Assembly (NCBI RefSeq): GCF_020531985.1
Contig: NZ_JAJAVQ010000004.1
Location: forward strand, 248,001-312,000
Length of the DNA: 64,000 bases
From: Rheinheimera aquimaris
Lineage (GTDB): Bacteria > Pseudomonadota > Gammaproteobacteria > Enterobacterales > Alteromonadaceae
Direction: 5' to 3'
The notes under the pieces were generated by a model. It ran no database searches. It saw only the letters and a list, made by a program, of their open reading frames with translations, and was not told the DNA's origin. A program made the translations under genes and the position numbers. Of this stretch, positions 1-64,000 are shown piece by piece. Numbering within the stretch: the stretch's first letter is position 1; the number at the start of each line of letters is the position of its first letter.

Positions 1-332
1 CCGGTGAGGCAGTAGGCTATGGCGGCAGTTGGATAGCTGCGCACGACACCCGGCTAGCCGTTGTCGCGATAGGGTATGGTGATGGCTACCCGCGTGCAGC
101 CAGTAACAATGCCGACGTCGTTATTAATGGTCAGCGCTTGCCGGTTGTGGGGCGTGTATCTATGGATATGATTACTGTTGATATCGGCAAGCAGAGCGTT
201 GCAGTTGGTGACAACGTTATTCTGTGGGGGCCACAGTTACCGGTAGAACAGCTTGCGCAGCGGGTAGATACTATTCCCTATGAATTACTGTGTAATATTA
301 CCAGCCGCGTGCAGTTTAGCTACGTCGAATAA
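1..332 (+). CDS. alr: Alanine racemase, C-terminal part (5' end outside window)
   Basis: PLP-dependent alanine racemase converts L-alanine to D-alanine for peptidoglycan synthesis in the cytoplasm. The reading frame is open from base 3 and carries the C-terminal beta-barrel domain of the family: VGYGGSW, then AIGYGDGYPR, then the highly conserved VGRVSMDMITVD with the Cys/Met-region motif of the active-site entrance. It ends at a TAA at 330-332. Only about 109 residues are present, so the PLP lysine and the N-terminal barrel lie upstream of the window. Whether this is the biosynthetic alr or a catabolic dadX-type copy cannot be decided from the fragment. Confidence 0.93.
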   Translation, partial: GEAVGYGGSWIAAHDTRLAVVAIGYGDGYPRAASNNADVVINGQRLPVVGRVSMDMITVDIGKQSVAVGDNVILWGPQLPVEQLAQRVDTIPYELLCNITSRVQFSYVE

Positions 333-406
333 TAACCTTCCAGCCTGGCACATTTTCTGCTGTGAGTGATTACCATCTATGACATCATATTTTGCAGGAA
401 CGGGTG

Positions 407-919
407 ATGACAGTGTCAGGCTTATCAGTTAACCACTTTCAGTTACAGTATCAGTTGCTCAAGCCTGAAAATGGCACCGATGCGTTTGCCAGCCGGCAAG
501 ATATTGCCGCAAAATCGGCAAGTGCTGTCACTCCTGATGCTAAAGTCGGCAAGACGAGGGCTCCTGCCGAGCCGGAGACTGAGCAACAGCAAGCCTTTCT
601 GGATCAGTTGATGGAGCAAATGCTGGCAAACCGTATTGGGCTTGATAAACAGAAATACGATGAAATTCAGCAGAAGATAGAAGAGACTGAGGCAGAGAAA
701 GACGCGTTGGCAAAGCAACCTGCCAGCGCAGAGCGTGATAATAAGCTATCGGCGCTTGATGATAAGCTAACACAGCTGAACAAAGCACTCGAAGGCTTGA
801 TAGAACAGGCGAATCGAAACCGGGAGCGTAAAGAGCGTTCTGAACAGGCTGTAAAAGACGTGATAGCGCAATACCGCAATGCCGCGTTTGTAAAACAGCA
901 GCCGACTATCTTCTTATAG
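407..919 (+). CDS. Unknown coiled-coil protein
   Basis: I do not recognise this 170-residue protein. The chosen ATG follows AGGAA by six bases; a TTG fifteen bases upstream is in frame but has no ribosome-binding site. The N-terminal third is Ser/Ala/Pro-rich and probably disordered. From about residue 60 to 150 the sequence is rich in Glu, Lys, Gln and Leu with heptad-like spacing, including EIQQKIEETEAEKDALAK and KLSALDDKLTQLNKALEGL, which predicts a long coiled coil. There is no signal peptide or membrane segment, so it should be cytoplasmic. It converges on cheX with 14 bases between the stops. A role in motility or chemotaxis is possible from this position only. Confidence 0.7.
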   Translation: MTVSGLSVNHFQLQYQLLKPENGTDAFASRQDIAAKSASAVTPDAKVGKTRAPAEPETEQQQAFLDQLMEQMLANRIGLDKQKYDEIQQKIEETEAEKDALAKQPASAERDNKLSALDDKLTQLNKALEGLIEQANRNRERKERSEQAVKDVIAQYRNAAFVKQQPTIFL

Positions 920-924
920 TCGGC
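901..924. terminator. Hairpin between convergent genes
   Basis: Nine-base perfect arms (GCCGACTAT / ATAGTCGGC) around a six-base loop straddle the stop codon of the coiled-coil gene. It lies in the 14-base gap to cheX, which comes from the other side. There is no clear T-run on either side, so its action as an intrinsic terminator is uncertain. Confidence 0.35.
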
Positions 925-933
925 GTCGGGTAG

Positions 934-1398
934 TTACTTATCGAAGCTGACTTCGATATGTACTTTGCCAAAGTCGGAGTCGAAAGGCATCAGAATTTTT
1001 GCACCTTCTGATTTATGTGAAATGGTGTGGCCTTTACCCGATACCACAACAGGTGTTGCCATAGTGAAGTCGTAACCTTTTTCGCCCAGAATACGCTTGG
1101 CACCACCTGTCACCATGTTAGTGATTTCGCCAACCATATCTGTGACATCAGGTGTAATGCCTTTTGGCCGTTCGCCCAACATGCGAAACATAATTTCTAC
1201 CGCTAACGATTCTTCAAAGGTGATAGAAAAAGAACCTTTGGTTTGTGGGCTGACCATACCGATTAAGCCGGATACATCACCACGTGCCACTTCATCTTTT
1301 TTTATCCGGGGCTGTCCCGGTGTGATGGTGGTGTTGGCCATCGTACTTAACACATTGACCAGAGACGATAAAAACGGGTTTATAAATTCTACATTCAT
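934..1398 (-). CDS. cheX: CheX-type chemotaxis phosphatase
   Basis: This 154-residue protein matches the CheC/CheX/FliY phosphatase family, whose members dephosphorylate CheY-P. The active-site helix is visible as VGEITNMVTGGAK, with the characteristic acid Glu91 and amide Asn94 three residues apart. The length matches single-domain CheX proteins. No signal peptide is present, so it is cytoplasmic. Many gammaproteobacteria carry such stand-alone CheX proteins away from the main che locus, as here. The start ATG has only a weak upstream AGG. No other chemotaxis gene is adjacent except an orphan receiver 21 kb away, which could be a substrate, but that is speculation. Confidence 0.88.
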   Translation of the reverse strand: MNVEFINPFLSSLVNVLSTMANTTITPGQPRIKKDEVARGDVSGLIGMVSPQTKGSFSITFEESLAVEIMFRMLGERPKGITPDVTDMVGEITNMVTGGAKRILGEKGYDFTMATPVVVSGKGHTISHKSEGAKILMPFDSDFGKVHIEVSFDK

Positions 1399-1496
1399 GT
1401 CAACGCCTATCAGAATACGGTATCAGGGCTACAGCTTGTTTAAGATTAGAAACCTTTTTGTAAATTAACAAGCCAGATCCTTGATATGGAAAAGTT

Positions 1497-1937
1497 TTAT
1501 TGTTTTGCCTTGCAGGTTTTGCATAAGCCGTGGGCTTCTATCGTCTGGTGCTTGATAACAAAGCCCTGTGCAACTGCCTGGCGGTTAAATTCCTCATGCA
1601 GCAAATCTGAGTGCAATTCAGTGACATTGCCACACTGATCACATATCAATAATTGTGCCGGATGATGCTGGCCAAAATGATGACAGAGTAAAAAAGCATT
1701 CGTTGATTCAATTTTGTGAATAAAGCCTTGTTCTGTCAGAAACTCCAGAGCACGGTAAACGGTGGCAGGTTTGGCTCCGGGTTCAGTCTGCTTTAGCTGT
1801 TCTAACAGCTCGTAAGCGCCGATACCACCGTTGAGGTTGGCAAGCAGGCGAAAGACTTTTTCCCGGATGGACGTAAAGCGGGCACCATTTTGTTCGCATA
1901 TTGTACGGGCCCGGTTGACCAGTGTTTCCGTCGACAT
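1497..1937 (-). CDS. zur: Zinc uptake regulator Zur (Fur family)
   Basis: The 146-residue Fur-family repressor has an N-terminal winged helix (KPATVYRALEFLTEQGFI, about residues 56-73) and a C-terminal metal-binding dimer domain. Structural-zinc cysteines are visible as Cys99-x2-Cys102 and Cys139-x2-Cys142. Sensor-site candidates are Cys85 and the His-rich stretch HHFGQHHPAQ. This Cys85/His pattern, together with the short length, fits Zur better than Fur. AGGAG lies six bases before the ATG. With zinc bound, Zur represses uptake genes. A close match to a Zur box precedes the zrgA-like gene at 50.9 kb in this same window. Confidence 0.9.
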   Translation of the reverse strand: MSTETLVNRARTICEQNGARFTSIREKVFRLLANLNGGIGAYELLEQLKQTEPGAKPATVYRALEFLTEQGFIHKIESTNAFLLCHHFGQHHPAQLLICDQCGNVTELHSDLLHEEFNRQAVAQGFVIKHQTIEAHGLCKTCKAKQ

Positions 1938-2017
1938 AATTTGCTCCTGTCAGCAGTTGACGGCAGTGTACCATATCAGGCATTAACTGCCACGCTGTCA
2001 GGAATAAACTGCAATGG

Positions 2018-2233
2018 CTACAGACGGTTGATCTGATCTTTTAGCTGATAGGACTTGTCAGTAACAATACTTTCCAACGTAGCGATACGTTGTTTTAGTT
2101 TCTCATGCTCAGCTTTCAGTTCATCCATTTCCTTACTGTTGCCAGCTTTGTTTTTGTGCTTGTTGTAGGAGTCAAAAGCGGCAAACGCCATTGAACACAC
2201 CACAACAATAACAATCATGTCAAACACACCCAT
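2018..2233 (-). CDS. PspB/PspC-like small membrane protein, copy 2
   Basis: A 71-residue protein with one N-terminal transmembrane segment (residues about 5-22, MIVIVVVCSMAFAAF) followed by a charged coiled coil. It ends with LESIVTDKSYQLKDQINRL. This layout and C-terminal motif resemble the phage-shock proteins PspB and the tail of PspC. These sit in the inner membrane and relay envelope stress to PspA. AAGGAG precedes the ATG by nine bases. The gene starts three bases after the stop of its paralogue, so the two form an operon. No pspA or pspF is present in the window. Function is inferred from resemblance only. Confidence 0.72.
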   Translation of the reverse strand: MGVFDMIVIVVVCSMAFAAFDSYNKHKNKAGNSKEMDELKAEHEKLKQRIATLESIVTDKSYQLKDQINRL

Positions 2234-2236
2234 TTT

Positions 2237-2467
2237 TTAGCTGCTCCTTGATAACTGGTTAATTTGATCTTTCAGCTGATAAGATTTATCAGTAACAATG
2301 GCCTCCAGTGCGGCGGTACGCTGTTTCAAATCTGCGATTTCCTGCTCGAGTTTATCGATCCCTTTGCCGGATGCCAGTTGTTGATACTTATATCGCATTT
2401 TCATCGCATCGTAAGCAACACCGCCGAGTATGGCAACTACCACTATGATGACAATACCGATATCCAT
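2237..2467 (-). CDS. PspB/PspC-like small membrane protein, copy 1
   Basis: A 76-residue paralogue of the next gene. It has an N-terminal membrane span (IGIVIIVVVAILGGVAY), a coiled coil (GIDKLEQEIADLKQRTAALE) and a C-terminal block, LEAIVTDKSYQLKDQINQL, that is nearly identical to its neighbour. At the DNA level the two 3' ends also match closely, while the membrane segments have diverged. This indicates an old tandem duplication with the C-terminal interaction surface under selection. AAGGAG is placed before the ATG. Likely role: an envelope-stress membrane adaptor of PspB type. This is an inference. Confidence 0.72.
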   Translation of the reverse strand: MDIGIVIIVVVAILGGVAYDAMKMRYKYQQLASGKGIDKLEQEIADLKQRTAALEAIVTDKSYQLKDQINQLSRSS

Positions 2468-2656
2468 AAAGACGCTCCTTCTTTAGTTTGTTAGTCTGGC
2501 AATCTTAGCAAATCAGATGCCAATCATATTAACTGTTTATAATCAAATGCTTATGCTGTTAGGCTGGTTTGCTTTTCGGGCAAATAAACAAAAGTTTAGC
2601 CAATTTAACCAGAATATAGTGGTAAACTCGGTGTCGGGTATAGCGAATAATTGTAA

Positions 2657-3287
<631 letters not shown>

Positions 3288-3352
3288 AGTAGCTCCTTCA
3301 TCTTGCCTTAATCGCTACTATGAGGGCGACAGGCTTTGGGATCAACAGTGTG

Positions 3353-4783
3353 TTAATCCTGGCCGGCGGGAGGCTGTGGCAAGATTTCTGTACTGCTTTG
3401 CTCAGTCAGTCGCTGCTTCTGCTCTTCCAGACGTTGCTCTGCCTGCTGGCGCTCATCGACCCACAGAAGGGTATCATAGTAGCGGCGTATGTTATCAACA
3501 TAGGTTACCGCTTCATCGCCACGGGCATAACCGTACTTAGTGGTCTGATAAACATTTTTCTGCCGCAATAACGGCAGGCGCTGTTTTACATCCAGCCATT
3601 TATCCGGATCTGCGCCATCTCGTTGGGTCAGAATGCGCGCGTCTTCAACATGGCCCCAACCCACATTGTAAGAGGCTAATGCAAACCACAGCCGGTCAGG
3701 CATAGGAATGCGCTCCGGTATCCGTGTCACCAGCCGGTGCAGATAGCGACTGCCACCGCGGATGCTCTGCTGCGCATCTAAGCGGCTGGTGACGCCCATT
3801 TGCTGTGCTGTGGGTAAGGTCAGCATCATTAAACCACGTACGCCTGTCGGGCTTTTTGCTTTTGCATCCCAGTGTGATTCCTGGTAACTGAGTGCGGCCA
3901 GTAAGCGCCAGTCCAGCTCGCCGGCGTATTGTTCGAACCAAGGTTTCAATGCCGGCAGCGTCTGCTCGATAGCTTCGATATAAGAAAGCGTATCAACGTA
4001 ATCGAATTGCTGTACATGGCCAAAATAACGATCTTCCAGGGCGATAAGCTCTCCGCCCTGATACATGGCCCCAAAAAACTCAATTAAAACGGCATACAGT
4101 GAATCGTCCTGATTATCTGCCAATAACCAGCTGACAGGCAGATTGTCCCGTACGGTAAAAGCGATACTCAGGTTAGGGTAAAAGCGCCGGTTCAGGGCCA
4201 GTTGATTCGAGTCAGTAACAGTGTAAGCAATATTGCCGTCGACCACTTGTTGCAGGATCTCTTCGGCGTCCAGCGTCGGGTCTTGTTGCCATTTCAGCGT
4301 TGGATGATCCTGTTCCAGTTGCTGCAGTGTTTCAGCGTGACTACTGTCTTTTACTACCACTATGGTGTCTGTCAGATCATCCACCGAGCGTGGCCAGGCA
4401 TTACCCTGTTTAAACACCAGTACTTCATTGATCCAGCGATACGCCGGTGAAGCGCGGTATTTACCTTTACGGATTTCGGTCAGTGTTAAACCGCCGGCGA
4501 TATAATCAACCTGGCCGGTTTCGAGTTTTTGCAACAGTTCGTCCAGATGATAACTCGGATACAACTCGAGTTTGACACCCAGCTTATCTGCTAAGGCCTG
4601 GCTCAACTCCAGCTCGAAACCGGTAGGGCCGTCTACGCCAACATAGTAACTGGTGGGGCCGTGCAGTACGCCAACTTTTAAAGTATCTCTTTGATATATA
4701 CTGAAAAGCTGGCTCTGCTGTGGTTCTGGACTACAGCCGGTAAGCCAAATCAATACCAGTAGCCAGTAGCCACTTCTACGCAT
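3353..4783 (-). CDS. mltF: Membrane-bound lytic murein transglycosylase F
   Basis: MltF cleaves the glycan strands of peptidoglycan with formation of 1,6-anhydromuramic acid. It is anchored to the outer membrane as a lipoprotein. The 476-residue product has a lipobox LTGC (Cys17), then an SBP_bac_3-like regulatory domain (about residues 33-265, [13 protein letters not shown] to the acidic-rich hinge). The SLT catalytic domain follows, with the catalytic glutamate in SYQESHWD (Glu302) and the motif GVRGLMMLT. The last 40 residues are a Gln/Glu-rich tail. Divergent from purL, with about 150 bases between the genes, in the order conserved in enterobacteria. Confidence 0.95.
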
Positions 4784-4878
4784 GCATTTTCACTCTTTAC
4801 CACCTTATTCCCGGCTGTTATAGCAAACTTCTGCTTCGACGTCAGTGTTTACTCATACCACTTAGGCAGAAATTTCTT

Positions 4879-4884
4879 TATAAT
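4879..4884 (+). promoter_or_regulatory. Candidate -10 element of purL
   Basis: A perfect TATAAT stands 52 bases before the purL ATG, but no convincing -35 lies 16-18 bases upstream. A degenerate PurR-like sequence (GCAAAC...GC around 4823-4835) is present further upstream. It matches the consensus too poorly to call an operator. Confidence 0.4.
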
Positions 4885-4936
4885 AGCGCGCCTGTTTCAG
4901 GTTCCATCGTTGTTCAACCCACGGGAAAAAAAGCCT

Positions 4937-7900
4937 ATGTTGATCCTGCGTGGTGCGCCAGCACTGTCCGATTTCAGAATTCAGAAGTTACTCGACCAAT
5001 GCGCCCAAAGTGGCTTAACTGTCAGCAATATCTATGCTGAGTTTATGCACTTTGCTGATGTCAGCGGCGCATTAACTGACGCACAGCAGCACACGCTGGA
5101 CAAGTTGCTGACTTATGGTCCGGCAATCGCCAGCCATGAACCACGCGGCCATATGCTGCTGGTGACTCCTCGTCCGGGAACCATTTCGCCCTGGTCATCT
5201 AAAGCGACCGATATTGCGCACAACTGTGGCTTGTCTCAGGTAAAACGCTTAGAGCGTGGTATTGCCTACTATATCGAAGCTGCGGCTGAATTAAACCAGC
5301 AGCAATTGCAACTGATTGCGGCTTTACTGCACGACCGGATGATGGAGGCAGTATTCACCGAACTGACCCAGGCCCAAGCTTTGTTTGCTAAAGCGCAGCC
5401 GGCGGCTCTTGCGTCTGTCGATATTATAGCTGGCGGGCGTGAAGCCCTTACCAAAGCCAATAGCGAGATGGGCCTGGCGCTGGCAGAAGATGAAATTGAC
5501 TACCTGTTTAGCAATTTTACCGCCTTAGGCCGTAACCCGAACGACATTGAACTCTATATGTTTGCGCAGGCAAACTCTGAGCACTGCCGGCACAAAATTT
5601 TTAACGCCGACTGGACAATCGACGGCGTACAACAGCCAAAATCACTGTTTAAAATGATTAAGAACACCTTTGAGCAAACCCCGGACTACGTGTTATCAGC
5701 TTATAAAGATAATGCCGCGGTAATGGAAGGCTCAGCGGCAGGGCGTTTCTTTGCCCAGCCAGGCAACAATACTTATCAGTACCACCATGAAGATATTCAT
5801 GTACTGATGAAAGTTGAAACCCATAACCACCCTACAGCCATTTCACCTTACCCGGGTGCTGCTACCGGTTCGGGTGGCGAGATACGCGATGAGGGCGCAA
5901 CAGGCGTTGGTTCTAAACCTAAGGCTGGTTTAGTCGGTTTCTCTGTGTCGAACTTACGTATACCGGGTTTTGAGCAACCATGGGAAACCGATTTTGGTAA
6001 ACCTGAACGTATTGTTTCTGCGTTAGATATTATGCTGGAAGGCCCGCTTGGCGGCGCGGCTTTTAACAACGAATTTGGTCGCCCGGCGATCAATGGTTAT
6101 TTCCGTACCTACGAAGAAAAAGTGCCAAGCCATAACGGTGAGGAAGTGCGCGGATACCATAAACCGATTATGTTAGCCGGTGGTTTGGGTAATATCCGTG
6201 CTGAGCACGTACAAAAAGGCGATTTACCGGTAGGTGCTAAATTAGTGGTTCTGGGCGGCCCGGCGATGAATATCGGCTTAGGCGGCGGTGCCGCTTCCTC
6301 TATGGCATCGGGCCAGTCAGCTGAAGATCTGGATTTTGCTTCAGTGCAGCGCGAGAACCCGGAAATTGAGCGCCGTTGTCAGGAAGTTATTGACCGCTGC
6401 TGGCAGCTGGGCAAAGACAACCCTATCGTATTTATTCACGACGTTGGCGCCGGTGGCTTATCCAATGCGTTCCCTGAGTTGGTTAACGACGGTGGTGTAG
6501 GCGGTAAGTTTGAACTGCGTAACGTGCCAAACGATGAGCCTGGCATGTCACCGCTGCAAATCTGGTGTAACGAATCGCAGGAGCGCTATGTAATGGCGAT
6601 ACCGGCGGATAAAATGCCGGTGTTTGAGCAGATCTGTAAGCGTGAGCGCGCACCTTTTGCGGTAGTGGGCGAAGCCACAGCAGAGCAGCACTTAACGTTA
6701 ACCGATACCCACTTTGGCAGCACGCCAATTGACTTACCGCTAAGTGTATTACTGGGTAAAGCGCCAAAGATGCACCGCGATGTGAAAAGCGCGATCTCTG
6801 CCGGTAAAGCAATGGATCTGTCTGGCGTCAGTGTAAAAGAGGCAGCAGAGCGCTTGCTGCGCTTACCTGCTATCGCAGAAAAAACCTTCCTGGTTACCAT
6901 CGGTGACCGCACAGTAACAGGCCTGGTTGCCCGCGATCAGATGGTTGGCCCATGGCAGGTACCTGTTGCCAACTGCGGTGTTACCGCAGCCAGCTATGAT
7001 ACTTATCACGGCGAAGCGATGGCGATGGGCGAGCGTACCCCTGTTGCACTGCTGGACTTTGCTGCGTCAGCTCGTCTGGCTGTTGCTGAAGCCATTACCA
7101 ACATTGCCGCCACTGACATTGGTGATTTAAAACGCGTTAAATTATCGGCTAACTGGATGGCTGCAGCAGGTCACCCGGGTGAAGATGCCGGTTTATATGC
7201 TGCGGTTAAAGCTATTGGCGAAGAGCTGTGTCCGGCGCTGGAAGTGACGATTCCTGTCGGTAAAGACTCCATGTCGATGAAAACCAAGTGGCAGCAAAAT
7301 GGCGAAGATAAAGCGGTTACTGCACCTTTATCTTTGGTCATCACTGCTTTTGCCCGGGTAGAAGATATCCGTAAAACGGTAACGCCGCAGCTGCGCACAG
7401 ATAAGGGCGATACTAGCCTGCTGCTGATCGATTTAGGTCAGGGCCAGAACCGGCTGGGTGCTTCCTGCCTGGCGCAGGTGTACAAGCAGTTAGGTCAGAC
7501 ACCGGTCGATTTAGATAGCCCGGAGCTGTTAATTAACTTCTTTAACGCTGTGCAGCAGCTAACACGTGAGCAAAAACTGCTGGCGTATCATGACCGTTCA
7601 GACGGTGGTTTGTTTGTTACGCTGGCGGAAATGGCGTTTGCCGGTAAGGCCGGTGTCAATGCGGACATTGCTGCCCTGGGCAATGATGATATGGCGGTGC
7701 TGTTCTCAGAAGAGCCGGGTGCTGTGATTCAGGTAAGCACCAGTGAACTGGCTTACGTGCAGCAAGTGCTGGCGCAGCACAATCTGGCACAGTGTAGCCA
7801 TGTTATCGGTAGCGTTAACAACAAAGATGAGTTGGTATTCAGCCGTGGCGACAAAGTGGTGCTGAGCGATAGCCGCACCCGCTTACGTTGTATCTGGGCA

Positions 7901-8830
7901 GAAACCACTTACCAGATGCAGGCGCTGCGTGATAATCCGGCCGGTGCTAAACAGGAATTCGAGGCCAAAGCCGATGCAGCGGATCCTGGTTTAAATGTTA
8001 AGCTCAGTTTTGATATCAATGCTGATGTAGCCGCACCTTTTATCTTAAAAGGCGCTGCACCTAAAGTCGCGATCCTGCGAGAGCAGGGTGTTAACTCGCA
8101 TGTTGAAATGGCGGCAGCCTTTAACCGTGCTGGTTTTACCGCGGTTGACGTACATATGAGCGACATTCTGGCTGGCCGCGCTAAGCTTAGCGATTTCAAT
8201 GGATTAGTGGCTTGTGGTGGTTTCTCTTACGGTGACGTATTAGGTGCCGGTGAGGGTTGGGCTAAATCTGTACTGTTTAACGACATGGCACGGCAGCAGT
8301 TTGCTGATTTCTTTGAACGTAATAGCACTTTCTCGCTGGGCGTCTGTAACGGTTGTCAGATGATGTCGAACTTAAAGAGCCTGATCCCCGGCGCCGATTT
8401 ATGGCCACACTTTGTGCGCAATAAATCAGAGCGCTTTGAAGCGCGTTTCAGTCTGGTGGAAATTCAGCAAAGCCCGTCGTTGTTCTTCAATGGCATGGCA
8501 GGCTCGCGTATGCCAATCGCGGTATCACACGGCGAAGGTCATGCTGAATTTGCTTCAACAGAAGCGTTTGCTAAAGCCAACCACAGCGGCACTGTAGCAA
8601 TGCGTTTTGTTGACCACTACGGTAATGCCACAGAGCAATACCCGCAGAACCCGAATGGTTCACCTGCCGGTATTACTTCGCTTACCACCACAGATGGCCG
8701 GGTGACTATTATGATGCCGCACCCTGAGCGGGTATTCCGTGCTGTGGCTAACTCATGGCAGCCGGACGGCTGGCAGGAAGACAGCCCGTGGATGAGGATG
8801 TTCCGCAATGCCCGCGTCTGGCTTGGCTAA
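4937..8830 (+). CDS. purL: Phosphoribosylformylglycinamidine synthase PurL
   Basis: PurL catalyses the ATP- and glutamine-dependent conversion of FGAR to FGAM, the fourth step of de novo purine synthesis. The protein is 1297 residues, matching the large single-chain gammaproteobacterial form (about 1295). I start at the ATG giving [15 protein letters not shown], as in E. coli PurL; an upstream in-frame TTG is less likely. Visible elements are the FGAM synthase core ([18 protein letters not shown] and [14 protein letters not shown]) and a C-terminal class I glutaminase domain. The glutaminase carries [10 protein letters not shown] (nucleophile Cys1137) and MPHPERVFR (His/Glu of the triad). A strong intrinsic terminator follows. 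Confidence 0.98.
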
Positions 8831-8860
8831 AGGCGCACTGGCAATAAACAGCTAAATCTA

Positions 8861-8888
8861 AACCCTGCTCCGGCAGGGTTTTGTTTTT
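8861..8888 (+). terminator. Intrinsic terminator of purL
   Basis: Perfect eight-base stem AACCCTGC / GCAGGGTT with a UUCG-like tetraloop (TCCG), followed by TTGTTTTT. It lies 30 bases after the purL stop. Confidence 0.92.
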
Positions 8889-8965
8889 ACTGCATTTATT
8901 TATCCGGCAAAGCCTAAGTAGCACAGCTACACTTAGCTCGTTAATCTTTTACGGGCAGCAATAAC

Positions 8966-9766
8966 ATGGACACACTTGCTGTACTTTCTCTGAAAAATGC
9001 ACTGAATATCAGCCACAACAGCGATCTTGGTGATAGCCATGCCGTCGTACAACACTATTTGCAGCAACACAGTGCTGAGTTAGCGCAGGCCGAAGCCTGG
9101 CAAAGCTGGCCAGCGCAGCGACAGGCAGTACTTTGTCTGCAGCTGTGTTGCAAACAGGCTGGATTGCAGCCCGGTTTACTTGATGGCTGGTGGGGGCCGC
9201 AAACGTCTTATGCGGCAGAACAACTGGCTGGCTTGCAGCAGCATCAGAAAATGCCGCCCCCCTGGCGTGATCGCTATAGCACGCCGGCAAACCCTAATAA
9301 TTGGCCGTTAGACCGGGAGCAGGAACTCAGAGCTTTTTTTGGTGAACCCGGTGAGCAGCTGGTTAAAGTCAGCTTTCCATACCCAATGCGGTTAGCATGG
9401 GATATGTCAACAACAGTGCTGGCGACACAGTGTCATCAAAAGGTCGCGGCCAGCGTGCAAAAAGTGTTAGAGCAGGTGCTGTTGTATTACGGTTTTGATG
9501 CCGTGCAACAGCTGCGACTTGATTTATACGGTGGCGGTTTTAACTTACGCGCCAGGCGAGGCGGCAGCAGTTTATCTACGCATAGCTGGGGTATCGCGTT
9601 TGATTTTGACCCTGAACATAATCAGCTGAAGTGGGGCAGCGATAAAGCCGCTTTTGCCCAATCTGGCTACGACTACTGGTGGCAGTGCTGGGAGGATGAA
9701 GGCTGGGTAAGTCTGGGCCGCAGTCGCAACTATGACTGGATGCATGTGCAGGCTGCGAGGCTGTAG
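8966..9766 (+). CDS. M15-type peptidase (VanY/DdpX-like fold)
   Basis: 266 residues. The C-terminal half carries the zinc-peptidase motif of M15-type peptidoglycan peptidases: STHSWGIAFDFDP with His206 and Asp213, and WMHVQ with His260, the expected three metal ligands. The N-terminal half contains LQPGLLDGWWGPQTSYAAEQL, which resembles a peptidoglycan-binding repeat (D-G-x-x-G-P-x-T). The protein should therefore bind and cut cell-wall peptides or a cell-wall-like substrate. No signal peptide is evident at the ATG, so an endolysin-like or moonlighting export route is possible. Single gene between the purL terminator and a convergent amidohydrolase gene ten bases away. Confidence 0.8.
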   Translation: MDTLAVLSLKNALNISHNSDLGDSHAVVQHYLQQHSAELAQAEAWQSWPAQRQAVLCLQLCCKQAGLQPGLLDGWWGPQTSYAAEQLAGLQQHQKMPPPWRDRYSTPANPNNWPLDREQELRAFFGEPGEQLVKVSFPYPMRLAWDMSTTVLATQCHQKVAASVQKVLEQVLLYYGFDAVQQLRLDLYGGGFNLRARRGGSSLSTHSWGIAFDFDPEHNQLKWGSDKAAFAQSGYDYWWQCWEDEGWVSLGRSRNYDWMHVQAARL

Positions 9767-9776
9767 CGAGGGCGCG

Positions 9777-10694
9777 CTACATCAGCCCCTTTAAAAAGGT
9801 TACAACACTGCGGCCCAAAGCACTTAACGCATAACCGCCTTCCAGCATAGCCACAACCCGCCCCTCACAATGCGTATCGGCTAGCTGTTTTATCTGCTGC
9901 GCTATCCACAGGTAATCATCTTCAGTCAGCAGAAACTGCGCCATATCATCTTCACGGTGGCCGTCAAAGCCTGCTGATACTAACATCAGCTGTGGTTTAA
10001 AATCGTTAATACGGGCCAGCCAGTGCTCTGTGATTTGTTCACGCCACAGTGCCGGTTTGCACAGCGCCGGCAGAGGCAAATTTTTGATATTGTCGGCGCT
10101 TGCTGTATCGCCGGTATTTGGATAGAGCGGAAACTGAAACGACGAGCAAAACAGAATACGCTCATCGCCGCTGACGATATCTTCGGTGCCATTACCATGG
10201 TGCACATCAAAGTCGACAATGGCGACACGTTCCAGGCCATGCTGCTTCAGTGCATGTAAGGCTGCAATCGCCACATTGTTAAAAATACAAAAGCCCATCG
10301 CCTGATCGCGGGTTGCGTGGTGTCCGGGCGGACGCACACTGCAAAAGGCCTGCAGGTTTGTGTCTTGCAATACAAGATCAACGGCATTGATACCGGCACC
10401 GGCCGCATGCAAGGCTGCCTCCAGGCTGTGTTTCATCATTTGCGTATCCGGATCCAGCCAGATATGACCATCGCCGGGCTCTTTAGCAAAAATTTCATCT
10501 ACATAGAGTTTGCAGTGCGCCTGATACAGTTGCTGTTTAGTGGCAGGGGTTGCATCACGTTGTTGCACGACATATTCCATGCCGGAGCGGATAAGCTGAT
10601 CATTAATGGCGCTTAAGCGTGCCGGCTGCTCCGGGTGATCATCACCGGCCAGGTGGCGGTAGCAACTGGAATGGCTGAACAGGGTAATGGCCAT
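9777..10694 (-). CDS. Histone-deacetylase-family amidohydrolase (AcuC/acetylpolyamine amidohydrolase-like)
   Basis: 305 residues of the class I/II HDAC superfamily, zinc enzymes that remove acetyl groups from lysines or polyamines. Motifs: RPPGHHATRDQAMGFCIFNN (charge-relay histidines), DFDVHHGNGTED (zinc ligands Asp163 and His165), SAGFDGHRED (third ligand Asp) and LEGGYAL. The start ATG overlaps the stop of the upstream acetyl-CoA hydrolase/GNAT gene as TGATG, so the two are translationally coupled. The pairing of a GNAT with a deacetylase recalls acuA-acuC of Bacillus. The substrate here is unknown. Confidence 0.9.
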   Translation of the reverse strand: MAITLFSHSSCYRHLAGDDHPEQPARLSAINDQLIRSGMEYVVQQRDATPATKQQLYQAHCKLYVDEIFAKEPGDGHIWLDPDTQMMKHSLEAALHAAGAGINAVDLVLQDTNLQAFCSVRPPGHHATRDQAMGFCIFNNVAIAALHALKQHGLERVAIVDFDVHHGNGTEDIVSGDERILFCSSFQFPLYPNTGDTASADNIKNLPLPALCKPALWREQITEHWLARINDFKPQLMLVSAGFDGHREDDMAQFLLTEDDYLWIAQQIKQLADTHCEGRVVAMLEGGYALSALGRSVVTFLKGLM

Positions 10695-12550
10695 CAGCTG
10701 CTCTCTCCACTCTTACCAGCACGTGGCAACGGCAGTTGCAGGTATACTTCGCTTGGGTCATCGCCGGGTAAGCGGCCAAAGCCAGCTTTTTGGAATACTG
10801 CTAACATGGCTTTATTTTCGGCGCGGACAAAAGCCACCATACTCTGCAGGCCACGTTGCTCTGCAATCATAATCAGCTCCTGTAATAAACGTTTGGCCAT
10901 ACCCTTGCCCTGATACTTCTCACGTGTAACAAAGGCGACTTCACAGCCAGCGCCGTCGGGTAGCAGGTAGTAACGGCCCACGGCCTGAATTTGTACTGCT
11001 GAGCCTTTCTGTTTTACGATACACAGCGCCAGATCTCTGGATTGATCTACCCCAACCAGGGTACAGGACTTCTCCCGGCTCATCTGGGTTGGCACCGCGC
11101 TGTAGCGGAGTTGCAGCGTTTCCTTGGTATGTGAGTAGAAAAATTCCTGCAAACGGCGCTCATCTGATGGGTTTAGTGGACGTAAATCAAATTCTTCGCC
11201 GTCAATAGAGAGCTCTTTAAAGCCAACACTGCCCAGCTCTGGCACTTCTGTCGGCGTATGCAGCTGATAGTGCGGCACCCAGAAGTGCTGGCGTATCTGC
11301 TCCAGCAATTGCTGGCGAAACTTCGGATGAGCCACGCGGATAAGTTCCAGTGCGCGCTCGCGGATACTTTTACCGCGCAGCGAGGCAACGCCAAACTCTG
11401 TTACCACATAGTGCACATGACCGCGCGAGGTAACAACACCAGCGCCTTCGCTTAGATGTGCGACGATACGCGATACGGTGCCATTTTTAGCAGTGCTGGG
11501 CAGCGCAATAATAGGCTTGCCGCCATTGCTCATAGAGGCGCCACGGCTAAAGTCGACCTGACCGCCAATACCGCTGTAAAACAAGTGCCCAATAGAGTCT
11601 GAGACGATTTGCCCGGTTAAATCGACTTCAATCGCGCTGTTTATTGATACCATATTATCGTTACGGGCAATATTGGCCGGCGAATTAACATATTCGCTCG
11701 GGTAGAAACCCATGTGCGGGTTACAATGCACAAAATCGTATAACGCTTTACTGCCAACACAAAAGCTGGCCACTGTTTTGCCGGGGTGAAAGGTTTTTTT
11801 CCGGTTGGTTACTACACCTTTTTTAATCAAATCCATCATCGAATCGGTGATCATTTCGCTGTGGATCCCCAAGTCTTTATGGTTACCAAGGTAGCGCAGC
11901 ACGGCATCACACATTTTGCCAACGCCAATCTGAATAGTGGCACCATCTTCTACCAATAACGACACATATTGGCCAATACGTTCAGTTACGGCGTCAAGTT
12001 TAACCGGTGGCATTTGTACCAGCGGCTGCTCGGCATAATAGTAGGCGCTTATCTGGTCGCGGTGAATAAACGCCTGACCATAGGTGATAGGCATTGACGG
12101 GTTTACCTGAGCAATAACTTTTTTCGCCGCTCTGGCGGCGGCTGAGACGATATCAACCGATACGCCGAGTGAGTGATAGCCATGCTCATCGGCCGGGCTA
12201 ACCATAATTAACGCCGCATCAAGTGGAATAATGCCGTCACTGAACAAAGAGGGGATGTCGGACATAAAGCATGGCGTATAGTCAGCGCGGCCTTCTGCCA
12301 CGGCCCGGCGCACCTGGTCGCCACCAATAAAAAGTGCGTTAACTTTAAACAGCTGCTGGTATTCGGCATCGGCCCATTTGTTGTCAGCCAAAGAATACAC
12401 CTGCACCACTTCAATGTCGTGCAGCTGCCTGGCATTACTTATAAGGTTATCAATCAGTGCTGTAGGTGTGGCAGCATGAGAACCGATAAAAATCCGGTCG
12501 CCAGATTTTAACAGCTGTTGCCAGTTAAGTTTGTCGATTTGCTTTGTCAT
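10694..12550 (-). CDS. Acetyl-CoA hydrolase/transferase fused to GNAT acetyltransferase
   Basis: 618 residues with two modules. Residues about 1-435 are an acetyl-CoA hydrolase/4-hydroxybutyrate CoA-transferase domain: IQIGVGKMCDAV, the catalytic glutamate in NSAIEVDLTGQ, and the C-terminal VVTEFGVASLRGKSIRERA. Residues about 455-605 are a GNAT domain with the acetyl-CoA pyrophosphate loop YQGKGMAKRLL and a terminal AENKAMLAVFQKAGF. The architecture parallels Pat-type lysine acetyltransferases, in which an acyl-CoA-binding domain is fused to a GNAT, but here the partner is a CoA transferase. It is coupled to a downstream deacetylase. Protein lysine acetylation is the inferred theme; direct acetate metabolism is the alternative. 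Confidence 0.9.
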   Translation of the reverse strand: MTKQIDKLNWQQLLKSGDRIFIGSHAATPTALIDNLISNARQLHDIEVVQVYSLADNKWADAEYQQLFKVNALFIGGDQVRRAVAEGRADYTPCFMSDIPSLFSDGIIPLDAALIMVSPADEHGYHSLGVSVDIVSAAARAAKKVIAQVNPSMPITYGQAFIHRDQISAYYYAEQPLVQMPPVKLDAVTERIGQYVSLLVEDGATIQIGVGKMCDAVLRYLGNHKDLGIHSEMITDSMMDLIKKGVVTNRKKTFHPGKTVASFCVGSKALYDFVHCNPHMGFYPSEYVNSPANIARNDNMVSINSAIEVDLTGQIVSDSIGHLFYSGIGGQVDFSRGASMSNGGKPIIALPSTAKNGTVSRIVAHLSEGAGVVTSRGHVHYVVTEFGVASLRGKSIRERALELIRVAHPKFRQQLLEQIRQHFWVPHYQLHTPTEVPELGSVGFKELSIDGEEFDLRPLNPSDERRLQEFFYSHTKETLQLRYSAVPTQMSREKSCTLVGVDQSRDLALCIVKQKGSAVQIQAVGRYYLLPDGAGCEVAFVTREKYQGKGMAKRLLQELIMIAEQRGLQSMVAFVRAENKAMLAVFQKAGFGRLPGDDPSEVYLQLPLPRAGKSGESS

Positions 12551-12585
12551 AACCTGCCGGGCTCATATCGTCTGTTTAACAGTGT

Positions 12586-12617
12586 AAAACAAAAAGGCGA
12601 CTCTGATGCAGTCGCCT
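12586..12617 (-). terminator. Terminator of the ompW-like gene
   Basis: Eight-base stem AGGCGACT / AGTCGCCT. On the minus strand it is followed by TTTTTGTTTT. It lies 28 bases past the stop of the OmpW gene and upstream of the hydrolase/GNAT gene. Confidence 0.85.
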
Positions 12618-12645
12618 TTAGTCTTAAGCTTGATTCATTGCTGGG

Positions 12646-13344
12646 TTATAAGGTCCAGCGCAGGCCAATCATCGCAACATAGGGGTCGATATCAACATCA
12701 ACACTCTGGATAGTGTTGCCGTTAACCTGCACCCTGCCCGTTGTATCGATGTCCATTTTACTGATCATCAGGTGTAAGCCCAGGGTGTCGTTGAACTTGA
12801 TGTTTACACCTGCCTGTAACGCCAGACCGAAAGAGTCTTTAAGTTTTAAACCAACAACATCGTTCGTGCCTGTTACTCCGAGGCTATCAAGCGCGCCTTC
12901 GAGTTGACCATCAATTTGCTCATCAAAGAATACCGTGTAGTTTAGGCCTACACCAATAAATGGATCGAACGTTTGGTGTTGTGGCATAAAGTGATACTGA
13001 GCCAGCAAAGTAGGTGGCAGATGTTTGGTGCTACCCACTTTCAACCCATCAATAGCTGAACCTTTTACATTAATATCATGGCTGAATGGCGTAGCCGCAA
13101 TCAGTTGTACTGACCAGTTAGGGGTGAACTTATAATCAAGCGTCAGGCCAAGCTGAGTATTGCTGTTTACCCCAACAGTGGTGGAGCCTGCGGGCAAACC
13201 TGCTACCTGCTCGACAACATTTAAATTGCTGCTGCTGTCATCAGGTGCAACCGTAATAGCACCGACGTTTATGCCAAATTCGGCTGAGGCGGGGGCTGCG
13301 GCGAGTAAAGTGGCCAGAGTGAGCGCGGATAAAACAGTTTTCAT
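12646..13344 (-). CDS. ompW: OmpW-family outer membrane protein
   Basis: 232 residues. I start at the ATG giving MKTVLSALTLATLLAAAPASA, a clean signal peptide with Ala-x-Ala cleavage, preceded by GGAG at six bases; the upstream in-frame GTG lies inside the ribosome-binding site. The mature protein has the OmpW pattern of an eight-stranded beta-barrel. Recognisable blocks are LGLTLDYKFTPNWSVQLIAATPFSHDI, split here by its turns, LPPTLLAQYHF, FIGVGLNYTVFFDE and a C-terminal GLRWTL ending in the barrel signature. Family members form narrow hydrophobic channels in the outer membrane. Monocistronic with its own terminator. Confidence 0.9.
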   Translation of the reverse strand: MKTVLSALTLATLLAAAPASAEFGINVGAITVAPDDSSSNLNVVEQVAGLPAGSTTVGVNSNTQLGLTLDYKFTPNWSVQLIAATPFSHDINVKGSAIDGLKVGSTKHLPPTLLAQYHFMPQHQTFDPFIGVGLNYTVFFDEQIDGQLEGALDSLGVTGTNDVVGLKLKDSFGLALQAGVNIKFNDTLGLHLMISKMDIDTTGRVQVNGNTIQSVDVDIDPYVAMIGLRWTL

Positions 13345-13415
13345 AATAATCTCCACAGATAAGGTCTGAGGTGATTTTCCGCTTTTGAGGCTTAAGAATA
13401 TTGGCCTGGATCAAT

Positions 13416-13448
13416 AAAAAAACGGGGCTGTGATAACTTCAGCCCCGT
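13416..13448 (-). terminator. Terminator of the DUF3300 gene
   Basis: Nine-base stem ACGGGGCTG / CAGCCCCGT with a nine-base loop. On the minus strand it is followed by seven T. Located 29 bases after the DUF3300 stop. Confidence 0.9.
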
Positions 13449-13476
13449 AATTTGTTTTATATCAACAAAATGACGT

Positions 13477-14868
13477 TTATTCGATATGCCGGGCCGGCCG
13501 TTCACGCTGCTGTACCATGCTCTCTTTTGTCGACGCCCGGTACTCACGCGCTGGCTGACGCTGCTGCATCTGCTGCGGCTGGCGCTGTTGCACTGTTGGT
13601 TGCTGATACTGCCTTGGTTGTTGCTGCACCTGGCGTTGCGATTCCACCTTGTGTTGCGACCGTTCAGACCGTTGCTGAGACTGGCGCTGGCGCAACTGTT
13701 CAGTGCTGACAACCTGATTTGAGCGTTCGCGCTGCTGGTTGTACTGACGCTGTTCTTTCAGTTGCTGCTGAACCTGCTGTGGCTGTCGATCATTACGCTG
13801 AATATCAGTAGTACGCAGCCGCTGCTCACGTTGCTGGCGCAAAGCCTCGTTGTGCTGACGCGGATTTCTGTCGTCGCTTTGCCACTGGCGGTTTGTTAAG
13901 CGTATTTGCTCTGCTGTTTTGCGTTGATACTGGTTATGCTGTTCACGCTGATCAGACGTCACTCTACGCTGATGTACAACCTTGCCCTGGCTTTCACGTG
14001 TTGGCTGGCGGTAGCCGTAACCTGCATTGTATTCGCGGTTTAAGCGCTCACGGCGGTAATGCACACCGCGGCGGTGCTCTGTATTGTGCTGCCAGCGGCG
14101 GGCATCAACATAATGTTTATGCCGTTTAGGATAATAGCGTGGCGGGGTGTGATAATAGTGGTGATGCACTACGACATGACGGTGGCGCCAGTCAAAGATA
14201 CCGAAGTAAAACCAAGGCCTTACATTGACGCTGACGCCCCAGTAAAACGGGCTGTTACGGTAGTACACACCTGCGGTATGCCAATACACCGGCGGGTATG
14301 ACGGCCACCACCAGTCGCCGTATACCACGCGGGTATCATACACTGGCACATATACTACTTCTTTCCGGGCCGGCTCAATGACGATCACGTCGCGCTCGCG
14401 CTCAACCACCACATGCTGATTATCGTTCAGTGAACCATTGGCATAGGCTTTCTCTCGTAACGTTTGTATACTTGCAAGTACCTGGGTTTCATCGGCCAAA
14501 AAAGCTTCGCCCAGCTGTTCTGTCCAGTCTAAATCAGTACTTAAACGCTCAATTAATTGCGGAAAAGCGACCAGTGCTTTGACGCTGGGATCCCAGCTTT
14601 TACTTTCGACGGCGCGCACAGCCTCTTCACCTGTTATGCCGGGGTTCGCTTTTACCCAGCGCGATGCCTGAACTATCTCAAGCGGATAGGTGGCGGCAAT
14701 CAGCACATGCGTCAGCACCGTATCCGGATAAAGGGCAACAGGCGCCAGCATTTGGTCTAACTCAGCCTGAGACAGCGCATCGTCTTCTGCCAGCACGGTT
14801 GTCGCTGTGCCGAGTAAAAGTACGGCGGCACTTAGCAACCGGCCAACTTGCAGCATCAGATATTTCAT
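13477..14868 (-). CDS. DUF3300 protein with Gln/Arg-rich tail
   Basis: 463 residues. N-terminal signal peptide (to about TTVLA-EDD). Residues about 30-250 form the DUF3300 domain, recognisable by LDQMLAPVALYPDTVLTHVL and KEVVYVPVYDTRVVYGDWWWP, and by a Trp/Tyr/His-rich stretch. From about residue 250 the protein is low-complexity and very rich in Gln, Arg and His, with repeated QQRE, RQPQQ and QQR blocks, and no secretion-stop. It is probably periplasmic or surface-associated. The biochemical role of DUF3300 is not known. GGAGG precedes the ATG. Its promoter region holds the perfect palindrome TATACAGTGTATA listed separately. Confidence 0.85.
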   Translation of the reverse strand: MKYLMLQVGRLLSAAVLLLGTATTVLAEDDALSQAELDQMLAPVALYPDTVLTHVLIAATYPLEIVQASRWVKANPGITGEEAVRAVESKSWDPSVKALVAFPQLIERLSTDLDWTEQLGEAFLADETQVLASIQTLREKAYANGSLNDNQHVVVERERDVIVIEPARKEVVYVPVYDTRVVYGDWWWPSYPPVYWHTAGVYYRNSPFYWGVSVNVRPWFYFGIFDWRHRHVVVHHHYYHTPPRYYPKRHKHYVDARRWQHNTEHRRGVHYRRERLNREYNAGYGYRQPTRESQGKVVHQRRVTSDQREQHNQYQRKTAEQIRLTNRQWQSDDRNPRQHNEALRQQREQRLRTTDIQRNDRQPQQVQQQLKEQRQYNQQRERSNQVVSTEQLRQRQSQQRSERSQHKVESQRQVQQQPRQYQQPTVQQRQPQQMQQRQPAREYRASTKESMVQQRERPARHIE

Positions 14869-14917
14869 CTTGCTATCCTCCGTTTCACCACCAGATATTA
14901 CTGCTCTGGCGGCTTTT

Positions 14918-14930
14918 TATACAGTGTATA
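14918..14930. promoter_or_regulatory. Perfect 13-base palindrome upstream of the DUF3300 gene
   Basis: TATACA-G-TGTATA, 50 bases before the DUF3300 start codon. Almost the same element (TATACACTGTAT) lies just before the photolyase operon at 50811. Candidate binding site of an unidentified dimeric regulator. Confidence 0.4.
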
Positions 14931-14986
14931 GCTTATAGGGGGGCGGGGCTGAATTGAAACTGAACTTTACTGAACCTTTACATAGC

Positions 14987-15016
14987 AAAAACCGGCAGCA
15001 AAAGCTGCCAGTTTTT
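14987..15016 (-). terminator. Terminator of the OlsF-like gene
   Basis: Thirteen-base arms around an AAAA loop. The single imperfect pair is a G-U wobble only in minus-strand RNA, which supports this direction. A T-run ends the structure. It lies 31 bases past the stop at 15047. Confidence 0.85.
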
Positions 15017-15046
15017 ATGGCTTAGCTAAGGTGTTGGATACTATGG

Positions 15047-16753
15047 TTAATCAATATAGCGTGCTCTTTTGTTGGCTTTTAGCATCGTCATATCTACCAG
15101 CACCAGACCATCTACACAGTCTGCAAAGTCAGGGTCGGTACCAAAGGCCAGAAATTTCACACCGCCAGGCTCACACAGTTCACTGTACTGTTTATACAGA
15201 GTCGGTACGCTGACACCCATGTTCGCCAGCAAATGTTTTAACTGTGTAAAGTCGCTAAGGTAGTCGTTGCCGGTGAAATGCTGTTGCAGCTCCACCAAAA
15301 TAGCCTGCGGTAGCTGATAAGGTTGTTTAGATACGGCAGTACAACTACCATCACTGAAGTACAGGCTGTAAAAGTACACCATCAGATCCCGGGCGGCCTG
15401 TGGGTAACTGTGAGATAAACTGACACCACCAAACAGGTAGCGAATATCCGGGTTACGTTTTAAGTAAGCGCCAATGCCATACCACAGGTATTCCAGACTG
15501 CGTTTACCCCAATAGCGTGGTTGCACAAAGCTACGCCCTAATTCCAGGCCAGCATCAAGATAGCTTTGCATGCTGTTGTCAAATTGAAACAACGAGGCGG
15601 TATAAAGCCCGGCCGCACCATGCTCGGCCAGAATTTTGCGGGTATTGGCGAATCGGTAGGCGCCGACAATTTCCAAATCGTCTTTATCCCACAGAATCAG
15701 TTGCTCGTAATGGCTGTCAAAGCGGTCAATGTCACGGCGCAAGCCACTGCCTTCGCCAACGGCACGAAACGCAAATTCACGTAACCGGCCAATTTCGCGC
15801 AACACCGGCGAACTTTGCTGATGCTGGTACAGGTAAATTTGCTTACCGTCTGCGGTTTCGCCTAACAGCTCGCAGGCTTCTACCGATTTTTTCAGAACTA
15901 TGCGATCTTCCGGGTGGGCAATGGCGCTTTGAGTACTGAACAGCGGCGCTTTATCTTTAGCCAGCCGGTACAAATGCTTTTTAAACAGTTTAACCTTGGC
16001 TTGCGTTTCCAGAGCCAGATTAGCGAAAGCTTCATGCGGAATTTGTTCACCAATACGCATTTCCAGCTTTTTGCGTTGCTGTTTAAACATTTCCTGCACC
16101 AGCAGCATGGTTGCCAACGGTTTGTACAGCATAGAGGCGCCATAAAATAGCGCAGAGTTACGGCCATCGATGTAAATTGGCAGAATAGGGGCTTTAGCAT
16201 TATTGGCAAAGCGTAAAAAGCCGCTGTGCCATTTGCCGTCGCGGATCCCCTCAGGGCGCAGTCTTGATACCTCGCCGGACGGGAACAGGATCAGCGCCCC
16301 CTCATTTGCCAAATGTTGCTGAATATTGTCCAGTGCCCGCCGCTCAGTGCCACCACTCATATTGTTGACTGGCAGTAACAGGTTGTGCAGAGGTTTTAGT
16401 GCCATCAGCAACTGATTAGCGACCACTTTCACGTCGGAGCGGATATCGCTGACCAGTTTTAGCAGCGCCAGGCCGTCAAGGGAACCTATAGGGTGATTGG
16501 CGATGATTACTATGCGCCCCGTAGTCGGGATGCGTTCAATTTCGTTATCACGTACCGAATAGCGAAAATTAAAGTAGTCCAGCACCTGTTCGACAAACTC
16601 AAGCCCTTGCAGATGCGGATAGCGCTGCGCAAATTCGATAAAATCCTGCTCATGCAGCAGGCGGCGTAGTGCCCCTTTAACCGGCTTGTATAGCCAGGGC
16701 TTGGCGGTAAGTCCCGGTAGATTTTGTGAAAGAACCTGTTCAACACTGATCAT
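15047..16753 (-). CDS. olsF: Bifunctional acyltransferase, probable ornithine-lipid synthase (OlsF type)
   Basis: 568 residues from the ATG that has GGAG six bases upstream; an in-frame GTG 18 bases further up overlaps that site. The N-terminal half is a PlsC-like acyltransferase with NHPIGSLDG (acceptor motif N-H-x5-D, residues 86-93) and ALILFPSGEVSR. The C-terminal half (about 300-568) resembles an OlsB-like GNAT, with GRSFVQPRYWGKRSLEYLW and YLFGGVSLSHSYP. This fusion order is that of OlsF, which makes phosphate-free ornithine lipids through two acylation steps. An unassigned hemolysin-like acyltransferase is the alternative name. Usually induced by low phosphate, but no Pho box was recognised here. 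Confidence 0.8.
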   Translation of the reverse strand: MISVEQVLSQNLPGLTAKPWLYKPVKGALRRLLHEQDFIEFAQRYPHLQGLEFVEQVLDYFNFRYSVRDNEIERIPTTGRIVIIANHPIGSLDGLALLKLVSDIRSDVKVVANQLLMALKPLHNLLLPVNNMSGGTERRALDNIQQHLANEGALILFPSGEVSRLRPEGIRDGKWHSGFLRFANNAKAPILPIYIDGRNSALFYGASMLYKPLATMLLVQEMFKQQRKKLEMRIGEQIPHEAFANLALETQAKVKLFKKHLYRLAKDKAPLFSTQSAIAHPEDRIVLKKSVEACELLGETADGKQIYLYQHQQSSPVLREIGRLREFAFRAVGEGSGLRRDIDRFDSHYEQLILWDKDDLEIVGAYRFANTRKILAEHGAAGLYTASLFQFDNSMQSYLDAGLELGRSFVQPRYWGKRSLEYLWYGIGAYLKRNPDIRYLFGGVSLSHSYPQAARDLMVYFYSLYFSDGSCTAVSKQPYQLPQAILVELQQHFTGNDYLSDFTQLKHLLANMGVSVPTLYKQYSELCEPGGVKFLAFGTDPDFADCVDGLVLVDMTMLKANKRARYID

Positions 16754-16845
16754 AATTAGCTCCGCTGGCACTGCAATAGGCTGCGCTCAGGCTAATTGGG
16801 TTGTATGACAGTCAGGTGTCGGTTTTATGGCAGTTTGCTGAAATT

Positions 16846-17631
16846 TCAGGCAACCTTTTTATCGCTGGCGGCCAAAGGCAGAGCTGCAATTTTTGCTGCC
16901 TGCTCTGTGCAGTGATACAGCGCCAGGCTGCCATCATGCTGTTCAATCAACGCGGTGCAGCTGTCTATCCAGTCGCCGTCATTACAGTAAATAATGCCTT
17001 GCTCCAGGCGGATTTCCGGGTGATGAATGTGGCCACAGACTACACCGTCAAAACCAGCGCGTTTAGCTTTGGCTACCGCGGCCTCACGGTAGCGTGCTAT
17101 CGCTTTTTGCGCGCCGGGCACGCGGCTTTTAATGTAAGCGGCGAGGCTGAAATAACCGCCACCGGTAAAGCGACGCAGGCGGTTGTACCAGCGATTTAAA
17201 AACAGCAATAAATCGTAAAGATTATCGCCGAGCCAGGCATGCAGGCGGCCAAAATTCACTTCTTTGTCAAATTCGTCACCGTGCAGCAGTAATAACTTTT
17301 TGCCCTGAGCTGTGGTGTGGCTTTCCCGCAGCGCAATACGGATATTGCCAAAGCTTTTGCCGGCATAAAGCCGCATGGCTTCATCATGATTACCGGGAAT
17401 ATACACCACTTCGACACCTTGCTCAGCTTTATCCAGCAAGCAGCGCACAACTTTATTCTGACTGAGTTTCCAGTGCACCTGTTTACGCATGGCCCACAGG
17501 TCAACAATGTCGCCCAGCAGATAAATCTTGCCAGCCTGGCTTTGCTCAAGAAAACTCAGCAAATAGTCGGCCTGACAATCTTTGCAGCCCAGGTGAACGT
17601 CAGATAAAAAGATGGTGCGGCAGTTCAGCAT
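16846..17631 (-). CDS. LpxH-like metallophosphoesterase
   Basis: 261 residues of the calcineurin-like phosphoesterase family with all metal motifs: SDVHLG (Asp11, His13), GDIVD (Asp41), GNHDE (Asn81, His82), LLHGDEFD and GHIHHP. The closest relatives are the UDP-2,3-diacylglucosamine diphosphatase group. LpxH itself cleaves UDP-2,3-diacylglucosamine to lipid X in lipid A synthesis. The sequence differs enough from classical LpxH (for example, the basic central insert RWYNRLRRFTGGGYFSLAAY) that this may be the LpxH2-like paralogue often found beside lipid genes. Its neighbour is the ornithine-lipid synthase, which supports a membrane-lipid role. Confidence 0.82.
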   Translation of the reverse strand: MLNCRTIFLSDVHLGCKDCQADYLLSFLEQSQAGKIYLLGDIVDLWAMRKQVHWKLSQNKVVRCLLDKAEQGVEVVYIPGNHDEAMRLYAGKSFGNIRIALRESHTTAQGKKLLLLHGDEFDKEVNFGRLHAWLGDNLYDLLLFLNRWYNRLRRFTGGGYFSLAAYIKSRVPGAQKAIARYREAAVAKAKRAGFDGVVCGHIHHPEIRLEQGIIYCNDGDWIDSCTALIEQHDGSLALYHCTEQAAKIAALPLAASDKKVA

Positions 17632-17720
17632 CAGTCGGTACCATGTTATCTTTAGACGCCAGCCAGCATCGGTAGTTGCTGTGTCATTGGTGTGACGATT
17701 TTTTGAAGCTTTGGTGACCT

Positions 17721-18641
17721 ATGAGCCTTGCCCTGATAATCCCCGATCGTAAACTTGACGACTTACAGCAGCGCCTGACGCAGGCATTGCCTGATACCCG
17801 CATTGAAATCTGGCCGGATATTAGCTCAGCTGATGAGGTTGAGTTTGCTGTGGTGTGGAAACAGCCTTCCGGTAGTTTGGCACAGCTGCCGAACCTGAAA
17901 GCTATTCAGTGCTTTGGTGCAGGGGTTGATGCAATACTGGCAGATCCAACGCTGCCTGCATTGCCGATAGCCCGGATAGTCGACAACAGCCTGACCGACA
18001 CTATGGTGCGCTATCTGGACAGTGTGCTAAACCATTACCGGTTAAGGCTGGATCAGTTCAGTAGCCAGCAACGGCAACAGCTCTGGAAACCCAAGAGTCC
18101 GCGGCAACTAAGCAGTATTTGCATTCTGGGACTCGGTGAGTTGGGTGGCGCTGCTGCCCAGCACTTTTCGGCTGCCGGCTATCATGTCAGCGGCTGGACC
18201 AGAACGGCAAAACAACTGGCTGGCGTAACGTGTTATAGCGGACAGGCAGAACTGGCCCAGGCAGTCGCTGATGCCGATGTTGTGATCTGTTTGCTGCCGC
18301 TAACTGCAGAAACAGACGACCTGCTAGATAAGATGTTTTTCGAACAGGTAAAAACAGGTACCATTTTTATCAATGTTGCCCGTGGTGCTATTGTCGACGA
18401 TGCAGCGCTTTTAGCGGCGCTTGATAGTGGGCAAGTACAGGCGGCATGTCTTGACGTTTTTCGCCAGGAACCGTTACCGGCCGGGCATCCGTTTTGGTTA
18501 CATCCCGCTATTCTAATCACTCCACATGTTTCTGCCGTGACTAATGTCAGTACTGTAGTGCAACAGATTGCAGAAAACTACCGTCGTAGCCAGCGCGGCG
18601 AAGCACTTTTAAATCCGGTTGACCTAAGCAGGGGATATTGA
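17721..18641 (+). CDS. ghrA: Glyoxylate/hydroxypyruvate reductase A-like dehydrogenase
   Basis: 306 residues of the D-isomer-specific 2-hydroxyacid dehydrogenase family, GhrA subgroup. It reduces glyoxylate or hydroxypyruvate with NAD(P)H. Visible: the nucleotide-binding GLGELGGAAAQHF (about residues 136-148), the catalytic arginine region NVARGAIVDD, and the catalytic His in LHPAILITPHVSAVTN. The ATG has only a weak GGTG upstream. Its stop is followed with no gap by the ATG of a GNAT gene, so the two are an operon. Exact substrate preference cannot be read from sequence. Confidence 0.88.
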   Translation: MSLALIIPDRKLDDLQQRLTQALPDTRIEIWPDISSADEVEFAVVWKQPSGSLAQLPNLKAIQCFGAGVDAILADPTLPALPIARIVDNSLTDTMVRYLDSVLNHYRLRLDQFSSQQRQQLWKPKSPRQLSSICILGLGELGGAAAQHFSAAGYHVSGWTRTAKQLAGVTCYSGQAELAQAVADADVVICLLPLTAETDDLLDKMFFEQVKTGTIFINVARGAIVDDAALLAALDSGQVQAACLDVFRQEPLPAGHPFWLHPAILITPHVSAVTNVSTVVQQIAENYRRSQRGEALLNPVDLSRGY

Positions 18642-19232
18642 ATGGCAGATCAGCATCTGACAGAAGTGACAACCTGGTTCTTACAATATGAAGGTGATGT
18701 ACCCACGCAGATAGATTGGCCAGAGCGGGTGCAGTTAATAGAAGCTGAAATTGCCAGCCCGGAACTGAACCAGTTTATGTTCAGAGCGGTAGGCGGACGC
18801 TGGCGCTGGTTCAGCCGTTTAAGCTGGAACTATCAGCAGTGGCTGGACTATCTGACACAAAAACAGGTGAGGACATGGTTACTGTGGGTAAAGGGGACAC
18901 CTGCAGGGTATATCGAACTGCTGAAACATGACGATGACAGCGTCGAAATTAAATTTTTTGGTTTACTGCCGCAATTTATTGGTCAGAGGTTGGGGCTGCC
19001 TTTAGCCCGTGCGGCAATTATGTTAGCAGCCAATTGGCAAGGCCGGAGAATCTGGCTGCATACCTGCTCGGAAGATCATCCGTCGGCCCTGAAAAATTAC
19101 CAGCAGGCAGGCTTTGTTCTGACACATACTGAAGTGGCAAATGAAGCTGTACCACAGCTGAATGACACTCGTTTGCTGGCGCAGAATTTCGTCTATTCAG
19201 CGCTGTCGTATCACCTTGAAAATACTGGTTAA
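18642..19232 (+). CDS. GNAT-family acetyltransferase
   Basis: 196 residues. The fold of the GNAT superfamily is indicated by TWLLWVKGTPAGYIELLK (strand beta 4 and following), FFGLLPQFIGQRLGLPLARAA (acetyl-CoA loop, in a degenerate Q-x-x-G-x-G/P form) and HPSALKNYQQAGFVL (typical C-terminal A-L-x-x-Y-x-x-x-G-F motif). It starts directly after the GhrA stop and is thus translationally linked. The substrate is unknown. Similar small acetyltransferases often act on metabolites or on protein N-termini. Confidence 0.82.
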   Translation: MADQHLTEVTTWFLQYEGDVPTQIDWPERVQLIEAEIASPELNQFMFRAVGGRWRWFSRLSWNYQQWLDYLTQKQVRTWLLWVKGTPAGYIELLKHDDDSVEIKFFGLLPQFIGQRLGLPLARAAIMLAANWQGRRIWLHTCSEDHPSALKNYQQAGFVLTHTEVANEAVPQLNDTRLLAQNFVYSALSYHLENTG

Positions 19233-19243
19233 ATTCACAGTTA

Positions 19244-19272
19244 TTGTAACTTTGTTACAACTTAACTACACT
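19244..19272 (+). promoter_or_regulatory. Promoter with operator palindrome for the 38-residue gene
   Basis: -35 TTGTAA (19244-19249), 17-base spacer, -10 TACACT (19267-19272). The perfect inverted repeat TTGTAAC-TTT-GTTACAA (19244-19260) covers the -35 and the first part of the spacer, the classic place for a repressor. Confidence 0.6.
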
Positions 19273-19342
19273 CAGTGACGGTTTAAGGAAACTTAAGCCA
19301 AGCTGCTAATTAAAATAACAAAATGTGTCACTGAGGTTAGTT

Positions 19343-19459
19343 ATGAGTAAAGCGTCCAGTCGTGGTTTTGGCTTTACCGCAATCGCCATTGTTGTTTGTT
19401 TAATGGCGTTATCGGCATTTTTGACCAAAGCCGAAGCTGTCTGCCTGCTATGCGGATAG
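19343..19459 (+). CDS. 38-residue single-span membrane protein
   Basis: A short reading frame with GAGG seven bases before its ATG and a recognisable promoter upstream. The product begins MSKASSRGFGFTAIAIVV, continues CLMALSAFLTKAEA and ends VCLLCG. One hydrophobic segment of about 18 residues follows a basic N-terminus, so the C-terminus with its C-x-x-C pair should face the periplasm. Alternatively, the protein is cleaved after AEA. I do not recognise it. The separate promoter, ribosome-binding site and membrane-protein composition argue for a real gene. The operator-like palindrome suggests regulated expression. Confidence 0.6.
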   Translation: MSKASSRGFGFTAIAIVVCLMALSAFLTKAEAVCLLCG

Positions 19460-19531
19460 CGGAAACTGAATATAGTCAAACGGAATGACTGAGACTCAGG
19501 GGGGCTTTGCTCCCCTGATGCTTATCTGTGT

Positions 19532-20110
19532 TTAAGCTTTTCTATGCCGCTCGCGGTTTTCCCGCTTTTGCTCCGCATTCTTCTGCAGCAATACATAGGT
19601 TGCAGAATAGCCGCCGTGTTGCTTTTGCGCAGTATTACATGCCAGTACGGTTGCCATCTGTGGCAGCCATTTAAATACATAGCTGCGTAATATGGCTGGA
19701 TGCGGTTTACTGTTTCGGCCCATACCGTGCTGAATCAGTAAGGTACGAATACCACGCTTGTGACAATCTTCGATAAAGAAGAACAGCTCGCGCCGGGCAT
19801 CTGTCAGGCTCTTGCCCAGCAGGTTTAATGTGGCATCTAACTGGTACTTACCAAGACGCAGGTTACGATACACGCCATCCTGTACACCGTCTTTTTTATA
19901 GGTAAAGGGTTCATCCGGTTTTACCAGATCAACATATTCCATGCTGAGATAGTTTGGATCATATTCCATTTCCTGCTCAGCGGCTTTGCGCCGGGCTTGC
20001 TGCGCTAATGTCGGACTAAATTCGCTGTGCTCTGGCAGTACCTCATCCTGAGACAAAGGTTTAACGCCAGACATTTCCTGCAGAAATAAATCTAGGTCAT
20101 CGTCTTGCAT
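19532..20110 (-). CDS. smrA: Smr-domain endonuclease SmrA
   Basis: 192 residues from the ATG giving MQDDDLDLFLQEMSGVKPL, the family N-terminus; the longer frame upstream lacks support. The Smr domain (about residues 90-180) shows LDATLNLLGKSLTDARREL, FFFIEDCHKRGIRTLLIQHGMG (in two parts) and the terminal HGGYSATYVLLQK. It is the small MutS-related DNA endonuclease YdaL/SmrA type, which nicks branched or closed DNA. The domain order, an N-terminal DUF-like region with PLSQDEV then DPNYLSMEYVDLVKPDEPF, matches enterobacterial SmrA (187 residues). Monocistronic. Confidence 0.9.
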   Translation of the reverse strand: MQDDDLDLFLQEMSGVKPLSQDEVLPEHSEFSPTLAQQARRKAAEQEMEYDPNYLSMEYVDLVKPDEPFTYKKDGVQDGVYRNLRLGKYQLDATLNLLGKSLTDARRELFFFIEDCHKRGIRTLLIQHGMGRNSKPHPAILRSYVFKWLPQMATVLACNTAQKQHGGYSATYVLLQKNAEQKRENRERHRKA

Positions 20111-20183
20111 ACTGCACTCTCTTGTCTTACCGGGTCGCAATTATAACCCGCCTGTTGATCTGACAAAAGTAGCAGCGACTGCC

Positions 20184-20471
20184 TTACTCGGCTTGGGTGG
20201 TCAGGGCGGTGGTAGGCGCAACAGTGTGGTCTGCTGATTTTTGTGCTTTCCGGGCTTGAGCAAAACGAACTAAGTAGTAAGCATTGATTAATAATACTAA
20301 TAAATTAGATATCACACCCTGAGGGATTGCAATATGGCTGTAATAAACAAATAGCAGGCTGCAGCCAACCAGAGTTGCCAGGCGTAACCAAAATACGTCC
20401 TTGATAAAAAATGCACCGATACAGATTGTTAAGCCTATCCAGCTGATGATATCGAACACAATATGTTCCAT
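20184..20471 (-). CDS. YgjV-like inner-membrane protein
   Basis: 95 residues starting at the ATG preceded by AGGAA at seven bases; the longer frame has a non-conserved basic leader. Three to four hydrophobic segments are seen: FDIISWIGLTICIGAFFI, VFWLRLATLVGCSLLFVYY and GVISNLLVLLINAYYLVRF. The layout and spacing resemble the YgjV family of bacterial inner-membrane proteins, whose function is not established. The C-terminal 25 residues are polar. Confidence 0.65.
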   Translation of the reverse strand: MEHIVFDIISWIGLTICIGAFFIKDVFWLRLATLVGCSLLFVYYSHIAIPQGVISNLLVLLINAYYLVRFAQARKAQKSADHTVAPTTALTTQAE

Positions 20472-20675
20472 TTTACATTCCTGACTATTGATGTTGGGTA
20501 GGCTAAACATTTTGCCAGCATTATTTTTGCGCATTATGCGGTGCCTTTGAGAGCCGCTCAACTGAGTAATTTTGCTTCTCTGGGATTAGTTTAATTAATG
20601 AATTTTTCAAGGCAAATTACAGGTGTAAAAACGTGTTCTATACTTAATGGCAGCTGAACAGGGAAGGAAGATGTT

Positions 20676-21080
20676 ATGTGGCCAGAAAAAGTATACGAAG
20701 TTTTACCTTATGCTTATGTCACCGCCGGAATTGGCGTGATGGTAAGTGTTGAATCTGTGCTGGCGTTTGCTGCCGGAGCTCTGATGGCAGGGGCTGGAGC
20801 AGTGGTTTGGGTGTTGCGCTCAGACAATAGGCGCTCAGATATTAAAAACGCCAGAGAAAAATATGGTGGTGTTCTGCCGTTCTGGTTATATGAACTGTTG
20901 CCTTTTAGCTACTTTATGCTGGCGGTAATGTTGTTCACTGGCAGTGATAATGTGTACTTTTATCCATTTGCCATGATTTTACTGGTGATTGGTGTGCAGC
21001 TATGGCTGCTGCGTAGCAGTTATCGTAAACATCAGCGGCCTGTACCTGTTAAGGTAAAGCCGCTGCGTTCAAGAGCCTGA
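20676..21080 (+). CDS. Unknown membrane protein with internal repeat
   Basis: 134 residues, about four transmembrane segments. Two halves look duplicated: MWPEKVYEVLPYAYVTAG at the start and PFWLYELLPFSYFMLAV at about residue 67. Each is followed by a membrane span, a further hydrophobic span (VLAFAAGALMAGAGAVVWVLRS and FYPFAMILLVIGVQLWLLRS) and a basic loop. Both second spans end in LRS plus Arg/Asn, which strengthens the case for an internal duplication. GGAAGGAAG precedes the ATG. I do not recognise the family. Its stop abuts that of the convergent M28 peptidase. Confidence 0.7.
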   Translation: MWPEKVYEVLPYAYVTAGIGVMVSVESVLAFAAGALMAGAGAVVWVLRSDNRRSDIKNAREKYGGVLPFWLYELLPFSYFMLAVMLFTGSDNVYFYPFAMILLVIGVQLWLLRSSYRKHQRPVPVKVKPLRSRA

Positions 21081-21081
21081 G

Positions 21082-22413
21082 TTATTTTCTTAAATCGTAT
21101 CGGCTGTTTGCAACAGCCGATACGGTGTGTAGCCATACCTGCAGATTTTGCTGCAGTGCTGCCGGATCAATTTTATCCAATGTATCGTTGGGGGTGTGGT
21201 GGTAGTCAAAATAGTCTGTACCATCTTGTTGCAGGCTGACAACCGGTACACCCTGAGCTTTGAGCACTGAGACGTCCGGGCCACCAGAGGCAGTATTGTT
21301 ACCGGCTTCTACACCATAGCTTGCCAGCTTCTGTTGCAGAGCTTTGGCAAATGCCAGCGATTTTTCACCGAAACCGGTATCAAGACGCCAGATCCGGCCA
21401 GCACCAAAATCTGACTCGGAGGCAAAAACATGCTTGTTCAGGTTATTGGCGTGTTTAGCGGCATAAGCCCGGGCACCGACCAGGCCGCCTTCTTCGTTGC
21501 CAAACAGCACAACTCTTATTGTACGCTGTGGCCGGCCTTGTTGCTTTAGTAGCGCTGCGGTTGCTATAACAAGACCAACGCCAGCACCGTCATCCAAAGC
21601 ACCTGTGCCTTCATCCCATGAATCCAGATGAGCGCCGATCAGCACGATTTCATCCGGGTATTTGCTGCCGGTAATTTCTGCAATCACGTTATGACTGGTG
21701 ACTTCTCCTGGCAATTTATTCTGCATTTGTAACTGCAGTGTCAGCTCTGGTTGGCGCTCAAGCATTCTGGCCAGTTGCATTGCATCCGGTACCGACACAG
21801 CTGCTGCCGGGATCCTTGCTACATCATCGCTGTAGCGCATAATGCCGGTGTGGGCAAAGCGGTTGATGCTGGTGCCGACAGAGCGGATAATGATGGCTTT
21901 AGCGCCCAGCTTTGCAGCTTCGACGGCACCTTGCGCCCGCGCACCGACAACAGAGCCGTAAAAGCTGCCAAGTTTATCCTTTTCCATACTCTTATTGATA
22001 AAGACAATTTTATCTTTTACCAGAGTCTGGTCTGCTGCTTTTAACTGCTCCAGACTGTCAAACATGGCAACCTGAGCACTGATACCGTCAAAAGGGGTGG
22101 CGACAGAACCGCCTAAAGCTGTTACCACCAGATTCTGCCGGAATGGCTCGCTGACGGTCAGGCTGGCCTGACCGCGCTCCCAGTACTGCATCGTAAACGG
22201 CTCTGTCCAGACTTTATCGAAACCAAGTTGTTTAAAGGTGCGCTCTGCCCATGCAACAGCTCTGGCATCAGCTTCGCTGCCAGCCAACCGCTGGCCGACT
22301 TCGACGGTCAGTGACTCTGTCAGCTGATAGGCCAGGGTATCATTAAATGTCAGGTTATTCGCAGCAGTGCTAAAGCTTAGCGCTGCTGCGGTTAGTGTCA
22401 GCCATAATTTCAT
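21082..22413 (-). CDS. M28-family zinc aminopeptidase/carboxypeptidase Q-like
   Basis: 443 residues with a signal peptide (MKLWLTLTAAALSFSTAA). It has a PA-domain-like insertion (around VKDKIVFINKSMEKDK) and an M28 catalytic domain. Co-catalytic zinc motifs: GAHLDSWDEGTGALDDGAG (His, Asp), FGNEEGGLVGARAY (Glu-Glu) and the late HTPNDTLDKID. This is the layout of secreted carboxypeptidase Q/aminopeptidase proteins that cut dipeptides or release N-terminal residues. It should act in the periplasm or outside the cell. Divergent from the receiver gene. Confidence 0.9.
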   Translation of the reverse strand: MKLWLTLTAAALSFSTAANNLTFNDTLAYQLTESLTVEVGQRLAGSEADARAVAWAERTFKQLGFDKVWTEPFTMQYWERGQASLTVSEPFRQNLVVTALGGSVATPFDGISAQVAMFDSLEQLKAADQTLVKDKIVFINKSMEKDKLGSFYGSVVGARAQGAVEAAKLGAKAIIIRSVGTSINRFAHTGIMRYSDDVARIPAAAVSVPDAMQLARMLERQPELTLQLQMQNKLPGEVTSHNVIAEITGSKYPDEIVLIGAHLDSWDEGTGALDDGAGVGLVIATAALLKQQGRPQRTIRVVLFGNEEGGLVGARAYAAKHANNLNKHVFASESDFGAGRIWRLDTGFGEKSLAFAKALQQKLASYGVEAGNNTASGGPDVSVLKAQGVPVVSLQQDGTDYFDYHHTPNDTLDKIDPAALQQNLQVWLHTVSAVANSRYDLRK

Positions 22414-22543
22414 CTTTTCATTTTATCCCGCTGTTGATACAGTACCTCTGACTGTACCACTTTTTATGCAGGCTCCACAGCGCCAGCAGATAGAAAAGAT
22501 AAATAGTCAGACGGAGCGAATTCAGGCAGTTAAGGACGCGATT

Positions 22544-22915
22544 ATGCCAACAGCACCTTTTAGTGCATTAGTTGTTGACGATGTTGCCGCGGTGCGCAGC
22601 TATATCAGTCAGATATTGCAACAGATGGGAATTACATCAGTATACGAAGCCGCCGACGGACGCAGTGCGCTGCAATTGTTCGACGACCATCAGCCCCAAT
22701 TGGTGTTTTTGGATATCCATTTACCAGATGTAAACGGTCATCAGCTACTTAAAGAAATTAAACTGCAGCAACAGCATACTGTTGTTTTCATGGTATCGGC
22801 GTTTTCCAGTGTAGAGAATCTGAAGCAGGCTGTGGAAAATGGCGCCCGTGCTTTTGTGATCAAGCCTTTTACCGCTAATCGTATCAATAGTCTGGTCAGA
22901 CCCTTGTTGCATTAA
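22544..22915 (+). CDS. Stand-alone CheY-like receiver
   Basis: I choose the ATG at 22544, which has AAGGA eight bases before it and gives a 123-residue single receiver. The frame is open for 59 more codons upstream, partly antisense to the peptidase leader. Visible phospho-acceptor and pocket residues: VVDDVAAVRSYI (acidic pair), VFLDIHLPD (phospho-Asp), VSAFSS (Thr/Ser switch) and VIKPF (Lys). No output domain is present, so it acts by protein-protein contact or as a phosphate sink. The nearest orphan partners in the window are CheX (0.9 kb) and the GAF kinase (54.1 kb), but no linkage is shown. Confidence 0.82.
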   Translation: MPTAPFSALVVDDVAAVRSYISQILQQMGITSVYEAADGRSALQLFDDHQPQLVFLDIHLPDVNGHQLLKEIKLQQQHTVVFMVSAFSSVENLKQAVENGARAFVIKPFTANRINSLVRPLLH

Positions 22916-22953
22916 GCCGCTTTTATCCCTGTTATCGCAAAAATCGTTATTCT

Positions 22954-22967
22954 TTGTTAAATAACAA
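22954..22967. promoter_or_regulatory. Operator-like palindrome before the ArsR gene
   Basis: TTGTTA-AA-TAACAA, a perfect inverted repeat immediately upstream of the -35. A second, overlapping pair GTTATT/AATAAC extends the AT-rich symmetry. Probably the autoregulatory site of the ArsR protein. Confidence 0.5.
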
Positions 22968-22975
22968 TCATTTTA

Positions 22976-23004
22976 TTGTCGCTTTATACCTGAGTCGGTA
23001 ATAT
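22976..23004 (+). promoter_or_regulatory. Promoter of the ArsR-family gene
   Basis: -35 TTGTCG (22976-22981), 17-base spacer, -10 TAATAT (22999-23004); the ATG is at 23036. Confidence 0.6.
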
Positions 23005-23035
23005 TGAACCAATCAGTCAGATAGAGTTAGGTGTA

Positions 23036-23338
23036 ATGAATTTACAGGATATGCTGCAAAATTCCGCCAAGGCAGTGAAATTGTTAAAAGCGGTATCCAA
23101 TGAGCGACGTTTACTGATCCTCTGCCATTTGTTAGATGGGGAATTATCCGTTGGTGAGATGAATGAAAAGCTGGAGCTAAGTCAGTCTGCGTTGTCGCAG
23201 CATCTGGCATTATTACGTCAGCATAAACTGGTAAAAACCCGTAAAGCCGCGCAAACGGTGTATTACAGCCTTAACAGTAAAGAAGCTGAAGCGCTGATTG
23301 CATTGCTGCATAAACTGTATTGCTCGGATGATAAGTAA
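23036..23338 (+). CDS. ArsR-family regulator, YgaV/BigR/SqrR thiol-sensor type
   Basis: 100 residues. The winged-helix contains LSVGEMNEKLELSQSALSQHLALLRQHKLV. The metal-site motif ELCVCDL of ArsR/SmtB is replaced by ELSVGEM, so it is not a classical metal sensor. Two cysteines, Cys30 (RRLLILCHLL) and Cys96 (KLYCSDDK), match in place the redox pair of YgaV, BigR and SqrR, which sense persulfide/sulfide. The gene probably represses itself through the palindrome upstream. No sulfide-oxidation gene is adjacent, so its targets lie elsewhere. It shares a bidirectional terminator with rpsT. Confidence 0.82.
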   Translation: MNLQDMLQNSAKAVKLLKAVSNERRLLILCHLLDGELSVGEMNEKLELSQSALSQHLALLRQHKLVKTRKAAQTVYYSLNSKEAEALIALLHKLYCSDDK

Positions 23339-23346
23339 ATAACAGC

Positions 23347-23380
23347 AACAAAAAAGCCGGCATTAGCCGGCTTTTTTGTT
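23347..23380. terminator. Bidirectional terminator between arsR-like gene and rpsT
   Basis: Perfect fifteen-base arms (AACAAAAAAGCCGGC / GCCGGCTTTTTTGTT) and an ATTA loop. A-run and T-run flank the GC stem, so it can stop transcripts from both sides. Confidence 0.94.
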
Positions 23381-23391
23381 GGAACTGTGTC

Positions 23392-23661
23392 TTAAGCAGC
23401 GCTTAATGCTTTAACATGAGCATTTAAACGAGCTTTATGACGTGCTGCTTTGTTCTTGTGGATCAGACCTTTAGCGGCCATACGATCCAGAACAGGCACC
23501 ATTTTCTTGAATGCTTCAGTAGAAGCAGTTACGTCAGCAGTTAATACCGCTGCGTAGGTTTTCTTAATGAAAGTACGCATCATAGAACGTTGTGAAGCAT
23601 TTTGCTGACGACGTTTTTCTGATTGAATTGCGCGCTTCTTAGCAGACTTAATGTTAGCCAA
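23392..23661 (-). CDS. rpsT: 30S ribosomal protein S20
   Basis: 89 residues with the S20 N-terminus [18 protein letters not shown] and the Ala/Lys-rich helical body. S20 binds 16S rRNA helix 9 and helix 44 regions and is needed early in 30S assembly. The start codon is TTG (AGGAG seven bases before). In E. coli rpsT also starts with UUG, and the weak start contributes to autogenous control by S20; conservation here suggests the same. It is divergent from murJ, as in other gammaproteobacteria. Confidence 0.97.
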
Positions 23662-23704
23662 GGTAACACTCCTAAAAAACTAAACCGGACCCATCAAAGG
23701 CCGC

Positions 23705-23735
23705 ATAATATGCCTATTTAATGGCCCGTTGTCAA
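23705..23735 (-). promoter_or_regulatory. Promoter of rpsT
   Basis: Reading the minus strand: perfect -35 TTGACA (23735-23730), then CATATT after 17 bases or TATTAT after 19. One of these is the -10. Confidence 0.65.
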
Positions 23736-23836
23736 ATGCTTTCACCGGAAAGTCGCAGATTTTAATCTGTCGCGCTACTGGTAATCTGTTGTGCTAACGG
23801 GGCAAAATAGCCGCTGGCTTACAGAAGGAAGTTGTC

Positions 23837-25411
23837 GTGTCGGCAAAGTTATTGAAATCGGGTCTTATTGTCAGCTTTATGACGTTAATTTCACGCGTGC
23901 TGGGTTTGGTGCGCGACGTAGTGGTGGCTAACTTTATTGGAGCCGGTGCCGCAGCTGACGTGTTCTTTTTTGCTAATCGTATTCCAAATTTTCTGCGGCG
24001 TTTATTTGCTGAAGGTGCATTTTCTCAGGCATTCGTGCCCGTGTTGGCAGAGGTAAAAGCAAAGCATGGTGATGACGCTGTACGTTTGCTGCTTGCCAGA
24101 GTGACCGGCAGTTTAGGCGTGGTGGTTACGCTGGTAACGCTGTTTGGTGTTATTGCCTCGCCTTTGGTTGCGATGCTGTTTGGTATGGGCTGGTTTGTCG
24201 AGTGGCTATACGACGGCCCGGATGCGCATAAGTTTGAACTCGCCAGTGTGATGTTAAAAATTACCTTTCCTTATTTATGGTTTATCAGTCTGGTCGCGTT
24301 TTCAGGGGCAATACTGAACACCTACAACCGTTTTGCTGTAGCCGCATTTACGCCGGTTTTTTTGAACATCACGATGATTTTATGCGCGGTGTATATGGCG
24401 CCTACGCTTGAAGAACCCGCTCTGGCTTTAGCCTGGGGCGTGTTCATTGGTGGCGTGGTACAACTGCTGTTTCAGTTACCGTTTCTGGCCAAAGCTGGTT
24501 TGCTGGTCTGGCCGAAGTGGGGCTGGCGCGACGATAACGTGGTAAAGATCAGAAAGTTAATGCTACCGGCATTGTTTGGTGTGTCGGTTAGCCAGATTAA
24601 TTTGCTGCTTGATACAGTCATTGCTTCTTTTCTACTGACCGGTGCTGTCAGCTGGTTGTATTACTCTGACCGGTTAATTGAGTTTCCGCTCGGCTTGTTT
24701 GGCATTGCCATTGCGACCGTTATTTTGCCTAATTTGTCACGGCATCATGCCAGTGAAAATACCGCCCGTTTTAGCCAGACACTGGATTGGTCGTTACGCT
24801 TTGTGGCGTTGTTCGGTATTCCCGCTATGGCTGGGCTGATGGTGTTGTCCCAGCCGATAGTCGCACTGTTGTTTATGCGGGGAGAGTTCAGTCAGCACGA
24901 TGTGCTGATGGTGTCCTATAGCTTAATTGCTTACAGCACAGGCCTGCTCAGTTATATGCTGATTAAGGTACTGGCACCGGGTTACTATGCCCGGCAGGAT
25001 ATTAAAACACCGGTACGCATCGGGATCATTGCAATGATCGCGAATATGGCCTTTAACCTGATGTTGGCACCTTTTTTAAGCTACGTTGGCCTGGCACTGG
25101 CAACTGCGATGTCGGCCAGTTTAAATGCTTTTTTACTGTACCGAGGTTTAAAAACCACCGGTGTGTACCAACTAACACAGACAACACTTTGGTTTCTGGC
25201 CAAACTGATTGCTGCCAGTGGCGTGATGGCGGCGTTGCTGTACTGGCAAACACCCACGCTTAACAGTTGGGTGCAGCTGAGTTTTAGCCACCAGGTATGG
25301 CGGCTTAGCCTGCTGTGCGTGTCCGCTATCGTCGGATATTTTACGCTGTTATGGCTGCTGGGCGTCAGGTTGGCGCATTTTAAAGCCAATTCTGTTGCTG
25401 AAAGCAATTAA
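23837..25411 (+). CDS. murJ: Lipid II flippase MurJ
   Basis: MurJ moves undecaprenyl-PP-MurNAc-pentapeptide-GlcNAc (lipid II) across the inner membrane for peptidoglycan synthesis. 524 residues with about 14 membrane segments of the MOP exporter superfamily. The N-terminal signature is LLKSGLIVSFMTLISRVLGLVRDVVVANFIG (in overlapping parts), followed by ADVFFFANRIPNFLRRLFAEGAF, which carries the essential arginines of the central cavity. The start is GTG with GAAGGAAG upstream. First gene of the murJ-ribF-ileS-lspA-fkpB-ispH series. Confidence 0.96.
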   Translation: MSAKLLKSGLIVSFMTLISRVLGLVRDVVVANFIGAGAAADVFFFANRIPNFLRRLFAEGAFSQAFVPVLAEVKAKHGDDAVRLLLARVTGSLGVVVTLVTLFGVIASPLVAMLFGMGWFVEWLYDGPDAHKFELASVMLKITFPYLWFISLVAFSGAILNTYNRFAVAAFTPVFLNITMILCAVYMAPTLEEPALALAWGVFIGGVVQLLFQLPFLAKAGLLVWPKWGWRDDNVVKIRKLMLPALFGVSVSQINLLLDTVIASFLLTGAVSWLYYSDRLIEFPLGLFGIAIATVILPNLSRHHASENTARFSQTLDWSLRFVALFGIPAMAGLMVLSQPIVALLFMRGEFSQHDVLMVSYSLIAYSTGLLSYMLIKVLAPGYYARQDIKTPVRIGIIAMIANMAFNLMLAPFLSYVGLALATAMSASLNAFLLYRGLKTTGVYQLTQTTLWFLAKLIAASGVMAALLYWQTPTLNSWVQLSFSHQVWRLSLLCVSAIVGYFTLLWLLGVRLAHFKANSVAESN

Positions 25412-25460
25412 TTAAGTGGTTATAATGCGCGGTTTGTAACCAGAGGGCAAAACAGCAGGC

Positions 25461-26411
25461 ATGGAGTTAATACGCGGCTTACATAATATTCAGCCCCGTC
25501 ATCGCGGTTGTGTGCTGACTATCGGCAATTTTGATGGTGTGCATCTTGGGCACCAGGCTGTGTTGGCCAGGGTTGTTGCTATTGCCAGACAAATGCAGCT
25601 GCCCTCCTGTGTTATGTTGTTTGAACCACAGCCGCTGGAGCTGTTTGCCGGTAATTCGGCGCCGGCACGTTTAAGCCGGTTTCGTGAGAAATATGTGGCT
25701 CTGGCTGGGCTTGGTATAGACCGGTTGCTATGTGTGCACTTTACACCTGATTTTGCTGCCAAGGCTCCCGAGCAGTTTATTCAGCAGTTGCTGCTAAAAC
25801 AGTTGGGTGTAGAGCAGCTGATCGTCGGTGATGATTTTCGCTTTGGTAAAAACCGCAGCGGCAGTTTTGAACTGCTGGCACTAGCAGCTGAGCAGCATCA
25901 GTTTGGGCTTTGTAGCACATCCAGTTTATTACTGGGGCAGCAGCGGATTAGCAGCACCTTGATCCGTCAGGCCTTGGCCGATGACAATTTAACGCTGGCA
26001 GCAGAGATGCTTGGGCGACCTTTTGCTCTGACTGGCAGAGTACGCCACGGCAGAAAGTTAGGCCGGGATCTTGGGTTCCCGACCGCGAATGTGTTTTTAT
26101 ACCGGCGCAAGCTGCCGGTTGCAGGCGTTTATGCCATTACCGCGAACACTGTATTTGGCAGCTTTATGGGTGTAGCTAATATTGGCAACAGACCAACGGT
26201 GCAAGGGCAACGCCAACAACTGGAAGCACATTTGTTTGATTTTAAAGGTGATTTATACGGCAGTCAGATTGAGGTGTTATTGCAGCATAAGCTGCGCAGC
26301 GAGCAGCGCTTCGCCAGTCTGGCCGAGTTACAACAACAAATTGCAGCGGATGTGACAGCTGCAAAAACATTTTTTCAGCAGGGGGGCAGCAGCCACCCAT
26401 GCCACTATTGA
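25461..26411 (+). CDS. ribF: Bifunctional riboflavin kinase/FAD synthetase RibF
   Basis: 316 residues. The N-terminal FAD synthetase (adenylyltransferase) domain shows TIGNFDGVHLGHQAV and RISSTLIRQAL. The C-terminal riboflavin kinase domain (about 185-305) shows GRVRHGRKLGRDLGFPTANV and GVANIGNRPTV. It makes FMN from riboflavin and then FAD. It lies between murJ and ileS, the conserved gammaproteobacterial order, with 49 bases to murJ and 18 to ileS. A TATAAT-like sequence in the gap before it may be an internal promoter. Confidence 0.97.
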   Translation: MELIRGLHNIQPRHRGCVLTIGNFDGVHLGHQAVLARVVAIARQMQLPSCVMLFEPQPLELFAGNSAPARLSRFREKYVALAGLGIDRLLCVHFTPDFAAKAPEQFIQQLLLKQLGVEQLIVGDDFRFGKNRSGSFELLALAAEQHQFGLCSTSSLLLGQQRISSTLIRQALADDNLTLAAEMLGRPFALTGRVRHGRKLGRDLGFPTANVFLYRRKLPVAGVYAITANTVFGSFMGVANIGNRPTVQGQRQQLEAHLFDFKGDLYGSQIEVLLQHKLRSEQRFASLAELQQQIAADVTAAKTFFQQGGSSHPCHY

Positions 26412-26429
26412 TAAGACGGAACATAACGG

Positions 26430-29258
26430 ATGAGCGACTACAAGCATACCCTGAATTTGCCGGAGACGGCCTTTGCGATGCGCGCCAATCTGGCGCAGCG
26501 CGAGCCGCAAATGCTGGCCAAATGGACAGAAGCAGATCTGTACGGCAAGATCCGTGCAGCAAAAAAAGGTAAAAAAACCTTTATTCTGCATGACGGCCCT
26601 CCTTACGCGAACGGCAACATTCATATCGGGCATGCAGTTAACAAAATTCTGAAAGATATTATCGTTAAAGCTAAAACGCTGGACGATTTTGATGCGCCTT
26701 ATGTACCTGGCTGGGACTGCCATGGCTTGCCGATTGAACTTGTGGTTGAGAAAAAATACGGTAAACCGGGCACCAAGCTGACTGCTGCAGAATTCAGACA
26801 AAAGTGCCGCGAATATGCGGCAACACAAATTGATGCACAGCGCACTGATTTTGTCCGTTTAGGTGTGCTGGGTGACTGGCAAAACCCGTACCGCACTATG
26901 GATTATGCCTTTGAAGCCAATATTATCCGCTCACTGAGTAAAATCATCGGTAATGGCCATTTACAGCAGGGCTTTAAGCCGGTGCACTGGTGTACCGATT
27001 GTGGCTCGGCGCTGGCTGAAGCAGAAGTGGAATATCAGGACAAGGTGTCACCTGCCATTGATGTGCGTTTTGAGCTGGTGGATGAGTCGGCTGTCGACCG
27101 TTTTGATCACCCCGAAGGTAAGCGTGGTAGTGGAAAAGTATCAGTGGTGATTTGGACGACAACACCCTGGACCATCCCGGCTAACCGCGCAGTGGCATTA
27201 AATGCCAAGCTTGATTACAGCCTGGTACAGGTAGAGCAGGGGCCGTCAGGCGCTGAGCGGCTGATAGTGGCGACTGATCTGGTAAAAGATGTGATGGCAC
27301 GTGCCGGCATTGAACATTACCATGCCCTTGGCTTTGCCAAAGGCGCAGCACTTGAACTGGTGCAGGTAAAACACCCGCTGTATGACTTTAATGTGCCGCT
27401 GATTATGGGGGAGCACGTCACCACTGAATCTGGTACCGGTTGTGTGCATACCGCGCCTGGCCACGGCCAGGAAGACTTTGTTGTAGGCAAACTATACAAC
27501 CTTGAAGTGGCAAACCCGGTAGGCGCCAATGGTGTTTACTTACCTGATACGCCTTTGTTTGCCGGGCAGCATGTATTTAAAGCCAATGACAGCGTGGTAG
27601 AAGCGTTGCAAAACGCTGGTGCTTTGTTAGTACACAAAGCTTACAAGCACAGTTATCCGCACTGCTGGCGGCATAAAACGCCGATTATTTTCCGCGCCAC
27701 ACCGCAGTGGTTTATCAGTATGGAACAACAGGGCCTGCGCGGCACTTCTTTGCAGCAGATTGACCAGACACGCTGGATCCCGGATTGGGGTCAGCAACGG
27801 ATTGAAAAAATGGTCGCCGGCCGGCCGGACTGGTGTATTTCACGTCAGCGTACCTGGGGTGTACCGATAGCACTGTTTGTCGACAAAGACACCAGTGCAT
27901 TGCACCCTGATACGGCTGAGCTGATGGAAAAAGTGGCGCAGCTGGTTGAAAAAGAGGGTATTCAGGCCTGGTTTGACTTAGATGCCGCAACCCTGCTGGG
28001 TGATGATGCTAAGCAGTACGTTAAGGTCAGTGATACGCTGGATGTCTGGTTTGATTCAGGCGTAACTCATGCCTGTGTTGTCGATGTGCGGCCAGAGTTT
28101 GGCGGCGCAGATCAGGCCGACTTATACCTTGAAGGCTCAGATCAGCATCGGGGCTGGTTTATGTCGTCTTTGATGACAGGTGTCAGTATTAAACATAAAG
28201 CGCCGTACAAGCAGGTGCTGACCCACGGTTTTACCGTTGATGGTGATGGCCGCAAGATGTCCAAATCGCTTGGCAACGTGGTATCACCACAGGATGTGAT
28301 GAACAAGCTGGGTGCCGATATTCTGCGTTTGTGGGTAGCGACAACCGACTACACATCAGAAATGACAGTGTCGGATGAAATCTTAAACCGTGCCGCCGAC
28401 AAGTATCGCCGCATCCGCAACACCGCCCGCTTCCTGCTGGCAAACCTGAACGGCTTTAACCCGGCAACCGATGCGGTGCCGTTTGAGCAGATGGTTGAGC
28501 TGGATTTATGGGTGGTGAACCGCGCTGCCAAACTGCAGCAGGAAATTGTCGAAGCGTACGATAATTACCAGTTCCATCAGGTGAGCCAGAAGTTGATGAA
28601 CTTCTGTACCGTTGAGCTTGGCAGTTTCTACCTGGATGTGGTTAAAGATCGCCAGTACACCGCTAACACTAACAGTATTGCCCGTCGCTCATGCCAGACG
28701 GCGTTATACCATATTGCAGAAGCGATGGTGCGCTGGATAGCGCCTATCATGAGCTTTACCGCACAGGAAATCTGGCAGGAATTACCGGGCACGCGTGATG
28801 ACTTTGTCTTTACCGGCGTTTGGTATGCTGGTTTTAGCGGTTTAACCGGCGGTAAGTTTGACGACAACTTCTGGCAGCAGTTATTACAGGTACGGGATGA
28901 AGTAAATAAAGTACTGGAAGCGTCGCGGCGCGAAGACAAAATCGGCGCCTCTTTGCAGGCTGAGGTGACATTATACGCTTCTGCTGCACTGGCCAGTGAT
29001 CTAGCCAAACTGGGTGATGAACTGCGTTTCGTATTGATCACGTCAACGGCTCAGGTCAGCACTGATACTGCACCAGCTGATGCCGTAGCAACAGAGCTAC
29101 CGGGCTTGCAGGTTCAGGTTCAGGCATCAACAGCGGCTAAATGCAGCCGCTGCTGGCATCACCGGCATGATGTCGGCGCCAATGCTGCCCATGCTGATTT
29201 GTGTTTACGTTGCGTAACCAACGTTGATGGCGAAGGCGAGCAGCGGGTATTTGCATAA
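26430..29258 (+). CDS. ileS: Isoleucyl-tRNA synthetase
   Basis: 942 residues, class I synthetase that charges tRNA-Ile and edits Val-tRNA. HIGH motif as NGNIHIGHA (His65-Ile66-Gly67-His68), KMSKS motif at residues 609-613 (RKMSKSLGN), the CP1 editing domain in between, and a C-terminal zinc module with [10 protein letters not shown] and LCLRCV. This is the eubacterial (mupirocin-sensitive) form by length and zinc site. Its stop overlaps the lspA start by one base (TAATG), so the two are coupled. Confidence 0.98.
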
Positions 29259-29746
29259 TGACGTTGTTTAAAGAAAGTGGCTGGCGCCTGTGGTGGCTGA
29301 TTGCTTTGGTGTTAATGGTTGATCAGTTGACCAAGCAGGCGGTGATTGCCAATATGCAGCTGTTCGATTCTATCGAGCTGCTGCCGGTGTTTAACCTGAC
29401 TTATGTACGCAACTATGGTGCGGCGTTCTCTTTTTTAAGTGACGCCGGTGGCTGGCAGCGTTGGTTTTTTACTTTAATAGCTGTGGCAATAAGTGTGGTG
29501 CTGGCGGTGTGGTTGGCGCGTAACAGCAAAGCACAGCTGAAGTTGAATATGGCATTGGCATTGGTACTGGCCGGCGCAGTTGGCAATCTTATCGATCGCA
29601 GCATCTATGGTTACGTGATCGATTTTCTGCATGTCTATTATCAGAATTGGCATTATCCGGCGTTTAACATCGCTGATTCGGCCATCTGTATTGGCGCCGC
29701 GCTGTTAATTTGGGACAGTTTTAGTAACAACGAGGTGAAAAAGTGA
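29258..29746 (+). CDS. lspA: Lipoprotein signal peptidase II
   Basis: 162 residues, four membrane spans. It is the aspartic protease that removes the signal peptide from diacylated prolipoproteins. Conserved stretches: VDQLTKQAV, FNLTYVRNYGAAFSFL, GNLIDRSIYGYVIDFLHVY (catalytic Asp122) and FNIADSAICIG (catalytic Asp140). It overlaps ileS by one base and fkpB by four bases (GTGA), typical tight coupling of this operon. Confidence 0.97.
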   Translation: MTLFKESGWRLWWLIALVLMVDQLTKQAVIANMQLFDSIELLPVFNLTYVRNYGAAFSFLSDAGGWQRWFFTLIAVAISVVLAVWLARNSKAQLKLNMALALVLAGAVGNLIDRSIYGYVIDFLHVYYQNWHYPAFNIADSAICIGAALLIWDSFSNNEVKK

Positions 29747-30180
29747 CCGAAGCAGTAATTGGCGCCAATAGCAGCGTGATTTTTCACTTTGATATAAAGT
29801 TGTCTGACGGCAGTGCCGCTGAAAGCACGCGCGTGCATAACAAGCCTGCTAAGTTGCAAATGGGTGATGGCAGTATTTCTGCGGCATTTGAGGCGCAGTT
29901 AACCGGGCTTAAAGCCGGCGATAAGAAAACCTTTACCCTTGCGCCGGAGGATGCCTATGGCATGCCAAACCCGGACAATATTTATTATGTTGACCGCAGC
30001 AAGTTTTCTGCCGATGCGCCGGCGAAAGCCGGTATGATCATCGGCTTTACCATGCCTGATGGTTCAGAAATGCCGGGTTTGGTGCGTGAAGTGGTGGGCG
30101 AGTCGGTAACGATAGATTTTAATCACCCGCTGGCCGGGCAAACACTGACATTCAGTGTTGAAATTGTACAGGTAAGCTGA
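29743..30180 (+). CDS. fkpB: FKBP-type peptidyl-prolyl isomerase FkpB (SlpA-like)
   Basis: 145 residues with the two-domain SlpA layout: an FKBP core (IFHFDIKLSDGSAAEST at the start, GLKAGDKKTFTLAPEDAYG) and an IF domain inserted in the flap. It catalyses cis/trans isomerisation of prolyl bonds and has chaperone activity in the cytoplasm. The start is GTG, overlapping the lspA stop as GTGA. Three bases separate it from ispH. Confidence 0.95.
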   Translation: MTEAVIGANSSVIFHFDIKLSDGSAAESTRVHNKPAKLQMGDGSISAAFEAQLTGLKAGDKKTFTLAPEDAYGMPNPDNIYYVDRSKFSADAPAKAGMIIGFTMPDGSEMPGLVREVVGESVTIDFNHPLAGQTLTFSVEIVQVS

Positions 30181-30183
30181 CTT

Positions 30184-31113
30184 ATGGACATTTTACTGGC
30201 GAATCCGCGTGGCTTTTGTGCCGGTGTCGACCGGGCAATCAGCATTGTTGAACGGGCACTGGAGCTGTACGAGCCGCCTATTTATGTGCGGCATGAAGTA
30301 GTACACAATAAGTTTGTCGTAGACGGCCTGCGCCGGCGCGGCGCGGTGTTTGTTGACGAGCTAAACGAAGTACCCGATGGCAATATTGTGATTTTCAGTG
30401 CCCACGGTGTATCGCAGGCGGTGCGTGAAAATGCCCGCCAGCGCGGTTTAAAGGTATTTGACGCCACCTGCCCATTGGTAACCAAAGTGCATATGGAAGT
30501 TACCCGTGCCAGTCGTAAAGGCATAGAGTGTATTCTGATAGGTCACGCCGGTCACCCAGAGGTGGAAGGCACGATGGGCCAGTATGATAATCCAGAAGGT
30601 GGCATTTATCTGGTTGAATCGGCGGAAGATGTTGCAACGCTCAGTGTTAAAAATCCGGCTCAGTTGTGTTTTAGCAGCCAGACGACATTATCGGTTGATG
30701 ACACCGCCGATGTTATAGATGCGCTGCGCTCGCGGTTTCCAGACATTGAAGGGCCGCGCAAAGACGACATTTGTTACGCGACGCAAAATCGTCAGGATGC
30801 CGTGCGTGATTTAGCCGCTAAAGCTGATTTGCTTCTGGTGGTGGGAGCGAAGAACAGCAGTAATTCAAACCGTTTACGTGAACTGGCTGATAAAATGGGC
30901 TGCACCGCTTATCTTATCGACACTGCTGCTGATATTCAGCAAGCTTGGTTAGAAGGTGTGCGGGCTGTTGGTGTAACCGCCGGCGCTTCAGCACCTGAAG
31001 TGCTGGTGCAACAGGTGGTTAAGCAATTACAGCAATGGGGTGGTAAGACGGTAAGTGAAAACCCCGGCCGTGAAGAAAATGTGGTGTTTGCTATACCGGC
31101 AGAGTTACGCTGA
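30184..31113 (+). CDS. ispH: 4-hydroxy-3-methylbut-2-enyl diphosphate reductase
   Basis: 309 residues, iron-sulfur enzyme of the last step of the MEP isoprenoid pathway. It produces IPP and DMAPP. Three cluster cysteines are visible in [10 protein letters not shown] (Cys12), [10 protein letters not shown] and [11 protein letters not shown]. Also present: the substrate motif HGVSQAV and [10 protein letters not shown]. It ends the core housekeeping series; the adjoining AlgZ/AlgR-like genes start after about 104 bases. Confidence 0.97.
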
Positions 31114-31217
31114 TGCCACCATCTGGTAAGTCTGCTGCGTCGTGTGGCTAGCAGGCTTAACATCGTCAGTTAACTCAGTGTAGTATGGTGAATAACTGAT
31201 ATTCGCCGGATAACCCG

Positions 31218-32252
31218 ATGTCTCTGCAATGGGCTTTGCCAGCTTTAACGCTTCCTTATTTATGTCATGGCCGTTTTTTGTTGCGCTGCGCTGTTCTGGC
31301 GCAGGCCGTAGCAGTGGTTCTGGCATTCGCGCCCGGAATACATACAGATTTATGGCAGCGCCTTGGCTTAATCAGTTTATTTGTACATTGGGTAGCATTG
31401 CTTAGCACCTTGCTGCTGTGTTTGCTGCGCCACCGGCTGAACCGTTTATCGCCAGCCAGAATACTGCTTAGCTGCACCGGTATTTTCTTGTCATTGACTG
31501 TCATTGTCAGTTGCCTGGCCTTTACGGCTTTTGCCGGCAAGTCTGCTCAGTTTAGTCAGTCTTTGCCAACTTTTGTCTTAGGCAATGCTATGGTAGCGCT
31601 TATTGTTGCGATAATTGCTATGCAGTTTTTTATTATGCACAGCGAGCGTAGTTTGCAACTGCAGGCGCAGAGTAATGCCGAGTTCAACGCCTTGCAGGCG
31701 CGTATTCAACCACATTTTTTGTTTAACAGCCTGAACACTGCAGCTGAACTCATTCATGTTGACCCGAAAGCCGCAGAGCAAGCTTTATTGGATTTATCAG
31801 CATTGTTCCGCGCCGCTTTGCATGCCGGCGAAGTGGTGCTATTGGCCGATGAACTGACGCTGGCTAAACAGTATTTGTCTCTGGAGCAATGGCGGTTGGG
31901 AGAGCGCATGCAGGTACAGTGGTTGCAGCCGGAGAATATCGCTGATATTAAAGTTCCTGCGTTGACAATACAGCCCTTGCTTGAGAATGCTGTTCGTCAC
32001 GGTATTGAAAGCTGCACGCAAAATGCCATTCTTAAAATCGATGTTGTGCAAACCAACCAGTCGGTCAGTATTATTGTTACTAACCCCTTTACTGTGCAAA
32101 ACCGGGTACGCAAAAGTAATGGTATTGCACTTAACAATATTCGTCAGCGGTTACAGCTACATTATGGTGCGGCGGCACAACTAACACAAAGTGCTGTAGA
32201 AGGTGTGTTTCGTGTAAAACTGGTGCTGCCAGTGTCAGGACAGGTAAGTTAA
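31218..32252 (+). CDS. LytS/AlgZ(FimS)-type sensor histidine kinase
   Basis: 344 residues. The N-terminal 150 residues hold about four membrane segments with no extended sensor loop. The kinase core has QARIQPHFLFNSLNTAAELI (phospho-acceptor His166) and an ATPase lid region (VPALTIQPLLENAVRHGIE and NGIALNNIRQRLQLHYG). This is the His_kinase (LytS/YehU) family. AlgZ/FimS of Pseudomonas, the pilus regulator, is of this family. The ATG of the response regulator overlaps its stop by one base. The position immediately before the minor pilin operon supports the AlgZ-like reading. Confidence 0.85.
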   Translation: MSLQWALPALTLPYLCHGRFLLRCAVLAQAVAVVLAFAPGIHTDLWQRLGLISLFVHWVALLSTLLLCLLRHRLNRLSPARILLSCTGIFLSLTVIVSCLAFTAFAGKSAQFSQSLPTFVLGNAMVALIVAIIAMQFFIMHSERSLQLQAQSNAEFNALQARIQPHFLFNSLNTAAELIHVDPKAAEQALLDLSALFRAALHAGEVVLLADELTLAKQYLSLEQWRLGERMQVQWLQPENIADIKVPALTIQPLLENAVRHGIESCTQNAILKIDVVQTNQSVSIIVTNPFTVQNRVRKSNGIALNNIRQRLQLHYGAAAQLTQSAVEGVFRVKLVLPVSGQVS

Positions 32253-32968
32253 TGCGTATTTTAATTGTTGATGATGAGCCTTTAGCAAGATCCCGCCTTA
32301 AACGACTGCTTGGACAGTTTTCTGAGCATCAGTGTGTAGCGGAGGCTGAAAACGCATCAGAGGCTATAGAGCAGATATACAAGCTTCAGCCGGACCTGGT
32401 TTTGCTGGATATCGCCATGCCGGGCCAGGATGGCATCAGCCTTGGCTGTCAGATCAGGCAGTTACCGGTGCCGCCGGCAGTGGTTTTTGTTACCGCGCAT
32501 CCACAACACGCGCTGGATGCTTATCAGGCCAGTCCTGCTGATTACTTATTAAAGCCGGTATCAGCCGATGGCCTGGCGTTGGCATTGAAAAAGGTTGGCG
32601 CCCTGACGCGGGCTCATCTTGATAAAACCGGCAACAACGAGGTGCTAATCAGTTATCAGCTTGGTAACCAGCAGCGCCAGACAAAGCTCAGTGACGTGTA
32701 TTACTTTTGCGCAGACCAAAAGTATACCCGCATGGTTTTTGCCAAAGGCTCGGCCTTGCTGGATTTTAGCTTAACGCAGCTTGAGCAGCATTACCCCCAG
32801 ATGTTGCTGAGAATACACCGGAATTGCCTGATTAACCGTGATCGGTTCCGGTCATTATTAACGCTGCCGGGTGGCAGTCACTATATCGTCCTGGATGGCA
32901 TCGACGAAAAGCTCGAAGTCAGCCGTCGTGCGTTACCTGCAGTAAAACAGCAACTCGCGCTGGATTAA
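32252..32968 (+). CDS. LytTR response regulator, AlgR-like
   Basis: 238 residues. Receiver domain (1-120): VDDEPLARSRLKRLL at the start, phospho-acceptor Asp53 in LLDIAMPGQDG, and Lys in LLKPV. The C-terminal LytTR DNA-binding domain (about 140-235) shows YFCADQKYTRMVFAKGSALLDFSL (split by its turns) and LLRIHRNCLINRDRF. AlgR in Pseudomonas aeruginosa activates the fimU-pilVWXY1Y2E operon. Here the homologous operon starts 112 bases downstream on the same strand, with a degenerate AlgR-type site between. Confidence 0.87.
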   Translation: MRILIVDDEPLARSRLKRLLGQFSEHQCVAEAENASEAIEQIYKLQPDLVLLDIAMPGQDGISLGCQIRQLPVPPAVVFVTAHPQHALDAYQASPADYLLKPVSADGLALALKKVGALTRAHLDKTGNNEVLISYQLGNQQRQTKLSDVYYFCADQKYTRMVFAKGSALLDFSLTQLEQHYPQMLLRIHRNCLINRDRFRSLLTLPGGSHYIVLDGIDEKLEVSRRALPAVKQQLALD

Positions 32969-33012
32969 CCGCTTATCGGCAGAAACTGCCTTTCATCCTG
33001 AAGTCATTCGTA

Positions 33013-33061
33013 TTGTTTGTCAGCGCCTGATAGGTTTAAATTCCAGATATCTCTATCAGGC
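33013..33061 (+). promoter_or_regulatory. AlgR-box-like sequence and inverted repeat upstream of fimT
   Basis: TTGTTTGTC at 33013-33021 agrees at seven of nine positions with the AlgR site CCGTTTGTC. Immediately after it lies a perfect nine-base inverted repeat, GCCTGATAG (33025-33033) and CTATCAGGC (33053-33061), with a 19-base interval. No T-run follows, so it is not a terminator. It ends 20 bases before the fimT start. Confidence 0.4.
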
Positions 33062-33080
33062 ATTAAATTCAGGAATGTAT

Positions 33081-33674
33081 ATGAGCAGTTGTCCGAAACC
33101 AGCTAATAACTCTGCGGGTTTTACGTTAGTAGAGTTAATGGTCACTGTAGTGGTGTTATCTATCGTAATGCTGGTCGCGGTACCGTCGTTTAATTCTTTA
33201 GTACAGGGAAATCGTTTGACCGGGCAGGTAAATCAGTTCGTTGCTGCTTTGAATTTGGCGAAGGCGGAAGCTGTAAAGCGAAACCAAGCAGTGTTGTTTT
33301 GTCATTCGGCTGATGAGCTGAGTTGCTCGGAGCCACCCTCTGGCGGCTGGCAGGGGTGGATAGTCGGCGTGGCTCAGGCCAGACCAAACCCGGGTATTCA
33401 AGCTGGGAGTGTCATTGCTTCTGGGATGTTGTTGTCTGAACGTATCCAAATTATATCTGGTAACCAGATTACTCAATCTGATGGTGAAGTTCGTTTTCTT
33501 CCTCAGGGGTTAGTCCGTAATTCTGATGGAGCTCCTTTAAATTCTGCTCTTCGGGTATGTTTGAATATTAGCGATGAGATAGCAATCCGGGACATAGGCA
33601 TAAGCTCTGGTGGGCAGGTTGATGTTACAAATAACACAAGTACAAGCTGTACATTACCGCCGGAGGTTCAGTAA
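33081..33674 (+). CDS. fimT: Minor pilin FimT/FimU/GspH type
   Basis: 197 residues from the ATG spaced six bases after AGGA; a second ATG six bases earlier abuts that site. A short basic leader ends in Gly, and the prepilin cleavage motif AG-FTLVELMVTVVVL gives a type III N-terminal helix with the essential Glu at +5. The body has the GspH/FimT fold with a C-terminal Cys pair (RVCLNIS and TSCTLPP). It is processed by PilD and incorporated at the pilus tip or base as a primer. First gene of the AlgR-adjacent pilin operon. Confidence 0.88.
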   Translation: MSSCPKPANNSAGFTLVELMVTVVVLSIVMLVAVPSFNSLVQGNRLTGQVNQFVAALNLAKAEAVKRNQAVLFCHSADELSCSEPPSGGWQGWIVGVAQARPNPGIQAGSVIASGMLLSERIQIISGNQITQSDGEVRFLPQGLVRNSDGAPLNSALRVCLNISDEIAIRDIGISSGGQVDVTNNTSTSCTLPPEVQ

Positions 33675-34078
33675 TGAAGAATATATCAATGAAAGGACAA
33701 AAAGGCGTGACCTTGCTGGAAGTATTGATCTCAGTGCTGGTGCTGGCGATTGGTATTCTTGGGGTAGCAGGTTTACAGTCTGTTAGTTTGCGAAGTACAC
33801 ATACTGCACATGAGAGAGCAATGGCGGTGGTACTGACAGAAACACTATTTGAAGTTATGAGAGTTGAAGCAAATGCTGCAAGGGCCGGTGCATTCAATAT
33901 GTCGTGTGAGAGCCCGGTCGAGGGTACAGAGCAGTGGTTTACCGATGTCAGAAACGCGACTGATGGTGAAACATGTGCGGAAGTAGCATGGAACAATGGT
34001 ATTTATCGGGTCACGATTGACTGGTCAGATAAACGTATGAATTCAAACTCTGTTGTCGTAATGGAGATGCGGCCGTGA
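33674..34078 (+). CDS. pilV: Minor pilin PilV
   Basis: 134 residues, start overlapping the fimT stop (TAATG). Prepilin motif QKG-VTLLEVLISVLVLAIGILGVAGLQ with Glu at +5, then the PilV-type SLRSTHTAHERAMAV region. It is a priming minor pilin of the core complex that also includes PilW, PilX and PilY1. Two cysteines (MSCES and ETCAEV) may form a disulfide. Its stop overlaps the next gene as GTGA. Confidence 0.88.
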   Translation: MKNISMKGQKGVTLLEVLISVLVLAIGILGVAGLQSVSLRSTHTAHERAMAVVLTETLFEVMRVEANAARAGAFNMSCESPVEGTEQWFTDVRNATDGETCAEVAWNNGIYRVTIDWSDKRMNSNSVVVMEMRP

Positions 34079-35004
34079 GAATGATTATACGAGTTAAAGG
34101 TTTTTCTCTGGTTGAATTAATGATTGCCATGGTGCTGGGGCTGGTTCTGCTGGGGGGAGTGATTGGTGTATTTTTATCAAATCAAAATACAGCACGTGCA
34201 ACAACAGATCTGTCAAACCTGCAAAACAGTGTTCGTTTAACATTTCAATTACTGTCACAAGACATTCGCAGTGCAGGTTTTGCTGGTTGTAATAATTCTC
34301 CTCGCGTCGTCAGCATTATTGAAGTGGGCGGTGCTACGCCGCAGTGGGCAAACTGGGTTGGTGGAATACAAGGTCTTGCTGCTGATGCACAAGGCAATGA
34401 ATCCATAAGATTAATGTACGGTAGTGGCGTTAGTAACTCAGTTGTTACACATGCTCCACCGGTATTTACGTTAAGTGCCGCACCGAATCTCGCTGCAGGC
34501 GATATCGCTATGATATGCGACGATACACTCAGTTCTATATTTCAAGTGTCTGCTGTGGGCGCTACTACTCTCAGTCATGCAGCATCCGGTGCTGGGACAC
34601 TAAACTGTACTGCCGATCTTGGTATCGATTTCCCTTTTGTGTGCGCTAATCCTCGTGGACGTTTTTTTGCCGCAGACTCAATGATCATGCGATTTGAGTC
34701 AGTTCGTTGGTTTGTTGCGCCAAGCTTAAGAAATAACGCTGTTAATGCATTATTTCGCGAATCTTTGGTTGCAGGGCAGGTTGTTGCGGAGGAAGTGCTT
34801 GCGGGGGTCGCCTCACTAAATTTTGCTTATCAGCTAGGTGGGCAAGCTTTTGGCCCGGTGCCATTTGATCCTGCGTTAGATATGGGCAATGTGGTTGCGG
34901 TTAATGTCACCGTGGTGCTTGACCAAGCTGCATTCACCAGCATTGAGCTAAGCGACGAGCAAAGAACGATAGAGTTCTTAGCCGCTGCTAGAAATAGGTT
35001 GTGA
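34075..35004 (+). CDS. pilW: Minor pilin PilW
   Basis: 309 residues. The GTG overlapping the pilV stop has GGAG eight bases before it; an ATG two codons downstream is the alternative. The prepilin motif is KG-FSLVELMIAMVLGLVLLGGVIGVF, followed by the PilW-specific long extracellular body with TTDLSNLQNSVRLTFQLLSQDIRSAGFAGC (in two parts). The C-terminal part includes the IEFLAAARN end. PilW belongs to the priming complex with PilV and PilX. Confidence 0.9.
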   Translation: MRMIIRVKGFSLVELMIAMVLGLVLLGGVIGVFLSNQNTARATTDLSNLQNSVRLTFQLLSQDIRSAGFAGCNNSPRVVSIIEVGGATPQWANWVGGIQGLAADAQGNESIRLMYGSGVSNSVVTHAPPVFTLSAAPNLAAGDIAMICDDTLSSIFQVSAVGATTLSHAASGAGTLNCTADLGIDFPFVCANPRGRFFAADSMIMRFESVRWFVAPSLRNNAVNALFRESLVAGQVVAEEVLAGVASLNFAYQLGGQAFGPVPFDPALDMGNVVAVNVTVVLDQAAFTSIELSDEQRTIEFLAAARNRL

Positions 35005-35010
35005 GGAAAA

Positions 35011-35523
35011 ATGAGAAGTCTAAGATCTCAACATGGTGTAGCTCTTATCGTCAGTTTGTTGTTGCTACTGGCAATTACGATACTGACGATCTCTAGTATG
35101 CAACGCTCCACTACGCAGGAGCGTATGACTTCAAATCTGTATGAGAGGCAACTGGCAGTACAACAAATTGAGTCAGCGCTTCGAGCCGGAGAGCAACTGT
35201 TAACGGGGTTGATGCCAAACCCAGCTGCATCAGCTGGTGTGCTGCCGGGTTTTTATGGCTTGCCGGTAGTTGGTGAAGTCGACCGTTGGACAAATGCGGC
35301 AACGGTTTGGGTTGATGCTCCGGTAATTAATCAGAATATGGCGCCGCAAGCACAATACATTGTGGAATATATGGGAGATTGGCCATCACCGGCTAAACCT
35401 GACTGTGCCAGGGCAACCACTATCGAAACAGATTGTTTGTCACCCACTTTTCGTATTACCGCCCGTTCAGTACCTGCTAACGACAGGGCTCTGGTAGTAA
35501 TGCAATCTATTTGGCGTTTGTAA
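35011..35523 (+). CDS. pilX: Minor pilin PilX
   Basis: 170 residues, AGGA before the ATG. N-terminal hydrophobic helix HG-VALIVSLLLLLAITILTIS with a Gly cleavage point. The +5 position is not Glu, as is normal for PilX, which is thought to sit distally without needing that contact. The segment MQRSTTQERMTSNLYERQ is typical of PilX. Cysteines in KPDCARATTIETDC. Confidence 0.9.
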   Translation: MRSLRSQHGVALIVSLLLLLAITILTISSMQRSTTQERMTSNLYERQLAVQQIESALRAGEQLLTGLMPNPAASAGVLPGFYGLPVVGEVDRWTNAATVWVDAPVINQNMAPQAQYIVEYMGDWPSPAKPDCARATTIETDCLSPTFRITARSVPANDRALVVMQSIWRL

Positions 35524-35539
35524 GCGCGGGAGTATTAAC

Positions 35540-38500
35540 ATGTCGAACGGAAATAATTGGTTTTCCAAACTGATCGTTTTTTCATCCGGGCTTTATTTTG
35601 GTGTGGCTTGCGGGGTTGCAGCAGCAGATTTGACTATACCAGATGTACCACTGCAAACAGGTAGTGATGTGCCGGTAAACTTAATGTTCGTGCTGGACGA
35701 CTCGGGTTCAATGGCCAGAAGCTACTTGCCTGATGGCATCAAGGGCGTCTGCGCAGATGGGTCAGATACGTCGAAACGAGCTCTCGGTAGGTCACCTGAT
35801 TATAACAAAGCGTATTTCAATCCTGCGGAAACATATGTTGTGCCACCGCAAGCTAATGGAAATCCTTTTAGCACACCAACTTTTACTTCGGCATGGAAGG
35901 ATGGTTACGCGAAGAGTGGATCGGTTAATTTAAAAACGAGCTTCAGAGCGACTTGGGAAAACTCGAGTGACTACTGTGGTTCTTCAGGTGAAGCTGATTA
36001 CTATTTATATGATAAAACGCAATGTACGAGTAACGACCCGGAAGACTACCGGTGTTATAAGCGCTACAAAGTAGCCGACCAAAGTACAACAATTCAGAAT
36101 AACTTCGCCATCTGGTATAGCTATTATCGAGACAGAAAAATGGCCGCAAGGGCCGGTATCGGTCGGGCATTTTCAACCTTGCCAGAATCGATGCGGGTTG
36201 GCTATGGGGCGATTAACAACAATCCGGTTAAGAGGGGGGTTCTGGCTTTTGCTGGAACACCAAGGTCAAACTTTTTTACTTGGTTGTATGGTGAAGGTGC
36301 CAGCGGTTCTACCCCACTACGTGGCGCCTTAAAAAAAGTTGGTGATTATTATAAAACAGATGAGCCCTATCTGACTGTGCCGACTGACGATAATAGTGGC
36401 TTGGTATCTTGCCGGCAGAACTTTGCAATATTGATGAGTGATGGTGGCTGGAATGAGTCAACTTCGCCTGGTGTAGGTAATAGTGATGGCGACGGCTACT
36501 CTAATACACTGGCTGATGTGGCTTATGAATATTGGAAAAAAGATTTAAGAGCTGATTTAAAAGATAATGTCCCTACGCCAACCGCCAGTGATGCGGACTG
36601 GCAGCATATGGTGACTTACACAGTTGGTCTGGGTGTTGAAGGTGACTTGGTATACAACACTGTTAAAAACTGGGAGCCAAATGCTTCCGGATGGACCAAT
36701 CCCGGATGTAGTACCTGCGCAGATGATCCTGGTAAGGTCGACGATTTTATTCATGCTGCGGTAAACGGCAAAGGCGGCTTTTTCAGTGCCAAAAGTCCTA
36801 CAGAATTTGCTACTGAGCTGACCGACACCCTGAAAAATCTGCAGCTAAGAACGGCTTCTGCAACGAACCTATCTGCTACTACCACTTCTTTGCAAGAAGA
36901 TAATAGTGTGTTTCAGGCATCTTTTAATACCAAAAGCTGGACTGGCGATTTAGTCAGTAGGGACGTTGATGACTTAACCAAGGTGCAGTGGAGCGCGAAC
37001 TTTCCGGTTTGGAACACGCGTAAGATCTATACCTCAAGAAATAATACGATGATTCCTTTTGCATGGGCGCAGTTAAACGGTTCGGAGCAAACCGTATTAG
37101 GTAGTGCTGATGTCGTAGACTATTTACGTGGAAACCGGAGTAAGGAAAAAACGACTGCTAACCCAGCAGGAATATTCCGCGAGAGGGTTTCGTTACTCGG
37201 TGATATCGCTCACTCATCTCCGCTGTATGTGGCTGCACCACAAAATCGTAATTATCAGCGGTATAACTGGACAGGTGCGTCAAGTTATGTGAAGTTTCTG
37301 AGCGATCATAAAAACAGGGCGCCCGTTATTTATATAGGCGCAAATGATGGCATGCTGCATGGCTTCAACGCTGATGCTGGCAGCGCCACGAAAGGCCAGG
37401 AAACTTTCGCTTATGTTCCGCGTAAGTTTGTCTCTTCAGGTTCTAAGTTAGCGACCTTCGCCAGTCTGGATTACGAACATAAGTTTTTTGTTGATGGCTC
37501 TCCTACTGTTAACGATGTATATATCAATGGTGCCTGGCGCAGTGTATTGATAACGACTTTAGGTCGAGGGGGCAATAGCATTATAGCGCTGGATGTGACA
37601 AATCCTGCTGATGTTAAACTACTATGGGATTTGACTGTACCGGAAATTGGCCTTGTGACGTCAAAACCTGTTATTACCAGATTGAACGGTGATCGGTGGG
37701 CTGCAGTTTTACCTTATGGTTACAACAACAGTACCGGGAAAAATGGCTTGCTGGTAATTGATATTGAAAAAGCTGCCTCTGAACCAGTAGTTAAAATAGA
37801 AACTCCAGCGTCATCGAATGGGCTAGGTCAGATTGAAGGATGGGACGCAAATGGTAACGGCAACACAGATTGGTTTTTTGCCGGTGATCTGAACGGCAAT
37901 ATCTGGAAGTTTGATCTGTCAGGAGCTTCAACATCGTCTTGGAAAGTTGATTATGGTAATACTCCGTTATTTATCGCGAAAGATAAATCTGGTAAAGCAC
38001 AGCCGATTACAGGTGGATTAACACTAAGCAGTCACCCTGAAACAGCTCAGTTGTGGGTATTCTTCGGTACCGGTAAGTTCCTCGAAAGCGGTGATAGCAT
38101 CAATTCAGATACCCAAAGTTGGTATGGAATTACCGACGGCAGTTTGATAGGTTCCCGCTCTCAACTAGTAGACCGAACAATGACGAATGTCAGCTACACG
38201 AATCCCGATACTGGAGAGGTGCGTGAAGGTAGAAGTGTTCCTATCGCTGGTGTAAATGATTTGAATGGTAAGCGTGGCTGGGTAATGGATCTGGTTGATG
38301 ACCGTGAGCGGATAACATCAAAACCAAGGTTGGTAGGCTCAAATCTTGTTATGAATACCATTATCCCAGATGTAGACCTGTGTAACCCACTTGGCGACGG
38401 CTGGATTATGGCGATAGACCCATTCTCTGGTGGGCGGCTTAAATATCATTTCTTTGACTTATCGCGAGATGATAAGTTTGAAGATTCAGACGCATTGCCA

Positions 38501-38668
38501 GAGAACGTTGCTGCGAGCGGTGTTAAATTCCAAGGTATGCCTGGTGAACCTGTGTTTGTTGGTGACGAGATGCTGGTTGGCGACTCAAGGGTAGCAATTG
38601 ACAAAGGGCGCGTTAATTTGCAGATAAAACGAGGGCGTTTGTCTTGGCGTGAGGTAATTAATCAATGA
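35540..38668 (+). CDS. pilY1: Pilus tip adhesin PilY1
   Basis: 1042 residues with a signal peptide (cleaved near VAAAD). The N-terminal part carries a von Willebrand factor A domain with MIDAS motif D-x-S-x-S in FVLDDSGSM (Asp53-Ser57). The C-terminal half is the PilY1 beta-propeller (VYIGANDGMLHGFNADAG, GRGGNSIIALDVTNP, AGDLNGNIWKFDLSG). It includes a calcium-loop-like DANGNGNTD starting at residue 769. PilY1 caps the tip with the minor pilins, promotes priming and can sense surfaces. The length is somewhat shorter than the Pseudomonas form (about 1160), and a PilY2 gene is absent. Confidence 0.95.
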   Translation: MSNGNNWFSKLIVFSSGLYFGVACGVAAADLTIPDVPLQTGSDVPVNLMFVLDDSGSMARSYLPDGIKGVCADGSDTSKRALGRSPDYNKAYFNPAETYVVPPQANGNPFSTPTFTSAWKDGYAKSGSVNLKTSFRATWENSSDYCGSSGEADYYLYDKTQCTSNDPEDYRCYKRYKVADQSTTIQNNFAIWYSYYRDRKMAARAGIGRAFSTLPESMRVGYGAINNNPVKRGVLAFAGTPRSNFFTWLYGEGASGSTPLRGALKKVGDYYKTDEPYLTVPTDDNSGLVSCRQNFAILMSDGGWNESTSPGVGNSDGDGYSNTLADVAYEYWKKDLRADLKDNVPTPTASDADWQHMVTYTVGLGVEGDLVYNTVKNWEPNASGWTNPGCSTCADDPGKVDDFIHAAVNGKGGFFSAKSPTEFATELTDTLKNLQLRTASATNLSATTTSLQEDNSVFQASFNTKSWTGDLVSRDVDDLTKVQWSANFPVWNTRKIYTSRNNTMIPFAWAQLNGSEQTVLGSADVVDYLRGNRSKEKTTANPAGIFRERVSLLGDIAHSSPLYVAAPQNRNYQRYNWTGASSYVKFLSDHKNRAPVIYIGANDGMLHGFNADAGSATKGQETFAYVPRKFVSSGSKLATFASLDYEHKFFVDGSPTVNDVYINGAWRSVLITTLGRGGNSIIALDVTNPADVKLLWDLTVPEIGLVTSKPVITRLNGDRWAAVLPYGYNNSTGKNGLLVIDIEKAASEPVVKIETPASSNGLGQIEGWDANGNGNTDWFFAGDLNGNIWKFDLSGASTSSWKVDYGNTPLFIAKDKSGKAQPITGGLTLSSHPETAQLWVFFGTGKFLESGDSINSDTQSWYGITDGSLIGSRSQLVDRTMTNVSYTNPDTGEVREGRSVPIAGVNDLNGKRGWVMDLVDDRERITSKPRLVGSNLVMNTIIPDVDLCNPLGDGWIMAIDPFSGGRLKYHFFDLSRDDKFEDSDALPENVAASGVKFQGMPGEPVFVGDEMLVGDSRVAIDKGRVNLQIKRGRLSWREVINQ

Positions 38669-39090
38669 GTTTCATATCTAATAGAAAAAATGGATTTACC
38701 TTGGTTGAACTTATGATTGCGGTGGCTATAGTTGGTATCCTTGCCGCGATAGCGTTGCCGTCTTATCAGGCGTATGTGATCAGGTCGAATCGGGCCGCAG
38801 CAGCTGCTTGTCTGAACGAATTCGCGCAATTTATGGAGCGTAACTACACCCAGAATATGCGTTATAACCCTGCAGGTTTTGCACTGCCACAGTTGCAATG
38901 CGCGGAGCAACTGTCGGCAAGGTACCAATTTAGCTCGGTTGATGCAGCGCTAGGGCAGCGCACCTATACTTTACAAGCAGTGCCAACAACTCTCCAGCAG
39001 GACGACTGTGGCACTTTGACATTGAATCAAGCCGGACGAAAAGGTGCTAATGGTGGTTTTGACGCGGCAGTAGTGCGGCAATGTTGGTGA
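38665..39090 (+). CDS. pilE: Minor pilin PilE
   Basis: 141 residues, ATGA overlap with the pilY1 stop. Prepilin motif NG-FTLVELMIAVAIVGILAAIALPSYQ with Glu at +5, followed by YVIRSNRAAAAACLNEFAQFMERNY, the typical PilE/PilA-like transition. C-terminal disulfide candidates: QDDCGTLTLNQAGRKG and VVRQCW. It ends the first minor pilin operon, in which each junction except two overlaps. Confidence 0.92.
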   Translation: MSFISNRKNGFTLVELMIAVAIVGILAAIALPSYQAYVIRSNRAAAAACLNEFAQFMERNYTQNMRYNPAGFALPQLQCAEQLSARYQFSSVDAALGQRTYTLQAVPTTLQQDDCGTLTLNQAGRKGANGGFDAAVVRQCW

Positions 39091-39135
39091 TTTTTTAAAT
39101 CCAAATTTGATTTATTGAAATAATGTTGTAACTTT

Positions 39136-39153
39136 AAGGTTAATTTTAACCTT
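39136..39153. repeat. Perfect inverted repeat between the two pilin operons
   Basis: AAGGTTAA-TT-TTAACCTT, 12 bases before the start of the second set. There is no T-run, so it is more like an operator than a terminator. Confidence 0.45.
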
Positions 39154-39165
39154 TGGCATACGGAT

Positions 39166-39657
39166 ATGCGGTTACAACATGGATTTAGCTTAGTCGAAGT
39201 ACTGGTTACTTTACTGATTTTAAAAGTTGGCTTACTTGGTGTCTTAGCTGCGCAGACATTTAGCTTACGCCAGTTGCAGGACGCCATTCAGCGTACTCAG
39301 GCCATAGCATTGAGCCATGGCTTGTTTAGTGAGGTTCGTGCTAATCCGCGTTTGGCAGTGATGCTAGGGCCACAAATAACCCGTCAATCTGAACTTCCTT
39401 CTGATCCCACATGTAATTTTGACCATGCCTGTACAGCCGAACAAGTTGCAGCTTCCCAACTGAATAGTTGGGCGCATAGCCTGCAAACATCAGCTGGCGC
39501 CAGTTTGCTTAACCCGGCTTTTTGTCTGCAACAACAAGCCGGGGCTTTATTGCTTGCGGTAAGTTGGCAGCAACGCGGCGTGATCTCTGCGGCTGTGACG
39601 GGTTGTGAAGCCGCAACAGGGCGCAGTGCTTTTGTCATCCTGGGCGGTGGGCAATAA
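39166..39657 (+). CDS. Second PilV-like minor pilin
   Basis: 163 residues. The leader is short and the prepilin motif is HG-FSLVEVLVTLLILKVGLLGVLAAQTFSLR, with Glu at +5. The PilV-type features (V-G-x-L-G-V-L-A-A-Q, then a helical SLRQLQDAIQRTQAIALSH) are clear, but the body differs from the first PilV and is longer. Four cysteines (DPTCNFDHACTAE, PAFCLQQ, VTGCEAA) are available for two disulfides. First gene of a second set with the same order V-W-X-Y1-E. It has its own intergenic region of 75 bases and so may have its own promoter. Confidence 0.82.
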   Translation: MRLQHGFSLVEVLVTLLILKVGLLGVLAAQTFSLRQLQDAIQRTQAIALSHGLFSEVRANPRLAVMLGPQITRQSELPSDPTCNFDHACTAEQVAASQLNSWAHSLQTSAGASLLNPAFCLQQQAGALLLAVSWQQRGVISAAVTGCEAATGRSAFVILGGGQ

Positions 39658-39659
39658 GC

Positions 39660-40613
39660 ATGAAGCACCACAGTGGGTTTACGTTAACCGAGCTAATGAT
39701 AGCAATGTTGCTGGGCCTTTTATTGATGAGCATGGCAGTAACTGCCTTTAGTGTAGCCAGTCGCTCTGCCCGTCAAGCAAACCAACTGGCAGAGTTGCAG
39801 CAAAATGCGCAATTAGTCATGACGTTATTTCAAAATGAATTGGCGAATGTTGGCTTTTGGGGAGGGCGCTCAGATCCCTTAGCTGCGCTTGCTTTCCCTG
39901 TGCCAGCCGCACCGGCCGGAGATTGTGTTGAGCAACTGCTGGACAGTGGCAGCTTTCCTCAGCCAGCGCAGGATTTTGTCACTTTGTACGCGCAGACAAC
40001 CGGTGCCGGGCGTCAACTGAACTGTATTTCCAACCCGCTACCGCAGACAGAATTATTGCAGCTAAAACGTCTTGTCGGGGCAAAGACTGAGCCGGGCGAG
40101 ATGCGGCAGAACAGGTTTTATCTGGAAACAGACTGGCAGCACAGCAGATTCGTAGACGGCGGCAGCCCCATGCTGAACGAGCGTTATGGATATTTTCCCT
40201 ATCAGCATCTGGTGTTCTATTTGCAGCAGCAACGGGTCGATGGCGCGACTATACCTGTATTGATGCGTAAACGGCTGACAAGAAACCAGGCCGGGAATGC
40301 GGTGATCAGTACTGATTCAGTGCTGGATGGCGTTGAGCGCATGCACTTTGAATTTGGCATAGATAGCGATTTTGATGGCAAGCTGAATTTTAACCTTGCA
40401 ACCAGGCAAATGCCTGCAGAGTTGTGGTCGCAGCGCTCCGGCAGAATCGTGAGCCTTAAGTATCATATACTGTTGCGTGCCCGCGACCCCGATCAGCACT
40501 ATGTTAATCAGCAGCGCTATGACATGGGGATTGAGCAGTTTGTGGCGCCTGGTGACCATTACCGGCGACTACTTATCAGCAGCAGTGTTTATTTTAATAA
40601 TGCAGCGCTGTAG
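39660..40613 (+). CDS. Second PilW-like minor pilin
   Basis: 317 residues, starting two bases after the previous stop. Prepilin motif SG-FTLTELMIAMLLGLLLMSMAVTAF with Glu at +5, then ARQANQLAELQQNAQLVMTLFQNELANVGFWGG (in parts), the PilW signature of a Q-N-A-x-L/R helix ending in G-F-x-G. The remainder, including KRLVGAKTEPGEMRQNR and LLRARDPDQHY, is only weakly like the first PilW. This indicates diverged, not recently duplicated, genes. Confidence 0.84.
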   Translation: MKHHSGFTLTELMIAMLLGLLLMSMAVTAFSVASRSARQANQLAELQQNAQLVMTLFQNELANVGFWGGRSDPLAALAFPVPAAPAGDCVEQLLDSGSFPQPAQDFVTLYAQTTGAGRQLNCISNPLPQTELLQLKRLVGAKTEPGEMRQNRFYLETDWQHSRFVDGGSPMLNERYGYFPYQHLVFYLQQQRVDGATIPVLMRKRLTRNQAGNAVISTDSVLDGVERMHFEFGIDSDFDGKLNFNLATRQMPAELWSQRSGRIVSLKYHILLRARDPDQHYVNQQRYDMGIEQFVAPGDHYRRLLISSSVYFNNAAL

Positions 40614-40622
40614 GAGCACAAT

Positions 40623-40994
40623 ATGACGCAGATGAAGGGGATGGTGCTGGTATTGGCACTGGTGTTTTTACTTGTCATGACATTACTGGTAACGGCCAGT
40701 TTGCTGATCAGCCAGCTCAGCTATAAAGCGGCTTTGGCGGGGCAGCAACAACTAAAGGTCTCTCAGCAAGCATTACAGCAACACTTCACTCAGGCTAACG
40801 CGCTGGCTGATGATAACGCCGAACCAACAGAGGTTATGGCGGACTGCCCGGCTCAGTATGCGGGTTGGTCTGCCGGCGCTTTGCGCTGTGAAGTATTTTA
40901 TCTCAGCACTGATACGTATTCTGACAATCGCCAATTTTACGCGGGTTACAGCAGTATTATGCTGAAACAGCATTTGGCCGTGCAGGATAATTAA
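40623..40994 (+). CDS. Second PilX-like minor pilin
   Basis: 123 residues with AGGAG six bases before the ATG. N-terminal motif KG-MVLVLALVFLLVMTLLVTAS, which again lacks the +5 Glu as in PilX, followed by LLISQLSYKAALAGQQQ. It is shorter than the first PilX (170 residues), so the head domain is reduced. Two cysteines (MADCPAQ, LRCEVF). Position between the PilW-like and PilY1-like genes identifies it as the PilX counterpart. Confidence 0.75.
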   Translation: MTQMKGMVLVLALVFLLVMTLLVTASLLISQLSYKAALAGQQQLKVSQQALQQHFTQANALADDNAEPTEVMADCPAQYAGWSAGALRCEVFYLSTDTYSDNRQFYAGYSSIMLKQHLAVQDN

Positions 40995-40995
40995 T

Positions 40996-42069
40996 ATGAC
41001 ACTGTCCAGATTGATTGCGGTTATCACCCTGTTGTTGCCGGGTATCAGTATTGGCTGTGACTTAAACGAACCGGGGCCGGTCGCGGCAACGTTGCCCTCA
41101 TTGGCTGACGCGCAAAGTACCCGGCAAGTGCTGCTGAGTAATAATGTTGAGCTTCAGGTACCTGATGCAGATGGTGTGTTAAAAATGCACAGTGCCGAAA
41201 GCTTTGCATTACTTGGGCAGATATCAGAGTGGCCAACTTTTTCTGGTCAAATCAGCAGTATAAAAGCGCAGCCAGTGCTGTTAGACCTGGATTACGACGG
41301 GATTACGGATGCAGTCTATGTCGTCGATGTCAGTGGATTACTATGGTTTATCAGATTGAACCGCAGTGGTTTTTCTGAGCCAGTGCTGCTGGCTGATTTC
41401 AGCGAGACAGAGGCGGTGTTCCGCCAACCTTTGCAGCTGGTGCAAGTTTTGGCGCCTGATGGTTTGGGCGCCATGCGGCGGCACACCATGCTGTTAGTTA
41501 CCGGGTCTGCTGCGCAAGGCGATATTCTGCTGGCGGTTAAGCATACTGAACAACGGGACACGCCCTGGCAAGTGACTGATTTAACTGACAGAACTGAGCT
41601 GGATGCTGATGAACCACGCTATGGCATAGCAGAGCAGCTATGGCAGCAAATTCAACAAGGTGGCGGTTGGTACGTAAAGCTTAATCAGCGGGTCATCGCT
41701 AAACCAGAAGTTTATGCTGGCGTAGTGTACCTTACCGGCGCTCAGCCTACTGCCGTCGGTGCAGACTGCTCTTTGACCGATGATGCGCAAAGCCAGTTGC
41801 ACGCTTTTCATCTTCATCATGCAGGCCTGGTCTATAGCAGGCGTAACAGAGATATAACTCAACAGGAGCGGGGCAGTTTGATTTTAACTGAGAATGAGCA
41901 GGGAAGCCTGGTTCTTAGTCTGCAGCATGCCACACAACAGCAAACGCTACTCACTGAGCTGTTGGCTATTGATGCCAGCTGTGCTGATTGTGTAACAGCT
42001 GTTTATCATCAGCCCTTCCCACGTATTCTCAGACTGGCTACTTTTCAGGCTGAGCAGGATGCCCATTAA
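40996..42069 (+). CDS. Short PilY1-like protein without vWA domain, possible lipoprotein
   Basis: 357 residues, directly after the PilX-like gene. Hydrophobic leader followed by ISIGC (Cys21), which fits a permissive lipobox pattern, so surface or periplasmic lipid anchoring is possible. There is no D-x-S-x-S motif and no vWA domain. From about residue 95 it has a PilY1 propeller-like segment: VLLDLDYDGITDAVYVVDVSGLLWFIRL. A Ca-binding-type D-x-D-x-D-G (Asp97, Asp99, Asp101) is followed by the strand pattern D-A-V-Y-V-x-D-x-x-G-x-L-W. In the PilY1 propeller of this window the corresponding stretch is NTDWFFAGDLNGNIWKFD. The identification as a reduced PilY1 rests on this motif and on gene order. 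It is the least certain and most novel member of the set. Confidence 0.65.
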   Translation: MTLSRLIAVITLLLPGISIGCDLNEPGPVAATLPSLADAQSTRQVLLSNNVELQVPDADGVLKMHSAESFALLGQISEWPTFSGQISSIKAQPVLLDLDYDGITDAVYVVDVSGLLWFIRLNRSGFSEPVLLADFSETEAVFRQPLQLVQVLAPDGLGAMRRHTMLLVTGSAAQGDILLAVKHTEQRDTPWQVTDLTDRTELDADEPRYGIAEQLWQQIQQGGGWYVKLNQRVIAKPEVYAGVVYLTGAQPTAVGADCSLTDDAQSQLHAFHLHHAGLVYSRRNRDITQQERGSLILTENEQGSLVLSLQHATQQQTLLTELLAIDASCADCVTAVYHQPFPRILRLATFQAEQDAH

Positions 42070-42474
42070 ATGTTATTTGCGAAGAAATATGCCGGTTTTA
42101 GTCTGATCGAGTTGCTGGTAAGCCTTGCCATATTAGGCATTCTCGCTGCCATATGCTATCCGTCTTATCAGCAACATGTATTGCGAAGTTATCGTTCGCA
42201 AGCCATTACTCAGTTGTTTCAGCTTGCTAACGCACAGGAGCAGTATCTGGCTGATTATGGTAATTATGCTGCAGATTTGCAGGCACTTGGTTTACCTGCA
42301 GCTGGGCTGCGGTATAGGTTTGAGTTGACATTGACCGACAGTCGTCAGGGATATCTGTTGGCGGCGCAGGCACAAGGTTCACAGCGGGCGGATGCAGATT
42401 GTTTACTGTTTACTCTAAACCACATCGGGCAGCGAAATGCCGGACAGCCGCAAAGTCTGCACTGCTGGGAGTAG
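42070..42474 (+). CDS. Second PilE-like minor pilin
   Basis: 134 residues, starting immediately after the PilY1-like stop. Prepilin motif AG-FSLIELLVSLAILGILAAICYPSYQQ with Glu at +5 and an unusual Cys in the helix. The transition VLRSYRSQAITQLFQLANAQEQYLADYGNY is typical of PilE. C-terminal disulfide candidates: ADCLLFTL and LHCWE, with the N-H-I-G-Q-R-N-A-G between them paralleling NQAGRKG in the first PilE. Its stop abuts the stop of the convergent FimT-like gene with no base between. Confidence 0.87.
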   Translation: MLFAKKYAGFSLIELLVSLAILGILAAICYPSYQQHVLRSYRSQAITQLFQLANAQEQYLADYGNYAADLQALGLPAAGLRYRFELTLTDSRQGYLLAAQAQGSQRADADCLLFTLNHIGQRNAGQPQSLHCWE

Positions 42475-42978
42475 TCATTCAGGGCAGGGTGAGGCAATCT
42501 TATTTAACCTGTTTCGACCAGCCTGATTTACTGTAAGGGTATAATGCCATTTCGCATCTTCTTTTCCACAATAGATAAAAGTGCCATTCTCAAAACCATT
42601 CAAACTGCCATCCCGGCGAAATGTAATAGCATCGCGGTTGAATTTTAATTTGTGGGCAGTGCTGACGGAAGGCAACTCTTTGAGTAACTGCGTGCTGGCA
42701 TCAGGATACTGCAATGTCAGCTGCACCGGGGCACTGTGCCATTGATCTGAACACGCTCCGTCAGCCATCGGGCAGACCCTTACTGGTAAGTTGCTGCTTG
42801 TGGCTGCAACGCGGGCATAAGCCAAATGTTGACTAAATTGACGGACATAGGCACTGGCACGTTGTTGGTCAATAAAAGCAGACATAGCCGGTACTGCAGT
42901 GGTGGCAAAAATAACCAGTATCGCCAGCGTCACCATTAATTCTGGAAAGCTGAAACCCTGTGATGATGTTGATGGCAT
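42475..42978 (-). CDS. Second FimT/GspH-like minor pilin, convergent
   Basis: 167 residues from the ATG with AGGA eight bases upstream; the longer frame begins with an in-frame TTG. Prepilin motif QG-FSFPELMVTLAILVIFATTAVPAM with Glu at +5, preceded by a short leader (MPSTSS). The GspH-like body has VRVCPMADGACSD and a C-terminal IYCGKE...CPE pair. It completes the second set (V, W, X, Y1-like, E plus FimT) but is transcribed from the other side, so it is not simply part of that operon. Confidence 0.83.
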   Translation of the reverse strand: MPSTSSQGFSFPELMVTLAILVIFATTAVPAMSAFIDQQRASAYVRQFSQHLAYARVAATSSNLPVRVCPMADGACSDQWHSAPVQLTLQYPDASTQLLKELPSVSTAHKLKFNRDAITFRRDGSLNGFENGTFIYCGKEDAKWHYTLTVNQAGRNRLNKIASPCPE

Positions 42979-43061
42979 ACTATGCTTCCTGCAGAAAGGC
43001 TCCGACAAAAAGCATAGTTTATTTTAATTAAATGTAACTTTTATTTTAAATATAATTGTGG

Positions 43062-43889
43062 TTAATCGTAAATAGTGGGAATGGCCTGGCGCTTGTGCTG
43101 CGTTTTCAGATAAATGCCAATCAACTTATCACTAACTTCACTTTCTACCAGTTTACCCTCAAGAAAATCGTCTATTTGCTCGTAAGTCAGACCAAGTGCT
43201 GCTTCATCAGCTTTCTGTGGCGCCATACATTCTAAATCGGCTGTCGGGGTTTTTCCGACCAATACTTCAGGAGCACCAAGGGTTTTGCCAATCAACCGTA
43301 CCTGACGTTTACTTAAACCAAACAATGGCGCCATGTCGCAGGCTCCATCCCCCCATTTAGTGTAAAAGCCAGTGATATTCTCAGCTGAATGATCAGTGCC
43401 CAATACCAAACCGCCGGTTAATGCGGCAATATGGTACTGAATAACCATGCGGGTACGGGCTTTAACATTGCCCTTAGCAAAATCAGCCTGAGCGTCAGAT
43501 GCGGTGGCTAATCCCTGTGCCGCCATAGCACTCCAGGTTGCCTGATGAATTGCATCTGCGCCGGGCTGTACATTGACAGATAGCGCTTTAGAGGGGCGGA
43601 TAAAATCGACTGCCTGTTGTGCTTCCGCCTCGTCTTTTTGGGTAGCATAAGGCAAGCGCACAGCGATAAACTGATAGTCCGCAGAAGTATGGTTTAACTC
43701 TTCGACAGCCAGTTGAGCTAAACGACCACACGTTGTCGAATCGATCCCGCCGCTGATGCCAAGCACAAGCGTTTTGAGGCCTGAAGCTGTCAGCCGTTGT
43801 TTAATAAAGTCTATGCGGCGGCGAATTTCGAACTGTGGGTCTATCTGCGGCAATACCCGCATTTCGGCGATAATCTGTGCTGCGTTCAT
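43062..43889 (-). CDS. nadE: NH3-dependent NAD+ synthetase
   Basis: 275 residues, the same length as E. coli NadE. The PP-loop [12 protein letters not shown] binds the [27 protein letters not shown] is the family C-terminal signature. It converts deamido-NAD to NAD with ammonia and ATP. Single-domain ammonia-dependent form, without a glutaminase domain. Confidence 0.96.
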
Positions 43890-44023
43890 CCTGTTTGGGC
43901 CTCTGCTGAAAATACAGGCCTATCTTACCGTGCTATACCCGTATCAGATCAAGTGATTGTTGGCGATTAACAGCTGAACAGTGCTTAGCCTTGTATTATA
44001 CTGCAGCTTACTGCGCTGCTTAA

Positions 44024-44377
<354 letters not shown>

Positions 44378-44413
44378 CAGGTTAATAATTAATTAACAGA
44401 AAACGTTAAGGTT

Positions 44414-45586
44414 ATGATTATTCTGCGGTCTTTGTTAGTTGTGTTCAGCGCCCCGCTATTGCTCACGGCCTGTGCAGTAAAACCTTCGGCTCCGTCCCGG
44501 GTAGAAGTGTCTGTACCTTACTCAGCAGCTATGGCTGATGCATCGGTTCAGGTTCCCTCTCTTGACGATATATTTGGCCTTACAGCACAGCAGCAAGCTG
44601 AATTCCTGCAGTATTTTAATTCGGCTGAAATGCAGGGCATACCGGGGCATCGCAGAGTATTTAAGTTTCTGGCGCAGTACTCTGCGGGCTTTAATTATCT
44701 GGGGAAAAATTACACTGCGCGGGAAGCTTATGCCAATAAAAGCGGTAACTGCATCTCTCTGGCGGTTCTGACCAAAGCCTTAGCGGATATAGCAGGGGTG
44801 CAAGCAGAATTTCAGACTATTATATCGGCGCCGGTTTTCAGCATGAAAAATGATTATATGCTGTCGTCAGATCATGTCCGCACTTTTCTGTACGATCCTG
44901 ACTTTGTTCCTGAAAAGGGGGTTATTTACTTTGTTAAGCCGGCTATCATTGTCGATTATCTGCCTTCGTCGGGTGATCTAACCGGCCCCCGTATTTCGCA
45001 GCAGACGTTTATCGCTATGTTTTACCGCAATCTGGCAGCTGACTCGGTATTAGCAAAAAAGTATGATCAGGCGCTGGCTTTATTAAATGCCGCCCTTAAA
45101 TATGATGCCCAGTACAGTAGCGTGATTAATCTGGTAGCGGTAGTACACCGGCGCATGCGACAGCCGGAGCTGGCTGAACAGTTTTATCAGTATGGCCTCA
45201 GTGTTGCGACAAATAAAGCAACACTGCTAAGCAACTACGCTTTACTAAAGCTAAGTACCGGGGACACTCTTCAGGCTGATGCAATGCTGCAATCGCTGCG
45301 TGAATCAGAAGAATACGATCCTTATCTGTGGTACTTAATGGGACAAACCGCAACAAAGCAGAAACAATATTCGCAAGCGGTAGCTTATTTTTCTAAAGCA
45401 GTCAGGCAGGCGCCTGATCTTCATCAGCTGCATTTAGAGCTGGCTGCCGCTCTATATCGTAATCATCAGCTTGATAAAGCTGGTGAAGTACTTGCTGCCG
45501 CTGCAGCGCTGGCGCCGACAGAGAGCACTCGCCAGCGTTATGATGCTAAGTTGCAGGCACTGAAGTTATATCAAAGCAGGCATTAA
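44414..45586 (+). CDS. Lipoprotein with transglutaminase-like and TPR domains
   Basis: 390 residues. Signal peptide with lipobox LLTAC (Cys20). Residues about 75-175 contain a transglutaminase-like core with a probable Cys113 in SGNCISLA and His154 in SSDHVRTFLYDPDF. Residues about 205-385 carry at least four TPR repeats (EKKYDQALALLNAALKYDAQYSS-like, AVAYFSKAVRQAPDLHQLHLEL and others). It is probably anchored to the outer or inner membrane and scaffolds protein contacts. The gene is followed one base later by an M28 peptidase gene, so the two probably work together. Exact role unknown. Confidence 0.8.
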   Translation: MIILRSLLVVFSAPLLLTACAVKPSAPSRVEVSVPYSAAMADASVQVPSLDDIFGLTAQQQAEFLQYFNSAEMQGIPGHRRVFKFLAQYSAGFNYLGKNYTAREAYANKSGNCISLAVLTKALADIAGVQAEFQTIISAPVFSMKNDYMLSSDHVRTFLYDPDFVPEKGVIYFVKPAIIVDYLPSSGDLTGPRISQQTFIAMFYRNLAADSVLAKKYDQALALLNAALKYDAQYSSVINLVAVVHRRMRQPELAEQFYQYGLSVATNKATLLSNYALLKLSTGDTLQADAMLQSLRESEEYDPYLWYLMGQTATKQKQYSQAVAYFSKAVRQAPDLHQLHLELAAALYRNHQLDKAGEVLAAAAALAPTESTRQRYDAKLQALKLYQSRH

Positions 45587-45587
45587 G

Positions 45588-46484
45588 GTGATACGCCGGT
45601 TCTGCTGTGTATTGTTATTTGTTGTACAGAATGCCTCAGGTCAATTATTGGAAGATATCCGCCAACTCAGCAGTGCAGACATGCAAGGCCGGGAAACGGG
45701 TTCTGCCGGTGCTGAAATGGCCCGGCACTTTATCAATCAGCGCTATCAGTCCTTAGGGCTTTCTTCGTTTAATGGGGGTTACCAGCAAGCCTTTTTATAT
45801 GCCGGCTGGCAGGAAAAAACAGGCGTTAATATGCTGGCTTACCGGCAAGGATGCCGCTATCCGCAGCAGTACATTGTAGTCAGTGCACACTATGATCACC
45901 TCGGAAAAACAGGGCATAAAATATTCTTTGGCGCAGATGACAATGCGTCCGGGGTTGCAGCGCTGCTTGAACTTGCTGCCAGATTGTCAGAAGTGTGCCC
46001 GGCTTATTCCTATATTTTCCTGGCAACAGATGCTGAAGAAAATGGCCTCTACGGCAGCAAAGCTTTTGTGGCCAACCCGCCGGTTGAGCTAAGTAGCATC
46101 GTATTAAACCTGAACCTTGATATGATTGGGCGTGCTGGTAAGCGCGGCAGGCTGTATCTGACAGGGGCTAAGCGGTATCCTGCTTTAATGTCGCTGTTGG
46201 GCACTGAGTTTGGTAAGGTACAGTTTCTGTCTCACAGCGGACCGCCACGTACTATCCGCAGCAATACGCGCTATGACTGGCCAGAAGCCAGCGATCATGG
46301 CCCTTTTCACCGTGCTGGCATCCGCTATTTATTTTTTGGCGGTCACGAGCATCCTGATTACCATACCCCTGAAGACACCTGGCAAAAAATAGACCCTGAT
46401 TTTCTGGCGATGGCCATGCAGGCCATCTGGCGCACTGCGCAATGGCTGGAACAACAGCCGCCAGCTGCTCTAAAAAGCCAGTAG
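45588..46484 (+). CDS. M28-family zinc peptidase (short form)
   Basis: 298 residues, GTG start one base after the TPR lipoprotein stop. Hydrophobic leader (RRFCCVLLFVVQNASG) suggests export. Zinc motifs: SAHYDHLGKTG (His), GADDNASGVAALLELA (Asp), ATDAEENGLYGSKAF (Glu-Glu), NLDMIGR and GGHEHPDYHTPEDTW (last His). It lacks the PA-like insertion of the other M28 gene in the window. Likely a periplasmic or extracellular aminopeptidase. An operon partner of the transglutaminase/TPR lipoprotein. Confidence 0.88.
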   Translation: MIRRFCCVLLFVVQNASGQLLEDIRQLSSADMQGRETGSAGAEMARHFINQRYQSLGLSSFNGGYQQAFLYAGWQEKTGVNMLAYRQGCRYPQQYIVVSAHYDHLGKTGHKIFFGADDNASGVAALLELAARLSEVCPAYSYIFLATDAEENGLYGSKAFVANPPVELSSIVLNLNLDMIGRAGKRGRLYLTGAKRYPALMSLLGTEFGKVQFLSHSGPPRTIRSNTRYDWPEASDHGPFHRAGIRYLFFGGHEHPDYHTPEDTWQKIDPDFLAMAMQAIWRTAQWLEQQPPAALKSQ

Positions 46485-46490
46485 TCATGG

Positions 46491-48002
46491 TTACCAGTTA
46501 AAACTAAGCTGATTTTTAACGTTATTAGTTTTATTCGCAACCGGCCGTTTTCGGCTGGCGTGGCGGATAAACACAGCCTGCTGTTGTTGTTGCCAGCGAA
46601 GATGATCCTGCTGCGTTAACCACTGACTTAATTTTGCTCTGGCGCTTTGCTGAGCCCGATGCAATTCAACCACCGGTGCCGGGTAATCAAGGCCTATCAG
46701 GCAGCCGTGTTGCTGTTGCATTGATAGCGGCATCAGCCAGGGGGTGTGGATCCAGCTGTCAGGCACTGAGCCAAGCTCTGGTAACCATTGCCTGATAAAT
46801 AGCCCTCTGGCATCTTTTTGCTGGCTTTGTATTATCGGGTTATACATGCGGTTTGGGTTAATCCCTGTCGTACCTGCCTGCATCTGAATTTGCGGATAGT
46901 GGATACCAGGTTCGTAATCTATAAAGCATTGGGCCAGATGCAAAGCAACAGGCCGCCAATGCAGCCACAAATGATAACTTGCGAATGCGACCAGCATAGC
47001 GCGGGCACGAAAGTGCAGCCAGCCGGTGGCCAGCAGGCTACGCATTGCTGCATCAATTAGTGGATAGCCTGTCGTGCCGGTCTTCCAGGCGTGGAAATAA
47101 GCGGGGTTAAAATCTGTTTCACGCAGACCATCGAAGCCGCGGTGCATGTTAAAAAATTCAATAGCCGGTTCATCCTCCAGCTTTTGTATAAAGTGGCAAT
47201 GCCAGCGCAACCGGCTGAAGAACGCTTGCAAACCTTGTATTTGCCGCGGCTTTTTTGTCGTTTTCATGGCCAGATAGCTTTGCTGTTGTAATTGTCGGAG
47301 GCTGAGCATGCCATAGCTAATAAAAGGACTAAGCCGGGAGCAGCTTTGTACCGCCTGTGCCGGTAGTGATATATGCTGGCGGTAGTCACTGCAGCGTGTG
47401 GCAAAAAAGCTGTTGCAAGTCTGTGTTGCGGCTGTAGCACTTTGCCACGATTGGCAAAGTGGCAGATCTGTCGTGCGGGTTGGCGCCAGCGCAGATAAGT
47501 TCCAGTTGGGCTGCACGATAAAGGGCAGCGAGCTGACAGTGGGCGTAACTGCAGATTTGAGCCAGTTGTCAGCCAGCGTAAACCAGTCATCACGGCTGCT
47601 TAACGGCCGGAATACAGCGAACTGGCGGTGTTGATGCCAGGGAATATTCAGGCTTAGCAATAAACGCTTTACGGCAAGATCGCGCTGGTAGGTCCATAGG
47701 TTACCTGTTTCTTCATGGCTATACACAGCACTGATACCATATTGCTGGCATAAGCGGCTAAGTACGGTTGTGGCTGGGCCCTTTGCGATTAATAGTGGCT
47801 GGCCAAGCGCCTGAAGTTTTGTATTTAACTGCATAAGCGCGGCAGATATAAATTGCCAGTGCCGTAACGACACATCACTTTGCTGCCAATAGTCAGGTTC
47901 AATAATATAAACCGGCAGTACTGCGCCATGGCGGGCAGCCTGATACAACGGTTGGTGATCATCAATTCGCAGATCTCGCTTAAACCAGACTAAAGCCGTC
48001 AT
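46491..48002 (-). CDS. Photolyase/cryptochrome, class I-like
   Basis: 503 residues with an N-terminal photolyase antenna domain (MTALVWFKRDLRIDDHQPLYQAA) and a FAD-binding domain (about 200-480). Conserved FAD-site sequences: TGYPLIDAAMRSLLATGWLHFRARAMLVAF (in parts) and GINPNRMYNPIIQSQQKDARGLFI. It lies last in an operon of three such proteins; its ATG overlaps the stop of the CRY-DASH gene as ATGA. CPD photolyase activity (light-driven repair of pyrimidine dimers) is the default expectation, but the sequence may be of a sister subfamily. Confidence 0.85.
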   Translation of the reverse strand: MTALVWFKRDLRIDDHQPLYQAARHGAVLPVYIIEPDYWQQSDVSLRHWQFISAALMQLNTKLQALGQPLLIAKGPATTVLSRLCQQYGISAVYSHEETGNLWTYQRDLAVKRLLLSLNIPWHQHRQFAVFRPLSSRDDWFTLADNWLKSAVTPTVSSLPFIVQPNWNLSALAPTRTTDLPLCQSWQSATAATQTCNSFFATRCSDYRQHISLPAQAVQSCSRLSPFISYGMLSLRQLQQQSYLAMKTTKKPRQIQGLQAFFSRLRWHCHFIQKLEDEPAIEFFNMHRGFDGLRETDFNPAYFHAWKTGTTGYPLIDAAMRSLLATGWLHFRARAMLVAFASYHLWLHWRPVALHLAQCFIDYEPGIHYPQIQMQAGTTGINPNRMYNPIIQSQQKDARGLFIRQWLPELGSVPDSWIHTPWLMPLSMQQQHGCLIGLDYPAPVVELHRAQQSARAKLSQWLTQQDHLRWQQQQQAVFIRHASRKRPVANKTNNVKNQLSFNW

Positions 48003-49282
48003 AATGCCAGCACGCCCGTTATCGCATGAACAAAGCTGCCATCCGGGTCGTAAAGTTGTGCCTGCTTTTGCACATTAAAGTGGCGGGCCTGACTATTGCC
48101 GGTGCCGGCAATGTAAGCCCAATTACCCCAATTGCTGGCACAGTCATAATCCAGCAGGCGCTGTTCGAAGTAAGCTGCGCCCAGGCGCCAGTCAATACCT
48201 AAGTCGTGGATAAGATAACTGGCAACATTTTGTCTGCCACGGTTACTCATTAAACCGGTTTGATTTAACAGGGTCATATTGGCATCGATAAAGGCATTGC
48301 CGGTATTCGCACTGCACCAGTTACGAAAATGCTGTTGCTGGTCGGTGTTCAATACCGGCGCGGTGAAGTTGATTTGGCTCTGAATGCCGCCTTTGCTAAA
48401 CCAGCGAGCGTCATATTTGCGGAATTGCCAACGGAAGAACTCGCGCCACAACAGCTCAAACTTCAGCCAGTAGGTTGAGTCATTTGCCAGGATTTGCTGC
48501 TCGAAACGTTCAATTTCGTGCCATAACCAGCGTACCGACAAGCTGCCCAGTGCCAGTGCAGAAGAACTAAAACTGGCATAGTGTTTTCCAATCAGCTGAT
48601 TACGGCTGTCTTTGTAGTGCAAAATATGTCGCTGTTGCCAGATATAGTGCTTCAGGTGAGCCATGGCCGCGTCTTCGCTGGCTTTAAACTGCAGCTGGTG
48701 CGGTAGATACTGTTGTAGTAACTGAGTAAAGTCAGCATTGTAACGCGCTGTCTGAGCAGGTGTAAGCCAGGTGTCGTCCGGCATTGCAATGTCAACTGGG
48801 AGAGCAACCTGCAGCGATGGCTCGTATTGTTTACGAAAGGCGGTAAAGCTGTCTGGCAGTTTTGCCAACCCGGGATCTGACGTGGTACCGAGCAGGGAGT
48901 TGCAATCGAGCGTGGTGACACTGAGCTGCTGTGACAGCCTGGCTATTGCAGCGTATTCATAGGTCGCTACCGGCTTGGCGCAGTACAGGCGTGTTGCACC
49001 CAGTTGCTGAGCCAGTTTTAGCAGGCTCTGCGCCGTATCACCAAACAGGGTAATAAGGCCAATATTTCGCGCTGCCAGAGCATTGCTCAGTGAGCGGATA
49101 ACGGATAGTTGTTGCTGCAGTCGTTGCAGGTTTGCGCGCTTGATACCATATTGCTGGGCGAAGAATGCATGCCGGTTTAACACTATAACAGCTGCTTTAG
49201 CGCTGCCGCCATCAGCAATATGCAACAAAGGGTTGTCGTGCAGTCGCAAGGTGTCATTTAACAGGATCAGACTCACACTCAT
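47999..49282 (-). CDS. Cryptochrome DASH
   Basis: 427 residues. Antenna start MSVSLILLNDTLRLHDNPLL; the FAD-binding domain shows the CRY-DASH signature GLMSNRGRQNVASYLIHDLGIDWRLGAAYFE (in parts) and DYDCASNWGNWAYIAGTGN. CRY-DASH proteins repair CPDs in single-stranded DNA and may act as blue-light receptors. Middle gene of the three-photolyase operon, with four-base overlaps on both sides. Confidence 0.94.
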   Translation of the reverse strand: MSVSLILLNDTLRLHDNPLLHIADGGSAKAAVIVLNRHAFFAQQYGIKRANLQRLQQQLSVIRSLSNALAARNIGLITLFGDTAQSLLKLAQQLGATRLYCAKPVATYEYAAIARLSQQLSVTTLDCNSLLGTTSDPGLAKLPDSFTAFRKQYEPSLQVALPVDIAMPDDTWLTPAQTARYNADFTQLLQQYLPHQLQFKASEDAAMAHLKHYIWQQRHILHYKDSRNQLIGKHYASFSSSALALGSLSVRWLWHEIERFEQQILANDSTYWLKFELLWREFFRWQFRKYDARWFSKGGIQSQINFTAPVLNTDQQQHFRNWCSANTGNAFIDANMTLLNQTGLMSNRGRQNVASYLIHDLGIDWRLGAAYFEQRLLDYDCASNWGNWAYIAGTGNSQARHFNVQKQAQLYDPDGSFVHAITGVLAL

Positions 49283-50808
49283 AACTGCTCCAGCGTATCC
49301 AGTGTCTGAGCGGCTTTGGCCAGAATATGGGCTTTGTCTTCATCGCTACGTTTGTGCCAGTTTGCATATGCCAGCGCCAGACGCGGGTTGGCCGACAGCC
49401 GCTGCTGATTACGCTGCAAAAAGTCCCAGTACAGCGCATTAAACGGGCAGGCATCCTGCCCAGTGATGTTTTTTACGTTGTAACTGCAGTGTTTACAGTA
49501 GTTGCTCATCCGGTTGATGTAAGCGCCGCTTGCTGCATAAGGCTTTGACGCCAGCATGCCTCCATCAGCAAATAATGCCATGCCAAGGGTGTTGGGTAGT
49601 TCCACCCATTCATAGGCATCGGCATAAACGGCCAGATACCAGTCTGTCATTTCATCGACTGACAAGCCTGCCAGCAGGGCAAAGTTGCCGGTGATCATCA
49701 GTCGCTGAATATGGTGCGAGTAAGCATGATCAATAGTACTTTTTATCGCCTGTTGCATGCAGCGCATGCTGGTATTGCCATGCCAGTAATATCCGGGCAA
49801 AGCACGCTCCGCATGCAGGAAGTTATTTTGTTTGTAAGCCGGCATTTTCAGCCAGTAGAGGCCCCGTACGTATTCGCGCCAGCCTATTAACTGGCGGATA
49901 AAACCTTCAGCCGCATTTAGTGGTACCAACCCTTGCTGATAGGCCTGTTGTACTTTATTGCACATCCAGCGCACATCCAGTAAGCCACAGTTTAAATAGG
50001 CCGAACAGATACTGTGCTGTAAAAACGGTTGTTCAAGGCGCATGGCATCCTGATAATCACCAAATTGTGGCAGTTGCTGCTTTACAAAGTGTAAAAACGC
50101 CGCGCGAGCCTCTTTGCCTGTTACCGCATAGCTAAAATTGTCACTGCGGCCCATATTGGCTGCAAATTGCTGCTGCACCAGCTCAGCGACTTCAGCAGTA
50201 ATGGCATCGGGCGCAAAGCTGAGCGGCGCATCAGGTTGTTGCTGTTCTGGCCAGGCTTTACGATTGTCGCTGTCGTAATTCCATTTGCCCCCTTCGGGTT
50301 TATCACCTTGCATCAGTAAGCCGGTATAACGGCGCATATCGCGGTAAAAATACTCCATTCTGAGCTGTTTTTTACCCTTGGCCCATCTGGCAAAGCGAGC
50401 CAGATCGCAGATGAAGCGGTCGTCGCCGAGGATCGTCACTGGCACAGTTAACAGCTGCTGCCAGCTGAGAATTTCCTGTTGCAACCGATATTCACCGCAT
50501 TCAGTAATGATGACTGTCGTTACAGCAGGATGCTGCGCCAGCACATGTAGCACAGCATCTGTCATGCTGATAATTTCGGCAATATCGCCATATTTGATGT
50601 AACACACTTGGTATCCCTGCTGCTGCAAGGTTGCCGCAAAGTGGCGCATGGCGCTGAACAGTAAGATGATTTTGTGCTTGTGATGCTTCACATAGCTAGC
50701 TTCCTGGCCTACTTCGGCCAGCATAATAATGTCATCTGGCAGCAGCTGCTGCAGGCTGGCTAACGCCGGGCTTAACTGGTCACCCAATACGACTATCAGT
50801 CTTGGCAT
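49279..50808 (-). CDS. phrB: Iron-sulfur bacterial cryptochrome/(6-4) photolyase PhrB type
   Basis: 509 residues. Starts at the ATG of MPRLIVVLGDQLSPALAS; an in-frame GTG nine bases earlier exists and neither has a Shine-Dalgarno sequence. Four cysteines have the exact spacing of the Agrobacterium PhrB 4Fe-4S ligands: MRC, then 88 residues, YC-x2-C, then 13 residues, DACPF. The HAYSHHIQRLM and TGNFALLAG motifs of the family are intact. The expected activity is (6-4) photoproduct repair with an Fe-S cluster and a ribolumazine antenna. First gene of the three-photolyase operon. Confidence 0.93.
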   Translation of the reverse strand: MPRLIVVLGDQLSPALASLQQLLPDDIIMLAEVGQEASYVKHHKHKIILLFSAMRHFAATLQQQGYQVCYIKYGDIAEIISMTDAVLHVLAQHPAVTTVIITECGEYRLQQEILSWQQLLTVPVTILGDDRFICDLARFARWAKGKKQLRMEYFYRDMRRYTGLLMQGDKPEGGKWNYDSDNRKAWPEQQQPDAPLSFAPDAITAEVAELVQQQFAANMGRSDNFSYAVTGKEARAAFLHFVKQQLPQFGDYQDAMRLEQPFLQHSICSAYLNCGLLDVRWMCNKVQQAYQQGLVPLNAAEGFIRQLIGWREYVRGLYWLKMPAYKQNNFLHAERALPGYYWHGNTSMRCMQQAIKSTIDHAYSHHIQRLMITGNFALLAGLSVDEMTDWYLAVYADAYEWVELPNTLGMALFADGGMLASKPYAASGAYINRMSNYCKHCSYNVKNITGQDACPFNALYWDFLQRNQQRLSANPRLALAYANWHKRSDEDKAHILAKAAQTLDTLEQL

Positions 50809-50810
50809 GA

Positions 50811-50822
50811 TATACACTGTAT
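50811..50822. promoter_or_regulatory. Palindrome just before the photolyase operon
   Basis: TATACACTGTAT, arms ATACA/TGTAT around one base, ending two bases before the phrB ATG. It closely matches the palindrome TATACAGTGTATA in front of the DUF3300 gene. Confidence 0.4.
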
Positions 50823-50893
50823 GCAGTTTAATGCAGGCTGTTACGGACAGTGGGCGGGCAGGGATCAGTATGTAGCGTCGCAGCGAAACTTTG

Positions 50894-50908
50894 TGTTATG
50901 TTATAACA
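50894..50908 (+). promoter_or_regulatory. Zur box upstream of zrgA-like gene
   Basis: TGTTATGTTATAACA agrees at 13 of 14 defined positions with the gammaproteobacterial Zur core TGTTATANTATAACA. It ends 28 bases before the chosen ATG at 50937, so a bound Zur would block the promoter. The Zur gene itself is at 1497-1937 in this window. Confidence 0.75.
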
Positions 50909-50936
50909 ATTGCAGATTTGCTCACCGGAGACACAA

Positions 50937-51494
50937 ATGAAGTGCAAAACCCTGATACTAGGTATGATGCTTTCGGCACTGCCGCTTACTGCATTCGGCC
51001 ATACCGATGCTGAAGAACATCAACATGATCACGCCGCTGACGAGTTCACGACTTTGGGCAGCCATGTGCATGGTAAGGCGCTTTTAACGCTGGTACTGGA
51101 AGGCAATGAGATGCAGCTGGCATTTGAATCTGCCGCGCAAAGTGTTATTGGGTTTGAGCACAAACCTGCAACTGCTGAACAAAAACAGGAAGTTGCAGCA
51201 GCCATTGCCGTTTTTAACCAGGCAGACTGGTTTAGTGTTAATCAGGATGCGAATTGTGAACTGGCGCAGGCTGATGCCAGTACTGATCTGACCGAGCCTC
51301 ACGCCAACGAAGGCCATGCCGATTTTTATGCTAATTATCTGTTATTGTGCCAGCGTCCGGCCCGGTTAAATCAATTGCAACTGCATGTTTTTAGTTTGCT
51401 ACCGACGTTGGAGCATATCGAGGTGCAGTGGATTATCAACGGGCGCCAGGGGGCGATAGAAGCAACCTTACAAAACAGTACTGTGACTTTCTGA
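50937..51494 (+). CDS. zrgA: ZrgA-like periplasmic zinc-binding protein (DUF2796)
   Basis: 185 residues from the ATG with GGAG six bases upstream. Signal peptide MKCKTLILGMMLSALPLTAFG, then a His/Asp/Glu-rich start HTDAEEHQHDHAADE and SHVHGKALLTL, typical of DUF2796/ZrgA zinc proteins. The domain has LEGNEMQLAFESAAQSVIGFEH and the LLCQRPARLNQLQLHVF region. ZrgA of Vibrio is part of a zinc-regulated uptake system with ABC components. A Zur box lies upstream. The DUF3299 gene and the ABC genes that follow belong to the same module. Confidence 0.85.
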   Translation: MKCKTLILGMMLSALPLTAFGHTDAEEHQHDHAADEFTTLGSHVHGKALLTLVLEGNEMQLAFESAAQSVIGFEHKPATAEQKQEVAAAIAVFNQADWFSVNQDANCELAQADASTDLTEPHANEGHADFYANYLLLCQRPARLNQLQLHVFSLLPTLEHIEVQWIINGRQGAIEATLQNSTVTF

Positions 51495-51501
51495 ACCGGA
51501 T

Positions 51502-51526
51502 AAAAAACGGCAGCCAGAGCTGCCGT
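51502..51526 (-). terminator. Terminator of the DUF3299 gene
   Basis: Eight-base stem ACGGCAGC / GCTGCCGT with a CAGA loop. On the minus strand it is followed by six T. It lies between the convergent zrgA-like and DUF3299 genes. Confidence 0.85.
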
Positions 51527-51544
51527 TCATGCATTACAGGGGGC

Positions 51545-52105
51545 TTAGTAGGTATATTCTTCTACACTGTCAGCTTTCAGGCTGTATGCGGCCTGGCCTA
51601 AATCGTGAGTCATCACTTCTGTTGTTAAGGTACCGCTTATCCAAAATGGCGAGTAAATCATGTCGGCTTTTAAGTTCTTGGCACCGCTTACAAAAATCAT
51701 TTGATTTGGCGGTGGTGGTGGCACGTGAATACATGCCCCGAAATAAGGCACCAGGAAGAAACTGGTAACATTTTGCTCGCTGTCAAATTCCAGCGGTACA
51801 ATAAAACCCGGCACCCGGATTTTGGTATTGTTATATTTTTCAACCACCTTGGCTGACTTCAGTATTTGCTGCCACTGCTTCGCTGCCGGGTCATCGCCTT
51901 GATAATTATCATCGAAAGGTGATGGCTGGCTGTAATCATGTTGTACTTCCGGCATTTGCTGCAGCGCTTTTAAATCTTCTTCCGGCATTAAATCGGTCCA
52001 CTCAATGGTAACCGCTTCGCTGGCCTGCAGCGGGCTGGAAAATAGCATGGCCGAACAACTTGCGACCAGTGTCATATATAACGCAACAGATAACGTCCGT
52101 AGCAT
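51545..52105 (-). CDS. DUF3299 periplasmic protein
   Basis: 186 residues from the ATG with GGGGAG upstream; the longer frame adds a non-conserved 20-residue stretch. Signal peptide (to about LQASEA) then the DUF3299 domain: TIEWTDLMPEEDLKALQQMP, KIRVPGFIVPLEFDSEQNVTSFFLVPYFGACIHVPPPPPNQ (in parts). The domain contains a single Cys and no metal cluster. DUF3299 genes accompany zrgA-type zinc systems and LolD/MacB-like ABC transporters. It is divergent from the ABC ATPase, with 53 bases between the starts. Confidence 0.85.
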   Translation of the reverse strand: MLRTLSVALYMTLVASCSAMLFSSPLQASEAVTIEWTDLMPEEDLKALQQMPEVQHDYSQPSPFDDNYQGDDPAAKQWQQILKSAKVVEKYNNTKIRVPGFIVPLEFDSEQNVTSFFLVPYFGACIHVPPPPPNQMIFVSGAKNLKADMIYSPFWISGTLTTEVMTHDLGQAAYSLKADSVEEYTY

Positions 52106-52158
52106 TGGAGCTTGCTCCCCTAAGTTGGCATAATGGCAAAAAACGTTCACATCATAAC

Positions 52159-52869
52159 ATGACACTGAGTACGCCTGTGACTGACAAGCCGAAAATTCCT
52201 GCCATTGACCTCAAACAGCTTAAGTTCCATTACCGTCCCGGCGGCTGGCAGTTAGAACTGCCTGAACTGACATTGCATAGCGGCCAACATTTATTTGTGC
52301 GCGGCGCTTCTGGCAGCGGCAAAACGACCTTGCTGAACTTGTTGTGCGGTATCACCAGGCCGGTCAGTGGTGAGCTGTTTATCAGCGGGCATGCTTTACA
52401 TAAATTGTCCGGTGGTGCCCGCGATAGCTTGCGGGCTAAGCATATAGGTGTGGTGTTTCAACAACTGAACCTTATTCCTTATCTGTCTGTGCTGGATAAC
52501 ACCTTACTGAGTAGTCATTTTGCCGGGCAAAATAAGGCTGAAGCACTAAGCAGGGCTGAACAGTTGTTACAGCGCCTTAGCCTGCAGCAATCATTGTGGC
52601 AGCAGCCGGCATCAGAACTTAGTGTAGGCCAACAGCAGCGCGTAGCAATAGCAAGGGCATTGTTGCCACGGCCAACTTTACTGATTGCCGATGAGCCTAC
52701 ATCGGCACTGGACAGCGACAACCGCGATGCGTTTATGCGGGTGATGCTGGCAGAGGCCGATGCGAACAACTGTACTGTGGTATTTGTCAGCCATGATAAG
52801 AGCCTGCAGCAGTATTTCCACTATCAGTTGGATATGCTGCAGCTGAAACAGGGAGTTCAGCCATGTTAA
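52159..52869 (+). CDS. ABC transporter ATP-binding protein (LolD/MacB-like)
   Basis: 236 residues from the ATG at 52159, the first Met of the conserved part; no Shine-Dalgarno sequence is evident. Walker A GASGSGKTT (residues 49-57), Q-loop VVFQQLNLIPYLSVLDN, signature LSVGQQQRVAIARAL, Walker B LLIADEPTSALD, then His-switch VFVSHD. The sequence fits the LolD/MacB/FtsE group, whose members work with FtsX-like permeases in mechanotransmission rather than classic transport. It overlaps the permease gene. Likely part of the zinc module, function inferred from context. Confidence 0.93.
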   Translation: MTLSTPVTDKPKIPAIDLKQLKFHYRPGGWQLELPELTLHSGQHLFVRGASGSGKTTLLNLLCGITRPVSGELFISGHALHKLSGGARDSLRAKHIGVVFQQLNLIPYLSVLDNTLLSSHFAGQNKAEALSRAEQLLQRLSLQQSLWQQPASELSVGQQQRVAIARALLPRPTLLIADEPTSALDSDNRDAFMRVMLAEADANNCTVVFVSHDKSLQQYFHYQLDMLQLKQGVQPC

Positions 52870-54119
52870 TGAAGTTGGCCAGGCTTAGCCTGTGGAATCG
52901 TCGTGGCACTGTATTGATGACCTGGCTGTCACTGACGATCAGTATCGCGTTGCTGCTCGGTATCGATCATTTACGTACTGAAGCCAAAAATAGCTTCACC
53001 AGCACGGTATCGGGTACAGATCTGATTGTAGGTGCCCGAGCCGGGCAGCTTAATCTGTTGCTGTATTCTGTATTTCGCATAGGCAACGCCACGGCCAATA
53101 TCAGCTGGCCAAGTTATCAGCGCATTATCAAGCACCCGCAAATTGCGTGGAGTATTCCGATATCGCTGGGTGATTCACACCGTGGTTACCGGGTAATGGG
53201 CACCAGCGGCGAGTATTTTCAGTACTACCGTTATGCCAACAGCCAGCCTTTGGTGCTAAAAGAGGGGACGGCGTTTTCTGGCGTATTTGAAACCGTGCTC
53301 GGTGCCGATGTAGCGCAGAAACTAGGCTACACGCTTGGCCAGCAAATTGAACTGTCGCATGGCGTGGGCGCTGTCAGTTTTAGCCAGCATAAAGATAAAC
53401 CCTTTACTGTGGTCGGCATCTTAGCCAGAACCGGTACGCCGGTCGACCAGACGGTGCATGTCAGCCTGGAAGCGATAGAAGCTATTCACCTTGACTGGCA
53501 GCAGGGCGCACCAATGCCCGGGCGGCAGCTTAATGCGGCACAGGCGCTGGCACAGGATCTAACTCCTAAGTCGATTACCGCTTTTATGGTCGGGCTAAAA
53601 TCGCGGATGGCAACGTTCACGTTACAGCGGCAAATCAATGAATACAAAAATGAACCCCTGACCGCTATTTTACCGGGCGTAGCCCTGGCTGAGCTGTGGC
53701 AAATGCTGGGTATGGTTGAAAACCTGTTATTAGTCATTAGCTTGCTGGTACTAATGGCTGCGCTGGTTGGCATGATAACTACACTGCTGGCGTCCATGAA
53801 ACAGCGGCAGCGGGAAATGGCCGTGCTGCGGGCCGCCGGTGCACATCCCTGGTATTTATTTGTGCTGGTACAGCTGGAAGTGCTGTTGGTAACAGTGGTG
53901 TCTATGCTCTCTGCCGCTGCGCTGTTATTTGTCAGTCTGGTAGTGTTACAGGATAAACTTGCGGCAGATTATGGTTTGTTTGTCGGGCTGAATATTATCC
54001 GGCTGAATACGCTGTACTGGGCGGGCGCTATTGTGCTGCTGTCTGCGTTGCTGGCTATGGTACCCGGAGTGCTGGCTTACCGTAAAACACTGTCTGATGG
54101 TCTTACGGTCAGGCTGTAA
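52863..54119 (+). CDS. FtsX-like ABC transporter permease
   Basis: 418 residues with one N-terminal membrane span, a large periplasmic MacB_PCD-like domain (about residues 40-270, starting NSFTSTVSGTDLIVGARAG) and three C-terminal spans of the FtsX domain (LWQMLGMVENLLLVISLLVLM onward). The chosen ATG overlaps the ATPase stop; a second ATG six bases downstream is possible. It pairs with the preceding ATPase. Its last 11 bases overlap the end of the convergent histidine kinase gene. Confidence 0.93.
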   Translation: MLMKLARLSLWNRRGTVLMTWLSLTISIALLLGIDHLRTEAKNSFTSTVSGTDLIVGARAGQLNLLLYSVFRIGNATANISWPSYQRIIKHPQIAWSIPISLGDSHRGYRVMGTSGEYFQYYRYANSQPLVLKEGTAFSGVFETVLGADVAQKLGYTLGQQIELSHGVGAVSFSQHKDKPFTVVGILARTGTPVDQTVHVSLEAIEAIHLDWQQGAPMPGRQLNAAQALAQDLTPKSITAFMVGLKSRMATFTLQRQINEYKNEPLTAILPGVALAELWQMLGMVENLLLVISLLVLMAALVGMITTLLASMKQRQREMAVLRAAGAHPWYLFVLVQLEVLLVTVVSMLSAAALLFVSLVVLQDKLAADYGLFVGLNIIRLNTLYWAGAIVLLSALLAMVPGVLAYRKTLSDGLTVRL

Positions 54120-55476
54120 CCAGTGTAACAGGCAGAGTCAGGCTGACTGTACACCCTTTATCGGTGTTAAACAGTCTTACCTCGCCCTGTAACAGATGCG
54201 AAACCAGATTAAACACCAGCGTTAAACCCAGACCTTTGGCACCATCACTGCGACGGGTCGTAAAAAACGGTTCAAAGGCGCGGGTGAGTTCATCCTCAGT
54301 CATGCCCCGGCCGTTATCTGCCACATCCAGTTGCCAGCTATGTTTATTCAGACTTGCGCTTATCACTATTTGTCTTGGTTCCGGGGTATCAAACGCATGA
54401 ATACAGGCGTTTTCAATCAAGCGTGTTAGCACTGTTGCCAACGGGCTGGCATAGCTTTGCACTTCGATGTCTTCCGGCACCTGCAGCTCAGCCTGTACCT
54501 GGTATTGCTGTAACACAGACGCCATGCTGGTTAACACCTGTGGAATAAAGCGGCTCAGCTGCAGCCATTCCGCCTGCTGTTCTGTGCCGGTGGTGGCCGT
54601 TTGTTTAAAACTGTTGACCAGGTCAACAGCGCGCTGCAGGTTGGCATTAACCATAGTAATGCTGTGCTTTATTGTACTGCCACTCTGGCTGAACTGTTGA
54701 CGCGTTAACTGATTGGCATGAAAGAGCTGTTCCAGTTCGAGTAAAGTTGCCTGAGCGTGGCTGTTGGCTGTTACTGCGACGCCAAGTGGGGTGTTAATCT
54801 CGTGTGCAATGCCGCTGACTAACCGGCCCAGGCTGGCCATCTTTTCCACTTCAATCAACCGGTGCTGTGTCTGTTGTAATTGCTCCAGCGACTGCGTCAG
54901 CTCCTGCGTGCGCTGACTGATAATCTGCTCCAGTGAGCTGTTCAGTTGCTCGAGCTCAGTCTGGTAACGTATACGCTCAGAAGCACTGAGTGCCCGGCCA
55001 TAAATATCAGCCAGAAAGCCGGCAAAAACGACTTCATCATCGCGCCATTTTTTTGTGACGCGGTGCTCAATGCAGATAATACCCACCATTTCACCATGGT
55101 GGCGGATCGGTGTGTCCAGCATGGAAAAAATCTGTAACGGGGTAAGGTAGTCTATCGAAAACTCGCTGGTATACGGGTGCGTATGCGCATCCTCGGCGAC
55201 GATATTTCGCTCTTCATCCAGTGCAGCAAAGTACCGTGGAAAATTATGCCGGGTAAGGGTAATGTCCGGTTCTGCCAGATGTGTTTCGCAATCGAGCAGA
55301 TAGGTACAATGCATTTGCGAATGATCGTCTGACAATAGCCAGACACTTGCTCTGTCGGTGCCTAGTGCCTGATTTATTGCACTCAGAATAACCCGATTGC
55401 TGGCCATTAAATCGCCTTTATCAATATCAGGATTGCGGCTGATTTGTGAAAGAATGTGCTGTAAATTAGCAAGCAT
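54109..55476 (-). CDS. Soluble GAF-domain sensor histidine kinase
   Basis: 455 residues with no membrane segment. Residues about 1-165 form a GAF domain (ILSAINQALGTDRASVWLLSDDHSQMHC, then DTPIRHHGEMVGIICIEH). A coiled coil links it to the HisKA domain with the phospho-acceptor His225 in GIAHEINTPLG. The HATPase domain shows N box (RLIENACIHAF), G1 (DVADNGRGM), F (FEPFFTT) and G2 (GAKGLGLT). No receiver or regulator is adjacent, so it is an orphan; the ligand of the GAF domain is unknown. Confidence 0.9.
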   Translation of the reverse strand: MLANLQHILSQISRNPDIDKGDLMASNRVILSAINQALGTDRASVWLLSDDHSQMHCTYLLDCETHLAEPDITLTRHNFPRYFAALDEERNIVAEDAHTHPYTSEFSIDYLTPLQIFSMLDTPIRHHGEMVGIICIEHRVTKKWRDDEVVFAGFLADIYGRALSASERIRYQTELEQLNSSLEQIISQRTQELTQSLEQLQQTQHRLIEVEKMASLGRLVSGIAHEINTPLGVAVTANSHAQATLLELEQLFHANQLTRQQFSQSGSTIKHSITMVNANLQRAVDLVNSFKQTATTGTEQQAEWLQLSRFIPQVLTSMASVLQQYQVQAELQVPEDIEVQSYASPLATVLTRLIENACIHAFDTPEPRQIVISASLNKHSWQLDVADNGRGMTEDELTRAFEPFFTTRRSDGAKGLGLTLVFNLVSHLLQGEVRLFNTDKGCTVSLTLPVTLVTA

Positions 55477-55644
55477 CGGTAGTGTCAGTGCCCCACATTA
55501 CGTTCTGGCAGATTTTGCATCTGTGAAAGCAAATGTATAGCATCTAATAACGGTAAGTGCGAAATTTTATTGAGTTTTTTCATTATGTTGGCGCGGATAA
55601 GATAACTGGCTATACTACGCGCTTTAACACATACCGAGAATGTT

Positions 55645-56145
55645 ATGCAGCTGTTTTTAGTCTATATCGGTGGTACTGCGCCAGGCGCAAATATTGAGCT
55701 GCACGATGTACGCTTCGTCGCCGCAGATAAAATAGAGGATACCTATCCGCTGCTGTGTCAGCAGTGGTTTGGCACCATCAAAGGGCTGCACGTAGACAGC
55801 TACATGCAGGTAAAACATATTGACGGTTACAGTGTCAGCTTACACAGCACGCCACAGCACAGTGAGCAGAAATTGTTTTTCGTCAACTTTGGCGGATACT
55901 ACCCGGATAAAATTGCCGAACAGCACGAATTCATGTTGTGTGTGGCGGCCAGTAACGTTGAGGCAAAAGTCAGAGCAAAACAGTGCCTGTTGACCGATGC
56001 GGACAGCCAGCATAAAGACGACCTGCTGGAATTAGATGATTGCTTTGCGCTGGAGCAGTTACAGGGACTCTACATCCACCTGACGCCATCCGGCCAGAGC
56101 CAGCCAATGCGGCCTGACTGGTCTGGCTATCAGGTGATAGGTTAA
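55645..56145 (+). CDS. DUF1543-domain protein
   Basis: 166 residues with two repeats of the DUF1543 fold. The first has LFLVYIGGTAPGANIELHDVRFV, and the second begins near KLFFVNFGGYYPDKIAEQHEFMLCVAASNVEAK. The domain is widespread but has no known function. No signal peptide or membrane segment. It converges on the acyltransferase gene with a four-base overlap. Confidence 0.85.
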   Translation: MQLFLVYIGGTAPGANIELHDVRFVAADKIEDTYPLLCQQWFGTIKGLHVDSYMQVKHIDGYSVSLHSTPQHSEQKLFFVNFGGYYPDKIAEQHEFMLCVAASNVEAKVRAKQCLLTDADSQHKDDLLELDDCFALEQLQGLYIHLTPSGQSQPMRPDWSGYQVIG

Positions 56146-56954
56146 CGCACAGCCGGTTGGTCAGGCGCGCTGTAGCACAGTGTCATCTGTGGCCGGTTGC
56201 TGTTATCAAAAAGCTGCTTTTCCAGCAAGGCACGTAGCTGCAGATATTCCGGGCTTAAGCTGGCATTGGTGGTGCGTGCATCAAGGTAATAGGGCGCCCT
56301 GATGCCGTTGAACGCTATCGGTTCGCCTATCTGTATAAAATGCAGGCCCACCCGGCGCAGGGCGCGGGCAAGCGCCGGTTCTATCATCACATAGGTATGT
56401 ATCCGTCCGGCGCGTAAACACAATATCTGCGCGGTCAGATACAGCGCCACCGCAACCAGCTTACTGCAAGCCCGTTCAAGTGAGGGTTGCCCGCTGAGCA
56501 CCCGGCAGCGTATGGCTGCAGGCACCGCCAGACGCGATATTTCACAGATATGCTGACGGCTGAAATTAGCCGGTGCCAGTACGGTATTGGTAAAATTGCC
56601 GGCAAAATAATGCTCTATCGGTAACAGCTCATTTTTAAACTGCGATGTTACGATGCGCACTGTACCTGCCAATGAACCACTTAATACATGTTTTACCGCG
56701 ACATGCATGGCGCGTTCATCATAACCGTCATACTCCAGTGCATCGGCCCGTTCGGGTTCAAACTGCAGTTCTTCGCAGTAAACCTGATGTCTAAGCTGAT
56801 AAGTAGCCTGGCGTAACGGCTCGGTATTGGCCTGAACGGCGCGGAAGTATTCCGGAAAATGGTGTGAAAGTGAATGTGCTGTATGCTCAGGCTGCGCTGC
56901 GCAGGTAGGATCTGTCGCAATAGCGGCCGAGCTGGCTACAGATTGTAAGCTCAT
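56142..56954 (-). CDS. PEP-CTERM/exosortase-system-type acyltransferase (LuxI-like fold)
   Basis: 270 residues. Features of the family: RQATYQLRHQVYCEELQFEPERADALEYDGYDERAMHVAVKH (in parts), GTVRIVTSQ, then CEISRLAVPAAIRCR and the GNAT-like MIEPALARALRRVGLHFIQIGEPI. It resembles the acyltransferases linked to exosortase loci, related to autoinducer synthases. No exosortase, PEP-CTERM protein or LuxR-type gene is within the window, so the product and substrate are open. N-terminal 40 residues are non-conserved and low-complexity. Confidence 0.82.
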   Translation of the reverse strand: MSLQSVASSAAIATDPTCAAQPEHTAHSLSHHFPEYFRAVQANTEPLRQATYQLRHQVYCEELQFEPERADALEYDGYDERAMHVAVKHVLSGSLAGTVRIVTSQFKNELLPIEHYFAGNFTNTVLAPANFSRQHICEISRLAVPAAIRCRVLSGQPSLERACSKLVAVALYLTAQILCLRAGRIHTYVMIEPALARALRRVGLHFIQIGEPIAFNGIRAPYYLDARTTNASLSPEYLQLRALLEKQLFDNSNRPQMTLCYSAPDQPAVR

Positions 56955-57230
56955 TTAGCGCCCCAAAGATCTAAGCTGCTGTGTTATCAGCAGGCGGTTT
57001 GGCATTAATATTTATAGTGCGCCTGACTAAGCCAATCCTTGGGTTTGTAAGCTGATACTCATCAGAAGTATCACAGGCGCAAATACTATGCGGGGGAATT
57101 GCGGTGGGGTCAAACGTCTGGATAGCCAGATTTCCCTATAGCAGAACCAAGCTGGGCTAACAGTTTGATTTTAATCCAGGAAAAAAATTTCTTTTTTTAA
57201 CGATTGTAACTGAGTGTTATTCAGCTGCTG
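56955..57230. other. 276-base non-coding region with nested inverted repeats
   Basis: No supported reading frame. A nested structure at 57017-57080: outer arms GCGCCTG (57019-57025) and CAGGCGC (57074-57080), inner arms TGATACT (57053-57059) and AGTATCA (57067-57073) with a seven-base loop. The remainder is AT-rich with no terminator for the neighbouring genes. Could be a regulatory site for the acyltransferase gene or a small RNA. Confidence 0.45.
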
Positions 57231-57719
57231 TTAATCTGTTATATTGGCTTTTTTATCAGATAGCGTAGCCTGGCCGGCAGAACATTGCTCAAGTTGCTGA
57301 ATATCAAGCTGAACTTGTCTGGCGAGCTGTCTTAACTGAATAAGCCGCTCATCACTTAGTGAAATTTGACAGCGCAGCGCCGCCATCACACTGGCAACCT
57401 GTATTTGCAGCGCTTTGCCACTGGCCGTTAACACCACATGTTTTACTCTTTCATCCTGCTTTGACGCTATACGTTGCAGCCAGCCTTTTTGTTCCAGCTT
57501 TTTCACCAGTGGCGTTAACGCGCCGGAGTCAAAAAGGGTTTTGCTGCTTAACTCACCTAAGCTGATATTGTCTTGCTGCCATAGCGCCAGCATTACAACA
57601 TATTGCGGGTAGGTTAAATCAAATGGCTGCAGCAAGGGCCGGTACAGTCTGACCACGGCATTTGACGCACTGTATAAGGCAAAACATAGCTGCTGTTCTA
57701 ACGGTAAAGTGTGTTTCAT
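57231..57719 (-). CDS. ohrR: OhrR, organic hydroperoxide-sensing MarR-family repressor
   Basis: 162 residues of the MarR family. Reactive Cys12 lies in LEQQLCFALYSASNAVVRLYRPLL, and Cys117 is exactly 105 residues later, the same spacing as the two-cysteine OhrR of Xanthomonas (Cys22/Cys127). The winged helix has LGELSSKTLFDSGALTPLVKKLEQKGWL. Oxidation of Cys12 by organic hydroperoxide would lead to a disulfide and release from DNA. It is divergent from ohr, and its operator is placed in the ohr promoter. Confidence 0.92.
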   Translation of the reverse strand: MKHTLPLEQQLCFALYSASNAVVRLYRPLLQPFDLTYPQYVVMLALWQQDNISLGELSSKTLFDSGALTPLVKKLEQKGWLQRIASKQDERVKHVVLTASGKALQIQVASVMAALRCQISLSDERLIQLRQLARQVQLDIQQLEQCSAGQATLSDKKANITD

Positions 57720-57817
57720 CGGCTTTTTCCGTATTATTTTCAGCTAGTGTAACAAACTTAAGCTACACCCTTATAGTGCCGCTGAATATAGAATAGCTAT
57801 TTTTGTTATATGCAAAT

Positions 57818-57849
57818 ATCTTGCATGCAAGATTAATTGAGGCTACTAT
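57818..57849 (+). promoter_or_regulatory. ohr promoter with OhrR operator
   Basis: A perfect 16-base palindrome ATCTTGCATGCAAGAT (57818-57833) covers the -35 TTGCAT (57821-57826). A 17-base spacer leads to the -10 TACTAT (57844-57849). This is the expected site for OhrR repression. Confidence 0.8.
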
Positions 57850-57903
57850 GTACTCGTTCTCTGAATACAACGCTCTCTGATAATCAACTTAACTGAGGAA
57901 ACG

Positions 57904-58323
57904 ATGATGGATATTCTTTACAAAGCAGTAGTAACGTCAACCGGTGGTCGTGATGGCGCCGCTAAATCTAACGATGGCTTGCTGGATGTGAAACTGGCTG
58001 CTCCAAAAGAGCTGGGCGGTGGCGGTGGTGCGACTAACCCTGAGCAATTATTTGCTGCTGGCTATTCAGCCTGTTTTATCGGTGCACTGAAATTTGTTGC
58101 CGGTAGCGAGAAAGTTGCTTTGCCAAAAGATCTGAGCCTGCGCGCAGAAGTGGGAATTGGCAAAATTGAAGGTGGTTTTGGCCTGGATGTCGATTTATTC
58201 ATCAACCTGCCAGGTATGGATAAAGCAGCAGCAGAAGCACTGGTAAATAAAGCACACCATGTTTGCCCATACTCAAATGCAACCCGCGGCAACGTTGATG
58301 TACGTTTACATGTAAACGTGTAA
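57904..58323 (+). CDS. ohr: Ohr, organic hydroperoxide reductase
   Basis: 139 residues of the Ohr/OsmC family. Thiol peroxidase residues: Arg16 (TGGRDG), Glu47 (NPEQLF), peroxidatic Cys57 (GYSACFIGAL) and resolving Cys121 (HHVCPYSNATRGN). It detoxifies fatty-acid and other organic hydroperoxides using lipoylated proteins as reductant. The ATG is doubled (ATGATG), and either Met can be the start; AGGA precedes. Transcribed from the palindrome-controlled promoter, followed by a strong terminator. Confidence 0.96.
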   Translation: MMDILYKAVVTSTGGRDGAAKSNDGLLDVKLAAPKELGGGGGATNPEQLFAAGYSACFIGALKFVAGSEKVALPKDLSLRAEVGIGKIEGGFGLDVDLFINLPGMDKAAAEALVNKAHHVCPYSNATRGNVDVRLHVNV

Positions 58324-58340
58324 AACGCTTGTTGCTGTAT

Positions 58341-58373
58341 AAGCCGGCCTTGGTGCCGGCTTTTTGCTTTTTT
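58341..58373 (+). terminator. Terminator of ohr
   Basis: Stem AAGCCGGC / GCCGGCTT with a CTTGGT loop and then TTTTTGCTTTTTT; 17 bases past the stop. Confidence 0.93.
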
Positions 58374-58383
58374 AACCGTGCTA

Positions 58384-60813
58384 CTATGCCTTTTCGCTAG
58401 CTGCAGGCTGCACAAAACGGCTTAGCAGCGCCGGTAGTATGGTTAAATCGGCTGCCAGCGCCATCAGCATGGCTGCTGCTGTCAGTAAGCCAAAGTAAAC
58501 ACTGGGCAAGAAGCTGGAAAAGCCAAAAATAGCAAAGCCTGCCGCAATTACCGTAGACGTAAACAGCATGGCAATGCCGGTATGGGCAAAGCTATTTTGC
58601 AACGCCTGGCCCCGCGGTGCTTTAAGATAGTTGTGCACGAAATGAATGGTGTCATCCACGGCGATACCCATCGCAATCGCCGCTATGGTAATGGTCATAA
58701 TATCCAGCGGTATGCCAAGCCAGCCAATCAGTCCGAGTATGCCAAGTGTCGTACACACATTCGGTATCAGTGCAATAACAGCAATTTTCACGCTACGGAA
58801 AATCAGCAACAGTAGTATCGCCATGGCTAAGTAAACCAGCCCCAGCGTTTTAATTTGCGAATCGAATAAACGCGACAGTATGTCCTGATACAACACAAAC
58901 AAATTGGTCAGGCTGTATTGCTGCGGCGTAAGCCCAACACTTTGTAAATCCTGGTTCAGCTGTTGCATCAGCTGCTCGCGGTCTAGCCCGGCGGTGGTAT
59001 CCTGAATGCGGGTTGAAATGCGGGCTTGCAGCGGTTTATCTGACAGATAGGCGCCCACCAACTGGCTGGCGACCTTCTCGTCCAGCAGACGGTAAATTGA
59101 ATTCAGTTCATATTCTGTCAGCGGTTTGTCGTCATTAAGCTGCCGGGCCAGGGTGGTAAAGTTAACCAGTGAAGTGACATTGCCGCTGGCCGCAAAGGCT
59201 GCTACCGCAGCATGTGCCACATGCAGCTGATTAAATTGTTTGGCACTTAACAGCAGGTTACTGTCGCTGTCTTCCGGTTGCAGGTTAATCACAATATCCA
59301 GCGGTGTTGAGCCGCCAAATTCCTGATCAATAAACCTAAGTTCCTGATACATCTGCGTATCGCTGGCAAAATAATTAATAAAGCTGTTCTCAACATTAAG
59401 CCGCATCAGCCCTGGCAACAGCAGTGAAAAAAGCAGCAGCACCATGACTATACAGGCCCAGGGCGCACGCTCTACCAGGCGTCGGGTAGCTTGTAAACCG
59501 GCAGTGATAAAAGCAAAATCGTCTGTTTCGGTGTTGGCTTTTAGCAGGCTCAGCAGGGCAGGAAACAATAGCAGGCTGACGCTCATGGTGATCAGCATGG
59601 CTATCAGCATCATAAAACCAAACGCGACCACGGGCTGAATGCCGCTGAAGATCAATGAACCAAAACCAACCGAGGTGGTTATTGTGGCATAAAAACACGG
59701 TGCCAGCTTTTGTTGCAGGGTGCTGATAATACGCTGCTGCTGGCTGTGATCCGGGTTATTGCGTGCTACCTCACGATACGTGGCAATAAGGTGGATCATT
59801 ACCGCCAGCGTCAGAATAAGTTGTAGCGCAATAAAATTGGCCGATATAACAGTGGCGCGAATATCCAGCACGGCAAACAAACCCAGTGTCAGCCAGACGC
59901 TGGCTGCGCATGCCAGAAGCGGAAACAGCACCCAGCGGATACTGCGGTATAACAGCAGTAACAGCACCGCAATAATGCCGGTGATGGCACTGCCAAATAC
60001 AGTCAGATCGCTTGAGATAATATCGACCAGATGTTGCGCTACTACATAGGCGCCTCCGGTAAAGGTTTCAGCCTGCTGCGCTACCTGCTGGTTAATGTGG
60101 CTAATTTGCTGAAGCTCCTGCTGGCGCTGTTTAACCAAAGCCTGGCGTAACGGGGCGGCTTGCTGTTGCAGCTGCTCCAGTTGTTGTTCTTCGTCAGCGG
60201 TCAATGGCCGCTGCAGGCTGTTTTGCTGCACCGCCAGGATTTCCTGCTCCAGTGCGCTAAGCTCAGGGTCGGGTTTAAATACAATTTGTAGCGCAGTTGC
60301 GGTTTGCGCTTTATTGATCAGCAGGTCGGTAAAGATAGGGTGGTCAGACAGCATTTGTTGCATCTGCTGCGGTGAAAACTGCTGTTTTTGCCAGGTGAGC
60401 TCTGTAACATCGGCGTCTGACGTTAGTACCGAGGCATCGCTAAGCAGCGGCACTGTCAGAATGGACGTCACGCTTTGTACCCTGGATAACGCCAGGTATT
60501 GCTCGCGTAGCCAGGTCAGATCAGTAAAGGTGGTGTTACTGAAAATTTCACCGTTGCGTGGTTTATATGCCACCAGAATAAACTCATCGGGCGAAAAGCG
60601 CTGATTGGCCTGCTGGGTTTTAATGTACAGCGCATTGTTTTTGACCAGCAAGGTATCAGCTGAAGCATCAATGCGAAACTGCGGCACAAACACTGCCGCA
60701 GCAGCAAGTAAAACGGCAAACAGCAGCAAAATGGCAATACGCAGCTGTAATATGCGCTGTGCCAGCCAGTTGCTTACCGGCGTGTTACTGCTGTGGCTGG
60801 CTGAAGTGGTCAT
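58384..60813 (-). CDS. RND-superfamily permease (MMPL/HAE3 type)
   Basis: 809 residues, twelve membrane spans in two repeats of one plus five. Each repeat has a periplasmic loop of about 190 residues. The first loop contains Gln-rich coiled-coil stretches (LQQQAAPLRQALVKQRQQELQQ). Characteristic motif GIAVDDTIHFVHNYLK in the second half contains the proton-relay Asp pair. These single-gene RND proteins (HpnN/MmpL type) move hydrophobic substrates such as lipids. Its ATG lies 29 bases inside the 3' end of mlaA, so the two are tightly coupled. With the MlaA lipoprotein and the AsmA-like DUF748 protein it suggests outer-membrane lipid trafficking. Confidence 0.9.
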   Translation of the reverse strand: MTTSASHSSNTPVSNWLAQRILQLRIAILLLFAVLLAAAAVFVPQFRIDASADTLLVKNNALYIKTQQANQRFSPDEFILVAYKPRNGEIFSNTTFTDLTWLREQYLALSRVQSVTSILTVPLLSDASVLTSDADVTELTWQKQQFSPQQMQQMLSDHPIFTDLLINKAQTATALQIVFKPDPELSALEQEILAVQQNSLQRPLTADEEQQLEQLQQQAAPLRQALVKQRQQELQQISHINQQVAQQAETFTGGAYVVAQHLVDIISSDLTVFGSAITGIIAVLLLLLYRSIRWVLFPLLACAASVWLTLGLFAVLDIRATVISANFIALQLILTLAVMIHLIATYREVARNNPDHSQQQRIISTLQQKLAPCFYATITTSVGFGSLIFSGIQPVVAFGFMMLIAMLITMSVSLLLFPALLSLLKANTETDDFAFITAGLQATRRLVERAPWACIVMVLLLFSLLLPGLMRLNVENSFINYFASDTQMYQELRFIDQEFGGSTPLDIVINLQPEDSDSNLLLSAKQFNQLHVAHAAVAAFAASGNVTSLVNFTTLARQLNDDKPLTEYELNSIYRLLDEKVASQLVGAYLSDKPLQARISTRIQDTTAGLDREQLMQQLNQDLQSVGLTPQQYSLTNLFVLYQDILSRLFDSQIKTLGLVYLAMAILLLLIFRSVKIAVIALIPNVCTTLGILGLIGWLGIPLDIMTITIAAIAMGIAVDDTIHFVHNYLKAPRGQALQNSFAHTGIAMLFTSTVIAAGFAIFGFSSFLPSVYFGLLTAAAMLMALAADLTILPALLSRFVQPAASEKA

Positions 60814-61669
60814 CGCGCTTTACTCCCTGTAAAAACTGATTACGAAAATACAGATAAGGATCCTCTGCCTGGCGGTAAAGCTCTTCATATACCCGGGCGC
60901 GGTCGCTAAAGCTGTCAACAGCATCTACCCCTTGCAAATAATAGGTGTCCGGCGGGTTGGTTACCTGGCCAATCGGGTCGAGCAGGTATTCGCTGACAAC
61001 CGAGGTTGAGCCGCGCACATTGTTTTGCCCCAGAATAGGCAGCACCAGATAAGGCCCAGGCGCGACACCATAACCGGCTAAGGTATCGGCTATCGACTGC
61101 TTAGCTTCTGGTAAATCAAACCAGGCGGTTGCCGGGTCAAATAAGCCCAAAATACCAATGGTGGTGTTAATCAGAAAACGGCCAAGGTTAGTACCGGCGT
61201 CTTTTAGCTCACCTGCTGCCAGGTTGTTAAGCATGCTCAGAGGCTCACGTATATTGCTAAACGCATTACCTATTTTGTCCCGCACCGGTGCCGGCGTTAT
61301 GTATTCATAGCCTTTTGCCAGTGGAATAAGCGCATAGGTATAGGTGAAGTGGTTAAAGGCAAAGGTGCCACGGTTCCAGCCTTCCAGCGGGTCGTTGTAT
61401 TGCTGCGCCTGCTCTTCGCCTGTCGCCGGGGCGCGCTCTGCCATATCAACTACGGTGGGCTCAATTTCAATCTTGCCCTGCGAGGTTTCAATAGTGGCGG
61501 TTTTACCACTGCTTAACTGTTCGCTGGCGGTAAGCTCTGCGTTGGCACTATCATCAGTGCTCTGGCTGGTTATCGGTGCCGGGGTATCTTCAGGCGGTGT
61601 CTGGGGCTGGCTGGCACAGCCGCTTAACAGCAACAGCAGTATCAGGCTAAGCGTGGTATTAGATGTCAT
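60785..61669 (-). CDS. mlaA: MlaA (VacJ) outer-membrane lipoprotein
   Basis: 294 residues from the ATG giving MTSNTTLSLILLLLLSGCAS, with GGAG six bases upstream. Lipobox LLSGC at Cys18. After a low-complexity linker (residues about 20-75), the MlaA domain begins with YNDPLEGWNRGTFAFNHFTY, the family signature, and contains NNLAAGELKDAGTNLGRFLINTTIGILGLFDPA (in parts) and YLVLPILGQNNVRGS. MlaA extracts phospholipids from the outer leaflet of the outer membrane. Here it is not with mlaBCDEF but with an RND permease and DUF748. Confidence 0.94.
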   Translation of the reverse strand: MTSNTTLSLILLLLLSGCASQPQTPPEDTPAPITSQSTDDSANAELTASEQLSSGKTATIETSQGKIEIEPTVVDMAERAPATGEEQAQQYNDPLEGWNRGTFAFNHFTYTYALIPLAKGYEYITPAPVRDKIGNAFSNIREPLSMLNNLAAGELKDAGTNLGRFLINTTIGILGLFDPATAWFDLPEAKQSIADTLAGYGVAPGPYLVLPILGQNNVRGSTSVVSEYLLDPIGQVTNPPDTYYLQGVDAVDSFSDRARVYEELYRQAEDPYLYFRNQFLQGVKRDDHFSQPQQ

Positions 61670-61700
61670 AGAGTGCTCCAACGCAGCTAATTAACTGCAT

Positions 61701-62858
61701 TTAGTGTTTATTCTGTTTATCTGAAGCTGCTTTTTTATCGCTGCTGTTAGCAGCGGCTTTATCTTTATCGTCAGATGTCACTGACGTGAAATCAATAATA
61801 TCCTCCACCCGCATCTGGTAAGCCTTTATAAAAGCGTTGTAGAACAGCCCACCTATCGCTTTTAATACTGAGGTATCCGGTGAACTAATATCACCCTGTA
61901 TCGGGATCCTTGTCGCTATCAGCTTCTCATCGTCATTTTCAAACAGCTCGGCCAGTGCCGCAGACAGTGCCTCAATAAACAGCTGTAGGGGGTTATCGTC
62001 GCCTTTTATCACATCGTTAACCACATCTTCTTTCCAGGAGAACACTTCAAGCTGATAAATGCCAGCCTTAACATAGCCATTCACCTGGCCTTTATCACTG
62101 GCCAGTTCGGCTGCCAGCTCAAACTCACCGGCTTCAACATCAAAAGGGGCATAAATTTTTACAATGCTATCAGTTACTTTTGTAGGTAGCTTTTCCATTT
62201 GCATATTGATGTCAAAACTGGGCTTTTTCACGTTAGGGTTAAACTTGCCGCGGATAAAAAACGGTGCGCTGCCGCCTACAGTTCCTTCAAGGTCGATGTC
62301 GGTTAGCAGCTCAGACTCGGCGTCATTATGTAAATTACGTACCTCGCCCTGTACGTCGCTTAAAATCAGCTCGCCCAGCACATCTTTGGCAATGGCGTTA
62401 AACTCAATACGGCCGTCATACAGCGACAGCTTATCGATAGAAAACAGCGTTAAGTCATTCGCCAGGCCAATCCAGGTACGCTCATCCAGCACGGCATCTT
62501 CGGTAATATCGGTTTGGTCGGTGCGGTCCAGTGCCATTATTACCGGTTTATAAAACTCCATCGTGGTAACTATTTCACCTTTTAGCAGCTTGGCCCACGA
62601 CAGCTGTAAACTCAGGCGCTCGGTAGAAAACAGCGGCAGCTTGCCTTTGTCATTGTGCTGAAAAATTTCGATTTGCTTTATATCGTAACCACCGCGCCAC
62701 AATGCTAAATCGATATCCTGCACATGGCCGCTAATACCCTGCTGGCGCTGCAGCAGTGAATTGACGTACCACACCATGGCTTCAGGCGCAGCGATGCGCG
62801 CTACCAGTGAAAGCAGTAAAATGGCGATGGTTATTTTGACCGGTTTGTTTAATGTCAT
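61701..62858 (-). CDS. DUF748 AsmA-like protein
   Basis: 385 residues. N-terminal membrane anchor (TIAILLLSLVARIAAPEAMVWYV), then an extended beta-rich periplasmic domain (LQRQQGISGHVQDIDLALWRGGYDIKQIEIF, in parts) of the DUF748 family. It ends with a Lys/Asp/Ser-rich tail. DUF748 proteins are AsmA-like and are thought to bridge or influence outer-membrane lipid transport. First gene of the DUF748-mlaA-RND operon (31 bases to mlaA). Confidence 0.85.
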   Translation of the reverse strand: MTLNKPVKITIAILLLSLVARIAAPEAMVWYVNSLLQRQQGISGHVQDIDLALWRGGYDIKQIEIFQHNDKGKLPLFSTERLSLQLSWAKLLKGEIVTTMEFYKPVIMALDRTDQTDITEDAVLDERTWIGLANDLTLFSIDKLSLYDGRIEFNAIAKDVLGELILSDVQGEVRNLHNDAESELLTDIDLEGTVGGSAPFFIRGKFNPNVKKPSFDINMQMEKLPTKVTDSIVKIYAPFDVEAGEFELAAELASDKGQVNGYVKAGIYQLEVFSWKEDVVNDVIKGDDNPLQLFIEALSAALAELFENDDEKLIATRIPIQGDISSPDTSVLKAIGGLFYNAFIKAYQMRVEDIIDFTSVTSDDKDKAAANSSDKKAASDKQNKH

Positions 62859-63068
62859 GCTGTTGTTATGCCCTGACTAATGCGCCGCTATTGGCTTGCA
62901 GCTTATTCAGACTACGCAGCAAAGATCATTCCAGTTGTAGGCCGATTTTAAGCTTTTGAAATATATTGATTTTATCTGGGTTGGGGCAGGGCGTAGCGCT
63001 AAAGTATTGTAGCAGTGGGCTATTTTTACCCACCGGCTATGTAAAACTGACATAGTGCTGGCAGGCAT

Positions 63069-63101
63069 AAAAACAAAAGGCCAGCATTACTGCTGGCCTT
63101 T
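63069..63101 (-). terminator. Terminator of ssrA
   Basis: Eleven-base stem AAAGGCCAGCA / TGCTGGCCTTT with a TTAC loop. On the minus strand it is followed by a T-rich run broken by one G. It starts seven bases after the CCA end of tmRNA. Confidence 0.92.
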
Positions 63102-63107
63102 GCTAGG

Positions 63108-63468
63108 TGGTGGAGCTGGCGGGAGTTGAACCCGCGTCCGAAAAACCTACATCGTCGGTACTACATGCTTAGCACATTCATTTAGTTAACCCTATGAGCG
63201 CCGAATGGCAGGCTATCGTCGGGCGAGCCTGATTGGTTTTAACGTTTTGTCTCCAGGCGAAGACGCGACGCGATCCTGTTAGGGGTGATCTTCCAGAGTC
63301 TCAGCTTACAGGCATGCGTGAGGGGAAGAGCTATCTACTGCTTATTAGGCAGCGATTGCGTAAGTTTCGTCGTTTGCGACTATTTAATTGAGGCTTTTTT
63401 ACGAGGCCTACCTCACCTCGGCATGCACCTAAGAGTTCGTGAATCCCGTCGAATCCAGAATCAGCCCC
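63108..63468 (-). ncRNA. ssrA: tmRNA (SsrA)
   Basis: 361 bases on the minus strand, from GGGGCTGATTCTGGATTCGA (5' end) to the acceptor stem and CCA (GGTTCAACTCCCGCCAGC then TCCACCA). The E. coli form is 363 bases. The tag reading frame is at 63377-63342: GCA AAC GAC GAA ACT TAC GCA ATC GCT GCC and two TAA stops, giving the tag (A)ANDETYAIAA, which ends in the AA degron recognised by ClpXP. tmRNA with SmpB rescues stalled ribosomes; smpB is the neighbour. Confidence 0.97.
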
Positions 63469-63610
63469 GAATTCTGTGGTGTTACACTTACACTTCAGTG
63501 TTTGGCTATTGTACGCAGCTCACTGTGGTTACACAAGCTAGCATTGTCTGATAGCACATTTTAACGACATAACCTTAGATGGGGTTATGCCGATAAAGTT
63601 TCAAGGGCAC

Positions 63611-64000
63611 TCAGCGTTTAGAGTGCTTCATCATCCGTTCTTTTTCGCGTGACCAGTCTCTGTCTTTAATATCATCACGCTTATCAAAGCTTTTCTTACC
63701 CTTCGCCAGATGAAACTCCAGTTTTACCCAACAGGCTTTCCAATACATAGCCGTGGCAACCAGCGTATAGCCTTCGCGCTCTTTCAAACCAATCAGCTTG
63801 TTAAGCTCGCGTTTGTGCAACAGCAGTTTACGGCTGCGCTCTGGGTCACATACCACGTGGGTTGAAGCGCTGTTTAATGGCTGAATTTGTGCACCCAGCA
63901 AAAAGGCTTCGCCGTGGTGCAAAATAACGTAAGAGTCAGACAAGTTTACCTTGCCCTCGCGGATACTCTTCAGCTCCCAGCCCTGCAGGGCTACGCCGGC
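63611..64000 (-). CDS. smpB: SmpB, tmRNA-binding protein (5' end outside window)
   Basis: The frame is open to the end of the window and shows [20 protein letters not shown], then [17 protein letters not shown] and the C-terminal [17 protein letters not shown]. The last part is the helix that enters the mRNA channel of the ribosome. About 129 residues are present out of roughly 160, so the N-terminus is missing. SmpB delivers tmRNA to stalled ribosomes; the ssrA gene lies 142 bases downstream on the same strand, a common arrangement. Confidence 0.97.

Follow-up and report, generated by a model that had tools for sequence, protein, structure and literature searches.

Known sets of minor pilins

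Xylella fastidiosa has several sets of minor pilins and PilY1 (PilE/V/W/X 1-2, PilY1-1/2/3, and FimT1-3; PMC9956873). There are two PilY1-bearing sets per genome, as in the window that we analyzed (a stretch of 64,000 nucleotides from Rheinheimera aquimaris), deletions have opposite phenotypes, and one FimT with a GRxR motif is a DNA receptor. The sets of X. fastidiosa lie in two regions of the genome and their PilY1 proteins are tip adhesins, whereas the two sets in the window (set 1 and set 2) are adjacent, and one of them has a mere stump of PilY1 and an RNA leader. Myxococcus xanthus also has several FimU/PilV/PilW/PilX/PilY1 sets (clusters 1-3) for one machine (PMC7541494, PMC13190605), and one of its PilY1 proteins was suggested to be acquired (PMC13190605). 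Each cluster has PilY1 and FimU, while set 2, probably the native set of the window, has a propeller stump and a convergent FimT.

The FimT DNA receptors of γ-Proteobacteria resemble the FimT protein of set 2 in being prepilins with a GspH/FimT domain and a C-terminal GRxR motif. Their genes are known as orphans and beside minor-pilin genes, and the Alteromonadales are named as commonly carrying FimT (PMC8897410). DNA binding by the set-2 protein is putative, and our fold search did not separate it from FimU. In Vibrio cholerae, the competence-pilus set VC0858-VC0861 likewise combines a minor-pilin tip with a DNA-binding FimT. It apparently lacks PilY1 (PMC12040237), whereas set 2 retains a remnant of PilY1 and its FimT gene is separate and convergent. 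In V. cholerae, among others, FimT cannot bind DNA unless it has this motif (PMC12040237, PMC8897410).

A first-pass annotation of the window had put set 2 forward as its best candidate for an undescribed system. This was too strong, as multiple sets are known from X. fastidiosa (PMC9956873) and M. xanthus (PMC7541494). A literature search on pili or competence in Rheinheimera, Alishewanella, Arsukibacterium, and Alteromonadales, or on truncated PilY1, gave nothing on set 2 among its best matches, with few subscription journals covered. What is unusual in the window is the shrunken PilY1, the slot in which sets are swapped, and the RNA leader.

Gene content of the locus

The genes are as follows (positions in the window):

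33075-39090, + strand: set 1 (fimT/fimU-pilV-pilW-pilX-pilY1-pilE), the exchanged cassette
39166-39657, + strand: pilV2, prepilin (TIGR02523, 67.6 bits vs. a cut-off of 52.2)
39660-40613, + strand: pilW2, prepilin (PF16074, 61.9 bits vs. a cut-off of 26)
40623-40994, + strand: pilX2, prepilin without Glu5, assigned from position and motif (PilX_N, 12.8 bits, under the cut-off of 25.5)
40996-42069, + strand: pilYs (short PilY), PilY1-derived propeller stump with a calcium-type loop
42070-42474, + strand: pilE2, prepilin (ComP_DUS, 62 bits vs. a cut-off of 27.3)
42475-42978, − strand: fimT/gspH of set 2, from its ATG (the listed open frame starts at a TTG, 43008), convergent, C-terminal GRNR (GspH PF12019, 50.9 bits vs. 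a cut-off of 21)
43062-44377: nadE (− strand) and a glnB-like gene (+ strand), constant neighbors on the right

Family models and synteny across all 31 genomes from the genus bear out the genes and order that were first claimed for set 2. The six genes and nadE have the same order in the 30 other genomes, so the order is not due to chance. All 31 genus loci include nadE and 29 include glnB (there is none in the stretches for L048 and L068). Of the criteria for a T4a minor-pilin operon, the models for PilV and PilW score above their cut-offs and the model for PilX scores below it.

The prepilin motifs are intact, as the annotation had stated. The motif with Glu5 is found in all 31 genus proteins for PilV2, for PilE2, and for GspH2 (where it is GFSFPE), and in 29 of 31 PilW2 proteins by script or 30 of 31 by eye (L054 has GYSITE; L045 has no motif). 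Glu5 is absent from all 31 PilX2 proteins, so the proposed PilX exception holds even though the family model does not recognize the protein. We identify it as PilX by its position and its missing Glu5 only.

Set 2 is probably the native set

Set 2 had been described as a diverged copy behind the canonical set. We reverse this: set 2 is probably the one that these bacteria had originally and have always kept, and the "canonical" set 1 is probably an exchangeable newcomer. Set 2 is present in 31 of 31 genus genomes and at all 16 of the g45 and g42 loci that we fetched (from 12 of the 15 matching genomes in g45 and 4 of 6 in g42). Distances between set-2 proteins follow those of mutS, and likewise those of nadE, while set-1 distances hardly do. 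(The set-1 profiles and distance tests are without L040, L050, L065, L066, and L069, and the mutS test is also without G019, which leaves 25 genomes.) A weak species signal does remain in two set-1 genes, fimT1 (p = 0.029) and pilE1 (p = 0.002).

In a PilW tree, set 1 is separated from set 2 with a support of 96. (We used a quick method with midpoint rooting, and included 16 of 26 set-1 rows and 19 of 31 set-2 rows from the genus, as well as related PilWs of at least 270 amino acids.) With the two sets on opposite sides of the tree, a recent tandem duplication is ruled out, as had been suspected. The support for placing the set-1 rows on one side of a branch is only 39, so there could have been one acquisition or several. 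Across the order, matches of the PilW2 type that cover 280 or more model positions were seen in 76 of 295 genomes, compared with 13 for the PilW1 type (counted from tables). In most cases, related genera carry a single native-type set at the same locus, although PilW at 9 of 24 related loci scores slightly higher with the set-1 profile, and in the GspH tree, 11 of 29 GspHs from single-set and other family loci group with set 1 (support 98) and not with set 2.

The annotation had suggested checking if set 2 occurs without set 1, and it does: besides the single-set genera, one genome (G138) has set 2 only, with a scar from the loss of set 1. In G244, set 1 was replaced, and there as well as in G002, G007, and G008, the set-1 slot holds a set that lacks PilY1. 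("Vibrio-like," our label for these sets, was coined for this analysis.)

The sets were also said to share little beyond the N-terminal helix. This is true of PilX, for which there is no meaningful alignment, but PilE1 and PilE2 align at 33% over 147 columns, and FimT1 and GspH2 at 28% over 137 columns. The alignable columns number 58 for PilV, 68 for PilW, and 110 for PilY (in the propeller). In three pairs of close genomes, dN/dS ranged from 0.02 to 0.31 in set 2 and from 0.03 to 0.21 in set 1. Low dN/dS, intact frames, and intact motifs rule out that the set-2 genes are pseudogenes, which the annotation had asked about.

A shortened PilY1

The short protein of set 2 (357 amino acids) had been called PilY1-like. 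It has no match in Pfam or NCBIfam, PF05567 included, and the best PF05567 score that we saw among its orthologs was 15.7 bits (in G028; the cut-off is 28.1). Nevertheless, it is related to PilY1, by profiles, fold, and position. The C-terminal propeller fold of PilY1 is present; homology starts inside the propeller, and the large N-terminal region (vWA-type in many PilY1 proteins) is absent. Among relatives, PilY length falls from about 1,030 to about 280 amino acids (open frames were taken from the first start codon, and some lengths are upper bounds).

The calcium motif of the propeller, Dx(D/N)xDGxxD, is DLDYDGITD in the window's PilYs, and this loop aligns with that of PilY1. A slightly looser pattern matches all 31 PilYs proteins from the genus. 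The loop is absent in g42 and degenerate at 5 of 12 g45 loci. We also considered that PilYs might be a lipoprotein, and rejected this by the lipobox rule: the residue preceding the conserved cysteine is too variable in the alignment.

An RNA leader at the start of pilV2

These elements lie around the start of pilV2:

39107-39134, + strand: promoter-like block TTGATT-N16-TAACTT, 5' of pilV2, conserved in alignment A7
39123-39180, + strand: three-way-junction leader RNA of pilV2 (inverted repeats, fold z, covariation)
39123-39132/39171-39180, + strand: leader P1
39136-39143/39146-39153, + strand: leader P2
39156-39160/39165-39169, + strand: leader P3, which contains the pilV2 start codon (39166-39168)

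The leader folds with a z of −5.0; without the P1 arm, z is −1.8, which is unremarkable. Alignment A7 includes 28 of the 39 upstream regions matched by script (L045, L064, and nine g45 rows were left out). We folded the 28 sequences one by one and saw compensatory changes. A search with the RNA model scored 144 candidates per genome of 1,129-2,929. A DNA operator in place of an RNA is less likely because one-sided changes mostly preserve G-U pairs. Rfam had no match to the leader (there were three chance-level matches up to E = 10, none of them on it), which rules out a known family there. The 3' arm of P1 doubles as coding sequence.

At the junction of the two sets, a scan that yields fewer terminators and promoters than its own shuffles found no terminator or consensus promoter, and it did not pick up the promoter-like block. 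The loop of P3 is A-N-GGA, where N varies over all four bases; this is a candidate CsrA binding site. CCGTTNGTC, presumably an AlgR-like site, was dismissed, as it occurs once in the window (at 26191), with 1.15 occurrences expected.

Proposed roles of the two sets

We lean towards the following explanation. Set 2 is the type IVa minor-pilin operon that is native to the family and has been passed on vertically. In the Rheinheimera/Alishewanella/Arsukibacterium line and in two genera that are its sisters, a foreign set whose PilY1 adhesin was complete would have landed upstream, between LytR and pilV2, and the cassette has been exchanged since. The native PilY1 has shed its N-terminal part, down to the propeller stump. 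Our data show the native type and vertical descent of set 2, the swapping of set 1, the shortening of PilY, the intact motifs, purifying selection, and the structure of the leader, while the assembly of a tip, DNA binding, and a division of labor between the sets are inferred. PilV2, PilW2, PilX2, PilE2, and the stump may form a tip or priming complex for the single T4a pilus machine. As this tip would have no adhesive head, the basic tail of FimT might be free to catch DNA, and pili primed by set 1 would be the adhesive ones. Set 2 would have a folded leader of its own for translation and would not have to follow set 1. The annotation was right in that an old, intact second set could provide an alternative tip, possibly one that binds DNA.

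As for DNA binding, the C-terminal motif G[RK]x[RK] is found in all 31 set-2 FimT/GspH proteins from the genus. It is also in 12 of 26 set-1 FimT/FimU proteins and is absent from set 2 at 7 of 12 g45 loci, so DNA binding would not be strictly a property of set 2. With Foldseek, the top hits for the model of set-2 FimT were FimU (4ipu and 4ipv), and FimT (7QYI) was not among the matches listed.

A more elaborate version strikes us as doubtful: a single pilus with two kinds of tip, an adhesive one that can be exchanged and a protected one that captures DNA, with the slot ahead of the native operon taking whole foreign cassettes. The leader would insulate set 2: a read-through transcript would carry the 5' arm of P1, which would lock the start of pilV2 in the three-way junction, while one made from set 2's promoter-like block would be without the arm and open to translation. 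In this version, the stump is the smallest core of PilY1 that suffices for priming.

Alternatively, and with some plausibility although we consider it unlikely, there is one mixed tip, with set-2 pilins in the helix of the set-1 tip and the stump as a spacer or as a calcium-loop regulator of retraction. Set 2 in the window has a single GspH, while at four g18 loci there are two next to the set, so FimU might come from set 1; and the genus has kept the calcium loop (31/31). However, set 2 persists without set 1 (G138) or beside a PilY1-less replacement (G002, G007, G008, and G244), and the two sets evolve independently.

It is rather improbable that set 2 is just a redundant tip for adhesion or motility, with no special link to DNA. 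There is a precedent in M. xanthus, where cluster 1 or 3 alone is enough, among three clusters with one machine (PMC7541494), and where PilY1.3 was suggested to be horizontally acquired (PMC13190605). But without the N-terminal region of PilY1, adhesion by the stump would be unusual, and the FimT motif is retained in 31 of 31 genomes. A decaying relic, made unnecessary by set 1 and with the shrinkage of PilY1 as the first step, is very improbable: PilYs is the most divergent set-2 protein (mean 0.59) and shrinks to about 280 amino acids, but frames and motifs are intact, dN/dS is low, set 2 is in 31/31 genomes and at 16/16 g45 and g42 loci and is kept after set 1 is lost, and the leader covaries.

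The locus shows that tip cassettes can be exchanged next to a set that is kept and has a FimT-like gene. It also shows a minor-pilin operon with an RNA leader that covaries and has no match in Rfam.

Pilus machinery in these genomes

PilM was over its cut-off once in each of the 11 genomes that we checked (R. aquimaris and 10 others), which indicates one T4aP machine. Six of the 11 have no PF05567 over the cut-off (G002, G007, G008, G138, G244, and G046). If these genomes are piliated, their pili are built with a PilY1 of which only part of the propeller is left. The priming and the adhering part of PilY1 could therefore be told apart in a direct test. As for further T4aP sets among other clusters of N-methyl proteins in the genome, clusters C15 and C1 were rejected, as their gene content, by eye, resembles two type II secretion loci. 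From the number and size of its prepilins, cluster C12 was taken as a putative MSHA locus.

Gene content and conservation of set 2

The genome that contains the window is 4.23 Mb in size, and its relatives carry the names Rheinheimera, Alishewanella and Arsukibacterium (hereafter, the genus). In window coordinates, the features are:

31218-32968: LytS-type kinase and LytR-type regulator, before set 1 (named from sequence)
33075-39090: set 1, fimT/fimU-pilV-pilW-pilX-pilY1-pilE
39123-39180: leader of pilV2 (predicted RNA fold)
39166-42978: set 2, pilV2, pilW2, pilX2, PilYs, pilE2 and a convergent FimT/GspH gene (gene calls)

The first-pass annotation considered set 2 a second minor-pilin set. 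In searches with family models, this held for the PilV, PilW, PilE-type and GspH models, which were above cut-off, but the pilX2 product was below the PilX_N cut-off, and PilYs (a 357-aa propeller stump derived from PilY1) had no family match. The genome's single PF05567 PilY1 is in set 1. Set 2 is quite likely a working tip set that is poor in adhesin. The same genome has two separate type II secretion-like loci (L070 and L072, on contigs C15 and C1), with gspE/gspF-like and pseudopilin genes identified by eye.

Every genome of the genus carries set 2: PilYs is present in 31 of 31, and the order of the six genes and nadE is constant in the window and 30 fetched loci (glnB was seen in 29/31). 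In G021, PilW2 differs locally from all its relatives, with a prepilin motif that lacks Glu5 (GFTLTIAMLL; locus L045).

A canonical set 1 lies upstream of set 2 in 27 of the 31 genomes, counting one stretch that starts inside set 1 (L040, from Rheinheimera sp. D18, G012). In G002, G007 and G008, the slot holds a PilE-FimT-PilV-PilW set without PilY1, whose PilW has 171-168 aa; in G002 there is also a long PilX-like frame. These three are the exceptions to PF05567 being above cut-off (28/31 genomes). The slot of R. pleomorphica (G018) is occupied by yet another set, whose PilY1 is divergent. Between sets 1 and 2 of L040 (oriented 4682-6946) are a pilV2-like gene with its own leader copy, a gspH-like gene with GRSR, and a transposase-like frame, which by eye we take to be of the IS66 type.

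Set 2 resembles the native type

Related genera usually have one set, in the order ileS-lspA-fkpB-ispH-[LytS-LytR]-pilV-pilW-pilX-pilY1-pilE-gspH-nadE-glnB, with variations. In 24 such loci, of which one genome contributes two, the set-2 profile was the best scorer for a PilW in 15. The margin was wide in 14 of these (for example, 211 vs. 67 bits in L120) and small in L131 (44 vs. 42). In the other 9 loci, PilW slightly favours the set-1 profile; eight of these have a PilY1 of 1,352-1,406 aa, and the ninth has one of 396 aa. A branch with support of 96 in the PilW tree (115 rows) places all 26 PilWs of related-genus loci with 35 set-2 rows, 7 rows of further relatives and the PilW of the G018 slot; on the opposite side, 30 set-1 rows stand with PilWs of other orders (9) and of the order's other families (7). 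The GspH tree agrees only in part: of 29 GspHs from single-set or other loci, 18 group with set 2 and the remaining 11 with set 1.

When 295 genomes of the order were searched, 80 had a match (E ≤ 1e-15) to the PilW2 model and 53 to the PilW1 model; by our count of ranges, matches spanning at least 280 positions were in 76 and 13 genomes, respectively. In a class-wide sample, PilW1-type matches were found in 170 of 369 genomes, and the best one outside the genus was in family f159. The PilYs profile, run against 295 family genomes, gave hits below E = 1e-10 only in the genus and two other genera (g45 and g42); its weaker hits were to the propeller portions of longer frames, most of them full PilY1s. 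Given the PilW tree and the single native-type sets of related genera, set 2 appears to be the native type, rather than, as first proposed, a diverged set behind the canonical one.

Other genera vary at this locus. In L133 (G078), a second pilV-pilW-pilX-pilE-gspH set without PilY1 lies behind a full native set (oriented 11711-14826); L135 (G299) has additional pilins; and L141 (G303) has two tandem full-length pilY1 genes (1,032 and 1,061 aa; oriented 5592 and 9197) within one native set. The PilY in the single set of L119 (G046; oriented 9736-10926) has 396 aa and is probably an independent reduction; no PilY1 exceeds the cut-off there.

Exchange of set 1 and retention of set 2

We compared protein distances with those of mutS, which in the window's genome sits on a separate contig and, where the contig is common, is about 200 kb or more distant. 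For the six genes of set 2, rho across 25 genomes was 0.67-0.82 (Mantel p = 0.001 for each), and nadE gave 0.70; the six genes of set 1 gave 0.16-0.28 (p = 0.002-0.122, and below 0.05 for fimT1 and pilE1). Against nadE, in 26 genomes, the values were 0.55-0.81 for set 2 and 0.03-0.32 for set 1. Set-1 genes agree with pilW1 (0.57-0.88) and poorly with nadE, so the cassette moves largely as one unit. L053 has the set 1 most similar to the window's (mean difference 0.28), and its nadE is no closer than that of others.

Would set 2 be found without set 1? In G138 (g45), set 2 follows ispH; the 14 kb fetched showed neither set 1 nor LytSR, and PF05567 was absent from the genome search. By eye, a remnant before its pilV2 resembles the final bases of a neighbour's set-1 pilE, and G244 retains the same tail under a cassette lacking PilY1. 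Here, then, set 1 was lost or replaced while set 2 was retained. The comparisons thus point to exchange of set 1 and not of set 2, and we are very confident in the evolutionary part of our reading, including the native type of set 2.

A predicted structured leader before pilV2

The gap between the sets is 75 bases. Together with the first codons of pilV2 it is strongly conserved, while the adjoining end of pilE is not, and as RNA it is predicted to fold into a three-way junction (arms P1, P2 and P3). The fold has -20.8 kcal/mol and z = -5.0 in the window (-4.4 in L058, -4.8 in L118), or z = -1.8 without the P1 arm. Folding 28 sequences singly gave P1 in 28, P2 in 26 and P3 in 27. In an alignment fitted to the structure (30 matches out of 53 sources, 27 distinct), 96.4% of cells pair, vs. 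25-43% with partners slid, and there are 22 cells with two-sided changes, vs. 10.0 in shuffles (0/500 as high). Neither the count of pairs with two-sided changes (3; 222/500) nor the number of pair types (14; 158/500) is above chance.

A model of P1 and P3 found the leader in 25 of 31 genus genomes, and matched nowhere else among the candidates scored there. Each has one copy except G012, whose second copy precedes a pilV2-like remnant. The genomes without a match (G001, G002, G007, G008, G010 and G029) form one branch of the PilW tree. Because the pilV2 start codon is inside P3, and a GGA ends one base upstream of it, translation of pilV2 should depend on opening of the fold.

Set 2 had also been proposed as a candidate for an undescribed system. 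Passages of three papers (PMC9956873, PMC7541494, PMC13190605) already describe multiple minor-pilin sets in one genome, so this locus is a variant and not a new kind of system; its RNA leader matches no Rfam family.

Putative regulation and DNA capture

The LytS/LytR pair had no NCBIfam match over cut-off. FimS-AlgR regulates the minor pilins of P. aeruginosa. Since the pair precedes set 1 here and immediately precedes the single native set in another genus (g18; L120 and L140-L142), it may, by analogy, serve as the locus's native regulator.

A fold search of the set-2 FimT ranked FimU first, so its name is based on motif and orientation. Its C-terminus is NQAGRNR, and a G[RK]x[RK] motif near the C-terminus is found in its orthologs in 31/31 genomes of the genus, 4/4 of g42 and 5/12 of g45 (the other seven have GRSQ). 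Among the set-1 FimT/FimU proteins of the genus, 12 of 26 have the motif, and the window's does not. In Vibrio cholerae and others, DNA binding requires this motif, according to passages of PMC12040237, PMC8897410 and PMC9956873. We put the chance that DNA capture would be the main task of set 2 at roughly even. The four g18 loci named above each have two convergent GspH genes, with the motif on the pilE-proximal one; set 2 has one GspH.
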